47,036 nt of DNA, from assembly GCA_030647435.1 (NCBI GenBank), contig JAUSJX010000041.1, forward strand, positions 1-47,036, written 5' to 3'. The notes under the pieces were generated by a model that had not been told where the DNA came from, searched no databases, and worked only from the letters and a program-made list of their open reading frames with translations. Source of the DNA: Candidatus Rokuibacteriota bacterium. GTDB lineage: Bacteria > Methylomirabilota > Methylomirabilia > Rokubacteriales > CSP1-6. Shown piece by piece: positions 1 through 47,036 of the stretch. Numbering within the stretch: position 1 is the first letter of the stretch; each line of letters begins with the position of its first letter. The position numbers and the translations under genes are program-made.

Positions 1-114
1 GAGCGCCGCTACCAGAGCCGTGTCGTCTCCCAGCTCATGCGCCGGGCCCAGGAACTCGGCTACACCCTCACCAAAACCGCGGACGTCTCACCCCCTGCCG
101 GTTCACCCGCGTGA
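1..114 (+). CDS. C-terminal end of an unidentified protein (possibly transposase)
   Basis: An open frame enters from the left edge and stops with TGA at 112-114, giving 37 residues ending in SPPAGSPA. The stretch RYQSRVVSQLMRRAQELGY is basic and helical and resembles the last residues of some transposases, but too little is present to name a family. It is in the same frame as glcE downstream, separated from it by this stop and a second TGA at 115-117. The alternative is the tail of any small basic protein. Confidence 0.35.
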   Translation, partial: ERRYQSRVVSQLMRRAQELGYTLTKTADVSPPAGSPA

Positions 115-159
115 TGATGTTACTTGGAAGAGCAGGCTAGCGGGGCAGGGACGACGCCA

Positions 160-1491
160 GTGCCTGCCTCCCCCCTCGACGCGCTTCGCGGTATTGTCGG
201 CCCCGCCCACGTTCTCACCGGAGTGGACTGCGGGCCGTATGTCGTTGACGGCCGCACGCCTGAAGCCGTCGCGCTTCCCGGGTCCAAGGAGGAAGTCGCG
301 GCCGTCCTCCTCGTCGCCGCCGAGGCGGAGATGCACGTGACGCCGTGGGGCGGCGGGACCAAGATGGGCATCGGCGCCCCGCCCCAGCGCTGGGGCCTTG
401 TCCTCGCGCTGAAGCGGCTGAACCGGCTTCTCGAGCACGAGCCGGGCGATCTGACCGCGACCGTTGAGGCGGGGATGACCCTGGCCGTGCTCCAGCGCGA
501 GCTCGGCGGGCGCGGCCAGTGGCTCTCCCTCGACCCTGCGCATCCCGACGAAGCGACGCTCGGCGGCATTCTCTCGAGCAATGCGGCTGGTCCGCGGCGT
601 CACTTGTACGGATCGTGCCGCGATCTCCTCATCGGCGTGACCGTGGTGACGGCAGCGGGCGCGCTCGTCAAGGGCGGCGGCAAGGTGGTCAAGAACGTCG
701 CCGGCTACGACCTGCCGAAGCTCTTCATCGGCGCATTCGGGACGCTCGGAGTGGTCGTCGAGGCGACCGTGAAGCTCCGGCCTCGCCCCGACGCCGATCG
801 GCTGGTGGTCGCGCGCTTCGCCCGGCTCAAGGAGGCGGGGGCGGCGGCTCGCGCTGTCATGGGCTCGGACCTCCTGCCCTCGGCCCTCGATCTTGTGGAC
901 GGCAAGACGCTCCGCGCGCTGGCGTTGGGCGGCCCCGACGGCGCGGCGCTCCTGATCGGCGTGGACGGGATTCCCGAGCAGGTCGAGTGGCAGTGCGCCG
1001 AGGTCGAACGCCTCCTGCGCCTGCAGGGATTGGCGGACGCCCGCGTGCTCGACGGGGACGCCCGCGATGCGGCCTGGCGTGCGCGCGGCGGGCTCGGACG
1101 CGGCGCCTTCGCCGAGACGGCGGCGGTGATGAAATGGGTCGTCCTGCCCGCCCAGGTCGCCGATGTCATGGAGCAGGGGGCCGCCGTCGCCCAGCGCGCG
1201 GGGCTCACTGCGGCGCTGGCGGCTCACGCGGGAGTCGGCGTCGTGGAGGCCGTGCTGTCGGGTGGGAGAGGCGGCGACGCGACGGCGGTCGCGGGTGTGT
1301 TGACCGAATGGCGGGCGCTCGTGCGCGCCGCGGGCGGCCAGGCGCTGGTCGAGTCGGCGCCGCTCGCCGTCAAGGAGCGCGTGCCGGTCTGGGACGACCC
1401 GGGCCCGGCGCTCCGCATGATGCAGCGGATCAAGTCCCAGCTCGACCCGGCAGGTCTTCTGAACCCCGGCCGCTTCGTCGGAGGCATCTAG
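160..1491 (+). CDS. glcE: Glycolate oxidase FAD-binding subunit GlcE
   Basis: FAD-binding subunit of the glycolate dehydrogenase complex (GlcDEF), which oxidises glycolate to glyoxylate and passes electrons on. The N-terminal half is an FAD-binding type 4 (PCMH-like) domain, with the diagnostic PWGGGTKMG loop, the LGGILSSNAAGPRR segment and GGGKVVKNVAGYDLPKLFIG. The end SQLDPAGLLNPGRF is the usual C-terminus of this family. The start is uncertain: GTG at 160 has an AGGGA eight bases upstream and gives a normal N-terminus (PLDALRGIVGP), while TTG at 124 would add twelve residues. The catalytic GlcD subunit is not in the window and may lie to the left or elsewhere. glcF follows after a fold-back repeat. 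Confidence 0.88.
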   Translation: MPASPLDALRGIVGPAHVLTGVDCGPYVVDGRTPEAVALPGSKEEVAAVLLVAAEAEMHVTPWGGGTKMGIGAPPQRWGLVLALKRLNRLLEHEPGDLTATVEAGMTLAVLQRELGGRGQWLSLDPAHPDEATLGGILSSNAAGPRRHLYGSCRDLLIGVTVVTAAGALVKGGGKVVKNVAGYDLPKLFIGAFGTLGVVVEATVKLRPRPDADRLVVARFARLKEAGAAARAVMGSDLLPSALDLVDGKTLRALALGGPDGAALLIGVDGIPEQVEWQCAEVERLLRLQGLADARVLDGDARDAAWRARGGLGRGAFAETAAVMKWVVLPAQVADVMEQGAAVAQRAGLTAALAAHAGVGVVEAVLSGGRGGDATAVAGVLTEWRALVRAAGGQALVESAPLAVKERVPVWDDPGPALRMMQRIKSQLDPAGLLNPGRFVGGI

Positions 1492-1660
1492 TGCCGGGCC
1501 AACTGACTTCGCCAGATCGACTCAGCCCTCGCCTCGCGGCAGGGCCGCTCAGCTCGAACTGCCACGTTCTCGGTCGGCAGCAGCCCTCAACGTACACTCA
1601 CGTACGCCTCGGGCTGCTGCCTCCCTCGGGCCTCGTCTGGCTCGCCATTTGGCCCGGCAC
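1491..1660. repeat. Fold-back (long inverted repeat) element between glcE and glcF
   Basis: The 12 bases GTGCCGGGCCAA at 1491-1502 are exactly inverted at 1649-1660. Inside lies a second inverted pair, GGCAGCAGCCC (1576-1586) and GGGCTGCTGCC (1611-1621), around a small CGTAC/GTACG centre. The remaining arm sequence is partly complementary, so most of the 170 bases could form one long imperfect hairpin. It begins at the last base of the glcE stop codon. It looks like a MITE or extragenic palindrome that inserted between two co-oriented genes. No open frame is evident. Confidence 0.6.
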
Positions 1661-1712
1661 TCTGGGATCACGCGTGAGTGCTAGGCAATGCTCGTGGGAG
1701 TCCCACTAGGTC

Positions 1713-3146
1713 ATGGCTCACGAGGGGATGACGCTCTCGTTACCACCGGCCGGGCCGCTGACGCTCCACGGCCACGACGTCGAGGGCGTCAACCGCTGCG
1801 TCCATTGCGGCCTCTGCCTCGCCTACTGTCCGACCTTCTCCATCCTCGGCACCGAGATGGACTCGCCGCGCGGCCGGATCTTCCTCGTCAAGGCGCTCGC
1901 GGAGGGACGCCTCGCCCTCAGCGACGCGACGGTCTCGCACCTCGACCTCTGTCTCGGCTGCCGCGCCTGCGAGACCGTCTGTCCCTCGGCCGTGCCCTAT
2001 GGCCAGCTGATCGAAGCCGCGCGCGCCGAGATCGAGCGCCAGCGGCCGGGCGGGCCGCTGCGGCGCCTGTTCCGCTGGCTGAACTTCGCGGTCCTGCTGC
2101 CGAACCCGCGGTTCTTGGGCTTCGCCGCGGCGGGGCTGCGCTTCTACCAGGTCAGCGGGGTTCAGCGTCTCGTGCGCGCGCTGGGTCTGCTCAAGCTCCT
2201 GCCGTCACCACTCGGGGAGTGGGAGCCGCTCCTGCCCGTGCTCCCGCCCGCCGCGGAACGCGCGCCGCTTCCCGCCCTCACGCCTGCTGCGGGCACGAAG
2301 CGCGCTCGCGTGGGACTCTTGACCGGCTGCATCCAGCAGATCGCCTTCGGCTCTCAGAACCGCGCGACGGCGCGCGTGCTGGCAAAGAACGGCGCGGAGG
2401 TCGTCGCGCCGCCTGAGCAGGCCTGTTGCGGCGCGCTCCACGCGCACGCGGGCGAGCACGACCTTGCCGTGACTCTCGCCAAGCGCGCCATCGAGGTCTT
2501 CGAGGCCGCGAAGGTCGACTGCGTCGTCGTCAACACGTCCGGGTGCGGAGCCCACATGAAGGCCTACGGGACTCTCCTAGCCGATGATCCCGCCTGGCGT
2601 GAGCGGGCACGGCACTTCGCCTCGCGCGTCCGCGATCTCTCCGAGTTCCTCGTCGAGGAGCCGCTGCGCGGGCCACTGGGAACCGTGAAGAAGACCGTGA
2701 CGTATCACGACCCCTGTCACATCGTCCACGGCCAGAAGATCTCGAAGCCGCCGCGCGCGCTCCTGGCCCAGATCCCCGGGCTCACCGTGGTGCCGCTCAA
2801 GGAAGCGGACTGGTGCTGCGGCTCGGCGGGCACCTACAACCTGACCCAGCCCGAGATGGCGCGGACGCTCCAGGAGCGCAAGGTGGCGCACATCCGCGCG
2901 ACAGGGGCGGAGGCCGTCGTCACGGCCAATCCCGGCTGCATCATCCAGATCGTCCAGGGGCTCGACGCCGCGGGCGCGTCCGTCAAGGTGCTCCACCTCG
3001 TCGAGCTCCTCGACGAGTCCTACCGGAACGCCCCTCACCCTCAGGCCCCTCACCCTCAGGCCCCTCACCCTACCCTCTCCCCAGAGGGGAGAGGGAAACT
3101 AGCTCCTCCAGAACCCTCGCCCCCATCGGGGGAGAGGGTAGGGTGA
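1713..3146 (+). CDS. glcF: Glycolate oxidase iron-sulfur subunit GlcF
   Basis: Electron-transfer subunit of glycolate dehydrogenase. Two 4Fe-4S ferredoxin motifs are visible: C29, C32, C35, C39 followed by P, and C80, C83, C86, C90 followed by P. Two CCG (cysteine-rich) domains follow, with ACCGALHAHAG near residue 240 and WCCGSAGTYN near residue 370. The family normally ends around VELLDESY, near residue 435. Here about 40 further residues, rich in Pro-His-Pro and Ser-Pro, are encoded by a GC-rich palindromic repeat that has removed or displaced the original stop. An ATG at 1728 is an alternative start. The gene lies between glcE and a Rieske ferredoxin, all on the plus strand. Confidence 0.92.
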   Translation: MAHEGMTLSLPPAGPLTLHGHDVEGVNRCVHCGLCLAYCPTFSILGTEMDSPRGRIFLVKALAEGRLALSDATVSHLDLCLGCRACETVCPSAVPYGQLIEAARAEIERQRPGGPLRRLFRWLNFAVLLPNPRFLGFAAAGLRFYQVSGVQRLVRALGLLKLLPSPLGEWEPLLPVLPPAAERAPLPALTPAAGTKRARVGLLTGCIQQIAFGSQNRATARVLAKNGAEVVAPPEQACCGALHAHAGEHDLAVTLAKRAIEVFEAAKVDCVVVNTSGCGAHMKAYGTLLADDPAWRERARHFASRVRDLSEFLVEEPLRGPLGTVKKTVTYHDPCHIVHGQKISKPPRALLAQIPGLTVVPLKEADWCCGSAGTYNLTQPEMARTLQERKVAHIRATGAEAVVTANPGCIIQIVQGLDAAGASVKVLHLVELLDESYRNAPHPQAPHPQAPHPTLSPEGRGKLAPPEPSPPSGERVG

Positions 3147-3150
3147 GGGG
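3031..3150. repeat. GC-rich palindromic (REP-like) repeat, copy 1
   Basis: A 15-base unit beginning CCCCTCACCC occurs at 3031-3045 and 3046-3060, and its first part again from 3061. The 22 bases at 3061-3082 are the exact inverse of 3129-3150 (GGGGAGAGGG...GTGAGGGG), giving a long hairpin with an extra internal CCCC-AGA-GGGG hairpin near 3080-3090. It overlaps the last ~40 codons of glcF and ends three bases before the next gene's ATG. Related copies lie at 8074-8149 and 11869-11902. Confidence 0.8.
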
Positions 3151-3153
3151 GCG

Positions 3154-3462
3154 ATGGCGCGGACCAAGGTCCTTGATCTGGCGGCGCTGCCGGACGGCGG
3201 CGTCGAGCTGGTCGTCGCGGACGGCCTCGACGTGGCGCTCTTCCGCCGCGGCGACGAGATCTTCGCCATCGGCAACGAGTGTGCCCACAAGGGCGGCAAT
3301 CTCTGCGATGGCCGCGTCGAGGGCGACATCGTCACCTGCCCGCTCCACGGCTGGGAGTTCGATCTCCGCTCGGGCGCCTGCATGACGATCCCGGGCGAGT
3401 CCGTGCCGCGCTTCGTGGTGAGCGTGGAGGACAGCGCCATCTATCTCGAGGAGCCCGCATGA
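3154..3462 (+). CDS. Rieske [2Fe-2S] ferredoxin
   Basis: Small soluble Rieske-type ferredoxin, 102 residues. The two cluster-binding boxes are complete: C43-x-H45 (ECAHKGGN) and C62-x2-H65 (TCPLHGWEF). This is the bacterial NirD/BphF-like type, in which the 2Fe-2S cluster serves as electron carrier or partner of an oxygenase or reductase. The partner is not evident here. It starts directly after the palindromic repeat and its stop overlaps the start of the following gene (ATGA at 3459-3462), so the two are translationally coupled. Its place after glcE-glcF could suggest a role in that electron path, which is inference. Confidence 0.85.
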   Translation: MARTKVLDLAALPDGGVELVVADGLDVALFRRGDEIFAIGNECAHKGGNLCDGRVEGDIVTCPLHGWEFDLRSGACMTIPGESVPRFVVSVEDSAIYLEEPA

Positions 3463-3971
3463 AGGACGCCGTCCCGGAGGAGCACAAAGCGCACGCTCCA
3501 GCCTCGGTCGGCTGCTTCGTGCTGACCATTTCGGACTCCAAGACGCCCGAGACCGACACGAGCGGGGCGCTGATCCGGGAGCTTCTGAGCGTGGCGGGCC
3601 ACCGCGTCACGGGCCACGCCATCGTCAAGGACGACCCGGAGCAGGTGGCGGCGGTCATTCGCTCGGGCTGCGCCGCGCCGTCTGTCGAGGCCTTCATCCT
3701 CACGGGAGGCACCGGGATCACGAGCCGCGACTCCACGTACGAGGCGATCGAGGCGCTCCTCGACAAGCGGCTCGCGGGCTTCGGCGAGCTCTTCCGCATG
3801 CTCTCCTACCAGGAGATCGGCGCGGCGGCGATGCTCTCGCGCGCGCAGGGCGGCGTGGTCCAGGGGCGCGTCCTCTTCTCCCTGCCGGGCTCGCCAAACG
3901 CCTGCCGGCTCGCGCTGGAGAAGCTCATCATCCCGGAATTGCCGCACCTGATCCGCGAGGTCAGGCGCTAG
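3459..3971 (+). CDS. moaB: Molybdenum cofactor biosynthesis protein, MoaB/MogA family
   Basis: Member of the MogA/MoaB family, which adenylylates molybdopterin before metal insertion. The 170-residue length is normal. Visible family signatures are VLTISDSK near the N-terminus, the ILTGGTGITSRDSTYEAI loop that binds molybdopterin, and LPGSPNACRLALEKLI near the end. ATG at 3459 overlaps the stop of the Rieske gene, so it is probably co-translated with it. An upstream extension in the same frame overlaps the Rieske gene and lacks support. Confidence 0.9.
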   Translation: MKDAVPEEHKAHAPASVGCFVLTISDSKTPETDTSGALIRELLSVAGHRVTGHAIVKDDPEQVAAVIRSGCAAPSVEAFILTGGTGITSRDSTYEAIEALLDKRLAGFGELFRMLSYQEIGAAAMLSRAQGGVVQGRVLFSLPGSPNACRLALEKLIIPELPHLIREVRR

Positions 3972-3981
3972 CCTCACGCGG

Positions 3982-3987
3982 TATACT
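3982..3987 (+). promoter_or_regulatory. Possible -10 element before the HtrA-type protease
   Basis: TATACT is a good -10 match about 58 bases before the protease ATG, in the only gap between moaB and that gene. No convincing -35 box lies 16-18 bases upstream, so the call is weak. Confidence 0.3.
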
Positions 3988-4044
3988 GGCGGGCAGTCTC
4001 TCGTGACGCGGTACGACCGACACTGGAACCACGGAGGAGTGGAA

Positions 4045-5205
4045 ATGGCGAGGCACGCGACGCGAATCCTGATGGCGCTTCTGCTCTGCGTGGTACTGGC
4101 CGGCCCCGGAGCGGCCCAGACCCCGCCCTCGGGCCCGCTCTGGAGCGACAGCGGCGGCGCCCAGGTGCCTGCCGACATCGCCCGCCTCAACGACCACATG
4201 AACGGCCTCGCCGAGAAGCTGAAGCCCGCCCTGGTCCAGCTGCGTGTGCGCCGCGCCGCCGAGCCCCAGGCAGAGGGCGCGACGCCGGAGACGCCCGAAG
4301 AGCGGCGCAGCTCGGGGTCCGGCTTCCTGATCCGCCAGGACGGCTACCTCATCACGAACGAGCACGTCGTCGCCGATGCCGACCTCATTCAGGTCAAGCT
4401 GGCCGACGGCCGCCGCTTCGTAGGCCGGCTCGTGGGCAAGGACGAGCGCGTGGACCTGGCGCTGGTCAAGATCGAGGCGACCGGCCTGCCCGTGGCGCCG
4501 CTCGGCGACTCCAATCGGCTCCGCGTGGGCGAGTTCGTCTTGGCACTCGGCCACCCCTTCGGCCTCGAGCAGACCGTGTCCTTCGGCATCGTCAGCAGAA
4601 AAGGCGCGCCGCTCCAGGTGGCCTCGCCGGGCTTCGATTTCATCCAGACCGACGCCGCCGTCAACCCGGGCAACTCGGGCGGGCCGCTCGTCAACATGGC
4701 GGGCGAGGTCGTGGGCATCAACAGCATGGCCGCGCGGAACGGCACCATCGGCTTCGCCATCCCGGTCAACATCGTCAAGGGCCTCCTGCCCCAGCTGGCG
4801 TCCAAGGGCAAGGTCGAGTGGGGCTGGCTCGGCGTCGGCATCGCGGAGGTGGGCGACGAGGACGTACCGAAGTACCAGTTGAAGGAGCAGCGCGGGGTGC
4901 TGATCCGAAACGTGGTCGCGGGCCAGCCGGCCGACAGGGGCGGCGTCAAGGCCGACGACGTGATCCTCGCCGTGGACGGCGAGCAGATCGAAGGCCCGCG
5001 CGATCTCCAGCGCATCATCTCGAGCACGCCGGTCGGCCGGGCCGTTAAGCTGTACGTCATACGCGGCGGCAAGGAGCAGGAGCTCGAGGTGACCGTCGGC
5101 CTGTACCAGGCCGCCGCGTCGCGCCCGCAGCCGCGCCGCGCGCCGGTGTCGCCGCATGGGCCCGAGGGGCCCGCGCCCAAGCCGCCGGCTCCCGCTCCGA
5201 AGTGA
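4045..5205 (+). CDS. HtrA/DegP-like periplasmic serine protease with one PDZ domain
   Basis: Trypsin-like serine protease of the HtrA/DegQ/DegS group, exported to the periplasm. A signal peptide (MARHATRILM...LAGPGAAQ) covers residues 1-25. The catalytic triad is complete: H107 in TNEHVV, D137 in DLALVKI and S211 in NPGNSGGPLV. One PDZ domain follows at about residues 265-355, and the tail is rich in Pro and Ala. At 386 residues it is a short, single-PDZ form. The start at ATG 4045 is favoured over an upstream in-frame start at 4003 because GGAGGAGT lies six bases before it and it begins the signal peptide. The stop overlaps the next gene's GTG start, suggesting an operon for envelope quality control or secretion. 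Confidence 0.93.
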   Translation: MARHATRILMALLLCVVLAGPGAAQTPPSGPLWSDSGGAQVPADIARLNDHMNGLAEKLKPALVQLRVRRAAEPQAEGATPETPEERRSSGSGFLIRQDGYLITNEHVVADADLIQVKLADGRRFVGRLVGKDERVDLALVKIEATGLPVAPLGDSNRLRVGEFVLALGHPFGLEQTVSFGIVSRKGAPLQVASPGFDFIQTDAAVNPGNSGGPLVNMAGEVVGINSMAARNGTIGFAIPVNIVKGLLPQLASKGKVEWGWLGVGIAEVGDEDVPKYQLKEQRGVLIRNVVAGQPADRGGVKADDVILAVDGEQIEGPRDLQRIISSTPVGRAVKLYVIRGGKEQELEVTVGLYQAAASRPQPRRAPVSPHGPEGPAPKPPAPAPK

Positions 5206-7232
5206 TTGCGCGCCGCTCCGCCCTCGCCTCGGCGCTCGGGCTGGTCTTCCTGACGTCGTCGGCGTCGGCGGGCGCCGCGGGGGCGGCCGAGGTCAGGATG
5301 CTGTTCCCGACGGACCGGCTCACCCAAGCCGATTCGGGCCAGCTGACCGGCCGCCGCGTGCGCCTCTCGGTGGTCAACTGCTTCGCGGCGCCGTCGTCCT
5401 GCGACGAGATCGGCCTCCTGAACGGGCTCGACGGCTGGAGCGTCAACCCGCGGATGACGCTGGCCTTCACCGCGCCCATCGCGCTCGCCAGCGTGACGCG
5501 CTCGAGCGTCTTTGTGCTCCCGCTCGGCGCCGACGTGGCGGCCGAGCCCGTCGGGCTCTCCCGGCTCGTGTGGGATGCCGGGACGACGACGCTCTACGCC
5601 AAGCCCGAGCGCGTGCTGCGCCAGGGCCGCGCGCACGCCCTCGTCGTGACATCTCGCGTGCGCGCCGCCGACGACGGGCCGCTGCGCGCTCCGGCCGGCG
5701 CGCGCGCAGCTCTCGACCCGCGCCTGGTCAATCGCCTGAAGGCGCTGGGGATTCCCGCGAGCGAGATCGTCGCCTCAGCCGTGTTCACCACCCAGTCGGT
5801 GACGGCGGGGCTCGAGCGGATGCGCGAGCAGATCGACGCGCGCCCGGCGCCGCGGATCCGCTTCGCCCTCGCCCCGGGGAGCGCCAAGAGCGTCTACGCG
5901 CGCGCCGGGCTCGAGAGCATCGTGTTCACACGACAGGCCGCGACGGTCGGCGCCGACCGCTTCGCGGCGCCCGTCGCGCTCAACCTCGCCGCGGTGCCTG
6001 CGGCGGAGGTCCGGACGATTGCCGTCGGCGCCTTCGACAGCGCGTCCTTTCTCTCGGGCTCGCGGCATATCCCGCGCGGCCCGAGCTCGAAGGCGCCCGC
6101 GGTGCTGGGTGCCGAGCGGGTGCACGTGACGATCTTCCTGCCTGCAGGCGCCATGCCTGCCGCGGGCTGGCCCGTCGTCATCTTCGGCCACGGTTTCGGC
6201 AACGACCGCAACGCGATCCCGCCGCTCGTCGCGGGCACCTTCGCGCGCCGCGGCTTCGCGACCGCGGCCATCAATGTGGTGGGCCACGGCGGGGGTCCCG
6301 AGGGCACGCTGGCGATCAAGGAAAGCGGTAAAGAGGTGGAGGTCCTGCCGGCCGGCGGGCGGGGGCTCGACATCGACGGCGACGGCAAGATCGGCCTCAC
6401 CGAGGGTGTGGCCACGGCGCAGCGCGGTCCGCTGACGTTGGTCTCGAGCCGCGACGGCCTGCGCCAGACGGTTGCCGACCTGATGCAGCTGATCCGCGCC
6501 ATCCGCTTTGGCGTGGACGTGGACGGCGCCGGCCGCCCCGATCTCGATGGTGACCGCATTTACTATACCGGTCAGTCATTCGGCGGGATCTACGGGACCT
6601 TGCTCATGGCTGTCGACCCGCTCCCGAGGGCGGGCGTGCTCAACGTGCCGGGCGCGCCTATCGCGGAGATCGCCCGGCAGGCGCCGGTCTTCCGCCCGCT
6701 GGTAATGGAACAGCTGAGGGTCCGCAAACCCTCGCTCGTGAACGGCGAGAAGGATTTCGCAGAGTCGCTGCCGCTCTGGGGCGCCGCGCCGGAAACGGGG
6801 CCCGCGCCCGGCGCGCTCGCCATCCAGGCGTACCTCGACCGCGCCGAGTGGCTCCAGCAGGGCGCCGACCCCTCCGCGTTCGCGCCGTATCTCAAGACCG
6901 CGCCGCTGACGGCCGCCGGGCCGCGGCCCGTGCTGTTCCAGATGGCCGTCGGCGATCGCACGGTGCCGAACCCGACGACCGAGCAGCTGATCCGCGCCGG
7001 CGATCTCCAGCCGTTCCTGTCCATCTATCGTCACGACACGATCGTCGCGACCTTGCCCCCGCGCTTCGCCAACCCCCACAGCTTCATCCTCTGGACGGGC
7101 CTGGCCGAGGTCGCCGCAATCGCGCGCGCTGCCCAGGAGCAGATCGCGCGCTTTTTCCTCTCTGATGGGCGCGTCATCGAGCGCAATGACGAGCGCTTCG
7201 ACGTGCCCGCCGCCGGCTCCGCCTCCCGCTAG
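5202..7232 (+). CDS. Secreted alpha/beta hydrolase (lipase/esterase-like)
   Basis: A 676-residue exported protein. A signal peptide (about residues 1-28) is followed by a roughly 280-residue N-terminal region resembling the beta-sandwich (Ig-like) domain of bacterial secreted lipases, then an alpha/beta hydrolase domain with an oxyanion segment IFGHGFGN and the nucleophile elbow GQSFGG (S459). An acidic stretch DIDGDGKIGLTEG near residue 390 looks like an EF-hand calcium site. A late His in FANPHSFI could complete the triad. The start is GTG 5202, overlapping the protease stop by four bases. Substrate is unknown; a large-lipid or polyester esterase is plausible. Confidence 0.8.
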   Translation: MIARRSALASALGLVFLTSSASAGAAGAAEVRMLFPTDRLTQADSGQLTGRRVRLSVVNCFAAPSSCDEIGLLNGLDGWSVNPRMTLAFTAPIALASVTRSSVFVLPLGADVAAEPVGLSRLVWDAGTTTLYAKPERVLRQGRAHALVVTSRVRAADDGPLRAPAGARAALDPRLVNRLKALGIPASEIVASAVFTTQSVTAGLERMREQIDARPAPRIRFALAPGSAKSVYARAGLESIVFTRQAATVGADRFAAPVALNLAAVPAAEVRTIAVGAFDSASFLSGSRHIPRGPSSKAPAVLGAERVHVTIFLPAGAMPAAGWPVVIFGHGFGNDRNAIPPLVAGTFARRGFATAAINVVGHGGGPEGTLAIKESGKEVEVLPAGGRGLDIDGDGKIGLTEGVATAQRGPLTLVSSRDGLRQTVADLMQLIRAIRFGVDVDGAGRPDLDGDRIYYTGQSFGGIYGTLLMAVDPLPRAGVLNVPGAPIAEIARQAPVFRPLVMEQLRVRKPSLVNGEKDFAESLPLWGAAPETGPAPGALAIQAYLDRAEWLQQGADPSAFAPYLKTAPLTAAGPRPVLFQMAVGDRTVPNPTTEQLIRAGDLQPFLSIYRHDTIVATLPPRFANPHSFILWTGLAEVAAIARAAQEQIARFFLSDGRVIERNDERFDVPAAGSASR

Positions 7233-7239
7233 CCGCGCC

Positions 7240-8061
7240 ATGCGCGCCGTCCTTCTCGGCACGGGCTCGCCGCCTCCCAACCCCAAGCGCCGCGGCCCCG
7301 CGACCCTGCTGGCGCTGGGCGACGAGAAGTTCCTCGTGGATGCGGGCTCGGGAGTGGGCGTCCAGCTCGTCCAGGCGGGCGTGCGCCCCTACGACTGGCC
7401 GCGCGTGCTCATTACCCACCACCACTCCGACCACATGATCGATCTCGGCCATCTTCTGATCACGCGCTGGATCGTGGGGCAGAACGCGCCCTTCGAGGTG
7501 TGGGGGCCGGCCGGGACGAAGCGGCAGATGGACAAGCTCCTCGACTACCTCGACTGGGACATCGAGATCCGCCGCGGCCACATGGTCAAGCGCGAGCGCC
7601 CGCGCGTGGCGGTGACGGAGATCGAGGAAGGCAAGATCCTCGAGGCCGGCGGCGTGACGGTGAGCGCCTTCAGCGTCGACCACGGCCCCGTCAAGCCCGC
7701 CTTCGGCTACCGCTTCGAGGGCGGCGGCAGGCGCGTCGTGGTGTCAGGCGACACGCGGCCGTCCGAGAACCTCATCCGCTGGAGCCAGGGCGTGGACTGT
7801 CTGATCCACGAATGCTGCGAGATGGCGAAGACCTCGTGGGTTCCCGGCTGCGGCTGGCCGACAATCGAGGAGAAGATCAAGGACCTCGCCTCCTACCACA
7901 CCCAGCCCGAGGACATCGGCCGAGTGGCCAAGGCCGCGAACCCCGGCAAGCTCGTCATCACCCACATGATGCCGGCCTCGGTGCCGGCCGCGCTCGAAGC
8001 GGCGGCCAAGCGCCACTACGCTGGCCCCGTCACCGTGGGCGAAGATCTCCTCGAGGTCTGA
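7240..8061 (+). CDS. Metallo-beta-lactamase-fold hydrolase (RNase Z-like)
   Basis: A 273-residue MBL-fold hydrolase. The metal-binding box is H60-x-H62-x-D64-H65 in ITHHHSDHMIDLG, and the later SGDTRPS and ITHMMP segments supply further ligands. The opening MRAVLLGTGSPPPNP and overall order resemble ribonuclease Z/arylsulfatase-type MBL proteins. ATG 7240 is chosen because the LLGTGS strand begins there; an earlier in-frame start would run into the preceding gene. Exact substrate cannot be told from sequence. Confidence 0.85.
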   Translation: MRAVLLGTGSPPPNPKRRGPATLLALGDEKFLVDAGSGVGVQLVQAGVRPYDWPRVLITHHHSDHMIDLGHLLITRWIVGQNAPFEVWGPAGTKRQMDKLLDYLDWDIEIRRGHMVKRERPRVAVTEIEEGKILEAGGVTVSAFSVDHGPVKPAFGYRFEGGGRRVVVSGDTRPSENLIRWSQGVDCLIHECCEMAKTSWVPGCGWPTIEEKIKDLASYHTQPEDIGRVAKAANPGKLVITHMMPASVPAALEAAAKRHYAGPVTVGEDLLEV

Positions 8062-8073
8062 CCCGTGCTTGAT

Positions 8074-8149
8074 CCCCTCTCCCCCTCGGTGGAGGAGAGG
8101 GGGTTCTTCCGATTCCCTCGCCCCCGGGGAGAGGGCAGGGTGAGGGGGT
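8074..8149. repeat. GC-rich palindromic (REP-like) repeat, copy 2
   Basis: CCCCTCTCCCCCTC at the left and GGGGAGAGGGCAGGGTGAGGG at 8127-8147 form an inverted pair, with an inner GGAGGAGAGGGGG segment. The right arm matches copies 1 and 3. It lies just downstream of an MBL gene, where it could also end transcription. Confidence 0.7.
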
Positions 8150-8174
8150 CTAAGAGGGGATTGGGCTTGGCACG

Positions 8175-8561
8175 ATGAACCAGAACGAATCCGAAGCGGG
8201 GATAATCCGGAAGATCATCGATGCAACCGTCTTCGATGCGGTGAATGTGGCCGTTCTCCAAGTCGGCGTCTCATTTGGCAAGAAGTTCGGGTGGAGTACC
8301 AAGCGCCCTGCTCTCCTCGATCAGGTCAGAGCATTCGGTTATCCCTTCGGTTTCGACATCGAGTCGGAAACCCTCACCGTGCGTGCCTTTCAGGGCGAGA
8401 TTGTTGGCGTGGTCCTTGGTAATGAGATCACCGAGATAACGGTCTTTACGGGCTTAACGGGTATACTCGACGTAAGGACAAGTTACGGGACCCAAAAGAG
8501 GAGGAATGACAGCGCGTCGGCCTCGCTGCCGTTCCGGCCTCGGATGACAGGAGGAGCATTC
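8175..8561 (+). other. Uncertain open frame upstream of and in frame with the next gene
   Basis: A frame from ATG 8175 reads 129 codons (MNQNESEAGIIRKIIDATV...) without a stop straight into the gene at 8562. Its base composition is less GC-rich than its neighbours. Because the downstream gene has its own strong ribosome site and signal peptide, this stretch may be a decayed gene that has lost its stop, or a real N-terminal gene fused by mutation. No family was recognised. Confidence 0.3.
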
Positions 8562-9038
8562 ATGTACGTGGTTATCCTCGCGTTGCTGGCAGTCGTCCTC
8601 GTTACGCCGGCCCACGCTCAGGTGTACGTCGACATCGGCATCCAACTCCCGGCGCCCCCTCGGCTGGTCATCGTCCCCGAGGTCCGAGCGGTCCAGTACG
8701 TGCCGGCTGCCCCCGCCAATCTCTTCTTTTACAGCAACCAGTACTGGGCCTTTGCCAATGGTGGCTGGCACGTGAGCGTCGGATACAACGGCCCGTGGAT
8801 CGTCGTCGCCCCGCAGTTCGTGCCCCGGCCCGTCCTGCTCGTGCCGGTGAACTATTACCGCGTGGCCCCGGGGCACTGGAAGCAGTGGCAGAAGCAGCAG
8901 CCTCCGCGATGGGGTAACGAGTGGGGACGCGAATGGGCGGACAAGCGGGGATGGAAAGAACGGGAACACGAACGGGACGACGATCGCGACAGGGGAGAAG
9001 GCAAGGGCCACGGCAAGGGCCGTGGGCGAGGCAAGTAA
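8562..9038 (+). CDS. Exported small protein of unknown function with basic, glycine-rich tail
   Basis: A 158-residue protein with a clear signal peptide (MYVVILALLAVVLVTPAHAQ). The mature part is rich in Val, Pro, Tyr and Trp (VQYVPAAPANLFFYSNQYWAFANGGW), in the style of exported YXWGXW-type or related envelope proteins. It ends in a strongly charged, low-complexity tail with alternating Arg/Glu/Asp and Gly-Lys (DDDRDRGEGKGHGKG). The start is set by AGGAGGA eight bases before ATG 8562. The tail may bind metal ions or polyanions; that is inference. Confidence 0.65.
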   Translation: MYVVILALLAVVLVTPAHAQVYVDIGIQLPAPPRLVIVPEVRAVQYVPAAPANLFFYSNQYWAFANGGWHVSVGYNGPWIVVAPQFVPRPVLLVPVNYYRVAPGHWKQWQKQQPPRWGNEWGREWADKRGWKEREHERDDDRDRGEGKGHGKGRGRGK

Positions 9039-9125
9039 ACTGGGATTTTCGATATGGACCTATTTTCTCCTCCCTCTGACGCTGCTGAGTGAGCCGCGCG
9101 CCCTCCAACCAAGCATGTCGCCCAG

Positions 9126-9419
9126 TCAGAATAGATGACCGGGGGGTTCTCGAGCTTCCTGCCCTGCTGCCCCCGCGTGCTCCGGGGCGCGCCACCTGTG
9201 CCCACCCCACCGCAGAGACACCCCCGCCGGGATCGATCCGCTCCTCGTCTCCCTCCCTCCGTGTCCCGTCCGCTCGATCAGGGCGCTCAGGCCGAGCCGC
9301 TCGTTCAACTCGCGTGACAACAGCAGCCCAGAGTCGGAGGTCACCGTCGCGCCATGGAACTCGACGCGGAGTTGGGGGTTGAACGAGAGGCGAACCGCGC
9401 CAGCTTTCGCGTCACCCAT
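9126..9419 (-). pseudogene. Truncated IS1380-family transposase remnant
   Basis: On the minus strand the frame starting at ATG 9419 encodes MGDAKAGAVRLSFNPQLRV and then HGATVTSDSGLLL and ELNERLGLSALIE, the characteristic opening of IS1380-family DDE transposases. After about 55 residues the family match ends and the frame turns into low-complexity sequence, so only the N-terminal eighth of the roughly 450-residue enzyme is left. A possible short inverted pair (GGTTCTCG) lies near 9141-9153 and 9452-9461. It is an inactive IS scar between two convergent chromosomal genes. Confidence 0.7.
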
Positions 9420-9474
9420 TGGGTGGTGCCCTCCGTGCCAGCGAGGAGCCCCCGAGAACCGCGTGTCATGCGGG

Positions 9475-9954
9475 CTAAGAACGCTCGAGGCGGAGTGCCG
9501 CCAGCGTAGCGCGCGCCCAGTCGCTGTCCAGCGCGGGCACGGGCGCGTAGGTCACGCCGCCCGTGATGCGCGCGCCCTCTTCGCCCTCAGCGGCTGCGTC
9601 CTCGAGCACGTCTTCCACGACCAGGTCGAACCGCGCCAGCTCGCCGGCGATCAGCGGGGCGCCGGCGGCGCGGCACTTCACGTACATCGTGACGTCCGGC
9701 TCGACGATGAGGAGCGTCGCCCCGCCTCGAGCCTCGAGATTGCGCCGCGTGCTGCTTCGCGCGCCGACGGCGATGCGGATGCTCGTCGCGCTCGTGGCCA
9801 AGACCTCGAGATAGGAGCAGAACATCGGGTGCGGGCGGCCCCGGTCGTCCACTGTCAGGAGCGGCAGCCCGCGGCCGAGAAGGCGCTGCAGGTCCTTCTG
9901 GGAGAGCCGCTTCTCTAGCGCCGGCGGCAGGGCGGCGCCGAGGCTCCGGCTCAC
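9475..9954 (-). CDS. Pyridoxamine 5'-phosphate oxidase-like flavin-binding protein
   Basis: A 159-residue protein with the split-barrel organisation of PNPOx-like proteins: LPLLTVDDRGRPHPMFCSY at the first strands, then SIRIAVGARSSTRRNLEARGGATLLIV. Such proteins bind FMN, F420 or haem; the ligand here is unknown. GTG 9954 overlaps the stop of the upstream MBL gene (minus strand), so the two are coupled. A longer upstream frame overlaps the MBL gene and is not supported. Confidence 0.7.
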   Translation of the reverse strand: MSRSLGAALPPALEKRLSQKDLQRLLGRGLPLLTVDDRGRPHPMFCSYLEVLATSATSIRIAVGARSSTRRNLEARGGATLLIVEPDVTMYVKCRAAGAPLIAGELARFDLVVEDVLEDAAAEGEEGARITGGVTYAPVPALDSDWARATLAALRLERS

Positions 9955-10694
9955 AGCATCACCACGAGACCGTCGTGGGCGCGCTCGGAGCGTGCTTCCG
10001 CCTCGCGCGCCAGCATGTCCCGCCCCATGTGGGTGAGGATGATGCGCCGGGCGCCCAGCCGCTCGGCCTGCGCTTCGATCGTCTTGTAGTCGAGGTGAAA
10101 CTTGAGGTGTCTGTCGAACGTGTAAGCCTCGCAGACGAAGAGATCGGCGCCGCGGGCAGCCTCGATCAGGCTCTCCGCCCACTCCGTGTCGCCCGAGTAG
10201 GCGATGATCCTACCGCCGTAGTCCACGCGGAGCGCATAAGGTGGGGCGCCACTCGCGTGAAGGACGGGAAATGCGGTGACGGTGGCCGAGCCCACGCGAG
10301 CCGTGCGGCGCTCCGCTAGCTCGATGAACCCTACCTCGAACTTCCTCTGAACTGCCGTGGAGCCGGGGAAGAGCGCCTCCATGGTTGTCTCAACGCGGGC
10401 CCGCACGCCGGGCGGCCCCGCGATCAGGAGGGGCCGGGCGCGCCGGGTGAACTGGGCGTCCAGGATCAGGAACGGCACGCCACCGAAGTGGTCACCGTGA
10501 AGGTGGGTCAACAGCACCACGTCCACGTCGCCCGGATCGACGCCGTCCCGCTTCATGGCGATGAGCGAGGAAGTCCCACAGTCGATCAGCAGGGCCCCGC
10601 CCGCCCCCGAGAGGTGCATGCAGGTCTGGAAGCGCCCGTCGCTGCCGAAGGCGTCGCCCGAGCCCAGAAACCGGAGCGCGACTGGCGTGGTCAT
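9951..10694 (-). CDS. Metallo-beta-lactamase-fold hydrolase
   Basis: A 247-residue MBL-fold enzyme. Metal ligands are visible in H64-x-H66-G-D68-H69 (LTHLHGDHFGG), in FPVLHASG, in YSGDTEWAE and in ILTHMGRD. The FLGSGDAFGSDGRFQT opening is typical of RNase Z-like and phosphodiesterase-like MBL proteins. ATG 10694 is the only good start. It is cotranscribed with the overlapping PNPOx-like gene and divergent from the reductase at 10840; the 145-base gap between them must hold both promoters. Confidence 0.85.
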   Translation of the reverse strand: MTTPVALRFLGSGDAFGSDGRFQTCMHLSGAGGALLIDCGTSSLIAMKRDGVDPGDVDVVLLTHLHGDHFGGVPFLILDAQFTRRARPLLIAGPPGVRARVETTMEALFPGSTAVQRKFEVGFIELAERRTARVGSATVTAFPVLHASGAPPYALRVDYGGRIIAYSGDTEWAESLIEAARGADLFVCEAYTFDRHLKFHLDYKTIEAQAERLGARRIILTHMGRDMLAREAEARSERAHDGLVVML

Positions 10695-10839
10695 GGCTTG
10701 AGGTTCGCCGCGAGGATCATCGCACCCTTCGCCACCCGCGCCGCTCTCACGAGGAGCGAGTATAGCCTCCGGTTGCTCTTGCCGCCAAGCTCCGGTATCG
10801 TCCGGACGTCATGCTCACGCTCTCACGCTTCGCCTGCTG

Positions 10840-11748
10840 ATGCGCGCCCTCGTCATCGGCGCCTCCGGCCAGGTGGGCGCCTCGCTCTTGACCACGCTGC
10901 GCGCGCGCGGCCACGAAGTCCGCGGTACCTACGGACACCACGCCGCGCCGGACCTCGACCCTCTCGAGCTCACCGACCACGCCGCCGTCGCGCGGGCCGT
11001 CGCCGCGGCGCGCCCCGACTGGGTCTTCTGCCCCGCGGGGCTGTCCCACGTGGACTACTGCGAGGATCATGTAGACGAGGCGATGGCGGCCAACCGCGAC
11101 GGGCCCGCGGCAGCGGCCCGCGCCGCCGAGGCCGCGGGCGCCGGCTTCGTCTTCTACTCGAGCGACTACGTCTTCGATGGGGTCGCCGGGCCCTTCGGCG
11201 AGGACGACACGCCGCGGCCGCGGAGCGTCTACGGGAGGAGCAAGCACGAGGGCGAGGAGGCCGTGCTGATCGCCTGCCGTCGCGCCGTCGTCATCCGCAC
11301 CAGCGTCGTCTACGGCCCGGAGCGCCAGGAGAAGAACTTCGTCTACCAGCTGATCCGCGCCTGCCGCGAGGGGAAGGGGTTCCGCCTGGCCGTCGACCAG
11401 CGGGCGAGCCCGTCGTACAACCCCGACGTCGCCGCGGCCAGCGTGGAGCTGTGCGAGCGCGGGCTCGCCGGCCTCTGGCACATCGCCGGGCCCGAGGTGC
11501 TCGACCGCTACGCCTTCGCGCTCCTGGTCTGCAAGGAGTTCGGCCTCGACGCCTCCCGTCTCAGCGCTGTCACGACGGCCGCGCTCGGACAGAAGGCGGC
11601 CCGGCCGCTCGACGGCGGGCTCAAGGTCGTCAAAGCCCAGGTGCAACTCAAGACGCGGCTCAGATCGCCCGCCGAGGGGCTCCACGCCATGCGGGAGTTC
11701 CTCGAGCGCGGCCGTCCGCACGTTGACCAGCCCGGGAACATGAAGTAG
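10840..11748 (+). CDS. NAD(P)-dependent reductase of the RmlD (dTDP-4-dehydrorhamnose reductase) type
   Basis: A 302-residue extended short-chain reductase. The Rossmann motif GASGQVGASL lies at residues 7-16, the catalytic YGRSK near residue 130, and FYSSDYVFDG and VVIRTSVVYGPE in between are typical of RmlD/RfbD sequences. RmlD makes dTDP-rhamnose, but no rmlA, rmlB or rmlC lies nearby, so another sugar or SAM-cofactor (MAT2B-like) role is possible. The tRNA cluster follows about 30 bases later. Confidence 0.82.
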   Translation: MRALVIGASGQVGASLLTTLRARGHEVRGTYGHHAAPDLDPLELTDHAAVARAVAAARPDWVFCPAGLSHVDYCEDHVDEAMAANRDGPAAAARAAEAAGAGFVFYSSDYVFDGVAGPFGEDDTPRPRSVYGRSKHEGEEAVLIACRRAVVIRTSVVYGPERQEKNFVYQLIRACREGKGFRLAVDQRASPSYNPDVAAASVELCERGLAGLWHIAGPEVLDRYAFALLVCKEFGLDASRLSAVTTAALGQKAARPLDGGLKVVKAQVQLKTRLRSPAEGLHAMREFLERGRPHVDQPGNMK

Positions 11749-11776
11749 AGTAAGCACTTGGCTGTCGTCCGGAGAC

Positions 11777-11854
11777 GGTGACCGTAGCTCAATTGGTTAG
11801 AGCACTGGCCTGTGGCGCCAGGGGTTGAGGGTTCGATTCCCTTCGGTCACCCCA
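11777..11854 (+). tRNA. tRNA-His (GTG)
   Basis: A complete cloverleaf: acceptor GTGACCG/CGGTCAC with the extra G-1 opposite C73 that marks histidine tRNA, D arm with AATTGGTTAG, anticodon loop CTGTGGC (anticodon GTG), T arm GAGGG-TTCGATT-CCCTT, and an encoded CCA. First of three tRNA genes in a row. Confidence 0.96.
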
Positions 11855-11868
11855 GCCTTTGACGTTCA

Positions 11869-11902
11869 CCTCTCCCCTCTGGGGAGAGGGCAGGGTGAGG
11901 GG
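11869..11902. repeat. GC-rich palindromic (REP-like) repeat, copy 3
   Basis: CCTCTCCCCTCTGGGGAGAGG forms a tight hairpin with a CT loop, followed by GCAGGGTGAGGGG as in copies 1 and 2. It sits between tRNA-His and tRNA-Arg. Confidence 0.75.
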
Positions 11903-11918
11903 TCGAAGGTTCACGCGT

Positions 11919-11995
11919 GCGCCCATAGCTCAGCTGGATAGAGCGTTAGCCTCCGGAGCTAAAGGTCAGAGGTTCGAATCCTCTTGGGCGCACCA
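11919..11995 (+). tRNA. tRNA-Arg (CCG)
   Basis: Acceptor GCGCCCA/TGGGCGC with A73 and encoded CCA; anticodon stem TTAGC/GCTAA around CTCCGGA, giving anticodon CCG; T loop TTCGAAT. Complete and regular. Confidence 0.96.
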
Positions 11996-12023
11996 TTTCT
12001 TACGTGGTGGTACCCGCGCACGC

Positions 12024-12099
<76 letters not shown>

Positions 12100-12103
12100 C
12101 TAA

Positions 12104-12139
12104 AACGGGCACTTCCGAGACACTTCGGAGGTGCCCGTT
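12104..12139 (+). terminator. Hairpin after the tRNA cluster
   Basis: AACGGGCACTTCCGA and TCGGAGGTGCCCGTT pair over 15 positions with one mismatch and a 6-base loop (GACACT). It lies five bases beyond the tRNA-Lys CCA. It lacks a T run, so it may act with Rho or in RNA processing. Confidence 0.6.
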
Positions 12140-12270
12140 GGTTCGTGTAGACGCCATGTAGACAGTCACGACCGTCTCGAACGTCATTCGAGTGATCGGG
12201 GCACAAGTGGCTCCGGTGATCTACGGGGACAAGGTCTGGACACCTGCCGGCCCCTCCCTGCCAATATGCG

Positions 12271-13800
12271 TGAGACAGTGACCCCCTGGAAGTTTAGAGT
12301 CGAGGGCGAGACAGGATTGAAGCGTGATGAGCGCATTGGAGCAGGCCCTGGGTGGGCCGGTGATCGAGGTGGTGGCGAAGGCGACGCGGCGGCGGTTCAC
12401 GGTGGAGTACAAACGGAAGATCGTCCGGGAGGCCGACGCCTGTAAGACGCCGGGCGCGGTCGGGGCGTTGCTGCGGCGGGAGGGGCTGTACTCCTCCCAT
12501 CTGACGACGTGGCGCGCGGCGCGGGAGCGGGGGGAGCTGGCCGGGGCGCCGAAGAAGCGCGGCCCCGTGCGGCGGGTGGCCGATCCCCGCGACAAGAAGC
12601 TCGCCGAGCAAGCGCGAGAGATCAACCGGTGGCAGCAGCGCGCTGCCCGGGCTGAGGCCCTGGTGGCACTGCAAAAACAAGTGGCGGCGTTGCTGGGAAC
12701 GCCGCTGACCGACGAGCCCTCGTCATAGCGACGGTCACCCAGGTCGGGCCGGAGCTGGGTATTGCACCCACATGCGCCGCGCTCGGGCTGCCGCGTGCGA
12801 CCTACTACCGACGGCGGCGGCCCCAGCGTGCCCTGCCGGCGCGGGGGCGGTCGCCCCGTGCCCTCAGCGCCGGGGAGCAGGCCGCGGTGCTGGACGTGTT
12901 GCACGAGCCCCGCTTCGTGGACCTGGCCCCCGCCGAGGTCTACGCCACCCTGCTCGACGAAGGCCACTACCACTGTTCCGAGCGCACGATGTACCGCCTC
13001 TTGGCCGAGCATGCGGAGGTGCGGGAGCGGCGGGATCAGCTCCGTCATCCCGTCTATGCCGCCCCGGAGCTGCTGGCCCGCCGCCCCAACGAGTTGTGGA
13101 GCTGGGACATCACGAAGCTGCTCGGCCCGACCAAGTGGACCTACTTCTACCTGTACGTCATCCTCGACGTCTTCAGCCGGTACGTCGTCGGCTGGATGGT
13201 GGCCCACCGGGAGAGCGCGACGCTGGCCGAGCGCTTCATCCACGAGACCTGCGCCCGCCAGGGGATTGGTCGGCACCAGCTCACGATCCATGCCGACCGG
13301 GGGCCGGCGATGACCTCGAAGCCCGTCGCCTTCCTGCTGGCCGACCTGGGGATCACCAAGACCCACAGCCGGCCGCATGTCTCCAACGACAACCCGTTCT
13401 CGGAAGCGCAGTTCAAGACCCTGAAGTACCGGCCGGCGTTCCCGGAACGGTTTGGCTCCATCCAGGACGCCCGCGCCCACTGCCACGTCTTCTTCCCGTG
13501 TACAACACCGAGCACCATCACAGCAGTCTTGGACTGCTGACACCCTCCGACGTGCATCACGGCTTGGCCGACCAGCGCGTGGCGGCGCGAGCGGCGGTAC
13601 TGGCCACGGCCTATGGCGGGCACCCCGAACGCTTCCCCGGCGGGCTCCCCCAACCGCCGGCGTGCCCCACGGAGGTCTGGATCAACCGACCCCACACCCT
13701 GGGGTACTCGCACGCCACACTGAGGACCCGGCCCTCCGACTTGCCCACGGGGGCCCCTTCGCGTAGCCTGCCCTCGGTCGGTGCGCCGTCGTCACGCCTG
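12271..13800 (+). mobile_element. IS3-family insertion sequence, inactivated
   Basis: Contains orfA and a frameshifted orfB in the usual IS3 order, with orfB in the -1 frame relative to orfA. A likely left end begins TGAGACAGTGACCCCC at 12271. The right end is unclear: the transposase reading ends near 13803, but an inverted TGTCTCA occurs at 15829-15835, which would include the histidine kinase. No target-site duplication was found. The 130 bases between the tRNA hairpin and the left end (12140-12270) hold no recognisable gene. Confidence 0.6.
12324..12728 (+). CDS. IS3-family transposase OrfA (helix-turn-helix subunit)
   Basis: A 134-residue protein with the IS3/IS2 OrfA layout: TRRRFTVEYKRKIVREAD, a helix-turn-helix (GAVGALLRREGLYSSHLTTWR) and a basic, heptad-like C-terminus (AEQAREINRWQQRAARAEALVALQKQVAALL) used for dimerisation. 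ATG 12324 directly precedes a second Met. Its stop overlaps the start of orfB in the -1 frame, as expected where a ribosomal frameshift makes the fused OrfAB. Confidence 0.85.
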   Translation: MMSALEQALGGPVIEVVAKATRRRFTVEYKRKIVREADACKTPGAVGALLRREGLYSSHLTTWRAARERGELAGAPKKRGPVRRVADPRDKKLAEQAREINRWQQRAARAEALVALQKQVAALLGTPLTDEPSS

Positions 13801-13803
13801 TGA
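12722..13803 (+). pseudogene. IS3-family transposase OrfB (DDE integrase), frameshifted
   Basis: The integrase core is present: D in WSWDITKL, D in HADRGPAMTSK and E in NDNPFSEAQFKTLKYRP. The frame opens at about 12722 (VIATVTQVGPELGIAPTCAALGL). Near 13499 one base has been lost: the sequence reads CCCGTGTACAAC where the family has FFPWYNTEHHH, so the first frame stops at 13540 while the conserved tail (YNTEHHHSSLGLLTPSDVH...VWINRP) continues in another frame to 13803. The transposase is therefore probably inactive, unless the lost base is a sequencing error. Confidence 0.85.
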
Positions 13804-13820
13804 GAGGCAAGGAGAGGTTG

Positions 13821-15794
13821 ATGCGTCGAGGGGCAAAGCCCGGGAAGGCGAAGGGTGAAACCAGGCGACCGGTCGTCCGCACGTGGCCGAAGAACGAAGC
13901 CTCCAAGCGGCGCGATCTGGAGAAGCGCCTGGCGGAGAGCCAGGAGCGGGAGAAAGCGATACGCGAGATCCTGCAGGAGAAGGATCGCGCGCTGACCGAA
14001 GCCCACGCGCAGGCCACGGAGTTGCTCGAGCAGCAAGTGGCGACGAGCGAGATCCTGCGCGTGATCTCGAGCACGCCGGCCGACACCCAGCCTGTCTTCG
14101 AAGCCATCGTCAACAGCACCCAACGCCTGATGGCGGGAAAATCCACGGTTCTTCTCCTGCGCCGCGACCCGCAGTTCGTGGTCGGCGCGTACGCCGGACC
14201 GGCAATAGCGGATCTTCCCGACCAGGTTCGCGCCGCCCCGCTCGATCGGGAGCAGAATTTCCCGTCGCGCGCGATCCTGGACGCAGAGATCGTGCACGTC
14301 CCCGACTGGGAAGCCGACGACGTTCCCGAGCACGAACGCGTCGTCGGGCGGTCCTTCGGCATCAGGGCCGGGCTGATGGTCCCGCTGCTTCGCGAAGGCC
14401 AGGGGATCGGGGCGCTCGTCGTCACCCGGAGCACGGCGGGCCCATACGACGAGAAGGAGATCGCGCTGCTGCGATCGTTCGCCGACCAGGCCGTGATCGC
14501 GATCGAGAACGTGCGGCTGTTCACGGAGCTGCAGGCGCGGACGGGCGAGCTGACCCAGTCGGTCGAGAAGCTGACAGCGCTGGGCGAGGTTAGCCGGGCC
14601 GTCAACTCGACGCTGGACGTCGAGACGGTGCTCAACACGATCGTCTCCCGCGCCAGCCAGCTCGCCGGAGCCGACAGCTGCTCGATCTTCGAGTACGACG
14701 AAGCCGCCGAGCAGTTCGAGCTGCGCGCCACCCATAACGACGACACGGGGTTTGTCGAGGCCCTTCGGGCGGCGCCCCTCCGGAAGGGCGAAGGGTTGAT
14801 GGGGCGCGCGGTCGAGATGCGGGAGCCTGTCCAGGTCCCCGACATCACCCAGCCCGGGGCCTACCAGAGCAGCGCCCGGGACACCCTCATCCGGTTCGGG
14901 TACCGGGCGGTCCTCTCCGTGCCACTGCTCCGTGAGGACCAGATCATCGGCAGCCTGTCCTTCACCCGCAAGGCGGCCGGCGAGTTCCCCCCGGAGGTCG
15001 TGGAGGTCCTGAAGACCTTCGCCACCCAGTCGGCCTTGGCGATCCAGAACGCCCGGCTCTTCCGGGAGATCGCGGACAAGAGCGCCCAACTCGAGGCCGC
15101 CAGCCGGCACAAGTCTGAGTTTCTCGCCAACATGTCGCACGAGCTACGGACGCCGCTGAACGCTATCATTGGATTCTCCGAGGTGCTGGTCGATCGGATG
15201 TTCGGCGAGCTGAACGAGAAGCAGGACGAGTACCTGAAGGACATCCACGCGTCGGGTGCGCATCTGCTGTCCCTGATCAACGACATTCTCGATCTCTCCA
15301 AGATCGAGGCGGGGCGGATGGAGCTGGAGGCGACCGACTTCGACCTGCCGAGTACCATCGACAACGCGCTGATCCTGGTACGGGAGCGGGCAACCCGACG
15401 GGGAATCACCCTGGGGCGCACGATCGACGAGCACTTGGGGATGCTGCGCGGGGACGAGCGCAAGGTCAAGCAGGTGCTCCTGAATCTCCTGTCCAACGCC
15501 TTGAAGTTCACCCCCGAGGGGGGCCGGATCGACGTCAGCGCCGCGGAGCATGACGGTGTCGCCGAGATTGCCGTGACGGATACCGGGGTCGGCATCGCGC
15601 CCGGGGATCAGGAGGCGGTGTTCGAGGAGTTCCGGCAGGTGGGGACGGCAGACAAGAAGGCCGAGGGCACGGGACTTGGGCTGGCGCTCTCCCGGAAGTT
15701 CATCGAGCTCCACGGGGGCCGGATCTGGGTGAAGAGCCTGCCCGGGCAAGGCTCGACGTTCACGTTCACACTGCCGGTGCGTCGTGAGGACTGA
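13821..15794 (+). CDS. Cytoplasmic GAF-domain sensor histidine kinase
   Basis: A 657-residue histidine kinase without membrane segments. A coiled-coil N-terminus (about 30-75) precedes two GAF sensor domains (about 80-240 and 255-410), then the HisKA dimerisation domain with phospho-acceptor H440 in NMSHELRTPLN, and the ATPase domain with N-box (VLLNLLSNALKFTP), G1 (DTGVGI) and G2 (GTGLGLALS). Such kinases sense small ligands or redox in the cytoplasm; the signal is unknown. No response regulator is adjacent, so it is an orphan kinase. ATG 13821 is chosen for the AAGGAGAGG just upstream; GTG 13800 is possible. It lies directly behind the IS3 transposase. Confidence 0.9.
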   Translation: MRRGAKPGKAKGETRRPVVRTWPKNEASKRRDLEKRLAESQEREKAIREILQEKDRALTEAHAQATELLEQQVATSEILRVISSTPADTQPVFEAIVNSTQRLMAGKSTVLLLRRDPQFVVGAYAGPAIADLPDQVRAAPLDREQNFPSRAILDAEIVHVPDWEADDVPEHERVVGRSFGIRAGLMVPLLREGQGIGALVVTRSTAGPYDEKEIALLRSFADQAVIAIENVRLFTELQARTGELTQSVEKLTALGEVSRAVNSTLDVETVLNTIVSRASQLAGADSCSIFEYDEAAEQFELRATHNDDTGFVEALRAAPLRKGEGLMGRAVEMREPVQVPDITQPGAYQSSARDTLIRFGYRAVLSVPLLREDQIIGSLSFTRKAAGEFPPEVVEVLKTFATQSALAIQNARLFREIADKSAQLEAASRHKSEFLANMSHELRTPLNAIIGFSEVLVDRMFGELNEKQDEYLKDIHASGAHLLSLINDILDLSKIEAGRMELEATDFDLPSTIDNALILVRERATRRGITLGRTIDEHLGMLRGDERKVKQVLLNLLSNALKFTPEGGRIDVSAAEHDGVAEIAVTDTGVGIAPGDQEAVFEEFRQVGTADKKAEGTGLGLALSRKFIELHGGRIWVKSLPGQGSTFTFTLPVRRED

Positions 15795-15877
15795 GCCGAT
15801 CCCGCTACAGTAAACTCACGAACCCTGTGTCTCATTCCTGTTGACAGGTTCCGGGCCCTTTGGCACTTGTCGAGGGT

Positions 15878-16139
15878 GGGTTCAACAGGAGCTGCAGGGC
15901 GTATGTCGAGCGGAGGCTCACGCCCCTTCTCGAGACCGACGTGGTCGGCTATGCCTACCACGCCATCCTGACGAGGCTCGACGGGGACCCGGGCTGCGTT
16001 CACCTGGATCGCGGTGATTCGCCGGATCCGGGCTGACAGGTTCAGCGACTTCGTAACATCGACGGAGGAGGAGTGCGAGCGGCTCGTGGAAGGCCTTGAG
16101 ACGTTGAAGGCCCGATGGCGAGAGAGGACGGGGCGGTAG
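15878..16139 (+). pseudogene. Decayed small gene of unknown function
   Basis: One plus frame reads CRAYVERRLTPLLETDVVGY and AYHAILTRLDGDPG up to about 15992; a second frame then continues protein-like sequence (AAFTWIAVIRRIRADRFSDF, then STEEECERLVEGLETLKARW) to a TAG at 16137-16139. The two parts join naturally if a frameshift lies near 15990. No start codon is evident and no family was recognised. This fills most of the gap between the kinase and the next gene; 15795-15877 holds nothing else recognisable besides the TGTCTCA noted with the IS element. Confidence 0.35.
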
Positions 16140-16190
16140 CAGCCGCTCTCGCGAGTTCTTGCTGACGCGACGCCGGGGCTCTTGCGGCAT

Positions 16191-16484
16191 TCAGGAGGAG
16201 GACCTCGCGCGTCGTCGACCGCTGGATAATCGCTTTGCTCGTGACGTGCGTCCTCTTGCTCTGCGGGCGGCGGACTCACTCTCGTCCCCGGCGCCGCCAT
16301 GAGCCCCGACGACACGCGCCGCGAGCCACTGATCGATGTCGCTGGCCCGGTATCTCACGAGGCGGGGCGACAGACGGAGAAATGGAGGCCCGTAGCCGCG
16401 GAGACGCCAGGCTTCGAGGGTGCGAGCTGACGGCAGCCCGAGCCGAGTGGCTGCTTGGCGTTGATCGAGAAGTTCGTCGGCCAT
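16191..16484 (-). CDS. Excisionase-like helix-turn-helix protein
   Basis: A 97-residue DNA-binding protein with a MerR-type winged helix of the AlpA/Xis kind: LDQRQAATRLGLPSARTLEAWRLRGYGPPFLRL then RLVRYRASDIDQWLAARV. Such proteins act as excisionases or regulators in prophages and integrative elements. The C-terminal third is Arg/Ser-rich and disordered. ATG 16484 is favoured because GGGGAG lies seven bases upstream; an earlier start adds 33 residues without support. It marks the beginning of the accessory region. Confidence 0.75.
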   Translation of the reverse strand: MADELLDQRQAATRLGLPSARTLEAWRLRGYGPPFLRLSPRLVRYRASDIDQWLAARVVGAHGGAGDESESAARRARGRTSRAKRLSSGRRRARSSS

Positions 16485-16607
16485 TTGCGTTCTCCCCGGA
16501 GCGCTCTGCCCGCCCGGCGATTCGCTCCGCGTTCTTGGACGGTTCGTCAACAGATCAGACGCTTCATCCTCGGTGCGAGCCACGCCTTCCTACGAGTGAT
16601 CGGTCCC

Positions 16608-17285
16608 TCATTCCCGAGCTTCGTGATACCGCTCGATCGCCCGCTCGATCGACGGGACGATCTCGTCGGTGAGCCAGTAGACCAGGACGACCGGATCCGG
16701 ATGGTGATGGCAGTAGCCCGACATCGGGCCGTCGATCGGGTAGATCAGCCGGGCGGGGTGAATCTCGTACAGGCGCACGCCCAGGCCCTGGAGGGCCCGC
16801 AGGAGGCGCAGCTTGATCATCGCCAAGCCGGCGCGGACGTCCAGCGGCCGCGTGTGCCCGGCCATCGCCTGGATGAGGCCCAGCGGTACCAGGAGCCCGC
16901 CGATGACGATGCCCCGAGTGGCTTCAGCCACGACGCGGCTGATCTCGACCCGCTGGGACACGGCGGTGTCCCGGATCGCCGCCGGCAGCTCGAACTCGAA
17001 GGCCATCTCGCAGGGGAACCTGAACCCGGCGCGAGACTCCCCGAGAATCAAGCGCGCGCTGCCCAGCAGCACGCGGCCGAGATCGCCATCCCGGAGCGTG
17101 GCCAGGAAGAAGGCCGCCGTGTCGTCGTGGACGTCACAATCGACCTGGAGCCCCGGCCGGTAGTAGCCCTTGCGCTGGTAGACGCGGAAGCGCTGCGCCA
17201 GGATGGCGGCCCGCTCCTCCTCCGTGGTCGCGAGACCGCACGCGATCGCTCGACCACCCGCCTGAATGCGCGCGAGCACGTTCAT
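16608..17285 (-). CDS. Acyl-homoserine-lactone-synthase / N-acyl amino acid synthase-like acyltransferase
   Basis: A 225-residue GNAT-fold protein resembling autoinducer synthases and the FeeM N-acyl amino acid synthases. Visible are the conserved QRFRVYQRKGYY (residues 31-42, where the family has a conserved Arg and aromatic cluster), LLGSARLILGE (74-83, core beta strands) and the VEISRVVAEA segment (E114, S116, R117), matching the E-x-S-R box. These enzymes join an acyl chain from acyl-ACP to an amino acid or SAM. No LuxR-type receptor is nearby. It is divergent from the plus-strand genes that follow and separated from them by a repeat-rich gap. Confidence 0.65.
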   Translation of the reverse strand: MNVLARIQAGGRAIACGLATTEEERAAILAQRFRVYQRKGYYRPGLQVDCDVHDDTAAFFLATLRDGDLGRVLLGSARLILGESRAGFRFPCEMAFEFELPAAIRDTAVSQRVEISRVVAEATRGIVIGGLLVPLGLIQAMAGHTRPLDVRAGLAMIKLRLLRALQGLGVRLYEIHPARLIYPIDGPMSGYCHHHPDPVVLVYWLTDEIVPSIERAIERYHEARE

Positions 17286-17400
17286 CTTTGCGCGCTGCTG
17301 ACTGCAAGACCGCGGCCGTCACGCGCCGTCATGCGGAAGGGCTCGGTGAATCGCGGCGTTCCGCGGCGCTGATGGCTATCCCCTCCCTCCGACGTTCCGG

Positions 17401-17640
17401 GAAACGACACGAAACGACAACTGGCCTTGCAGATCGAAGGGTTCCACGTCGAAAGCGCGCGAAATCGGCCGCGGAAAGCGCAACAAACGACACGAAACGA
17501 CACGAAACGACAACTGGCGTTACGGATCGCAGAGTTGCCATGTACGGGTGCGAGTCATCGCCAACCGAAACCGCAAGTGATCCGCAAGGGCGGCAACGGG
17601 CGCTGCCTGCGCTGCCACTTTGAAAATCGAAGGGTTGCCG
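17401..17640. repeat. Direct repeats with a 10-base AAACGACACG sub-unit
   Basis: The same 25 bases (GAAACGACACGAAACGACAA then CTGGC) occur exactly at 17401-17425 and 17494-17518. Within them AAACGACACG repeats head to tail, with an extra unit before the second copy. Each is followed by a related block (GATCGAAGGGTTCC, GATCGCAGAGTTGCC), and a third version of that block (AATCGAAGGGTTGCC) lies at 17625-17639, giving three units about 93-100 bases apart. They fill the 594-base gap between the acyltransferase and the next gene, which otherwise holds no supported gene. Confidence 0.7.
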
Positions 17641-17879
17641 CGCGCGCGTCCCGGTAATCCGCAAGGAAACCGCAAGGAAACTCCAGGCGACATCGCCGCG
17701 CCCGGCGGCCCGCGCCGATCCTGCTGGTCCGTCCGTCATGCGGCGCGGCCGAATTCCTTTGGCGTGTCGCGAAGTTCCAAGGCGCGCGCGCCGCCGTGCG
17801 ATCGATGGCATCACTCCTGCTCTCGCACTCTCCCCAAGTCGCGGGAGCGCAGGCCGCGGCCCACGAGAGGAGAGGCGCG

Positions 17880-18248
17880 ATGAAGATCATCCATGGCTCG
17901 CTGAGCGCGTTGCTCACGGAGGTGAAGGAGCAGGGCAAGGTCGACGGCGTGCGCGTCGCGGCCATGATGCAGAGCACGGTCGAGGGCGCGGGGCTGCCCC
18001 GCTACACCAGCTGGGTGATCGTCTCGGCGCGCGTGGATCACTGGGAGGAATGGGCGGAGTGGCGGTTCGTGGTCGGCCGGCAGCGGGCGGCGGTGACCGA
18101 GCACGGCTTCCGCGTGCCCGAGAAGCTCACCGCGCTCACCGAGGAGAAGCTCGCCGAGGTGCGGGGTTGGATCGAGGCGGCGGGGCTCCGGATGCGCGAC
18201 GGGATCCTCGCCGGCGACGCGGAGACGCTCGAGGGCGTCCTTGGCTAG
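17880..18248 (+). CDS. Conserved-looking hypothetical protein, accessory region
   Basis: A 122-residue soluble protein of no recognised family (MKIIHGSLSALLTEVKEQGK...). It has a hydrophobic beta-rich middle (YTSWVIVSARVDHWEEWAEWRF) and a helical C-terminus. GGAGAGG lies seven bases before ATG 17880. It heads a run of small plus-strand genes with phage-like spacing that leads into the primase-helicase gene, and may be part of the same long transcript. Confidence 0.6.
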   Translation: MKIIHGSLSALLTEVKEQGKVDGVRVAAMMQSTVEGAGLPRYTSWVIVSARVDHWEEWAEWRFVVGRQRAAVTEHGFRVPEKLTALTEEKLAEVRGWIEAAGLRMRDGILAGDAETLEGVLG

Positions 18249-18264
18249 CCGGCGCGCCGCGGGG

Positions 18265-18318
18265 ACGTCACGTGCCGCGGTCACGTCAGTTGCCGTGGCC
18301 ACGTCAGCTGGCGCGATG
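18265..18318 (+). repeat. 18-base tandem repeat (three units) at a gene start
   Basis: ACGTCA recurs at 18265, 18283 and 18301, exactly 18 bases apart, with similar bases between (CGTGCCGCGGTC, GTTGCCGTGGCC, GCTGGCGCGATG). If translated with the following gene it encodes a six-residue repeat of the type Thr-Ser-x-Ala-x-x; if not, it may be a set of operator half-sites. Confidence 0.6.
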
Positions 18319-18594
18319 GCCGGCGCCCCGGCGCCCTCGCGGAAGGTGCGGAAGATCCTTCGGTTCGAGGCGCGCGCGCGCCGACTCCTGACGCGCTACG
18401 AGCGGGCGCTCGCCCGGGCTACGCACGCGATGGCGCAGGCGCGCGCCCTTCTCGACAACGCGTCCGTCCTCGAGTCCTCGCTGACCGGCACGCAGCTCGG
18501 GGAGTTGCGCCGGGGGCGTCCCGACGCTGCTGGCGTCGGGAATGCTCCCGTATCCACGCCACCGGACCGGACATTCACCACCACTCGCACATGA
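18316..18594 (+). CDS. Small helical protein, paralogue of the next gene
   Basis: A 92-residue basic, helix-rich protein. Its core SRKVRKILRFEARARRLLTR and TGTQLGELRRGRP aligns with SAKVRRILQLQGRAATLQAR and TPDELCQLRRARR of the gene at 18607, so the two are tandem paralogues. ATG 18316 has no good ribosome site; TTG 18241, overlapping the previous gene, would add 25 residues that include a repeat. Function unknown; a DNA- or RNA-binding helical hairpin is possible. Confidence 0.5.
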   Translation: MAGAPAPSRKVRKILRFEARARRLLTRYERALARATHAMAQARALLDNASVLESSLTGTQLGELRRGRPDAAGVGNAPVSTPPDRTFTTTRT

Positions 18595-18606
18595 AGGAGG
18601 CCCACC

Positions 18607-18816
18607 ATGCTGGAGCATCGATCGGCCAAGGTGCGCAGGATCCTGCAGCTCCAGGGACGCGCGGCCACGTTGCAGGCGAGGTACGAGTCCACGATGGCTC
18701 GCATCGCGTCGGCGCGCTACCAGGCCGCCGGGCTGCGGCAGCAGGCGCTGTCGCTGAGGCTCAGGCTCACGCCCGACGAGCTGTGCCAGCTCCGTCGAGC
18801 GCGGCGCTGCGTGTAA
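18607..18816 (+). CDS. Small helical protein, paralogue of the preceding gene
   Basis: A 69-residue basic protein (MLEHRSAKVRRILQLQGRAA...) predicted as two helices with a turn. GAAGGAGGCCCACC lies before ATG 18607 (AAGGAGG, seven bases away), a strong ribosome site. It is similar along its whole length to the C-terminal two thirds of the gene at 18316, pointing to a tandem duplication. Confidence 0.6.
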   Translation: MLEHRSAKVRRILQLQGRAATLQARYESTMARIASARYQAAGLRQQALSLRLRLTPDELCQLRRARRCV

Positions 18817-18824
18817 GTCTCCCC

Positions 18825-19013
18825 ATGGCGATGCGCATCGAGTGTGTCTTCCGCCACGGCCTGGCCGAGCCCGCGATCACGCGCGACGACGACGGCGAGC
18901 CGATTCTGTCGCTCACGCACGGGCAGGACTGCGTGAGGATCGCGCTCTCGGAGCACAGCCTGCGCGCCCTCGGGCTCGCCATCCTCACGAGCGTCGGGGC
19001 TGGCGAGCCTTGA
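18825..19013 (+). CDS. Small hypothetical protein
   Basis: A 62-residue acidic protein (MAMRIECVFRHGLAEPAITR...). A second ATG lies at 18831. No ribosome site is obvious and no family was recognised, but it fits tightly between its neighbours and reads in a codon pattern like theirs. Confidence 0.45.
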   Translation: MAMRIECVFRHGLAEPAITRDDDGEPILSLTHGQDCVRIALSEHSLRALGLAILTSVGAGEP

Positions 19014-19024
19014 GCCTCGCCGAG

Positions 19025-19198
19025 ATGCCGCCGAATGGCCGCCTCAACGGCTGGGTGCGCCTGCTGGGGCTGGTCGGCGTGCCCGGCGCGATCTCCCTCT
19101 ACCTCGTCTGGTGGGTCACGGCGTGGCTCGGGATCAAGCTCGACCGGATCATCCAGCTCCTCGAGCAGATCGCGCGCACGCTCCGCGTGGGGCTTTGA
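19025..19198 (+). CDS. Small single-pass membrane protein
   Basis: A 57-residue protein with one clear membrane segment (LLGLVGVPGAISLYLVWWVT) followed by an amphipathic helix (LDRIIQLLEQIARTL). The pattern resembles holin-like or phage-accessory membrane proteins. TTG 19010 is an alternative start. It ends four bases before an alpha/beta hydrolase gene, suggesting co-expression. Confidence 0.5.
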   Translation: MPPNGRLNGWVRLLGLVGVPGAISLYLVWWVTAWLGIKLDRIIQLLEQIARTLRVGL

Positions 19199-19202
19199 GC
19201 CG

Positions 19203-20384
19203 ATGCTCGCCCGCAACGATCTCCTGCTGCTCTCGCTGACCCGCGACGGCCGCCTGACCAATCCACGCCCCTTCGACACGCTCCAGCAGCGCCTCCTTTC
19301 GGCCACGGACTGCTTCGTCTTCTGCCACGGCTGGCTGAACGACTCCGTCGAGGCGCGCGACGGGGCGCAGCGCTTCTTCGCGCGGCTGGACGTGGCGCTC
19401 CGTCCGCTGGGCGAGCGCGTGGTTCCGCTCCGGGTCGCCATCCACTGGCCGTCGAAGCCGTTCGCGAACGGAGAGACAGAGCGCGGCGGGACGCCAGGCG
19501 CGCCATCCCCGGAGCTCTTCGGTGCTCTCGGCGAGCTGGGGCGCCGGCAGCCGGGTCTCTTCGCGCGGCTGATCCCGGCGCTCTGCGAGGCGGAGGTGCC
19601 CCTGGGCGCCGAGGAGGAGATCGAGCTGGATGCGCTCCTGCGCCTGGCCGATCAGGGCGGAGAGCGGGGCGACGGCACGCTCTCGCCGCTCTACGCGCTC
19701 TCCTTCTGGCTCATGAAGCGGCGGGCGGGGCAGGTGGGCGAGCGACTGGGCCGCGAGCTCCTGGCCCCGGCGTGGAGCGCGCTCGGTGATCGGGCCCCGC
19801 GGCTTCACCTGGTCGGCCACTCGTTTGGCGCCAAGCTCGTGAGTGCGGCGGTCCTCGCGGGCCTCCGTCCCCGGAGCCTGGTGCTGCTCCTGGCCGCATT
19901 CTCCGCGTATGCGTTCGCCGAGGAGGTGCCGGGAGCCAAGCGGCCGGGCTCCTACCGTCCGGTCATCACGGGGCGGATGGTGGCGGACCGCATCGTCGCG
20001 CTCCGCTCTGATCACGACCGGGCGCTCAGCCGACTCTACCCCTCGGTGACCTGGGGGGCCCAGGTGGAGCGCGCGGCGGCCAACCGGGGCCGGCTCACCC
20101 ACGTGCGCGAGGTGGTGGCGCGGAGCGCGATGGGGGCGGTGGGCGCGCTCGGCGTCGGCGCCGCCGAGATGGAGCTGGTCGCGGCGCAAACGGCCGGGCT
20201 GCCCCACGGTGTCGTCACCGTCGACGGATCGAGTGTGGTCACCCACGACGAGTGGTTGATCGGCGCCCATCGCGACATCTACCACGACGAGATCGCGACC
20301 CTCGTGCTCCTGGCCGCGGGCCTGCTGACCGGAGGCCCGGGCGGCCCCCGTGCGCGGCGGCCTTCACTCACAAGCGTCTCCTGA
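19203..20384 (+). CDS. Alpha/beta hydrolase, lipase-like
   Basis: A 393-residue cytoplasmic alpha/beta hydrolase. The oxyanion-strand motif FCHGW (H42-G43) and the nucleophile elbow GHSFGA (S207) are clear. A possible catalytic acid lies around residues 270-280 and a late His in GAHRDIYHDE near residue 360. It has no signal peptide. The large insert between the oxyanion strand and the elbow (about 85-195) would act as a lid. It lies between a tiny membrane protein and a caspase-like protease with short spacing, so the three probably act together. The substrate is unknown; a phospholipase or esterase role is inference. Confidence 0.72.
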   Translation: MLARNDLLLLSLTRDGRLTNPRPFDTLQQRLLSATDCFVFCHGWLNDSVEARDGAQRFFARLDVALRPLGERVVPLRVAIHWPSKPFANGETERGGTPGAPSPELFGALGELGRRQPGLFARLIPALCEAEVPLGAEEEIELDALLRLADQGGERGDGTLSPLYALSFWLMKRRAGQVGERLGRELLAPAWSALGDRAPRLHLVGHSFGAKLVSAAVLAGLRPRSLVLLLAAFSAYAFAEEVPGAKRPGSYRPVITGRMVADRIVALRSDHDRALSRLYPSVTWGAQVERAAANRGRLTHVREVVARSAMGAVGALGVGAAEMELVAAQTAGLPHGVVTVDGSSVVTHDEWLIGAHRDIYHDEIATLVLLAAGLLTGGPGGPRARRPSLTSVS

Positions 20385-20398
20385 CGAGGAGGAATGTC

Positions 20399-21742
20399 AT
20401 GCCCGACACGCGTACCCATGAGCCCGCCGTGCTGCCTGACCCGCACGCGAAGGTCATTACGCCCCCGGGGCCGGAGGCGCAGTGGCTGGTGCTCGAGTAC
20501 CTCGCCGCCGACAACGACCTCGAGGGCGAGCTCCTCGCCGACCTGGCCGAGATGGAGCGCGTGGGCTCCACGCCGGGCGTCGTCGAGATCCTCGCCCAGG
20601 TGGATCGCTCGCCGGGGAACGACGCCTCCAAGGGCAACTGGCACGGCAGCCGGCGCTACTACGTCACGCGGGGGACGGACCCGCGGAAGATCAGCTCGCG
20701 CGTCCTGGCTGACCTCGGCCCGACCAACACCGGCGATCCCGGCGTGCTGGAGAGCTACATCCGGTTCGGGGCGCTCCGCTATCCCGCGCGCGCGACCGCG
20801 CTCGTGCTGCTCAACCACGGCTCCGGCTTCTACGTGCCGCCCGACATGCAGGCTCACGCGAGAGCGGCGCATGAGGCGTCAACGCCCCGGGCCCGACGGC
20901 GTCGCCGGCCGCCGATCTTCCACACGACGCGCGAGCGCCTGCGGGAGACCGCGCCCGCCGACCGCGGCATCGCCTACGACGACGGCGCATCCGACTGCCT
21001 CGACAACCAGGAGCTGAAACGCGTGCTCGCCACCGCCCATCGCGCCCTCGGGCGGAAGGTCGACCTGGTCGGCATGGACGCCTGCCTCATGACCATGATC
21101 GAGGTGGCCTACCAGCTCCGGGACCACGCGCAGGTCCTCGTGGGCTCGGAGGACGTGGAGCCCGGCCCGGGCTGGCCGCATGCGGCGATCCTGGCTGACC
21201 TCACGAAGCACCCCGCGATGACCGGCGCCGAGCTGGGCGCCGCCGTCGTCCAGCGCTACGTCGAGTCCTACCGGCACGGCGGCGAGGACGCCACCCAGTC
21301 CGCGATCAACCTGGGCAGGCTCGACGACCTGGTCGAGGCGGTGGACGTGCTGGCCCGTCGGCTCCTGGCCGGCCTCAAGAGCGCGGCGGTTATTGCTTCC
21401 CTCCTCGCCGCGCGCCGCAAGACGCTCCAGTTCTTCGAGGGCCTCTACGTGGACCTCTACCACCTGGCCGCCAACCTGGCGACCACCGCCGGCAACAGCC
21501 TCATCGCGGATGCCTGCCGCGACGTGCAGCGGATCATCGACGGCGACGAGGTCCGGAGCCCGATCATCGCCCAGGCGCACGCCGGCGCGCCCATGGCGCC
21601 GGCGCGAGGCCTCTCGATCTACTTCCCGCTGTTCCTGGACCGGTCCGCCTTCTATCGCGAGCTGGACTTCGCGCGGGCGACGCGCTGGGCCGATTTGCTC
21701 GACGCCTACCTCGGCACGGGAAGACGTGGCGACGCTCGATGA
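20399..21742 (+). CDS. Clostripain-family (peptidase C11) caspase-like protease
   Basis: A 447-residue cysteine protease of the caspase-like C11 (clostripain) family. The catalytic dyad is H140 in LLNHGSG and C229 in GMDACLMTMIE; VGSEDVEPGPGWP just after the Cys is the typical substrate-pocket segment. Between the dyad residues is a basic linker (TPRARRRRRPP, about 162-172), where enzymes of this family cleave themselves after Arg or Lys. No signal peptide is present, although most clostripains are exported, so it should act inside the cell. GAGGAGG precedes ATG 20399. It follows the alpha/beta hydrolase by 14 bases. Confidence 0.85.
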   Translation: MPDTRTHEPAVLPDPHAKVITPPGPEAQWLVLEYLAADNDLEGELLADLAEMERVGSTPGVVEILAQVDRSPGNDASKGNWHGSRRYYVTRGTDPRKISSRVLADLGPTNTGDPGVLESYIRFGALRYPARATALVLLNHGSGFYVPPDMQAHARAAHEASTPRARRRRRPPIFHTTRERLRETAPADRGIAYDDGASDCLDNQELKRVLATAHRALGRKVDLVGMDACLMTMIEVAYQLRDHAQVLVGSEDVEPGPGWPHAAILADLTKHPAMTGAELGAAVVQRYVESYRHGGEDATQSAINLGRLDDLVEAVDVLARRLLAGLKSAAVIASLLAARRKTLQFFEGLYVDLYHLAANLATTAGNSLIADACRDVQRIIDGDEVRSPIIAQAHAGAPMAPARGLSIYFPLFLDRSAFYRELDFARATRWADLLDAYLGTGRRGDAR

Positions 21743-21774
21743 TGAGATTCACACACAACCACAAGGAGGGGCAC

Positions 21775-21993
21775 ATGATTGTCTCGCTTCCGCTCGCCAT
21801 CACGACGTTGAGCATCGCGTTGCTCACGACCGGCTGCGTCGGCGCGACGGAGCTGGTCCGGGCGCTCGGCCAGGACCCGGCTGCCGTCTGCGTCAGCGTG
21901 ACGACAATCTACGGCAAGGGCGCGGCGTGCCGTGTGGGGGGCGCGAGCGAGGTGAAGGCCGGCGACGGGGCGGTCTCGGTCACCACGAAGTGA
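21775..21993 (+). CDS. Small lipoprotein-like or membrane-anchored protein
   Basis: A 72-residue protein with an N-terminal hydrophobic segment ending LLTTGCVG, which matches a lipobox (cleavage before the Cys). Three more Cys residues follow in the mature part (VCVSV, AACRV). AAGGAGG lies seven bases before ATG 21775. Its stop overlaps the GTG start of the nuclease gene. An Rz1-like spanin or an anchor for the neighbouring enzymes is possible; neither is shown. Confidence 0.55.
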   Translation: MIVSLPLAITTLSIALLTTGCVGATELVRALGQDPAAVCVSVTTIYGKGAACRVGGASEVKAGDGAVSVTTK

Positions 21994-22397
21994 GGGGCCG
22001 CGTGGTCTGGGTCGTGGACGGCGACACGATCCACGTCCGGCTCGGCCAGCGCGTCGAGAAGGTGCGTTACATCGGCGTCAACGCGCCCGAGGTCCCGCAC
22101 CAAGTGCGCTACTGGCAGAAGGGCGGCCACCGGGCGAGCGCGGTCAATCGCGCGCTCGTGGCCAGGCACGCCGTGCGTCTCGAGCTGGATGTCTCGCACC
22201 GCGATCGCTGGGGCAGGCTCCTGGCCTACGCGTGGGTCATGCGGGCCAGGAAGCGCGTGATGGCCAACGCCGAGATGGTCCGCCGCGGCTACGCGCAGGT
22301 CATGACGATCCCGCCGAATCTGAGGCACCAGGCGCTGTTCCTGAAGCTCCAGCGCGAGGCGCGCGAGGCGGGGCGGGGGCTCTGGAGTGGCGCGTGA
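21990..22397 (+). CDS. Staphylococcal-nuclease-like (thermonuclease) protein
   Basis: A 135-residue SNase-domain protein. The calcium/active-site residues are visible: D10 and D12 in VVDGDTIHV, R26 in VRYIGVNAPE with E34, and the late Arg in RDRWGRLLAY. The end KLQREAREAGRGLWSG is the usual SNase C-terminus. It begins at GTG 21990, overlapping the lipoprotein stop, and has no signal peptide, so unlike most SNases it should stay in the cell. Its stop overlaps the start of the primase-helicase gene. Confidence 0.85.
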   Translation: MRGRVVWVVDGDTIHVRLGQRVEKVRYIGVNAPEVPHQVRYWQKGGHRASAVNRALVARHAVRLELDVSHRDRWGRLLAYAWVMRARKRVMANAEMVRRGYAQVMTIPPNLRHQALFLKLQREAREAGRGLWSGA

Positions 22398-24586
22398 CGC
22401 TCCCGCTCCACGAGGAAGCCGTGGAGGACCTCCGGAAGTCGGGCCTCTCCGACGCCACGATCGCGGCGGCCGGTCTCTACACGCCGCCGCCCGGCGATCT
22501 CCCGCGACTGCTGAGCCCACGCCTCGTCGACAAGGTCCGCCACGTCCTCGTCTTCCCCTACGACAGTGCCTCGCACGGCATCCCGATGCGGCGGGCTGAC
22601 GAGTTCGTCCGTTGCAAGCTCTTCCCTCCGGTGAGCGACGGCCAGGGCCACACGGTCCGCTACTACCAGCGCGCGGGCACGCCACCCCGCCTCTACGCCC
22701 CTGGGCCGGCACGAGCGGCCCTGAGCGATCCGGCCGTCCCGCTCCTCATCACCGAGGGCGAGAAGAAGGCGCTCAAGGCCAACCAGGAGGGGCTCGCCTC
22801 CCTCGCGGTCGGCGGGCTCTGGAACTGGCAGACCGGCGGCCGGCCGATCGCCGACCTCGACCGCATTGACTGGGTGGAGCGCGAGATGCTGATCGTCCCG
22901 GACTCCGATGTCTGGACGCGCCCGGACCTGGTGCAGCCGGTCTTCGCCCTCGGCAAGGAGCTCGAGGGGCGCGGCGCGAAGGTCGCCGTGCTCAAGCTCC
23001 CGTCGGTCCGGAACGGCACCAAGACCGGCCTCGACGACTACCTCTGCGCGCACCCGCGCGAAGCGTTCGACACGCTGCCGCGCCTCTCGCTGAAGCACGC
23101 AGCCCTCGGGCGCGCGAGCGCCTGGTGGCGCGAGTGGGTGAAGCGGAAGGACGCCCAGCCGCCGGCTGCCGAGCCCACCGTGCTCGAGCTGCTCGAGCGA
23201 GGCGAGACGACGCGGTTCCTTCACCCGGGGCTCGACGTCGTCGACGGTGTCCTCTCCTACGGCATTCCCGTCGGCGACCGGCTCACCATCGTCACGTCCC
23301 GGCGCGAGGGGTTCACGCCCCAGACGCTCCCGTCCGGCATGGCCCTCCGCCACGCCGATCCGGGGCCGTCCTCGGTCCGACACGAGACGGCGGCCGCGTG
23401 GCTGGCCGGCTCGACCGAGGGCTCCGTCGCGCGCGCGCTCGACGGCCTGGCGGACTTCCTGGGGCGCCACGTCGCGCTGCGGGATGCGGGGACGGCCGGC
23501 TGGCTGGCGGCGTGGACGCTCGGCACCTGGTGCTATCGCGCGTTCCGCGTCTACCCCTACCTCTCGGTGCGCTCGGCCGAGCGCCGGTGCGGCAAGAGCC
23601 GGCTGATGCGTCTCCTCTGCCGCGCGGCCTTCAACGCCTCCCCGCCGACGACACACCCGACCGAGGCCCAGCTCTACCGGGAGGCGGCGCGGCGGAGCGG
23701 ACTCCAGGCGTTCGACGAGATGGAGTCGCTCCGGGGCGGCGGCGGCGACAAGGACAGGCTGGCGACGCTGATCGCCGTGCTGAACGTCGGCTTCGAGCAG
23801 GGCGGCGCGGTCTCGCGGCAGGAGAAGCGCGGCGAGCGGTTCGTCGAGGTGCTCCACGAGGTGTACGCGCCCCGCATCCTCGCCGGGATCGCCGGGCTCA
23901 AGGAGACGCTCGAGGACCGGAGCCTCACGCTCGTGATGTTCCGGCGGCGCAAGGACGAGCCCGTGGCGCGGCTGGGCCGGGAGACCGATGCCGAGGCCGA
24001 GAAGCTGCGGGACGCCTGCGCGCTCGCGTGCCTCACGCGCATCGGGGACATCGTCGCGGCGTACGAGCTCGCGCCCAAGGTGCTCGACAGCCGCGACGTG
24101 GACGACCGGGCGGTGGACCTCTGGGCGCCGCTACTGGCGCTGGCGATGGTCGCCGACGCCGAGGCGGGCGGTGCTCGGGCCGAGCGGATCCTCGACGCCG
24201 CGCGCGCGTTGAGCGATGCGCGCGAGGCGGACGACGAGGCAGGGTCGGCCGCGCGGCTGATCACCGCGCTCCAGAAGGTCGTCGCGGATGTCGGGATGGC
24301 GGCGACGCCCACGCGGCTGCTGGAAGCGCTCCAAGACAACGGCTACGCGTGGGTGAAGAGCACGCGGAGGCTCGCGGGGCTCCTTGCGCCGCTCGGGCTC
24401 GTCGCTCGCCCGGGCCGCGAGAACGGGCGCCCAGTGCGTCTCTACACCCTGGACTCTGGCGTGCTGGCCGACCTCGCCCGCCGCTACAACCCCGCGGTCG
24501 GCGCGCCCGGCGAGAACGAGCCTCCATCCCTGTCCAAACCGCTAGAGAGCGTCGACATCCGTCAACAAGCGTCGACAGCCCCGTGA
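22394..24586 (+). CDS. Primase-helicase-like protein (DUF3854 toprim + DUF3631 ATPase)
   Basis: A 730-residue replication-type protein found in phages and integrative elements. The N-terminal part is a DUF3854 toprim-like domain: LLITEGEKKALKA (E121) and MLIVPDSDVW (D170, D172) are the metal-binding boxes. The C-terminal half is a DUF3631-type ATPase with a Walker A of the RRCGKSRLM kind (CGKS 399-402) and Walker B-like FDEME (440-444). A winged-helix-like segment (WVKSTRRLAGLLAPLGL) lies near residue 660. It probably primes or unwinds DNA for the element. GTG 22394 overlaps the nuclease stop by four bases. Confidence 0.8.
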   Translation: MTLPLHEEAVEDLRKSGLSDATIAAAGLYTPPPGDLPRLLSPRLVDKVRHVLVFPYDSASHGIPMRRADEFVRCKLFPPVSDGQGHTVRYYQRAGTPPRLYAPGPARAALSDPAVPLLITEGEKKALKANQEGLASLAVGGLWNWQTGGRPIADLDRIDWVEREMLIVPDSDVWTRPDLVQPVFALGKELEGRGAKVAVLKLPSVRNGTKTGLDDYLCAHPREAFDTLPRLSLKHAALGRASAWWREWVKRKDAQPPAAEPTVLELLERGETTRFLHPGLDVVDGVLSYGIPVGDRLTIVTSRREGFTPQTLPSGMALRHADPGPSSVRHETAAAWLAGSTEGSVARALDGLADFLGRHVALRDAGTAGWLAAWTLGTWCYRAFRVYPYLSVRSAERRCGKSRLMRLLCRAAFNASPPTTHPTEAQLYREAARRSGLQAFDEMESLRGGGGDKDRLATLIAVLNVGFEQGGAVSRQEKRGERFVEVLHEVYAPRILAGIAGLKETLEDRSLTLVMFRRRKDEPVARLGRETDAEAEKLRDACALACLTRIGDIVAAYELAPKVLDSRDVDDRAVDLWAPLLALAMVADAEAGGARAERILDAARALSDAREADDEAGSAARLITALQKVVADVGMAATPTRLLEALQDNGYAWVKSTRRLAGLLAPLGLVARPGRENGRPVRLYTLDSGVLADLARRYNPAVGAPGENEPPSLSKPLESVDIRQQASTAP

Positions 24587-24725
24587 ATCCAGCTACTTGC
24601 GCCCCTTTCGAGCTGGCTGGCTGTGCCGTGCGGGGGCGTCTCGTAAGCCAGCGAAAAGAAAGGCCCGTCGACGCTGCGACGGTTGTCGACGGTTTGTGGC
24701 AGCTACGAGGGCACGGAGGAGGCGG

Positions 24726-25121
24726 ATGAGCGACCTGACCTCGTCACTCGCGGCGCTGGCCGAGAGGCTCGGCGCGCGTCCAGCGCCCCCACGCGTTCCG
24801 GAAGAGATCGCGGATCGCCCAAGCGCCCCGGGCATGGTCGACCTGTCGGGGATCCTGGCCATGCCGCTCGACCAGTTCGCGCGCGAGGGCCAGGGCCTCG
24901 AGATCCGTGTGGCCTGGCACACCGAGCCGCTCTGGTTCGTGCCTGATGAGCGCGATGCCGCGGCGCTGACGCGCGACGGCGTGGGCCGGGGGCGAGTGTG
25001 GGCGGCGCGCGAGCTGGCAGAACTGCTGGCGCTGTCGGACCAGACGCTCACGGCCGTCCGGACGGTCGCCCTCGCGAAGCGCGCCATCGACGGCGACATC
25101 GTCGAGGTGCGGGGCCGATGA
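24726..25121 (+). CDS. Hypothetical protein, accessory region
   Basis: A 131-residue acidic protein (MSDLTSSLAALAERLGARPA...). The middle (LEIRVAWHTEPLWFVPDERDAAAL) is beta-rich; the end (WAARELAELLALSDQTLTAV) is helical. It resembles small replication-associated proteins that follow primases in ICEs, but no family was recognised. GGAGGAGG lies five bases before ATG 24726. Its stop overlaps the next start (ATGA). Confidence 0.6.
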   Translation: MSDLTSSLAALAERLGARPAPPRVPEEIADRPSAPGMVDLSGILAMPLDQFAREGQGLEIRVAWHTEPLWFVPDERDAAALTRDGVGRGRVWAARELAELLALSDQTLTAVRTVALAKRAIDGDIVEVRGR

Positions 25122-25375
25122 AATCAACCAAGGGCGTGGTCACAGGCCCGGCCAGGTCGACCTGCCCGACCTGCGGGTGCCCGGTCCACCCCCAGCCGCG
25201 GACCTGGGAGGTGATCTGCACCTCCTGCGGCGAGAAGCGGTGGCCCCTCGCGGTCCTCAAGCCCGCGTCGTACGTGTGTGCGCGGTGTCGGGTGACGTCG
25301 CCGGAGAAGCGGGCGGCGGCGCGGGCGGCCGGCCGGAAGTCGGCGGAGTCCCGCCGGAAGCGAGCTCGGCGTTGA
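25118..25375 (+). CDS. Small zinc-ribbon protein
   Basis: An 85-residue basic protein with three Cys pairs: CPTCGC near the N-terminus, CTSCG in the middle and CARC further on, enough to bind one or two zinc ions. The tail (KRAAARAAGRKSAESRRKRARR) is strongly basic. A nucleic-acid-binding role in the element is likely by type. It is coupled to the preceding gene by a four-base overlap. Confidence 0.6.
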   Translation: MKSTKGVVTGPARSTCPTCGCPVHPQPRTWEVICTSCGEKRWPLAVLKPASYVCARCRVTSPEKRAAARAAGRKSAESRRKRARR

Positions 25376-25504
25376 TCTACGTTCCCTGGGGGCGGTTCTG
25401 TCCGCGGGGGCGGTCTCCGCCATGGCCGGCGCCCTCGGAGTCGCCCTGAGGCGACGCGCGGCAACGGCAAGGTCATTCCACCATTCACAGCGAAGGAGGA
25501 GACG

Positions 25505-25696
25505 ATGGCGAAGACCAAGGCGAAAGGGAAGTCGAGGCCGCCGAAGAAGGTCCCGTTCGGCGGGTACGAAGTCTGCTTCAAGGGGTGCACGGACACGCTG
25601 GAGTCGCTGTTCGGCAGCGCTCCGATGCCGCCGTCCGGCATGACGAAGCGGCTCTGGGAGTACGTGAAGCGGCACCGCCTCGCGACGAAGGGGTAA
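25505..25696 (+). CDS. Short SWIB-domain-like protein
   Basis: A 63-residue protein. Its end (MTKRLWEYVKRHRLATKG) matches the first helix-strand part of the SWIB/MDM2 domain (typically T-K-x-L-W-x-Y-I-K-x-x-x-L). The rest of that domain is missing, so this is a truncated or minimal form. The start is Lys-rich and disordered. GAAGGAGGAGACG gives a very strong ribosome site at ATG 25505. It is the last plus-strand gene before the oppositely oriented defence operon. The 129-base gap before it (25376-25504) holds no gene. Confidence 0.6.
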   Translation: MAKTKAKGKSRPPKKVPFGGYEVCFKGCTDTLESLFGSAPMPPSGMTKRLWEYVKRHRLATKG

Positions 25697-25710
25697 GGCG
25701 GCACGCACGC

Positions 25711-25763
25711 CAGGGTGGCGAGTAGCAATATCGCCGGATCATCGAAAGCTCCCCGCCACCCTG
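25711..25763. terminator. Possible hairpin between convergent operons
   Basis: CAGGGTGGCG at 25711-25720 is exactly inverted at 25754-25763, with a 33-base loop. It lies in the 389-base gap (25697-26085) between the plus-strand segment and the end of the minus-strand operon, a natural place for termination, but the long loop and absent T run make this weak. The rest of the gap shows no supported gene. Confidence 0.3.
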
Positions 25764-26085
25764 CGCTGCCGCGGCTATGACCTGGATCATTCGGGCTCGA
25801 GCATCCAGAACAACCCATGGGTGACCTTCAGCTCTCTCTCCCACGGGTGTCTATCGGACTAGCAGCTTCTCTCATCGAGGCGGAGGTCCTGCGCCGCTGA
25901 AGTCACGGTTTCGCCCATCAGCGGCGCGATTCCAACCGCCAGCTTAGTGAGCCAAAGGCTTCCGGTCGATCGTGGACGATGTGCATCGAGCGCATCGGCA
26001 TGAGCAGCGATCCCTTCTCGACGTCGGTGGCGGTCGAGCATCACAACCGGCCCCGGCGCGGCCAAGACGAAGCGTCGCCACGCGA

Positions 26086-26889
26086 TCACAGACACGATGC
26101 CTTCCGAAAAACTTTCGCGCGATGCCATAGGAGGTACCGCTCGTGAGCGTGGTGGAGGCCGCGTACCTTCAACGGGAGTTCGAGTCCAAGGATCGCCCGG
26201 GCGTCGGCTGGGAGCACATTGGAGAGCAGCACGGAGCCGTCTTCCGCGACGCTGATGAAACCAGCATCGAAGACGGCATCGAGGTGCGGTGCGAGAAGGA
26301 ACCCATTGAAGACGTCAAGGCGTTCGGCGTCGCTCCCGCAGTCAACCCATGGTTTGATGTGGCTCGCGCGAAGTAGATCGGGCATCGAGAGGCCCGTGAT
26401 CGCGCAAGAGCCGTCCCAGTATTCGAGCAGACCCCGACGGAAGATGTCCTGGCCTATCCGCTGAAGCACCAGGCGCTCAGCCTCCGTCGATCGCGGGAGA
26501 CGCGAGGTCTGGCCTTCGAAGACGTGAAGGAGCTCGTCGGGCAACGTTCGGGCGAGCTGGAACGCACGGCGCAGCAGGCGATGGAGCGCTTGAATGTCGC
26601 CGACGCTGCGAGCGCCGCCGGCGCCGTTCGGAAGCGGGTTGGTGAATGCCACGCCAAGCCCGGCCAGCGCGTCGAGGACGTTCGCTCGCGACAAGGCGAC
26701 CAGGAACAACGGCTCGCCAACGCTCGTAAGCCAGATTCGCATCGAGGTTTGGCTGCTGCCGAAGCTCAGCCAGTCTCCGTCGGGCGACCGCTCAAGATCG
26801 AAGCCGTTGTCGCTGGCTGCCTTCTCCAGACGGGTAATCGTGACCGCGGTCAGCATCAACGGCCCCGGCCGAGTCTCTTTCGTAGCCAT
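26086..26889 (-). CDS. HNH endonuclease (second nuclease of the defence operon)
   Basis: A 267-residue protein with a C-terminal HNH nuclease domain of the type common beside restriction systems: SCAITGLSMPDLLRASHIKP (C162, H177), then DVFNGFLLAPHLDAVFD (N195, H202). The segment QRIGQDIFRRGLLEYWDG just before it is typical of this HNH subfamily. The N-terminal 130 residues are a separate sensor-like region (DGDWLSFGSSQTSMRIWL). ATG 26889 overlaps the upstream HNH gene by 34 bases; a second Met at 26856 would start at the end of that gene. It is the last gene of the minus-strand operon. Confidence 0.82.
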   Translation of the reverse strand: MATKETRPGPLMLTAVTITRLEKAASDNGFDLERSPDGDWLSFGSSQTSMRIWLTSVGEPLFLVALSRANVLDALAGLGVAFTNPLPNGAGGARSVGDIQALHRLLRRAFQLARTLPDELLHVFEGQTSRLPRSTEAERLVLQRIGQDIFRRGLLEYWDGSCAITGLSMPDLLRASHIKPWVDCGSDAERLDVFNGFLLAPHLDAVFDAGFISVAEDGSVLLSNVLPADARAILGLELPLKVRGLHHAHERYLLWHRAKVFRKASCL

Positions 26890-27617
26890 GCCACTCGAAT
26901 GCTGACGAATCCGGGCAGCGGGTTCTGCGCGAGCATCTCATTCGCCCGCTCCTCCCGGGCCTCCCTCGTCGCGGTGCTGTCCTCGAAGTCTCGCTCCAGC
27001 CGCGACCGCTCCCTATCGAGCGCCGCAGCGCGCGCGGCGACGAGTGTCGGGTGGTTCAGGTTCAGGATCGCCCGCCGCGTTCGGTTGCCATTCTGGCGGT
27101 CGTCGAGCGCAAGCTCGAGGGCCCTCCGAACTGCGTCGTCTAAGGCAAGATCTTTCCTGACGTAGATGTCGCCGCGGCTCGTGAAGCCGACGAGATCCTC
27201 GTACCGGAGGTCGGTCGGCCATGGCAGATGTGGATCGGTGTCGCCCCACCGAAGCGCTCGCTCACCCTTGGCGGCGTCGCAGGTTTCGGCCGATGGACAG
27301 GACAGATAGAGGTTCCTCCAGTGGAGCGCATGCTCCGGATGAACGCTCAGCGGGCGCCAGTGGTCGATGCGCGGCGTCGGGTTGCCCTCGTCGATCGGGC
27401 GCTCGCAGAAGACGCAGATGGAGCGCTGCTCGTGGTACATGACCACGCGGAGCTTCCGCTTGTCGAGTTGGTCGAATCTCGCGCGCGCGCGCGCGGAGCG
27501 CTCGGCTTCTGGTGGAAGGGCGGCAAGGTAGTTGCGTTCGGCATCGCGGAGGCTGCACGGCGTGTGACCATCCTGAGAGACGTCGGCCGGAGGCCAGGGC
27601 TTGGAGACGCCTCGCAT
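26856..27617 (-). CDS. ptuB: PtuB-like HNH nuclease (TIGR02646 type)
   Basis: A 253-residue nuclease resembling PtuB of Septu anti-phage systems and other TIGR02646 proteins that accompany SMC/Rad50-like ATPases. Visible are the zinc Cys pair ICVFCERPI (C68, C71), the catalytic PRIDHWRP (D85, H86), LHWRNLYLSC (N102, C107) and CDAAKG (C113). In Septu, PtuA ATPase and PtuB nuclease form one complex that degrades DNA when a phage infects. It sits immediately after the ATPase stop (27617/27618), so the two genes are adjacent without a gap. Confidence 0.82.
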   Translation of the reverse strand: MRGVSKPWPPADVSQDGHTPCSLRDAERNYLAALPPEAERSARARARFDQLDKRKLRVVMYHEQRSICVFCERPIDEGNPTPRIDHWRPLSVHPEHALHWRNLYLSCPSAETCDAAKGERALRWGDTDPHLPWPTDLRYEDLVGFTSRGDIYVRKDLALDDAVRRALELALDDRQNGNRTRRAILNLNHPTLVAARAAALDRERSRLERDFEDSTATREAREERANEMLAQNPLPGFVSIRVAWLRKRLGRGR

Positions 27618-28862
27618 CTACTCCCCCCAGCCCATGAAGCCCCTGACCCGAATGAGCGTAGGGTCAGTCTCGCCCCAACGAGCCGCGAGGATTGCATAGA
27701 GCCGCTCGGCCTCGGCGCGGTCGCCGCGGTCGATGGCATCGTGGAGATCGCGGAGCGCGCGAGTGCCCTCCTCGCCTCGGTCGTCGGTGCGCATTAGGTC
27801 TCGGAGGATGGCGTTGCTGTCCCGACCCTGCACGAACACGTCGTGGTCTTGCAGCGTCCCGTCGACGAGCCGGCGCACCTGACGGTTCTCCGCACTGCTT
27901 AAGACCTGCGGCGAATGCGTGGTCACGACGAGCTGCAGCCTCGGGAAGGCCGTGCGCAGGCCGGCGAGCGCCACGCGCTGCCACCGCGGGTGGAGGTGGA
28001 GATCGATCTCGTCGATGAGCACTACGCCTTCCAAGCGCTGCGGCGCGTCGGCGCCGTCGATCTCGTTCAGCATGACGGCCCGTCGGGCGATATCGGCCAC
28101 GAGGGCGATGAATGCGTGGTACCCATCGGAAAGCTCGGACCATGGGGCCACGTGGCCGGCTTCGAAGCGCACCATCGGGCTCTGCTCCACCGGGTCGTAC
28201 CAGGCGTTGACCACGCCCGGCGTGGCTCGGACCGCTGCCTCCATCACAGCCTTATCGAAGAAGCGCTCCGGTTCTCCTTGTCGCTGCCGGGCCACGTCCC
28301 CAAGCATCTCGTCCTGGAGCCACTGGAGCAGCTGCGCCTCGTCAAGCCTCGGGTCGAGCGAGGAGGCGTAGGCTTCCCAGCGGTCCCGTACGCGCTCGTC
28401 CCGGAGGGGTCGCCCGCGGCTGCGCTGCATGCGATCGACGCCGTACCAGGCGAACAGGGGCCACCGGTCTCCGGGGACGCGGACCTTCTCTATGGCCTCA
28501 AGAATCGGACGGTGCCGATTCGTGCTCCGACCCGACGCAGGCTGGACGGTGGTGGACCACTCAACGGATTCGACCTCGCCCACGGCCGCCGTCCATGTCA
28601 CCGTGCAGCGGCCGACCGGTTCGCGCCGGCCCTTCTCATCGAGCGTGCGCTTCCTGGGATCGCGGCGGGCATCGAGCTTGAGCGTCTTCGGCGACCCCTT
28701 CTGGACCACGGCAAGGCCCATCGCCAGGGCCGTGAGCAGTGCGGTCTTGCCGCCACCGTTCTCGGCGAAGAAGACGGTGACGTCCTCTTCCAGCGGAAGC
28801 TCGAGCGTCTCGAAGCAGCGGTAGTTCTCGACCCGGAGATGGCTGAGCCGAAACTGGGTCAT
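27618..28862 (-). CDS. ptuA: PtuA-like AAA/ABC-type ATPase
   Basis: A 414-residue ATPase of the RecF/SMC-like (AAA_21/AAA_15) class. Walker A is AENGGGKTALL (residues 33-43), an ABC-like signature LSDGYHAF lies at 244-251, Walker B is VVLIDEIDLHLHP (280-292), and the switch His is in TTHSPQVL (314-321). There is no long coiled coil, as in PtuA. The tail contains a region of charged helices (residues 340-414). Next to a TIGR02646 HNH gene this is the Septu arrangement. Its ATG overlaps the methyltransferase stop (ATGA at 28859-28862). Confidence 0.82.
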   Translation of the reverse strand: MTQFRLSHLRVENYRCFETLELPLEEDVTVFFAENGGGKTALLTALAMGLAVVQKGSPKTLKLDARRDPRKRTLDEKGRREPVGRCTVTWTAAVGEVESVEWSTTVQPASGRSTNRHRPILEAIEKVRVPGDRWPLFAWYGVDRMQRSRGRPLRDERVRDRWEAYASSLDPRLDEAQLLQWLQDEMLGDVARQRQGEPERFFDKAVMEAAVRATPGVVNAWYDPVEQSPMVRFEAGHVAPWSELSDGYHAFIALVADIARRAVMLNEIDGADAPQRLEGVVLIDEIDLHLHPRWQRVALAGLRTAFPRLQLVVTTHSPQVLSSAENRQVRRLVDGTLQDHDVFVQGRDSNAILRDLMRTDDRGEEGTRALRDLHDAIDRGDRAEAERLYAILAARWGETDPTLIRVRGFMGWGE

Positions 28863-31800
28863 GAGGCCCTCGTCGGCGGTCCGAGCGGCGAGACGTAAGA
28901 CCTGCCCGCGGCCGCTGCCCCTGCCAAGGCGTCGTAAACGTCGAGGACCATCCGCTTCGTTCGGTACTCGCCGTAGGCGCGTTCATCGGATCGGGCGAGG
29001 ACGGGAAAGGTGTCGAGGATGTAGCCGGCATCGTCCGGCGGGATGCTGTAGAGGTGGAAGAAGGCCGCGTCGAGCTCGCACTGGAGTTGGAAGCGGCGCT
29101 CGGGGTCCCAGATGTAGGGTGGCCCGTCGTCGCCGCAGTCCTCGGCGAACGGCTTGAGGTCCCAGGCGGTGTAGGTGAGTTCAAGGACGCGAGGAAGGAA
29201 CCAGTCGCGGAGCGCCTGGGCAACATTCCAGGGGCAGCATGTGGGATAGATGGAAGGCGGCAACACAGGTAGTTGCTTCAGGTAGCTGTAGGTGAGGTGG
29301 GTACCCCCGACCTTCTGACGCGCAGCATAGTCGAAGCAAAGGCTCGCCAAGTTCGCGCAGAGGCATGCAACGGTGTGCGCGTCAGGTGTCGGAAACATGA
29401 GCGGCAATGTATGCCCAACTCCAACCCGCGGGATCACGCACGCGATGACTGTCCGGACCTTTTCGGTACCCGTGATGTCTCGCCACCCGAGCAGCCACCC
29501 CCGATCCGAGACACCCTCCAGCCTCGACTCAATCTCGGTCTGCGTGACCCAGTACCTCGCGAGCGTCACTCGCCGGGGGTTTGCGTGGGCCGCATCGTCG
29601 AGTTCGGGGAGCTTTCCCTGGTTCGACTGTGCTTCCGTTTGCCCCTCGTAGGTGCCAAAACGGTGGTCGAAATTGTGGATCATCTTCGCTTCGTAAAGCG
29701 GCAGCATGACCTCACGGTCCTTGACGAAGCGGTTGCCCTGGGGCGTCCAGCCGGCAGCGACAAGCTCTCCCCGCGTGCGGAAGAGGGCTGCGTCGGACGC
29801 CATGTTGAAAAGTCCTTGCATGAAACGCAGACCCCAAGGATTGCCGTCTGGATCGCCCTCACGCCAAAGCACGTTCGTGCGGCTGTAGAGCGCAAGATTC
29901 ATCTCGGCGTCGCGGCGCCACCTGAAAGTGGGACAGGTGTGCGTATTGGGGTTGAGCGTCGCGAAGTCGGCGGGAGCAAGAGCAAAGTGGCGTTCTTCAT
30001 CGTCGAGATCGAGAACGCGTCGCGCGTAGAACACAAGGTCAGCGCGCTCGGCCTCGCCGATTGTTAGCAGCACGAAGCGGTACGCGTGATGAAGCCCCTT
30101 GAACACGAGGCCTTCGTTCTCGAAGTGGTAGATGCTAGCGAGGACCCTACGGTCTAGGAGGGCCTGGAAGTACTCCTTGGTCATATCGTCGGTTGCAATG
30201 CCGCTCGGCACGATGAAGCCGGCCCGGCCGTGCGGCGCAAGCACACCCCAGTTGTGCTCCGCAAATAGCGGGTAGGTATTGATGCGCCCGCGAGCGCAAA
30301 GCGGAAAGCGGCCACTGCTGCGGGCGAAGTGCATCTCGCCCTGGGCCTTTCGCTTCGCGAGTTGCCATTCCTCCCAGAGTTGGGGACTTGTTACCGGAAG
30401 CGCTGCGATCAGATCCTTGCGTATTGCGGCGTTTTGAGCATCGGCGATTGATGGCTCTCGCCTAGCGAAGAATTCTTGTTCCTTCAACTCGATGTGTTCC
30501 CATGGAGGGTTCCCCAGCACGACGTCGAAACCGCCCCGCGCGAACACGTGCGGAAACGCAAGTTCCCAATGGAAGAGCACGTAGTCCTCGGCGATATGTC
30601 GCGTCGTTTCGACAAGCACTTCGGACGGCGGCGCCTCTTTGTCGCGGAGCGCGAGCCACGTGGCCGTGGTCGGCGCGGTCTCGACAACCGGGCCGGGCTT
30701 GTCCTTGGGCCAGAGGAAGGCGGCGCACCAAGCGTCGGCCACGAGCTTCTCGTGCTCGTAGGCTTGCGAGCCGAGGAGCGCCTTCCATTGGCACTCCTTC
30801 TCGGCCAGCGCCGCGACATCGGCGTCGGGGGCCTGTTCGATGGCGCGCATGGCGTCACGCAAGGCGCCCGTCCCGTTTCGTCGCTCAAGGCGAAGGAGCC
30901 GCTGTCCTGCGATTTCTTCCTTGTTGCGTCTCTTGAGCGATGTTGTGACGTTCTTGTCGTCCCCTTCGAGGACGATCCAGGCGGCATCCGGCACCTGATC
31001 GCCCATCAACCCGCGCGTGGTGCCGAGCAGCGCGTTGCCGCGGCGAATATGGCTCTCGAGGAAGGTAAGCGGCAGGCCGGGATCGATGGACTCCATCCAC
31101 AGGCTTACCTTGCATAGCTCGACGGCCAGGGGGTTCATGTCCACCCCGTAGATGCACCGTCGTACCACGTCGCGCAGCGCGCGCTGGTAGTCGTCCGGCG
31201 TCGGGGTTCCCGCTGCGCGGATGCGCGCGACGTGATCGGCGAGACGGCGCGCCGCCGCGAGAAGAAAGTGCCCCGAGCCACACGCCGGATCGACGACCGC
31301 TAGGTCGAGGAGTGCATCGACGGGCCGGTCCGGATGGGCGTCCACGGCGCGCTTCACGACGGGATCGAGGGCGCTCGCGAGCAGTAGCTGCACGAGCTCG
31401 TCGGGCGTGTAGTAACTGCCCGTGGTCTTGCGCGCGTGCCCGCGGCTCTCGTCCGCGCTGGCAAAGGAGAAGGAGCGCCCATCCTTGGTGATCTGGGGGA
31501 CCAGCTCGAGAAGCCCCTCGTATACGTAGCCGAGCTCGTCAGGGCCCATGTCGCGCCAGTTCACGCGCACCAGCCCTGAGGGCTCACGCAGCCAGGCGAG
31601 GTGAAAGAGTGCTCCGAGCAGCGCGCGGTTCTCGAGCATCGCTCCGTCGAGTTCCGGGCATTCTTCCGACGCGAATAGGCCGGCGAGCGCAGGCAGGCCG
31701 AGGCGCGGCTCGCCGGTGGCGAGCCCACGGAAGACGATCTTCACCACCTCCCAGAGATCGCCCTGGCGATCATGGGCGCTCCTGCGGATGGCCCGATCGC

Positions 31801-32806
31801 GAAGGCGCCGGAGCGTGTACCCCTCGGCGTACAGGTGACGGGCTGCGTCGGGCGCGCTCTTCGGGTGGAGGAGGTTCCGCTCCTCGACTGTGAGCAGGAA
31901 GATGAGCCGATAGACGAGCCGGAGAAGCTGCCCGAAGTAGTTGTCCCTCGTGAGATCGCCGGCGTGCAGCGCGGAGCGGAGGCCGGTGTTCGCCGGATGC
32001 GAGAGAAAACCGTGACCGAGGATCTCGAGCGCCCGCTCGAAACCGACGCTCAGCTTCTCCCGTGCCCGAGTCCCTTCCTGCCGCCCCGCCTCGCGCCAGG
32101 CCTCCAGCGGGCACGTGTCGGCGGACTCCTCGGCACGGCCGAAGCGCGACTCATGCACGAGGAGCCAGAGCGCGGCAAAGTCCGGGTACAGGCTCTCGGT
32201 GAAGATCCGGGCGAGGTCGGCCTCGATCCACGCGGGCCGGGTTAGGCTGGCGTTGTCGCGTGCGAGCCGAAGCACGAGCCCGTCCGACGTCAGCCCCCAG
32301 CGTGCAGCGCTGAGGGCGTTGAGGACCTCCTGTAGCAGGCCGAATGCGCTCCGTCTTCTCCTGCCGTCGCCGAGTTCGGGCAACGGAGCGTCCAGCCCCG
32401 CGCCTGCCGGGGCGACGACGATGGGTACCCGATCGCCGAGTGCGAAGAACCGGACCGGGTACACCCGCTCGCCCAGCACCGTTGGATCGGCGCGTACGAT
32501 TGACGTGAAGCCGAACGCGTCGCGCAGGAGTCCTTCGACGAAGCGCTCGGCCAGCGCGAGAGCGTTGCCGCCCGACGCACGACCGGCTTCCAGCTCCTGA
32601 AAGCACGCCTGAGCGATTCGCCAGCTCCGGGCGATCTCGTCGCGCAGGTGAAGGCCCTTCGGAATGCGATAGTCGGCCAAGGCCTGCGCGCTGGCCTCGA
32701 GCTGAGCAAGTTTGCCCAGCCACTCCGCGCCGAGAAGTCCGCCCTCGATGGAGAGGGCATCGAATGCGAGCTGCGCCTCGCGCACGGCGCCCCGCTGGGG
32801 CGCCAT
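28859..32806 (-). CDS. Large adenine-specific DNA methyltransferase (DrmMI / type IIG-like)
   Basis: A 1315-residue protein with an N6-adenine methyltransferase core. A helical N-terminal part (about 1-430) leads into GSYYTPDELV (463-472), SAM motif I VDPACGSGHFLLAA (505-518), the acidic IYGVDMNPLAVELCK (552-566) and catalytic motif IV LGNPPW (764-769). The C-terminal third resembles the target-recognition domain of Eco57I-like and BREX PglX enzymes. No PD-(D/E)XK nuclease motif is visible near the N-terminus, so it may only methylate. Size and place beside a SNF2 helicase fit DrmMI of class 1 DISARM. It likely marks self DNA; that is inference. It starts two bases after the helicase stop. 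Confidence 0.85.
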   Translation of the reverse strand: MAPQRGAVREAQLAFDALSIEGGLLGAEWLGKLAQLEASAQALADYRIPKGLHLRDEIARSWRIAQACFQELEAGRASGGNALALAERFVEGLLRDAFGFTSIVRADPTVLGERVYPVRFFALGDRVPIVVAPAGAGLDAPLPELGDGRRRRSAFGLLQEVLNALSAARWGLTSDGLVLRLARDNASLTRPAWIEADLARIFTESLYPDFAALWLLVHESRFGRAEESADTCPLEAWREAGRQEGTRAREKLSVGFERALEILGHGFLSHPANTGLRSALHAGDLTRDNYFGQLLRLVYRLIFLLTVEERNLLHPKSAPDAARHLYAEGYTLRRLRDRAIRRSAHDRQGDLWEVVKIVFRGLATGEPRLGLPALAGLFASEECPELDGAMLENRALLGALFHLAWLREPSGLVRVNWRDMGPDELGYVYEGLLELVPQITKDGRSFSFASADESRGHARKTTGSYYTPDELVQLLLASALDPVVKRAVDAHPDRPVDALLDLAVVDPACGSGHFLLAAARRLADHVARIRAAGTPTPDDYQRALRDVVRRCIYGVDMNPLAVELCKVSLWMESIDPGLPLTFLESHIRRGNALLGTTRGLMGDQVPDAAWIVLEGDDKNVTTSLKRRNKEEIAGQRLLRLERRNGTGALRDAMRAIEQAPDADVAALAEKECQWKALLGSQAYEHEKLVADAWCAAFLWPKDKPGPVVETAPTTATWLALRDKEAPPSEVLVETTRHIAEDYVLFHWELAFPHVFARGGFDVVLGNPPWEHIELKEQEFFARREPSIADAQNAAIRKDLIAALPVTSPQLWEEWQLAKRKAQGEMHFARSSGRFPLCARGRINTYPLFAEHNWGVLAPHGRAGFIVPSGIATDDMTKEYFQALLDRRVLASIYHFENEGLVFKGLHHAYRFVLLTIGEAERADLVFYARRVLDLDDEERHFALAPADFATLNPNTHTCPTFRWRRDAEMNLALYSRTNVLWREGDPDGNPWGLRFMQGLFNMASDAALFRTRGELVAAGWTPQGNRFVKDREVMLPLYEAKMIHNFDHRFGTYEGQTEAQSNQGKLPELDDAAHANPRRVTLARYWVTQTEIESRLEGVSDRGWLLGWRDITGTEKVRTVIACVIPRVGVGHTLPLMFPTPDAHTVACLCANLASLCFDYAARQKVGGTHLTYSYLKQLPVLPPSIYPTCCPWNVAQALRDWFLPRVLELTYTAWDLKPFAEDCGDDGPPYIWDPERRFQLQCELDAAFFHLYSIPPDDAGYILDTFPVLARSDERAYGEYRTKRMVLDVYDALAGAAAAGRSYVSPLGPPTRAS

Positions 32807-32808
32807 CG

Positions 32809-35595
32809 TCAGCCTACCCTCGGGAGGAGCACGTATACACCGATGACATCGGGGCGCGGGAGGGCTTGGACGGAGGTGCTTCCGACGCCCCGGCCGGCCT
32901 CGCGCACGCGCACGTGGTCCTCGAGGAGCGCGCGGGCGCGCGCGGCGGCGAACGCCTCGAGGTCCGAGGTCCGCTCTTCGATCAGGGCGACCGCCCGCGC
33001 CGCCTCGCGCTCGCGGACGTGGCGCGGGGGATCGTCAACGGGCGGGAGCGTGAGAAGCGAGAGCGCCTCCGAGCCCGTGACCTGCTCCTCGGTTCCGGCG
33101 CCAACCCAAGCGAGGGCTGTGGCCTCCTCGACCATGAGCGTGGTCTCCTGCCGCTGCCTGCGCGAAAGGAGCTGGTGCCGTAGGCGCAGGAGCGCGATCG
33201 TCGTGCGGACCCGCACCCCGTCTGAGATCCAGCAGCCCACACGCCCCAGGATCGAGGGGTCGTTGCTGGAGACGTCGTTGTTCTCCACCGACAGCGTACG
33301 GCCGAGCAGCGTCTCGGCGAGAACGGCAATCAGGGGATGACTGCGCTGGACGGGACGGCATCCAGGCGCCGATGGATAGGTGAAGTCGATGGCGACTGTG
33401 CCCGCGATGCCCTCGGTCTCGAGGCGCTCCCGGACCTCCACCGGCAGCGGCGCTGTGGCGACCTTGAATCCGCGCCGCAGAGGCTCGAGCCCCGAGCCGA
33501 GCCGGGCGAGAGCACGGCCGGCAAAGCGCTGGACATCTTCGCGGCCACCAATCGCTGCAAGGCTCTTGTGCCACTCCGGCAGGACCTCGTCGGGCTTGAT
33601 GCGCCGCTGGGCGAACACCGTCCGGTTCCTCTTCGCCTTCGTCTTCGCGTCTTCCCATTGGGTCTCGAAGAGCTCGAGCTGGTGACCCTCCAGGGCGCCG
33701 GAACCGCCGCGCCGCCGGAGCAGCACCGCCTTGAGCAGCGCCTGGGTCAGCGTGTGGCCCTCATCCGGCACCGGAACGGGCACGCCCAGCTCCTCGCGGA
33801 TGCGGGCGGCCTTGCGCAGGATGACCTGGAGCACGGCTCCGTCGACCGGATTGTTCACCCCGTAAAGCAGCGTAGCACGCACCGTCTTGCTCGTCTGGCC
33901 GAAGCGGTCGACGCGGCCCTCCCGCTGTTCGTGGCGTGTCGGGTTCCAAGAAAGGTCGTAGTGAACTACCGCATCGAAGTACTCCTGCAGGTTGATTCCC
34001 TCCGACAGGCAGTCAGTGGCGACCAGCACCCGAGAGCGCTCGGCCGCACCGATGCGTGCGACATGCTCCGCGCGGTCCTCGGGAGGCATCTCGCCGGTGA
34101 TGACGTCGACGGTTGCGCCGCCGAGATGCTTGCGAAGGTGGCGGGCCACGTAATGGGCCGTCGCGATGAACCGGCAGAAGACCACGACGTTGAAGCCAGC
34201 TTGGACCAGCTCCGCGACGTGGTCCGATGCCGCCTTGAGCTTCGGATCGCCGCTCTGGCCTGCGAGCTGCTGGGCCTGTGCGATGAGTCCCGCCAGCGCC
34301 AGATCATCGCTGCCGACAGGGGGCTCCACGTCGTCTTCGACGAGGGCATCGATATCGCCATCGAAGATGCGATCAAGCAGATCCTCGCGAGCCTCGTCTC
34401 CGAGGTTTTCGCCGGTACGGGTCCGCAAGGCGAGTACGGCGGCGAGAGGGCTCGAGGCTGCACACCGCAACAGCGCCAAAGTGCCCCAGAAGTTGAGGCG
34501 CTGCCGCTGCTCATCTCCCGCCCCTGCCTCGACGACCTCGGCGCAATAGTCGAGGACCTTGCTGAAGAAGTCCTCCCAGGCCCCGCTCAGCCTGTAGGTG
34601 ACCTCCTTCGTCTCGCGGCGCGGAAAGATGTCGCCCTCATGCCAGTCGGCAATGTCCGCCCGCCTCCGCTGTACAAAATGGTGTGCGAGGCGCTCGCGCA
34701 CGCGTTCGCGCTCCGAGCCGACGAGCTCAGACAGGCGCTCAAAGTCCGGGGCGAGGAGCCCGAGCAGCCGGTAGAAGGCCGCATCGTTCCCGCTGTGCGG
34801 GGTGGCGGTGAGCAGGACGAGGTGACGAGACGCGCTCCTCGCCAGGTCCTCGAGCAGCTCGTGGCGCTGATGGTGACCCCGGCCGACAGCGGCGCATGTA
34901 TGAGCCTCATCGACGATCACGAAGTCGGGACATGCGTGGAGAAAGTGGTCCCGTCGTTCTCGGCTTTTGATGTAATCGAGGCTCACGACCGTGTGGGGAT
35001 ACACCGAGAAGATGCTTACGCCAGGGGGGATTCCCCGCTCTAAGCGGCGCGCGCTCTGCGACGTCACAGCCACGGCGCGGATGTGAAATCGAACTTCGAG
35101 CTCGGTCACCCACTGGTCCACCAGGTGCGGCGGGCAAAGGACCGCCGTCCGGTCGATGTCGCCGCGGTCGAGAAGCTCGCGCGCAATGAGCAGCGCCTCG
35201 ATCGTCTTGCCGACGCCAACGTCGTCGGCGATGAGAAGGCGCACCGGATCGAGCTTGAGCGCCATGAGCAGCGGCACGAGTTGATAGGCGCGCGGTTCCA
35301 CCGAGATCTGCCCGAAACTCCGAAACGGCCCAGCCCCCCGGCGCAGCGAGAGGAGCAACGCGTCTCGCAGCAAGAGCGCGGCGTCGTGCCCCCCGAGTTG
35401 ACGTGGATCGGGTAGCGGGAAACGAGCTTCGCGGACCGGCTCTGCCTCAAGTGGCAAGTGAATCAGCGTCTGGTCGTCGTCGGAGCCGGTCATCGGACGA
35501 ACCCGGAGCGTCTCTGCTGTGCTGCCGGTCAGGACGATCCACTCTCGTCCTCGGGCGCTGACAAGGCTTCCGGGAGAGTAGACGAGGTCGGTCAC
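32809..35595 (-). CDS. SNF2-family helicase (DrmD-like)
   Basis: A 928-residue SNF2/SWI2-type ATPase. Motif I is IADDVGVGKT (122-131) and motif II VDEAH (228-232); LLTATPHSG follows as motif III, and the C-terminal RecA lobe has VLVATDCLSEGINLQ and the arginine-finger segment HEQREGRVDRFGQ. The opening (SPGSLVSARGREWIVLTGST) is that of DISARM DrmD proteins. Such enzymes move along double-stranded DNA. In class 1 DISARM, DrmD and DrmMI are neighbours, as here. ATG 35595 overlaps the stop of the large helicase gene (ATGA). Confidence 0.87.
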   Translation of the reverse strand: MTDLVYSPGSLVSARGREWIVLTGSTAETLRVRPMTGSDDDQTLIHLPLEAEPVREARFPLPDPRQLGGHDAALLLRDALLLSLRRGAGPFRSFGQISVEPRAYQLVPLLMALKLDPVRLLIADDVGVGKTIEALLIARELLDRGDIDRTAVLCPPHLVDQWVTELEVRFHIRAVAVTSQSARRLERGIPPGVSIFSVYPHTVVSLDYIKSRERRDHFLHACPDFVIVDEAHTCAAVGRGHHQRHELLEDLARSASRHLVLLTATPHSGNDAAFYRLLGLLAPDFERLSELVGSERERVRERLAHHFVQRRRADIADWHEGDIFPRRETKEVTYRLSGAWEDFFSKVLDYCAEVVEAGAGDEQRQRLNFWGTLALLRCAASSPLAAVLALRTRTGENLGDEAREDLLDRIFDGDIDALVEDDVEPPVGSDDLALAGLIAQAQQLAGQSGDPKLKAASDHVAELVQAGFNVVVFCRFIATAHYVARHLRKHLGGATVDVITGEMPPEDRAEHVARIGAAERSRVLVATDCLSEGINLQEYFDAVVHYDLSWNPTRHEQREGRVDRFGQTSKTVRATLLYGVNNPVDGAVLQVILRKAARIREELGVPVPVPDEGHTLTQALLKAVLLRRRGGSGALEGHQLELFETQWEDAKTKAKRNRTVFAQRRIKPDEVLPEWHKSLAAIGGREDVQRFAGRALARLGSGLEPLRRGFKVATAPLPVEVRERLETEGIAGTVAIDFTYPSAPGCRPVQRSHPLIAVLAETLLGRTLSVENNDVSSNDPSILGRVGCWISDGVRVRTTIALLRLRHQLLSRRQRQETTLMVEEATALAWVGAGTEEQVTGSEALSLLTLPPVDDPPRHVREREAARAVALIEERTSDLEAFAAARARALLEDHVRVREAGRGVGSTSVQALPRPDVIGVYVLLPRVG

Positions 35596-38500
35596 GGTAC
35601 GCGCCCCAGAGCGGTCGCCAGGCGTGCGAAGGCCCCATTCCAGGTCGCTGGGTCCTCAAACAAGATGACGTCGAAGCCGAGGTTCTCTATTGCTTGCAGG
35701 CCTGGACGGTCGGCCTCGTCGACCACGGCCGCGACGTAGTGCCTGCGCCAAACGAGGTTCAGCCTCCGCTCTCCAAAGATGAGTGGGTCCGGATCGGGCG
35801 CTGGGATCCCGCGACGAGTTGCCTCGGCGAGCCAGCGGTCCTCCCCCGCATCGGCACCGTTCACCGGAACCGATACCTGCAAAGGAGGGAGACCGAGGCA
35901 CGCCGTCTCTGCGCTTGAGAGACGAAGCAGGATCTCGCGGGTGGCCTCGTCGCGACGGTCGAGGATCTCGTGGTCCGGCTGGTTGTAGTAGGACATCAGG
36001 CAGCGATAGCAGGCGGCCACGCAAGCCGTGCCGGGCTGGTCGACGAGTGCCGACCGAGCCGCGGGCAGGGGGCCGTCGCCGACTGCGAGGTGCATTACCT
36101 GCAGGGCTTTGCGCGCGACGGTGGCGAGGCTGCTCTTTTCGCTGACCAGCCGCGTGAGCACGCCGGCGCCCCCCTCGGTCGCCTCGTAGAGCAGAAAGCC
36201 GTTGCGGACGTCACGCGTGGGCATCGGCTCGGCGAGCATCTCGCCCTCCTCGAGTTGGAACACCGCCTCGATGCCTCGCAGGAGGGCGTGCTGCACAGTG
36301 GCCAGCGTAACCTCGGAGAAGGCGTCACCGACGGGCCGAAAGAGGAGAGCGTTCTTGCGATCCTGGACGCTGGGGACGATCCACTGCCGAGGCGACGCCG
36401 TGGGATCGATCCCACCATCGCCCTCGTCCTCGTCCCTGTTCTTTGCCCAGTATCCGGACACCGGATCGATGCGGAAGCCGAGCACCTTCTTGTCGGCTCG
36501 ACGGCGCAGACCTTTGTTGAGCCGGGTGATCGTCGCACCGGCGCCGTAGGCCATGCGCACGATCTCGCCCTCCTCGTCGCAAGCCGAGGCGCGCCGCACA
36601 TCGATCTCCTGGTCACGGATGGCCCACTCGAAGGTCGTCTGCAAGTCGAAGCCCTGTCGCGTTCGCTCCTCGTCGTTAGCGGTGATCCGCTCTGCCGGCT
36701 GCGTGGCGACATTCTCGATGCGGTAGACGTGGTTGACGACCTCGGCGGTGCCGAGCGAAGTACCGCAGGCGCGACACATCGACAGGTCGTCTCCGAAGTG
36801 TCCAGCTCCGCAATTCGAGCAGATCCGGACGGCCTTCGTGGGCAGCTGGGCGTCCGGCGTCGCGGATTCTCGGTGGCCGAGAGAGAGGAGCGCGCGCACG
36901 ACCCGGTACGCGCGCCCTTCGTGATAGACGAGGCTGCGGGGACCGAACTCGGCGAGCGCCAGGAAGCGCGGACGCTGCAGGTAGGTCTGCCGTCCGCGAC
37001 CATCCCGAGTCGCTGGGATGTAAGCCAGAAGGGGCAGCCTGGGAAAGTTGTACCCAGGCAGGAATCCTTCCGTGGCAAGGTAGCGGTACGTGTAGAAGTC
37101 GCTCGAGAGGGCATTCGTCCCGCGCTGGAGCAAGTTGAGCTGGTCGATGGCCTGTGCGTGCCGGCTTTGGGCCGCCCGCTTCTCCTGGTAAGGGGCAGAA
37201 TAATCGTCCATCGTTCGTCGAGCGGCGTCCCGTTGCTCCTCCGCGGCGGCGAAGAGGTCTCTCCAGCGATCGAACGCCTTGTCGAAGCGCTCCAGCGCGG
37301 AGACCACAATGGCATCGGCGTAGTCCGCACGCCCGGTGTACCAGGGCGCGAGCTCGGAGGTGAGATCGTCCGCCACAAGATCGAGGACACGCTTGATACG
37401 TTCGCTCGCCAGCTCTGCGACACGCCGTTCTTTCATGGATGCGATGATCTCGGGCTTGAGCGGGCGGATCGTGTCGTTAAGAACGAGCAGCTCCGCGATG
37501 CAGGGGTCGAGTGGCTGATCGACGCAAGAGAGCCAGATTGCCTGCAGATGGCTCTCGATCAGGTCGCGGTTCGCGAGCTCGAGCAGCGGTGCGCGCACCT
37601 CGCCGTGTACCATCGCCTTGGGATCACGGAAGAAGTACTGATCGTGTGGGCTCTGAGAGGAAGCGTAGGTGATGACCAACGCTGCCTGGCCGCTGCGGCC
37701 AGCCCGTCCGCTGCGCTGTGCGTAGTTCGCCGGCGTGGGCGGGACGTTGCGCATGTGAACCGCATTCAGAGCCGAGATGTCGACGCCAAGCTCCATCGTG
37801 GGAGAACAGAAGAGGACCGGCAGGAAACGGTTCGCCTCGCCAATGTCCCGGAGCCGCTTCTCTTCTAACGCCAGCTCTTGGCGTTCTCTGTCGCCGAAGC
37901 GGAACCGTTTCTCCCGGATCTCACGATTGTCGGGATCGACCTGTGCGGTGTGCTCGCGCGCCTCGAAGCCAAAGAGCGGGTGCATCGGGGCGCGGAGCAT
38001 CGTGGCGAGGTTCCCGTAGAGGTCTCGAAAGAACACGTTCTGTGTGGAGGCACTGGCGTCGGTCGATGGATCGCCCAACCGGAACACGACGCACGCATCG
38101 TTGAGTCGCCAACCCGGCTGGTCGAAAGGCGTGCTCTCCTCGGACACGAGGCCATGTATCGCCGCCGCGCGGAGCAGGTCGCTCACGAGCTGGTCGAAGT
38201 CCTTGGACTTCACGTCGCGGATGGAAGTGTCTCCTCCCCAGAGGTTCGCGGAGCGCAACGTTTTGCCGAGCCCGCTGCGCGAACCGCCGCGCACGATGAG
38301 ATCCATGTCGCGCAGCGTGCTCGCCCGGCGAGTGGGCGGGACGATCATGAGCCAGCGTGCCCCGCGCGGGCTTTCATCCATTCCGAAGCCCCAGGGTGGA
38401 CGGATCCGACTGTGCGACTTCGCAACCAACTGCTCGAGCACCGCAGCGTCGAGCACCTGGCTGCGGATCGCCAGCCACTTGCGCAGATGATCGAGCAGCT

Positions 38501-40925
38501 CGCGATAGACTCCCGTGCGGACTTCGGGCCTAGATTGTTTAAGCACGGGGTGCGATCCGGCGAAGAGTTCATCGTCCGCCGCCAGCTCCGCGAGCCCTAG
38601 ATATTCGACGCGGACCAAGCCAAGCTGCTCGAGGTTGGGATTCGTGTATCGCCATCCGCGTCGCTGATCGAACCAGACGCGGTAGGCGAGTACCTGGCGA
38701 AGGGTGCCTTCGGCCTCCTGGAGATTGAACCCGCGTAGCGAAGCCTCGAGTAACCACTCGGCGCGGATCTGTGGGTCAGGCCGATTAAAACCGAGCGTGC
38801 TCTGCTGCGCCGCACCCAGCTCGTCGCTGCGGAGCCCCCTCGAGCCCGCATCCTGGAGCGCGCCGAGAAAGCCCGCGCGGATAAGGCTCACGAACAAGAA
38901 GTCGTTGAAATGGCCGGCCTGGAGGGCGGCGTCCTGGCGGTTGTCGGAGAAGCCAAGAAGTTTCCGCGTGTAAAGTGCCATGCCCGACTGGGCGCCGTGC
39001 ATCCAATGCAACACGCTGGAAACCAGAACGGTGGTCGCCGAGCTGCGACCTTCGGCAGAGAGGGACGCGAGACGTGTCCTATCACGTGCTGCGCCGCCCT
39101 GCGTGCCTCCGCAGCGAAGGCAGAGCCGGAACTTGCCCGGAAGAAACCATGCTTTCGTCCCAGAACCGATGCGGCCGTCCGGAGCGACGGTGAAGCGCCG
39201 CGCGCGCGCTCCCCGGTAGCTCGGCTTGAGGCGCGGGTTACCGCTGGTGTCGAACTCCAGCCAAGTCTCCGGATAGTCTTCGTCCCGGTCATCGAAGGTA
39301 AATCCGGTATCGTGGGACGGGTGTGGCGTTAGGAAGCCGAAGGTTTCGCCCTCGGGCTGTTCGTCCTGGCCATCGGTCTCGTCACTCTTGGCCGGAGGAG
39401 CGTCGTCGATGTCACGGGCGAGGAGGATCGGTGCGCCTTCCTCCTTCACCAACCTCACCGGGTGATACTCGTGACCGCACTCGCGGCAGAAGTGCAGAGC
39501 GTAGAGGCGCTTGTCAGGTTGTTCAGGGAAAAATTGCTGCCCTTCGACGGTCACCTTCCGCGTGCCGTCTGGCTCCATGGTCGCGTAGGCGTGGCCGGCA
39601 CCAGAGATGAACTGATGGAGCTTGAAAGCGAAAAAACTCTTCTCGCTCGCTCCTGGAACTGAAGTCCGAAGTTGCTCGGGGACACTGGAGACGAGGAGGA
39701 GATCTCGGAGCGCCCTTCGGCACGCGGGCGCGTCGCGACCCGCTTCGGCCGAGAGGGTCATGACCGCCTCCGTCTCCGTCATGGGCTTCGCGCGGACCCA
39801 GCGCTGGTCGACCTGGGAGAAGGAAATCCCGAGACGAGTCTCCACCCAGACCGCGAGCGGGTGCTCCCGCAGCGCCGCGTCCGGAATGTCCTGCGGGACG
39901 CCGGCGTCAATGGCCTTGCCCAGCAGTGGGCGAACAGACTCCGCCGTTGCCGCAGAGTCCGTGATGCGTTCCAGAGTTTCCACGATGACGTTGCTCTCGC
40001 CGATGGAGTTCGCAAAGAGCTTCGAGGCCACGCGAGCAACCACCCGGCTCTTATCCTCCACCGAGCCCTCGCTGGCCATCGTGGCGGAGGTGCCGATGCA
40101 GAGGAGCTTCTCGGGCTGGAGCCTCTCGCGGACGCGGCGCACCAGCAAGGCCACATCTGCACCCTGGCGCCCCCGGTAGGTGTGGAACTCGTCCAAGACG
40201 AGGAACCGGAGACCTGCGCAGTTGCCGATGACCCGGCGATCGATGCCTTCTTGCCTCGTCATGAGGAGCTCGAGCATCATGAAGTTCGTGAGCAGGATGT
40301 CGGGGGGCTCCTCAGCGACCCGCTTGCGCTCGTCGGCGTCCTCCTGCCCCGTGTAGCGGGCAAACGTGATCGGCGGTCGTCCCGGGACGTTTCCAACGAA
40401 CTTCCCGAGCTCCTCCATCTGGGAGTTTGCGAGCGCGTTCATCGGATAGACCACGATGGCGCGCGTACGACGTTGCGCGCTCGAACGTCGTGCGCTTAAC
40501 ACGTGGCTGACAATCGGGATGAAGAAGCAGAGCGACTTACCCGAACCGGTGCCGGTCGTGACGACGAAGCTCTCCCCTTCAGTGGCGAGTGCGATCGCCT
40601 GCTCCTGGTGCTTATAGAGGGACAGCGGCCGCCCGTCTGCCTGGAAAATGTCGGCACAGCCCGGGTCGAGCACGCCGCTGTTCACGAGCGCGCTCACGTC
40701 CGCCGTACGCTTATAGCTCGGGTTGATCTGAATCAGTGGCTCCGGCCAGTACCGCTGCTCGGCGTAGATCGCTTCGACCTGGTCGCGGATATCCTGCGCG
40801 TAGATCGTCGTGAAAGAGGTTGCGAAACGCTTGTACTCCTCGACGACGCTGTCGCGGAGGGAGAACACGTCGAGAGCAAGAGCACCATCGCTTCCGCCAG
40901 CCTTTTTCGCAGCGTGGGTGCTCAT
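35592..40925 (-). CDS. Giant DEAD-box/DUF1998 helicase (DruE-like or fused DrmA-DrmB)
   Basis: A 1777-residue superfamily 2 helicase. Motif I is TTGTGSGKS (123-131), Ia YPMNALANSQ (160-169), II VLDEFH (243-248), III GTSATM; the second lobe has LFCSPTMELGVDISALN and motif VI QRSGRAGRSG. The C-terminal DUF1998/MZB part shows YEATEGGAGVLTRLV and CVAACYRCLMSYYNQPDH; two more zinc ribbons lie upstream (CRECGHEY; CSNCGAG...CRACG). After DUF1998 about 90 residues (RRLNLVWRRHYVAAVVDEAD, then LQAIENLGFDVILFED) look like a VSR/DUF559-type fold. This size and domain order match DruE of Druantia, or DrmA and DrmB of DISARM in one chain. ATG 40925 overlaps the regulator's stop; upstream in-frame sequence overlaps that gene. 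Confidence 0.87.
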   Translation of the reverse strand: MSTHAAKKAGGSDGALALDVFSLRDSVVEEYKRFATSFTTIYAQDIRDQVEAIYAEQRYWPEPLIQINPSYKRTADVSALVNSGVLDPGCADIFQADGRPLSLYKHQEQAIALATEGESFVVTTGTGSGKSLCFFIPIVSHVLSARRSSAQRRTRAIVVYPMNALANSQMEELGKFVGNVPGRPPITFARYTGQEDADERKRVAEEPPDILLTNFMMLELLMTRQEGIDRRVIGNCAGLRFLVLDEFHTYRGRQGADVALLVRRVRERLQPEKLLCIGTSATMASEGSVEDKSRVVARVASKLFANSIGESNVIVETLERITDSAATAESVRPLLGKAIDAGVPQDIPDAALREHPLAVWVETRLGISFSQVDQRWVRAKPMTETEAVMTLSAEAGRDAPACRRALRDLLLVSSVPEQLRTSVPGASEKSFFAFKLHQFISGAGHAYATMEPDGTRKVTVEGQQFFPEQPDKRLYALHFCRECGHEYHPVRLVKEEGAPILLARDIDDAPPAKSDETDGQDEQPEGETFGFLTPHPSHDTGFTFDDRDEDYPETWLEFDTSGNPRLKPSYRGARARRFTVAPDGRIGSGTKAWFLPGKFRLCLRCGGTQGGAARDRTRLASLSAEGRSSATTVLVSSVLHWMHGAQSGMALYTRKLLGFSDNRQDAALQAGHFNDFLFVSLIRAGFLGALQDAGSRGLRSDELGAAQQSTLGFNRPDPQIRAEWLLEASLRGFNLQEAEGTLRQVLAYRVWFDQRRGWRYTNPNLEQLGLVRVEYLGLAELAADDELFAGSHPVLKQSRPEVRTGVYRELLDHLRKWLAIRSQVLDAAVLEQLVAKSHSRIRPPWGFGMDESPRGARWLMIVPPTRRASTLRDMDLIVRGGSRSGLGKTLRSANLWGGDTSIRDVKSKDFDQLVSDLLRAAAIHGLVSEESTPFDQPGWRLNDACVVFRLGDPSTDASASTQNVFFRDLYGNLATMLRAPMHPLFGFEAREHTAQVDPDNREIREKRFRFGDRERQELALEEKRLRDIGEANRFLPVLFCSPTMELGVDISALNAVHMRNVPPTPANYAQRSGRAGRSGQAALVITYASSQSPHDQYFFRDPKAMVHGEVRAPLLELANRDLIESHLQAIWLSCVDQPLDPCIAELLVLNDTIRPLKPEIIASMKERRVAELASERIKRVLDLVADDLTSELAPWYTGRADYADAIVVSALERFDKAFDRWRDLFAAAEEQRDAARRTMDDYSAPYQEKRAAQSRHAQAIDQLNLLQRGTNALSSDFYTYRYLATEGFLPGYNFPRLPLLAYIPATRDGRGRQTYLQRPRFLALAEFGPRSLVYHEGRAYRVVRALLSLGHRESATPDAQLPTKAVRICSNCGAGHFGDDLSMCRACGTSLGTAEVVNHVYRIENVATQPAERITANDEERTRQGFDLQTTFEWAIRDQEIDVRRASACDEEGEIVRMAYGAGATITRLNKGLRRRADKKVLGFRIDPVSGYWAKNRDEDEGDGGIDPTASPRQWIVPSVQDRKNALLFRPVGDAFSEVTLATVQHALLRGIEAVFQLEEGEMLAEPMPTRDVRNGFLLYEATEGGAGVLTRLVSEKSSLATVARKALQVMHLAVGDGPLPAARSALVDQPGTACVAACYRCLMSYYNQPDHEILDRRDEATREILLRLSSAETACLGLPPLQVSVPVNGADAGEDRWLAEATRRGIPAPDPDPLIFGERRLNLVWRRHYVAAVVDEADRPGLQAIENLGFDVILFEDPATWNGAFARLATALGRVP

Positions 40926-41158
40926 GACTTGCTCCGCCTTCTCCTCGTGGAGGTGACATTCCCGCCGCGCTCCTGTTGCTGGCGCTCGATCCACTCGTCG
41001 ATGTCGTGGCGCCGGAAACGCCAGGCGTCGCCCACCTTGAACGCCGGTAGTTCGCCGCGTTCCGCCATCCGGTACACGGTGCGCTGATTTACGCTCAAGT
41101 ACTCGGCCAGCTGCCGGACTGTCCACGCGGGATGAGGAGATTCGCTCATGCTTGTCAT
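40922..41158 (-). CDS. Excisionase-family helix-turn-helix regulator
   Basis: A 78-residue MerR_17/excisionase-type DNA-binding protein: WTVRQLAEYLSVNQRTVYRM is the helix-turn-helix, ELPAFKVGDAWRFRRHDIDEW the wing, and the tail RRRRSKS is basic. It is the first gene of the minus-strand operon and overlaps the helicase start by four bases (ATGA), so it is coupled to it. The start may be ATG 41158 or 41149; neither has a Shine-Dalgarno site, and the predicted promoter leaves a leader of only about 20 bases. A role as the operon's own regulator is likely by position, not shown. Confidence 0.8.
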   Translation of the reverse strand: MTSMSESPHPAWTVRQLAEYLSVNQRTVYRMAERGELPAFKVGDAWRFRRHDIDEWIERQQQERGGNVTSTRRRRSKS

Positions 41159-41186
41159 CATGGGACGAGGAGCCATGGGTGGCAAC

Positions 41187-41215
41187 ACAGTACACGAGAG
41201 AGCAGCTGGAAACAA
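41187..41215 (-). promoter_or_regulatory. Predicted promoter of the defence operon
   Basis: On the minus strand TTGTTT (41215-41210) and TACTGT (41192-41187) are separated by exactly 17 bases, a reasonable sigma-70 pair. Transcription would begin near 41180, about 20 bases before the regulator's ATG. Confidence 0.5.
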
Positions 41216-41226
41216 GTAGTTACTTG
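41213..41226. promoter_or_regulatory. Palindrome overlapping the -35 box (operator candidate)
   Basis: CAAGTA-GT-TACTTG is a perfect inverted repeat with a two-base centre. It overlaps the predicted -35 box of the defence operon, where a bound repressor would block RNA polymerase. The HTH protein encoded just downstream is the obvious candidate ligand. Confidence 0.45.
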
Positions 41227-41244
41227 CATTAGCTTGGCGATGAA

Positions 41245-41276
41245 GTTGATGTTGCCCACCGTTGATGTTGCCCACC
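41245..41276. repeat. Two tandem 16-base repeats upstream of the operon promoter
   Basis: GTTGATGTTGCCCACC occurs twice head to tail (41245-41260 and 41261-41276). A related inverted form, GGGTGGCAACAC, lies at 41177-41188 next to the -10 box. The placement suggests binding sites for a regulator. Confidence 0.55.
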
Positions 41277-41384
41277 ATTGTCTCGACGAGCACCGGCACT
41301 CTGAGCCGGGTCCAGCATTTCGGGTTCGTATGGACGGCCCGCGAACTCGCGCGCCAAGTGCGTGCGACAAGCGATGCTCGGCGG

Positions 41385-41530
41385 CGCGGCCTGCGGCGTG
41401 CACGCCGAGCGATAGATCCGCCGCGCTCGCTCCTGCGCACGCCTTGGCCGCGGGATCGCACGCGCGGTTCCTGGCACGGTTGGCGCCGCGGCCTTCGGCG
41501 TGCAGGATGAAGCGCACGCCTCGGCCGCGG
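41385..41530. repeat. Hairpin repeat pair A and B (78-base period)
   Basis: Hairpin A: CGCGGCC-TGC-GGCGTGC (41385-41401) pairs with GCACGCC-TT-GGCCGCG (41437-41452) around a long loop. Hairpin B: CCGCGGCC-TTC-GGCGTGC (41486-41503) pairs with GCACGCC-TC-GGCCGCGG (41514-41530) around a 10-base loop. Both keep a 3/2-base internal bulge between two seven- or eight-base helices. The pair fills part of the 785-base divergent gap 41159-41943, whose remainder (41531-41943) shows no supported gene. Confidence 0.7.
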
Positions 41531-41943
41531 TCACACGCGAGGTTGATCATCCCGTAGCGCGGTAGCGTCCACCCGCCAGCAGACGGGCCCGCGGGCCCGC
41601 GTCCAGTCAAGTACATTCCCGTCCGCAGCACTGTCAATCGTATCGCCCCTTTCACCTCCCTCAACCCCTCCGGGCTTCGCCCTCCGGGGTCCTCCGCTTC
41701 GCTCCGGCCCTGCGGGTGACGGAGGCGAAACCGGCGGGAGGCGGCCCGACTGGGTCCACGTGGCGCTCTGGCCTCTTCTCGGTCCGTGCGTTCCTCTCAC
41801 GCGCGCGCCTTCGCGATTGCGCGCGCGCCCTCGCCTGGATGTGGGGTCGCCTCCCGCCTGGGGCGCTCGCAGATGAGCGTCTGCGGGCGGGGCTCGCAGG
41901 GGGCCGGCGTTGGTGCCGGCTCAACCTTCCAGGGAGGTGCGTC

Positions 41944-43467
41944 ATGGCTGGAGCACTGGGTTTCGTGGCGGTGGTCGGGGCGCGGGTGTTGCCGGAGACG
42001 GCGGCACCCCAGGTGGCGGAGGCGGTGCGGTGTTTTCTCTCGCGGGGCTGGGGCATCGGGTCGGGCGGCGCGCGGGGTGCGGATCACTACGCCCTCAGCG
42101 CGGTGCTGGCCGCGGGGCCGTCGGCGTGCGCGCGCTCGGCGGTGTTCCTGCCGGGTGCGGTACCCAGGGAATCACACACCCTTCACGCGTTTGTGGCGCG
42201 GGGCGGGCGTGTCGTCCCGGGCGCCGGGGCGGGTCGGCGTGCTCTCCTCGCGCGCTCCCGGCGGCTCGCGCGGGAATCGGCTGGGGTGGTCGCCTTCCTC
42301 TGGGGTCCGTCGCGGGGCTCGGTGTTCACGGTGCGGGAAGCAGCCCGGGCGGGGAAGCCCGCCGCAGTGGTCCTCGCCGGCGGTGGCGCTGTGCTGCCGG
42401 TGTTCACGGGTGGCCGGTGGGCGCCGTGCCGCTTCGGCGCGGTTGAAGGGTTCCGGTGGCAACTGGAGCCGCTGGAGCGCGCGCAGCCTTCCTGGCTTGC
42501 GCGCGTGTTCCAGGTGCCAGAGGGCGAGCCCATCCACGCCCAGCTCGAGCACATCGCCTCGCTGAGCGGCGGCGAGCGGCTGTGGTTCGAGCGCGGCGTC
42601 CTCGCCGGCGACACGGTGCTGGTGCCGCACGAAGCGCTGTCCGACACGCCCGCTTTCTTGGCCACACGCCGGCTGATGCGGCGCTTCCGGTGCGAGGTCC
42701 GCGACGCCGCGGGACTCGCCGAGCTTTTCCTGGCCCTCGATGCCGGCGCGGATGTGGTCGCCCACTACGAAGACGAGGCGCGGCGCGTTGGCGTCGCGCG
42801 CGTCATCGAAGACTTGGTCCACCTGGTCACGCGCCTCGCGCTCGTCGAGCAGGCGCCCGAGACCGACGCACTCGAGCACGCTGAGGCCCTCGGCGACGGC
42901 GTCGAGTGGGTTGACGAGGCCGGGCGGGTTGCACAGGCCGCAGGGCAGTCACGGGGCGAGGCTGCCCAGTCCACCGTGCAGTGGCATGCCCTGGGAACGC
43001 TGCACCCCGAGCGGGTGACCTGCCCAGTGTGCAGGGCAGTCTCCGACGCCGATGAGGACTCGGGCGAGCTGCCGACCTGTCCCGGGTGCGGCACGCGGGA
43101 CACCTGGGAAGCGCGGCAGGGCGGCCGCTTCCGCGGCATCGTGGGCGCGATCGACGCGTGCCCGTCGCTCGAAGAGCTGGCGGCGCTCGGCAAGCGGCTC
43201 TACGCGCTCCAGCTCACGCACGATCAGGCGGGCGTGGCGTGGTCACACTACCACCTGCGCAGGGCCGCGCTCGAGCACGCCGTGACGCTCCGGCAGCCCG
43301 CGCGAGCCCTCCTCGCGCAAGTCGAGCGCGCCACGCCGCGATCGCTCGGGCAGCTCGGCGGGCGGCTCTACCGGCTCCAGCACGCCAGCGCCGTGTCCGT
43401 GTCCACCACCGAGTGGCGGCGGATCTGGTCGGTCTACCAAGCGCGGCGCGCCCCGGCCCGCGCGTAG
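41944..43467 (+). CDS. DprA/SLOG-like Rossmann protein with zinc ribbon
   Basis: A 507-residue protein. The N-terminal domain (about 1-150) has the SLOG/DprA pattern: AVVGARVLPE, GIGSGGARGADHYAL (nucleotide loop, 37-51) and WGPSRGSVFTVREAARAGKP (120-139). A helical middle follows (about 180-330), then a zinc ribbon VTCPVC...TCPGCG and a helical C-terminus (ALGKRLYALQLTHDQAGVAW, RLYRLQHASA) containing two repeats of a similar helix pair. SLOG proteins bind or make nucleotides or load single-stranded DNA. CAGGGAGGTG precedes ATG 41944. It heads the recombination-gene segment and is flanked on both sides by hairpin repeats. Confidence 0.7.
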   Translation: MAGALGFVAVVGARVLPETAAPQVAEAVRCFLSRGWGIGSGGARGADHYALSAVLAAGPSACARSAVFLPGAVPRESHTLHAFVARGGRVVPGAGAGRRALLARSRRLARESAGVVAFLWGPSRGSVFTVREAARAGKPAAVVLAGGGAVLPVFTGGRWAPCRFGAVEGFRWQLEPLERAQPSWLARVFQVPEGEPIHAQLEHIASLSGGERLWFERGVLAGDTVLVPHEALSDTPAFLATRRLMRRFRCEVRDAAGLAELFLALDAGADVVAHYEDEARRVGVARVIEDLVHLVTRLALVEQAPETDALEHAEALGDGVEWVDEAGRVAQAAGQSRGEAAQSTVQWHALGTLHPERVTCPVCRAVSDADEDSGELPTCPGCGTRDTWEARQGGRFRGIVGAIDACPSLEELAALGKRLYALQLTHDQAGVAWSHYHLRRAALEHAVTLRQPARALLAQVERATPRSLGQLGGRLYRLQHASAVSVSTTEWRRIWSVYQARRAPARA

Positions 43468-43533
43468 GTCAGGCGCGCACAGGCGCTCGCCATCGCAGGT
43501 GGTGCGCGCGCGACCGGTCCATCGGTCGCCGGC

Positions 43534-43653
43534 GGGGCCTTCGCCGTGCAGGGTGCAGCGCACGGCTCGGCCCCGGTCACGCGCGCGGAACGTGACGCCC
43601 ACACGCGCGCCGCGGCCATCGGCGTGCAACCAACCCCGCACGCCTCGGCCGCG
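43534..43653. repeat. Hairpin repeat pair C and D (78-base period)
   Basis: Hairpin C: GGGGCC-TTC-GCCGTGC (43534-43549) with GCACGGC-TC-GGCCCC (43560-43574), 10-base loop. Hairpin D: CGCGGCC-ATC-GGCGTGC (43611-43627) with GCACGCC-TC-GGCCGCG (43638-43653), 10-base loop. Compared with A, B and D, hairpin C differs in both arms of each helix in ways that keep pairing. C and D repeat at 78 bases. A separate small hairpin (GCGACCG...CGGTCGC) lies just before C near 43511-43529. The gap 43468-43790 holds no supported gene. Confidence 0.7.
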
Positions 43654-43790
43654 ATCACCCGCACCGCGTGCCGTATCCACGGCTTCCGGTTCCTTCTTCC
43701 CGTGTGTCCACTCCCTCGGCTCGCTCCGCTCGCCGCGATCTGATCGGGTCTGGTGTGGTTGGTGACCAGCATGGAAAGGAGGTGAGGCAC

Positions 43791-43982
43791 ATGTACCGCT
43801 GGGAGGTGCCGAAGGTGCTCGCGCGCCGGCTGGCGCGTGTCCGGGATCGCACGGGCGTGCCCGTGGCCCGCCAGCTCCGCCGCGCCGTCGACGAGTACCT
43901 GGACCAGCATGACGCCCCTGCCGAGCGAAGCGCGGCGCGGGCCACACCTATCACCGCCACACGAGGAGGAAGCGAACGATGA
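43791..43982 (+). CDS. Small ribbon-helix-helix-like DNA-binding protein
   Basis: A 63-residue protein. VPKVLARRLARVRDRTGVPV then RQLRRAVDEYLDQHD has the strand-helix-helix spacing of CopG/Arc repressors. GAAAGGAGGTGAGGCAC before ATG 43791 is a near-perfect ribosome site. It overlaps the SSB start by four bases and may regulate this segment. Confidence 0.6.
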   Translation: MYRWEVPKVLARRLARVRDRTGVPVARQLRRAVDEYLDQHDAPAERSAARATPITATRGGSER

Positions 43983-44374
43983 ACTGCGTGAATCACGTGC
44001 TGTTGCTTGGGAACTTGACCCGCGATCCGGAGCTCCGCTACACGCCCGCGGGGACCGCGGTGTGCGACGTCGGCGTGGCGCTCAATCGCCGCTGGAAGGA
44101 CCAGGCCGGCGAGGCGCAGCAGGAGACGACCTTCGTGGAAGTGACCGTCTGGGGCAAGCAGGCCGAATCGGTATCCGCGTATCTCACGAAGGGCCGCGCC
44201 GTCGCGGTCGAGGGCCGGCTCCAGCAGGACACCTGGGAGACGGAGGCGGGCGAGCGCCGCTCGCGCCTCAAGGTGGTGGGCCAGCGAGTGACCTTCCTCT
44301 CCTCGGCGCACGGCCAGCCCGCGCCCGCGGGGGAGACTGCGCCGGACTGGGTCACCGAAGAGGCCGAGCGGTGA
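43979..44374 (+). CDS. ssb: Single-stranded DNA-binding protein
   Basis: A 131-residue SSB with a complete OB fold: NHVLLLGNLTRDPELRYTPAGTAV, TTFVEVTVWGKQAESV and YLTKGRAVAVEGRLQQDTWET. The tail is short and ends EEAER rather than the DDDIPF-type tip that recruits partner proteins, which suggests an element-specific rather than housekeeping SSB. It is coupled by overlaps to the genes on both sides. Confidence 0.93.
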   Translation: MNCVNHVLLLGNLTRDPELRYTPAGTAVCDVGVALNRRWKDQAGEAQQETTFVEVTVWGKQAESVSAYLTKGRAVAVEGRLQQDTWETEAGERRSRLKVVGQRVTFLSSAHGQPAPAGETAPDWVTEEAER

Positions 44375-44595
44375 TTGCCGGCGGCGCCAGCGTGTCCGCG
44401 CTCGAGATCATGCGCATGATCCGGAGCGCGCTCCGGGAAGCGCGCGACCTCACGACCGCCATCCAGGTGCTCGCCGACCGCGTGGACCGGCTCACCGGTG
44501 AGCTTGCCGAGGGTGAGCTCCTGGAGTTGACCAAGCTCGCGGCCCAGGCGCTCCGAGCCTTCGAGACCACTCACAACGGAGGGAGGATCCCATGA
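44371..44595 (+). CDS. Small coiled-coil protein of unknown function
   Basis: A 74-residue helical protein (VIAGGASVSALEIMRMIRSA, then LTTAIQVLADRVDRLTGELA), with heptad-like Leu/Ile spacing. It starts at GTG 44371 overlapping the SSB stop and ends overlapping the start of the annealing protein. Position suggests an accessory of the recombination module. Confidence 0.55.
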   Translation: MIAGGASVSALEIMRMIRSALREARDLTTAIQVLADRVDRLTGELAEGELLELTKLAAQALRAFETTHNGGRIP

Positions 44596-45293
44596 ACCGG
44601 CAACTGCTGGAGAAGCCGTTCGAGCCCGCGCAGATCCGCCAGCGCAAGGGGCGCAACGGCATGCTCGACTACGTGGAGGGCCACAGTGTCATCCACCGTC
44701 TCAACGAGGCGCTCGACGGCGCGTGGTCCTTCGAGATCATGCAGCACGAGATCCGTGAGGACGAGGTGCTCGTGCTCGCCAAGCTCACCGCCGAGGGCAT
44801 CACCAAGATGAACTTCGGCGTGAGCCAGGTGACACGCGAGCGGGAATCAGGCGCGCTCGTGTCGCTCGGCGACGACCTGAAGGCCGCCGGCACGGACGCG
44901 CTCAAGAAGTGCGCGACGTTCTTCGGCGTGGGCTTGCACCTCTACGCGGAGAAGCCGATCGGTGGCCGCGGGCCCGCCGCGCGCAGCGTGCCCGCGCCGC
45001 CCACGCCCATGTCGGCACCGAGGCCACCGGCCAAGGCCCAGGTCAACGGCACACGGCCGGGCAACGGCGGCCAGCCCGGCAACGGCCGGCCGACCAACGG
45101 CCACGCCAACGCGAGCATCACGCCCCGCCAGCTCGACGCGATCTGGAAGGTGGGCCAGGCCAAGGGGCTCGACCCGAACGCGGTGGAACACATGAGCCTG
45201 CGCGTGTTCAACCGCAAGCCCGAGGCCCTCACTCACGAGGAGGGGGCCGCGCTCATCAAGGAGTTGTCGAACCTCAAGCGCCGCGTGGCCTGA
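44592..45293 (+). CDS. Rad52/Rad22-family single-strand annealing protein
   Basis: A 233-residue annealing protein of the Rad52/Rad22 double-strand-break-repair group. The conserved core is in the first 125 residues: LDYVEGHSVIHRLNEALDGA WSFE, then VLAKLTAEGITKMNFGVSQV and GDDLKAAGTDALKKCATFFGVGLHLY. A Pro/Gly/Asn-rich linker (about 130-175) leads to a small helical C-terminal domain (ITPRQLDAIWKVGQAKGLDP). Proteins like this anneal complementary strands during phage or ICE recombination. It follows the SSB and precedes a RecB-like nuclease, the usual order of such modules. Confidence 0.85.
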   Translation: MNRQLLEKPFEPAQIRQRKGRNGMLDYVEGHSVIHRLNEALDGAWSFEIMQHEIREDEVLVLAKLTAEGITKMNFGVSQVTRERESGALVSLGDDLKAAGTDALKKCATFFGVGLHLYAEKPIGGRGPAARSVPAPPTPMSAPRPPAKAQVNGTRPGNGGQPGNGRPTNGHANASITPRQLDAIWKVGQAKGLDPNAVEHMSLRVFNRKPEALTHEEGAALIKELSNLKRRVA

Positions 45294-45316
45294 TGGCCGC
45301 CGGCATCACCGACGGA

Positions 45317-45346
45317 CAGGGGAGGGAGCGCACGCTCTCTCCCCTG
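45317..45346 (+). terminator. Hairpin between the annealase and nuclease genes
   Basis: CAGGGGAGGGAGC and GCTCTCTCCCCTG pair over 13 positions with one G-T pair around a GCAC loop. It lacks a T run, so it may be an attenuator or RNA-processing site rather than a full stop. Confidence 0.5.
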
Positions 45347-45371
45347 CCGTGTCTTCAAGGGAGGATTCGTC

Positions 45372-46202
45372 ATGGTGCCACCCGAGATGCGCAAGCAGCC
45401 GCATGTCTCGTTCACGCAAATCGATCAGTACCTCCGCTGTCCGCTCAAGTACAAGTTCACCTACGTGGACCGCCTGCAGCCCGAGTTCGTGCCTGCGGCG
45501 CTGGCCTTCGGCTCCGGGATCCACGGGGCCGCGGCCTTCCTCTTCCGCGGCACGGCCGATGGCGCGCCGCCGAGCCTCGCCGACGTCCAGGCGTTCTTCG
45601 AAGCGTACTGGCAGCTCGAGACCGGCAACCGGCCGATCCGCTTCGGCGAGAAAGACACGAAGGAGAGCCTGCTCGACCTGGCCGGCCGGATGCTCGCGGT
45701 GCTCCACCGGAACCAGGAGCCCGGGATCGATATCGTCGGCGTCGAGCAGCCGTTCGACGTGCCGCTGATCGACCTCGACACCGGCGAGCTGCTCGACCGC
45801 GCGCTCGTCGGCACGCTCGACCTGATCGAGCGCGACGCCGGGGGGCGCATCGTCGTCGTGGATCTCAAGACGTCAGCCAGAAAGTACACCGACCTCCAGG
45901 CCGACGCGTCCCTTCAGCTCTCGGTCTACAGCTACGCGACGGCGATGAACGGCCTGGCCGACCAGGAGGACCTGCGGCTCCGGTTCGACGTGCTGACCAA
46001 GACGAAGCAGCCGGAGCTCTGCCGCTACTGGACGCAGCGGGATCGCGCCGCAAACCTCCGGCTCTTCCGGCTGGTGGCCGAGGTGTTGCACGCGATCGAG
46101 GCCGGCGTGTTCCATCCGAACCCGGGGTGGCAATGCAAAGACTGCCAGTACCGGAGCCGGTGCTGGGCGTGGCACGAGACCGTCAGTGTCGAGGGAAGGT
46201 GA
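45372..46202 (+). CDS. Cas4/RecB-like PD-(D/E)XK nuclease
   Basis: A 276-residue nuclease of the PDDEXK_1 family. Active-site pieces are H51 in GSGIHGAA, D150 in VGTLDLIER, D164-x-K166 in VVDLKTS and QLSVYSYA (Q182, Y186). Four Cys residues (C23 in YLRCPLKYKF; C255, C258 and C264 near the end) match the 4Fe-4S cluster site of Cas4/AddB-like enzymes. It likely acts as the exonuclease that feeds single strands to the annealing protein. No cas1 or CRISPR array is present, so it is not read as a CRISPR gene. GGGAGGATTCGTC precedes ATG 45372. Confidence 0.85.
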   Translation: MVPPEMRKQPHVSFTQIDQYLRCPLKYKFTYVDRLQPEFVPAALAFGSGIHGAAAFLFRGTADGAPPSLADVQAFFEAYWQLETGNRPIRFGEKDTKESLLDLAGRMLAVLHRNQEPGIDIVGVEQPFDVPLIDLDTGELLDRALVGTLDLIERDAGGRIVVVDLKTSARKYTDLQADASLQLSVYSYATAMNGLADQEDLRLRFDVLTKTKQPELCRYWTQRDRAANLRLFRLVAEVLHAIEAGVFHPNPGWQCKDCQYRSRCWAWHETVSVEGR

Positions 46203-46207
46203 TCGCG

Positions 46208-46471
46208 ATGACACAGGTGATCCCGAGATCGGGAAGCCGGAAGGTGAACGGCTACGTGAAGGCTGTCGTGGCGCTCGAAGCGGTGCGTCGGAAGCGCGAG
46301 GAGCGGTACGAGCGCGTCGTGCGCCCGCTCGATCGGAAGCGGGACGAGCTGGCGGCCGAGGTAGCCACGCGGCTGCATGCGCTGAGCGGCGGGCAGCACG
46401 CCGCGGCCCAGAGGCTGCTCGCGATGATCGCGGAGGCGACCGCGGGCGATGGCGCCGCGAATCGGCGGTGA
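46208..46471 (+). CDS. Small basic hypothetical protein
   Basis: An 87-residue, highly charged helical protein (MTQVIPRSGSRKVNGYVKAV, then EAVRRKREERYERVVRPLDR). ATG 46208 has GGGAAGGTG seven bases upstream; GTG 46199 is also possible and would overlap the nuclease stop. No family was recognised. It is the last intact gene of the segment. Confidence 0.55.
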   Translation: MTQVIPRSGSRKVNGYVKAVVALEAVRRKREERYERVVRPLDRKRDELAAEVATRLHALSGGQHAAAQRLLAMIAEATAGDGAANRR

Positions 46472-46568
46472 CGCGATCCGGCTCGACGGTTACCACGTCG
46501 CTAGTCGAACTCCCGCGCGGGCCGCTTTCTCGGCAGGACGCCCGCCGAGTCCCCCGCCGTGAGGACGT

Positions 46569-46743
46569 GTCGTTCTTTGCCATTGACGTCCTGACGTGTC
46601 CCCATCGTGGGGACCGGCTGCGCCTGATCGCGACGCTGCACGATCCCGCCGTGATCCAGAAGCTCCTCGCGCACCTGGGGATGGCCCGCTCACGGCAGAG
46701 CCCCGGCCCCGCCTCACCCGAGTCCGGCGCCGGCGCGCCCTGA
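46569..46743 (+). pseudogene. C-terminal remnant of an IS91-type transposase
   Basis: The frame reads FFAIDVLTCPHRGDRLRLIA then LHDPAVIQKLLAHLG and a Pro-rich tail, which is the end of Y2-type IS91-like transposases (their V-L-x-C-P-x-C-G...I-x-D-P-x-V-I-x-x-I-L-x-H-L-G). One zinc-site Cys has become Arg (CPHRG instead of CPxCG), and the catalytic part is missing, so this is a decayed scar. Confidence 0.6.
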
Positions 46744-46808
46744 TCGATTGGGGGCGCCGCGGAGGGCGTCGTGCCGTCGGCGCGCCGCGTCATGGGTGCT
46801 GATCCGGG

Positions 46809-46832
46809 CGGTCCATTTGCCGGTCCATTTGC
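46809..46832 (+). repeat. 12-base tandem repeat
   Basis: CGGTCCATTTGC occurs twice head to tail, followed by CGGT. It lies in the last 290 bases (46744-47036), where no gene is supported; the region is G-rich and follows the transposase remnant. Confidence 0.5.
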
Positions 46833-47036
46833 CGGTTGACGGCGGCGGTGGGGGCGCATAGCATCCCGCTCACAGCCGGGCGGACGCGGTCGGCGCGCCA
46901 GGAGGCTCATGTGCGCTGTGCCTGCGGCTGCTCCAGCGGGGCTGCGGCGTGCGGGGCTGGGGGCCTGATGGCCTGGGGACGGGGGTGCGGGCACGGGGGA
47001 GCCAGGGCGCATAGGGCCTTCATGTTGACTACGGTC

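Follow-up and report, generated by a model that had tools for sequence, protein, structure and literature searches.

Tandem hairpins with a covarying internal loop beside a DprA-like/SSB/RAD52 gene set in Methylomirabilota

Four imperfect hairpins, A–D, lie in two pairs on either side of a dprA-like gene in a 47,036-nucleotide stretch of Candidatus Rokuibacteriota DNA (referred to here as the window), and they belong to a previously uncatalogued hairpin family for which we now have a working covariance model. The pattern of changes among the copies shows that the fold itself is selected, and we favor, with a probability of about 0.4, a reading in which A–D are copies of one single-strand recognition hairpin situated in the intergenic control regions of a gene module, most likely acting as RNA and with a regulatory role. 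The element is compact and structured, has an unusual covarying internal loop, and is tied to a DprA-like/SSB/RAD52 gene set in an uncultivated bacterial class. Transformation and defence, for example by the ShosTA system, are the settings in which DprA-like SLOG proteins are known, and if a module protein reads the hairpin, a specific nucleic-acid signal could be assigned to such proteins; should the hairpin be only a lineage-specific leader or terminator, the family is still uncatalogued and has a working covariance model.

The hairpins and their family

The features of the window that concern us are the following.

41385–41452, plus strand: hairpin A, long-loop type (loop 35 nt; internal loop TGC/TT; covariance-model match 39.4 bits)
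41487–41529, plus strand: hairpin B (loop 10 nt; internal loop TTC/TC)
41600–41943, plus strand: conserved non-coding leader of the dprA-like gene, common to two families
41637–41664, minus strand: sigma-70-type promoter motif, leftward, conserved, TTGAGG-16-TACGAT (position read from the sequence)
41944–43467, plus strand: dprA-like SLOG gene (507-aa product whose helical C-terminal half is conserved; PF02481; alignment; model and Foldseek)
43533–43575, plus strand: hairpin C (loop 10 nt; inner helix GCCGTGC, outer helix CGGGGCC)
43611–43653, plus strand: hairpin D (loop 10 nt; starts 78 nt past C)
43737–43786, plus strand: conserved box TGATCGGGTCTG...AAAGGAGGTGA ahead of a start codon, also present before module genes in other genomes
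43791–43982, plus strand: small ribbon-helix-helix (RHH) protein, weak match (RHH_3 17.1 bits, below the cut-off of 21.6)
43979–44374, plus strand: module feature between the RHH and RAD52 genes
44592–45293, plus strand: RAD52-type single-strand annealing protein (PF04098, 50 bits; PHROG single strand annealing protein)
45387–46202, plus strand: PD-(D/E)XK exonuclease, Cas4/RecB-like (PF12705, 127.9 bits; PHROG exonuclease)

All four hairpins share a core of a 7-bp outer helix, a 3/2 internal loop and a 7-bp inner helix, and they are the only perfect matches to this plan on the plus strand of the window, compared with a mean of 0.08 in 60 dinucleotide shuffles of the window and of 0.005 in 1000 shuffles of the 3-kb region. 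They had been placed correctly by an earlier sequence-only reading, which also described mostly 10-base loops and nearly equal spacing of the two pairs; the common core holds for all four, but the loop is 10 nt in B, C and D and 35 nt in A, and while C and D are indeed 78 nt apart, A and B have their 5′ arms separated by 102 nt (the 3′ arms by 77 nt). The double changes by which C departs from the others while preserving its pairing (GCC/GGC in the inner helix, GGGG/CCCC in the outer) are confirmed.

A DNA search of the window's own genome reveals a second hairpin pair on contig C91, following a 5′-truncated copy of the window's dprA-like gene. The sequence-only reading had proposed a covariance-model search over related metagenomes; applied to related genomes, such a search recovered a wider family. 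An early model of 12 copies was positive in 9 of 148 relatives, and a model built from 28 copies was positive in 14 of 388 genomes, for a total of about 34 copies. The 14 genomes belong without exception to a single bacterial class, ten to the window's family (f1) and four to a different one (f5); one of the 14, G049, is counted solely for a weak match (G049:C112) that we judge to be chance. That match and a second weak one, G044:C211, which lies within apparent coding sequence, were rejected because neither is accompanied by the leader or by gene relics. Most copies form tandem arrays, usually pairs, with 78–106 nt from start to start (78, 90, 91, 92, 94, 102, 105 and 106 nt are all represented), and the types recur by position: in the window and in loci L006, L009 and L050 the right pair opens with a GCC-type hairpin and closes with a GGC-type one. 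A pattern scan of public genomes returned four contigs, two named Rokubacteria, one Elusimicrobia (L009) and one Chloroflexi (L010); because L009 closely resembles a Rokubacteria contig, misbinning or transfer is likely.

Selection on the fold

Compensatory change among A–D had been taken as a sign that the fold is selected, with pairing-breaking mutations in further copies as the finding that would speak against it. Compensation persists in the 28 distinct aligned copies, where 96.7% of base-pair cells are paired (88.0% in shuffles) and 29 cells have changes on both sides (10.7 in shuffles), affecting five of the 14 pairs. The both-side cells, the percentage paired and the covariation score each exceed the values in all 500 shuffles, which ignore kinship, and slid-alignment controls give only 32–44% pairing. 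G-U pairs are nearly absent (2 of 434 cells), the pair changes being direct GC/CG swaps. Pairing is not absolute, since inner pair 3 is mismatched in some of the right hairpins of f5.

The strongest covarying columns do not form a Watson-Crick pair but lie within the internal loop, where 20 copies have T12/C41, eight have G12/T41, and none has a mixture of the two; C13, T40 and the loop base A21 are constant in all 28. Because both forms occur in one genome (A versus B in the window, and the first versus the second hairpin of L048), this switch is not a simple lineage marker. Reading the minus strand would put tandem G.A in the internal loop, although the variant form is not clearly isosteric, so that we do not take this as proof of the strand. 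The hairpin loop itself can be as short as 7 nt or as long as 36 nt, always next to a retained 3/2 internal loop plan, and in a comparison of L009 with L050, neither of which has a dprA-like gene, just one of 66 arm and bulge sites has changed, compared with 32 of 262 loop and flank sites (Fisher p = 0.006). Taken together, the covariation of the arms, its extension into the internal loop, and the sparing of the arms even where the gene is absent show that the fold is selected, and they support the suggestion that it acts in either RNA or single-stranded DNA form. Calculated folding energies are lower for the minus strand in 20 of the 28 copies as RNA and in 18 as DNA (p = 0.09 and 0.12).

A conserved protein-coding repeat, for which the minus strand offers a 26-residue frame, had been named as the other explanation that would undo this interpretation. 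It is excluded by the spacings of the arrays, which vary and include several that are not multiples of three (91, 92, 94 and 106 nt), so that no single reading frame is kept; the 35- to 36-nt loop of one hairpin type also disfavors it.

The gene module and the placement of the arrays

The protein encoded between the two pairs was suspected from the outset to be DprA/SLOG-like, and it scores 33.4 bits against PF02481 (gathering cut-off 29.6), with ShosA (1.5e-7) and DprA (1.2e-5) as the nearest solved folds in a Foldseek search with its predicted model. The DprA equivalog TIGR00732 is not reached (23.1 bits against a cut-off of 191.15), and the protein is a member of the DprA/SLOG superfamily that is not a canonical DprA. 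It has the N-terminal SLOG/DprA fold of both relatives (8zva, 3maj), from which it differs in lacking a canonical DprA score and in its extra conserved C-terminal half; ShosT was not identified beside the window's gene.

Downstream of the dprA-like gene in the window are genes for an RHH-like protein, SSB, RAD52 and the PD-(D/E)XK exonuclease; SSB and RAD52 are retained in L039 and L042, and the f5 module has in addition a RadC or ArdC-like protein. The set as a whole (dprA-like, RadC or ArdC-like, RHH, SSB, RAD52, exonuclease) looks like a mobile recombination module. Exactly these downstream classes make up phage-type annealing cassettes (SSB, a RAD52/Sak-like annealase and an exonuclease), but here they are joined with the hairpins as well as with a DprA-like SLOG gene. 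A box GATCGGGTCTG...AAAGGAGGTG stands just before several module-gene starts (window 43737–43786; L067 4933 and 4321, minus strand; L068 6106 and 6976), and this shared box is possibly a common operator or leader.

In f1, hairpins are found upstream of all four full dprA-like genes (window, L039, L042 and L043) and downstream of the first three, the L043 contig stopping about 210 nt beyond the gene; a hairpin also precedes the truncated gene of L045. Members of another family (G061, G063 and G064) have one hairpin downstream of the gene, and genome G021 has two intact copies. Whether copies always flank the same gene had been raised as a check, and they do not: there are left-only relics (L040, L046, L048) and right-only relics (L006, L010, L047), arrays without the module follow a Fic gene in L009 and a 134-aa ORF in L049, and other copies adjoin gene relics or different genes.

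The left arrays are followed by a leader that is conserved in both f1 and f5. Read leftward, its most conserved block is TTGA(C/G)N - 16 nt - TAnnnT in 11 of the 11 copies listed, and the spacer is conserved as well; T1, A2 and T6 of the −10 element are invariant in these copies and only positions 3–5 vary, and L067 and L068 have 10 of 12 matches to the motif. In the window the motif points away from the dprA-like gene and toward hairpins B and A, and it is directed into every left array with a surviving leader, including those of L040 and L046, from which the gene has been lost. Because the left arrays adjoin this conserved sigma-70-type motif, their sequence suggests that they are transcribed as RNA. 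Folding z-scores of the whole left regions are no more stable than shuffles in most loci, and consensus folds of the long leaders derive from too few sequences to trust.

We also note a second leftward copy of the promoter motif in L046 (at 8477), about 60 nt ahead of a gene that likewise reads leftward, as if captured as its promoter. In f5, another structured repeat, GGACGCTGGTTGCC...CGGTGTCGA, lies to the left of the promoter (L067 7350–7160, L068 3683–3890, L069 about 8485–8415), with two copies in L067 and L068 and a central hairpin that changes in both arms.

In the window, L006, L010, L042, L067, L068 and L069 the right arrays lie 130–191 nt before a same-strand start codon that has a good ribosome site (in L039 the next same-strand start is 791 nt away), and the promoter motif of the left arrays is absent beside them. 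One right hairpin (G065; L069) is about 3.8 kb from the dprA-like gene yet stays with the ArdC-like operon, 179 nt upstream of an ArdC-like gene, and in L067 and L068 the dprA-like gene has its own U-tract terminator ahead of the hairpin. Because the hairpin keeps its place when parted from the dprA-like gene, and because that gene has its own terminator, the right arrays are to be counted as part of the upstream region of the next operon.

Proposed role and alternatives

In the regulatory reading that we favor, the left array would be transcribed leftward from the motif at 41664–41637 as a short structured RNA, the right array would act from its place ahead of the RHH/SSB/RAD52 operon, in the upstream region, and a protein, perhaps made by the module, would read the internal loop together with the first loop base; the DprA-like, RHH and SSB proteins are candidates, and binding may set the expression of the module. 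Loops of such varied length around a constant 3/2 internal loop argue for a hairpin over a rigid double-stranded operator. Several observations weigh against this reading: the scarcity of G-U pairs, the absence of any Rfam covariance-model match to the hairpins, fold energies that favor neither strand, left regions that are mostly not extra stable, right arrays that have no promoter motif, arrays that follow unrelated genes, and the f5 mismatches. Plasmid antisense-RNA hairpins of the CopA/RNAI type resemble the left arrays in having a leftward promoter in a gene leader, bulged stems and variable loops; here, however, there is no replication gene and the right array has no leftward promoter. 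More tentatively, the hairpins may be dedicated single-strand sites, either ssDNA or RNA, that are read by a protein of the DprA-like/RAD52 module and that constitute a new kind of signal, restricted to Methylomirabilota, for the control or processing of mobile elements.

The main rival, which we consider doubtful, is that they function as single-stranded DNA during entry, transfer or resection, as sites of protein binding or priming or as ssDNA promoters. It owes this standing to neighboring genes that handle ssDNA (SSB, RAD52, the exonuclease, the DprA-like protein and, in f5, RadC or ArdC-like) and to the similar positions of the Frpo/ssi promoters, which precede ssb in the leading regions of plasmids (PMC11541004). 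Like those elements, the hairpins are repeated structured intergenic elements upstream of ssb-type genes on the same strand, and GC/CG swaps with almost no G-U also suit DNA. They differ in being GC-rich and in a different lineage; a promoter scan finds no −35/−10 hexamers in their arms, and relaxases of two families (PF03432 and PF08751, MOBP- or MOBF-type) are absent from seven module-bearing genomes. Further against a role in transfer, the dprA-like protein is unmatched in plasmid and phage collections and in IMG/VR, where the hairpin pattern is also unmatched.

It is unlikely that the arrays are GC-rich tandem terminators or 3′-end stabilizers, acting bidirectionally without a U-tract. Several do lie about 6–70 nt past a same-strand stop codon (of the dprA-like gene or its relic, a Fic gene, the 134-aa ORF, or a HEC-05-like gene), and those of L009/L050 and L049 are between convergent genes. 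A terminator would have no need, however, of an invariant A at the start of the loop, of invariant C13 and T40, or of a covarying internal-loop pair, and the f5 dprA-like gene already has a U-tract terminator before the hairpin; a scan of window 41000–44000 for a stem followed by a T run found no intrinsic terminator.

The proposal that the hairpins bound a mobile cassette with the dprA-like gene inside it, for example as attC-like or IS200/IS605-like sites, has fared poorly and we regard it as improbable. The two intact copies in G021 and the left-only and right-only relics are in its favor, as is the resemblance to integron attC sites, which are also imperfect hairpins of two short helices with an unpaired spacer and a variable end, near movable genes. 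Here, though, there are usually two tandem copies with a 400-nt conserved leader between hairpins and gene, and a strict scan of the window, L039 and L042 found no attC R-box (GTTRRRY/RYYYAAC), all of the hairpin boxes being GC-rich. Integron integrases above the TIGR02249 cut-off are encoded in seven of 12 hairpin genomes (G000, G013, G021, G027, G044, G052 and G056), but on contigs other than those with hairpins; in the surroundings of four of these loci there is no canonical attC by a strict scan, no model match at E < 0.2 and no hairpin of the plan. REP/BIME (RAYT) elements and IS200/IS605 ends are likewise extragenic imperfect palindromes with a bulge, from which the hairpins differ in being few per genome and in direct tandem orientation, and the Y1 transposase (PF01797) is found in only five of 12 hairpin genomes and not in the other seven. 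A simple cassette bounded by hairpins is at odds with the tie of the right arrays to the next operon and with the several arrays without a dprA-like gene, and neither a target-site duplication nor an empty site has been demonstrated.

Still less probable are double-stranded operators for a dimeric regulator such as the RHH protein, whose gene adjoins the right array: symmetric half-sites would change together too, but the half-sites are anywhere from 7 to 36 nt apart, the inner spacing is unequal (3 versus 2), and the covariation within the internal loop is not complementary. Least probable of all is quasi-palindrome template switching in place of selection, since although one arm of a GC-rich inverted repeat is readily copied onto the other and the pair changes are direct GC/CG swaps, such copying yields complementarity and could not produce the T.C to G.T switch of the internal loop.

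Defence genes are nearby in the window, L039 and L042. A defence-like operon on the minus strand of the window (27618–41195) encodes a PtuA-like ATPase, a DrmMI/type IIG-like methylase, a DpdE/DrmD-like SNF2 helicase and an 1867-aa DruE-like DEAD helicase carrying an MrfA Zn-binding domain, a mixed Druantia/DISARM-like combination. Elsewhere in the window there are three consecutive tRNA genes (11778–12096) and a long inverted repeat, CTCACCCTACCCTCTCCCC...GGGGAGAGGGTAGGGTGAG (3064–3147), unrelated in sequence to hairpins A–D.
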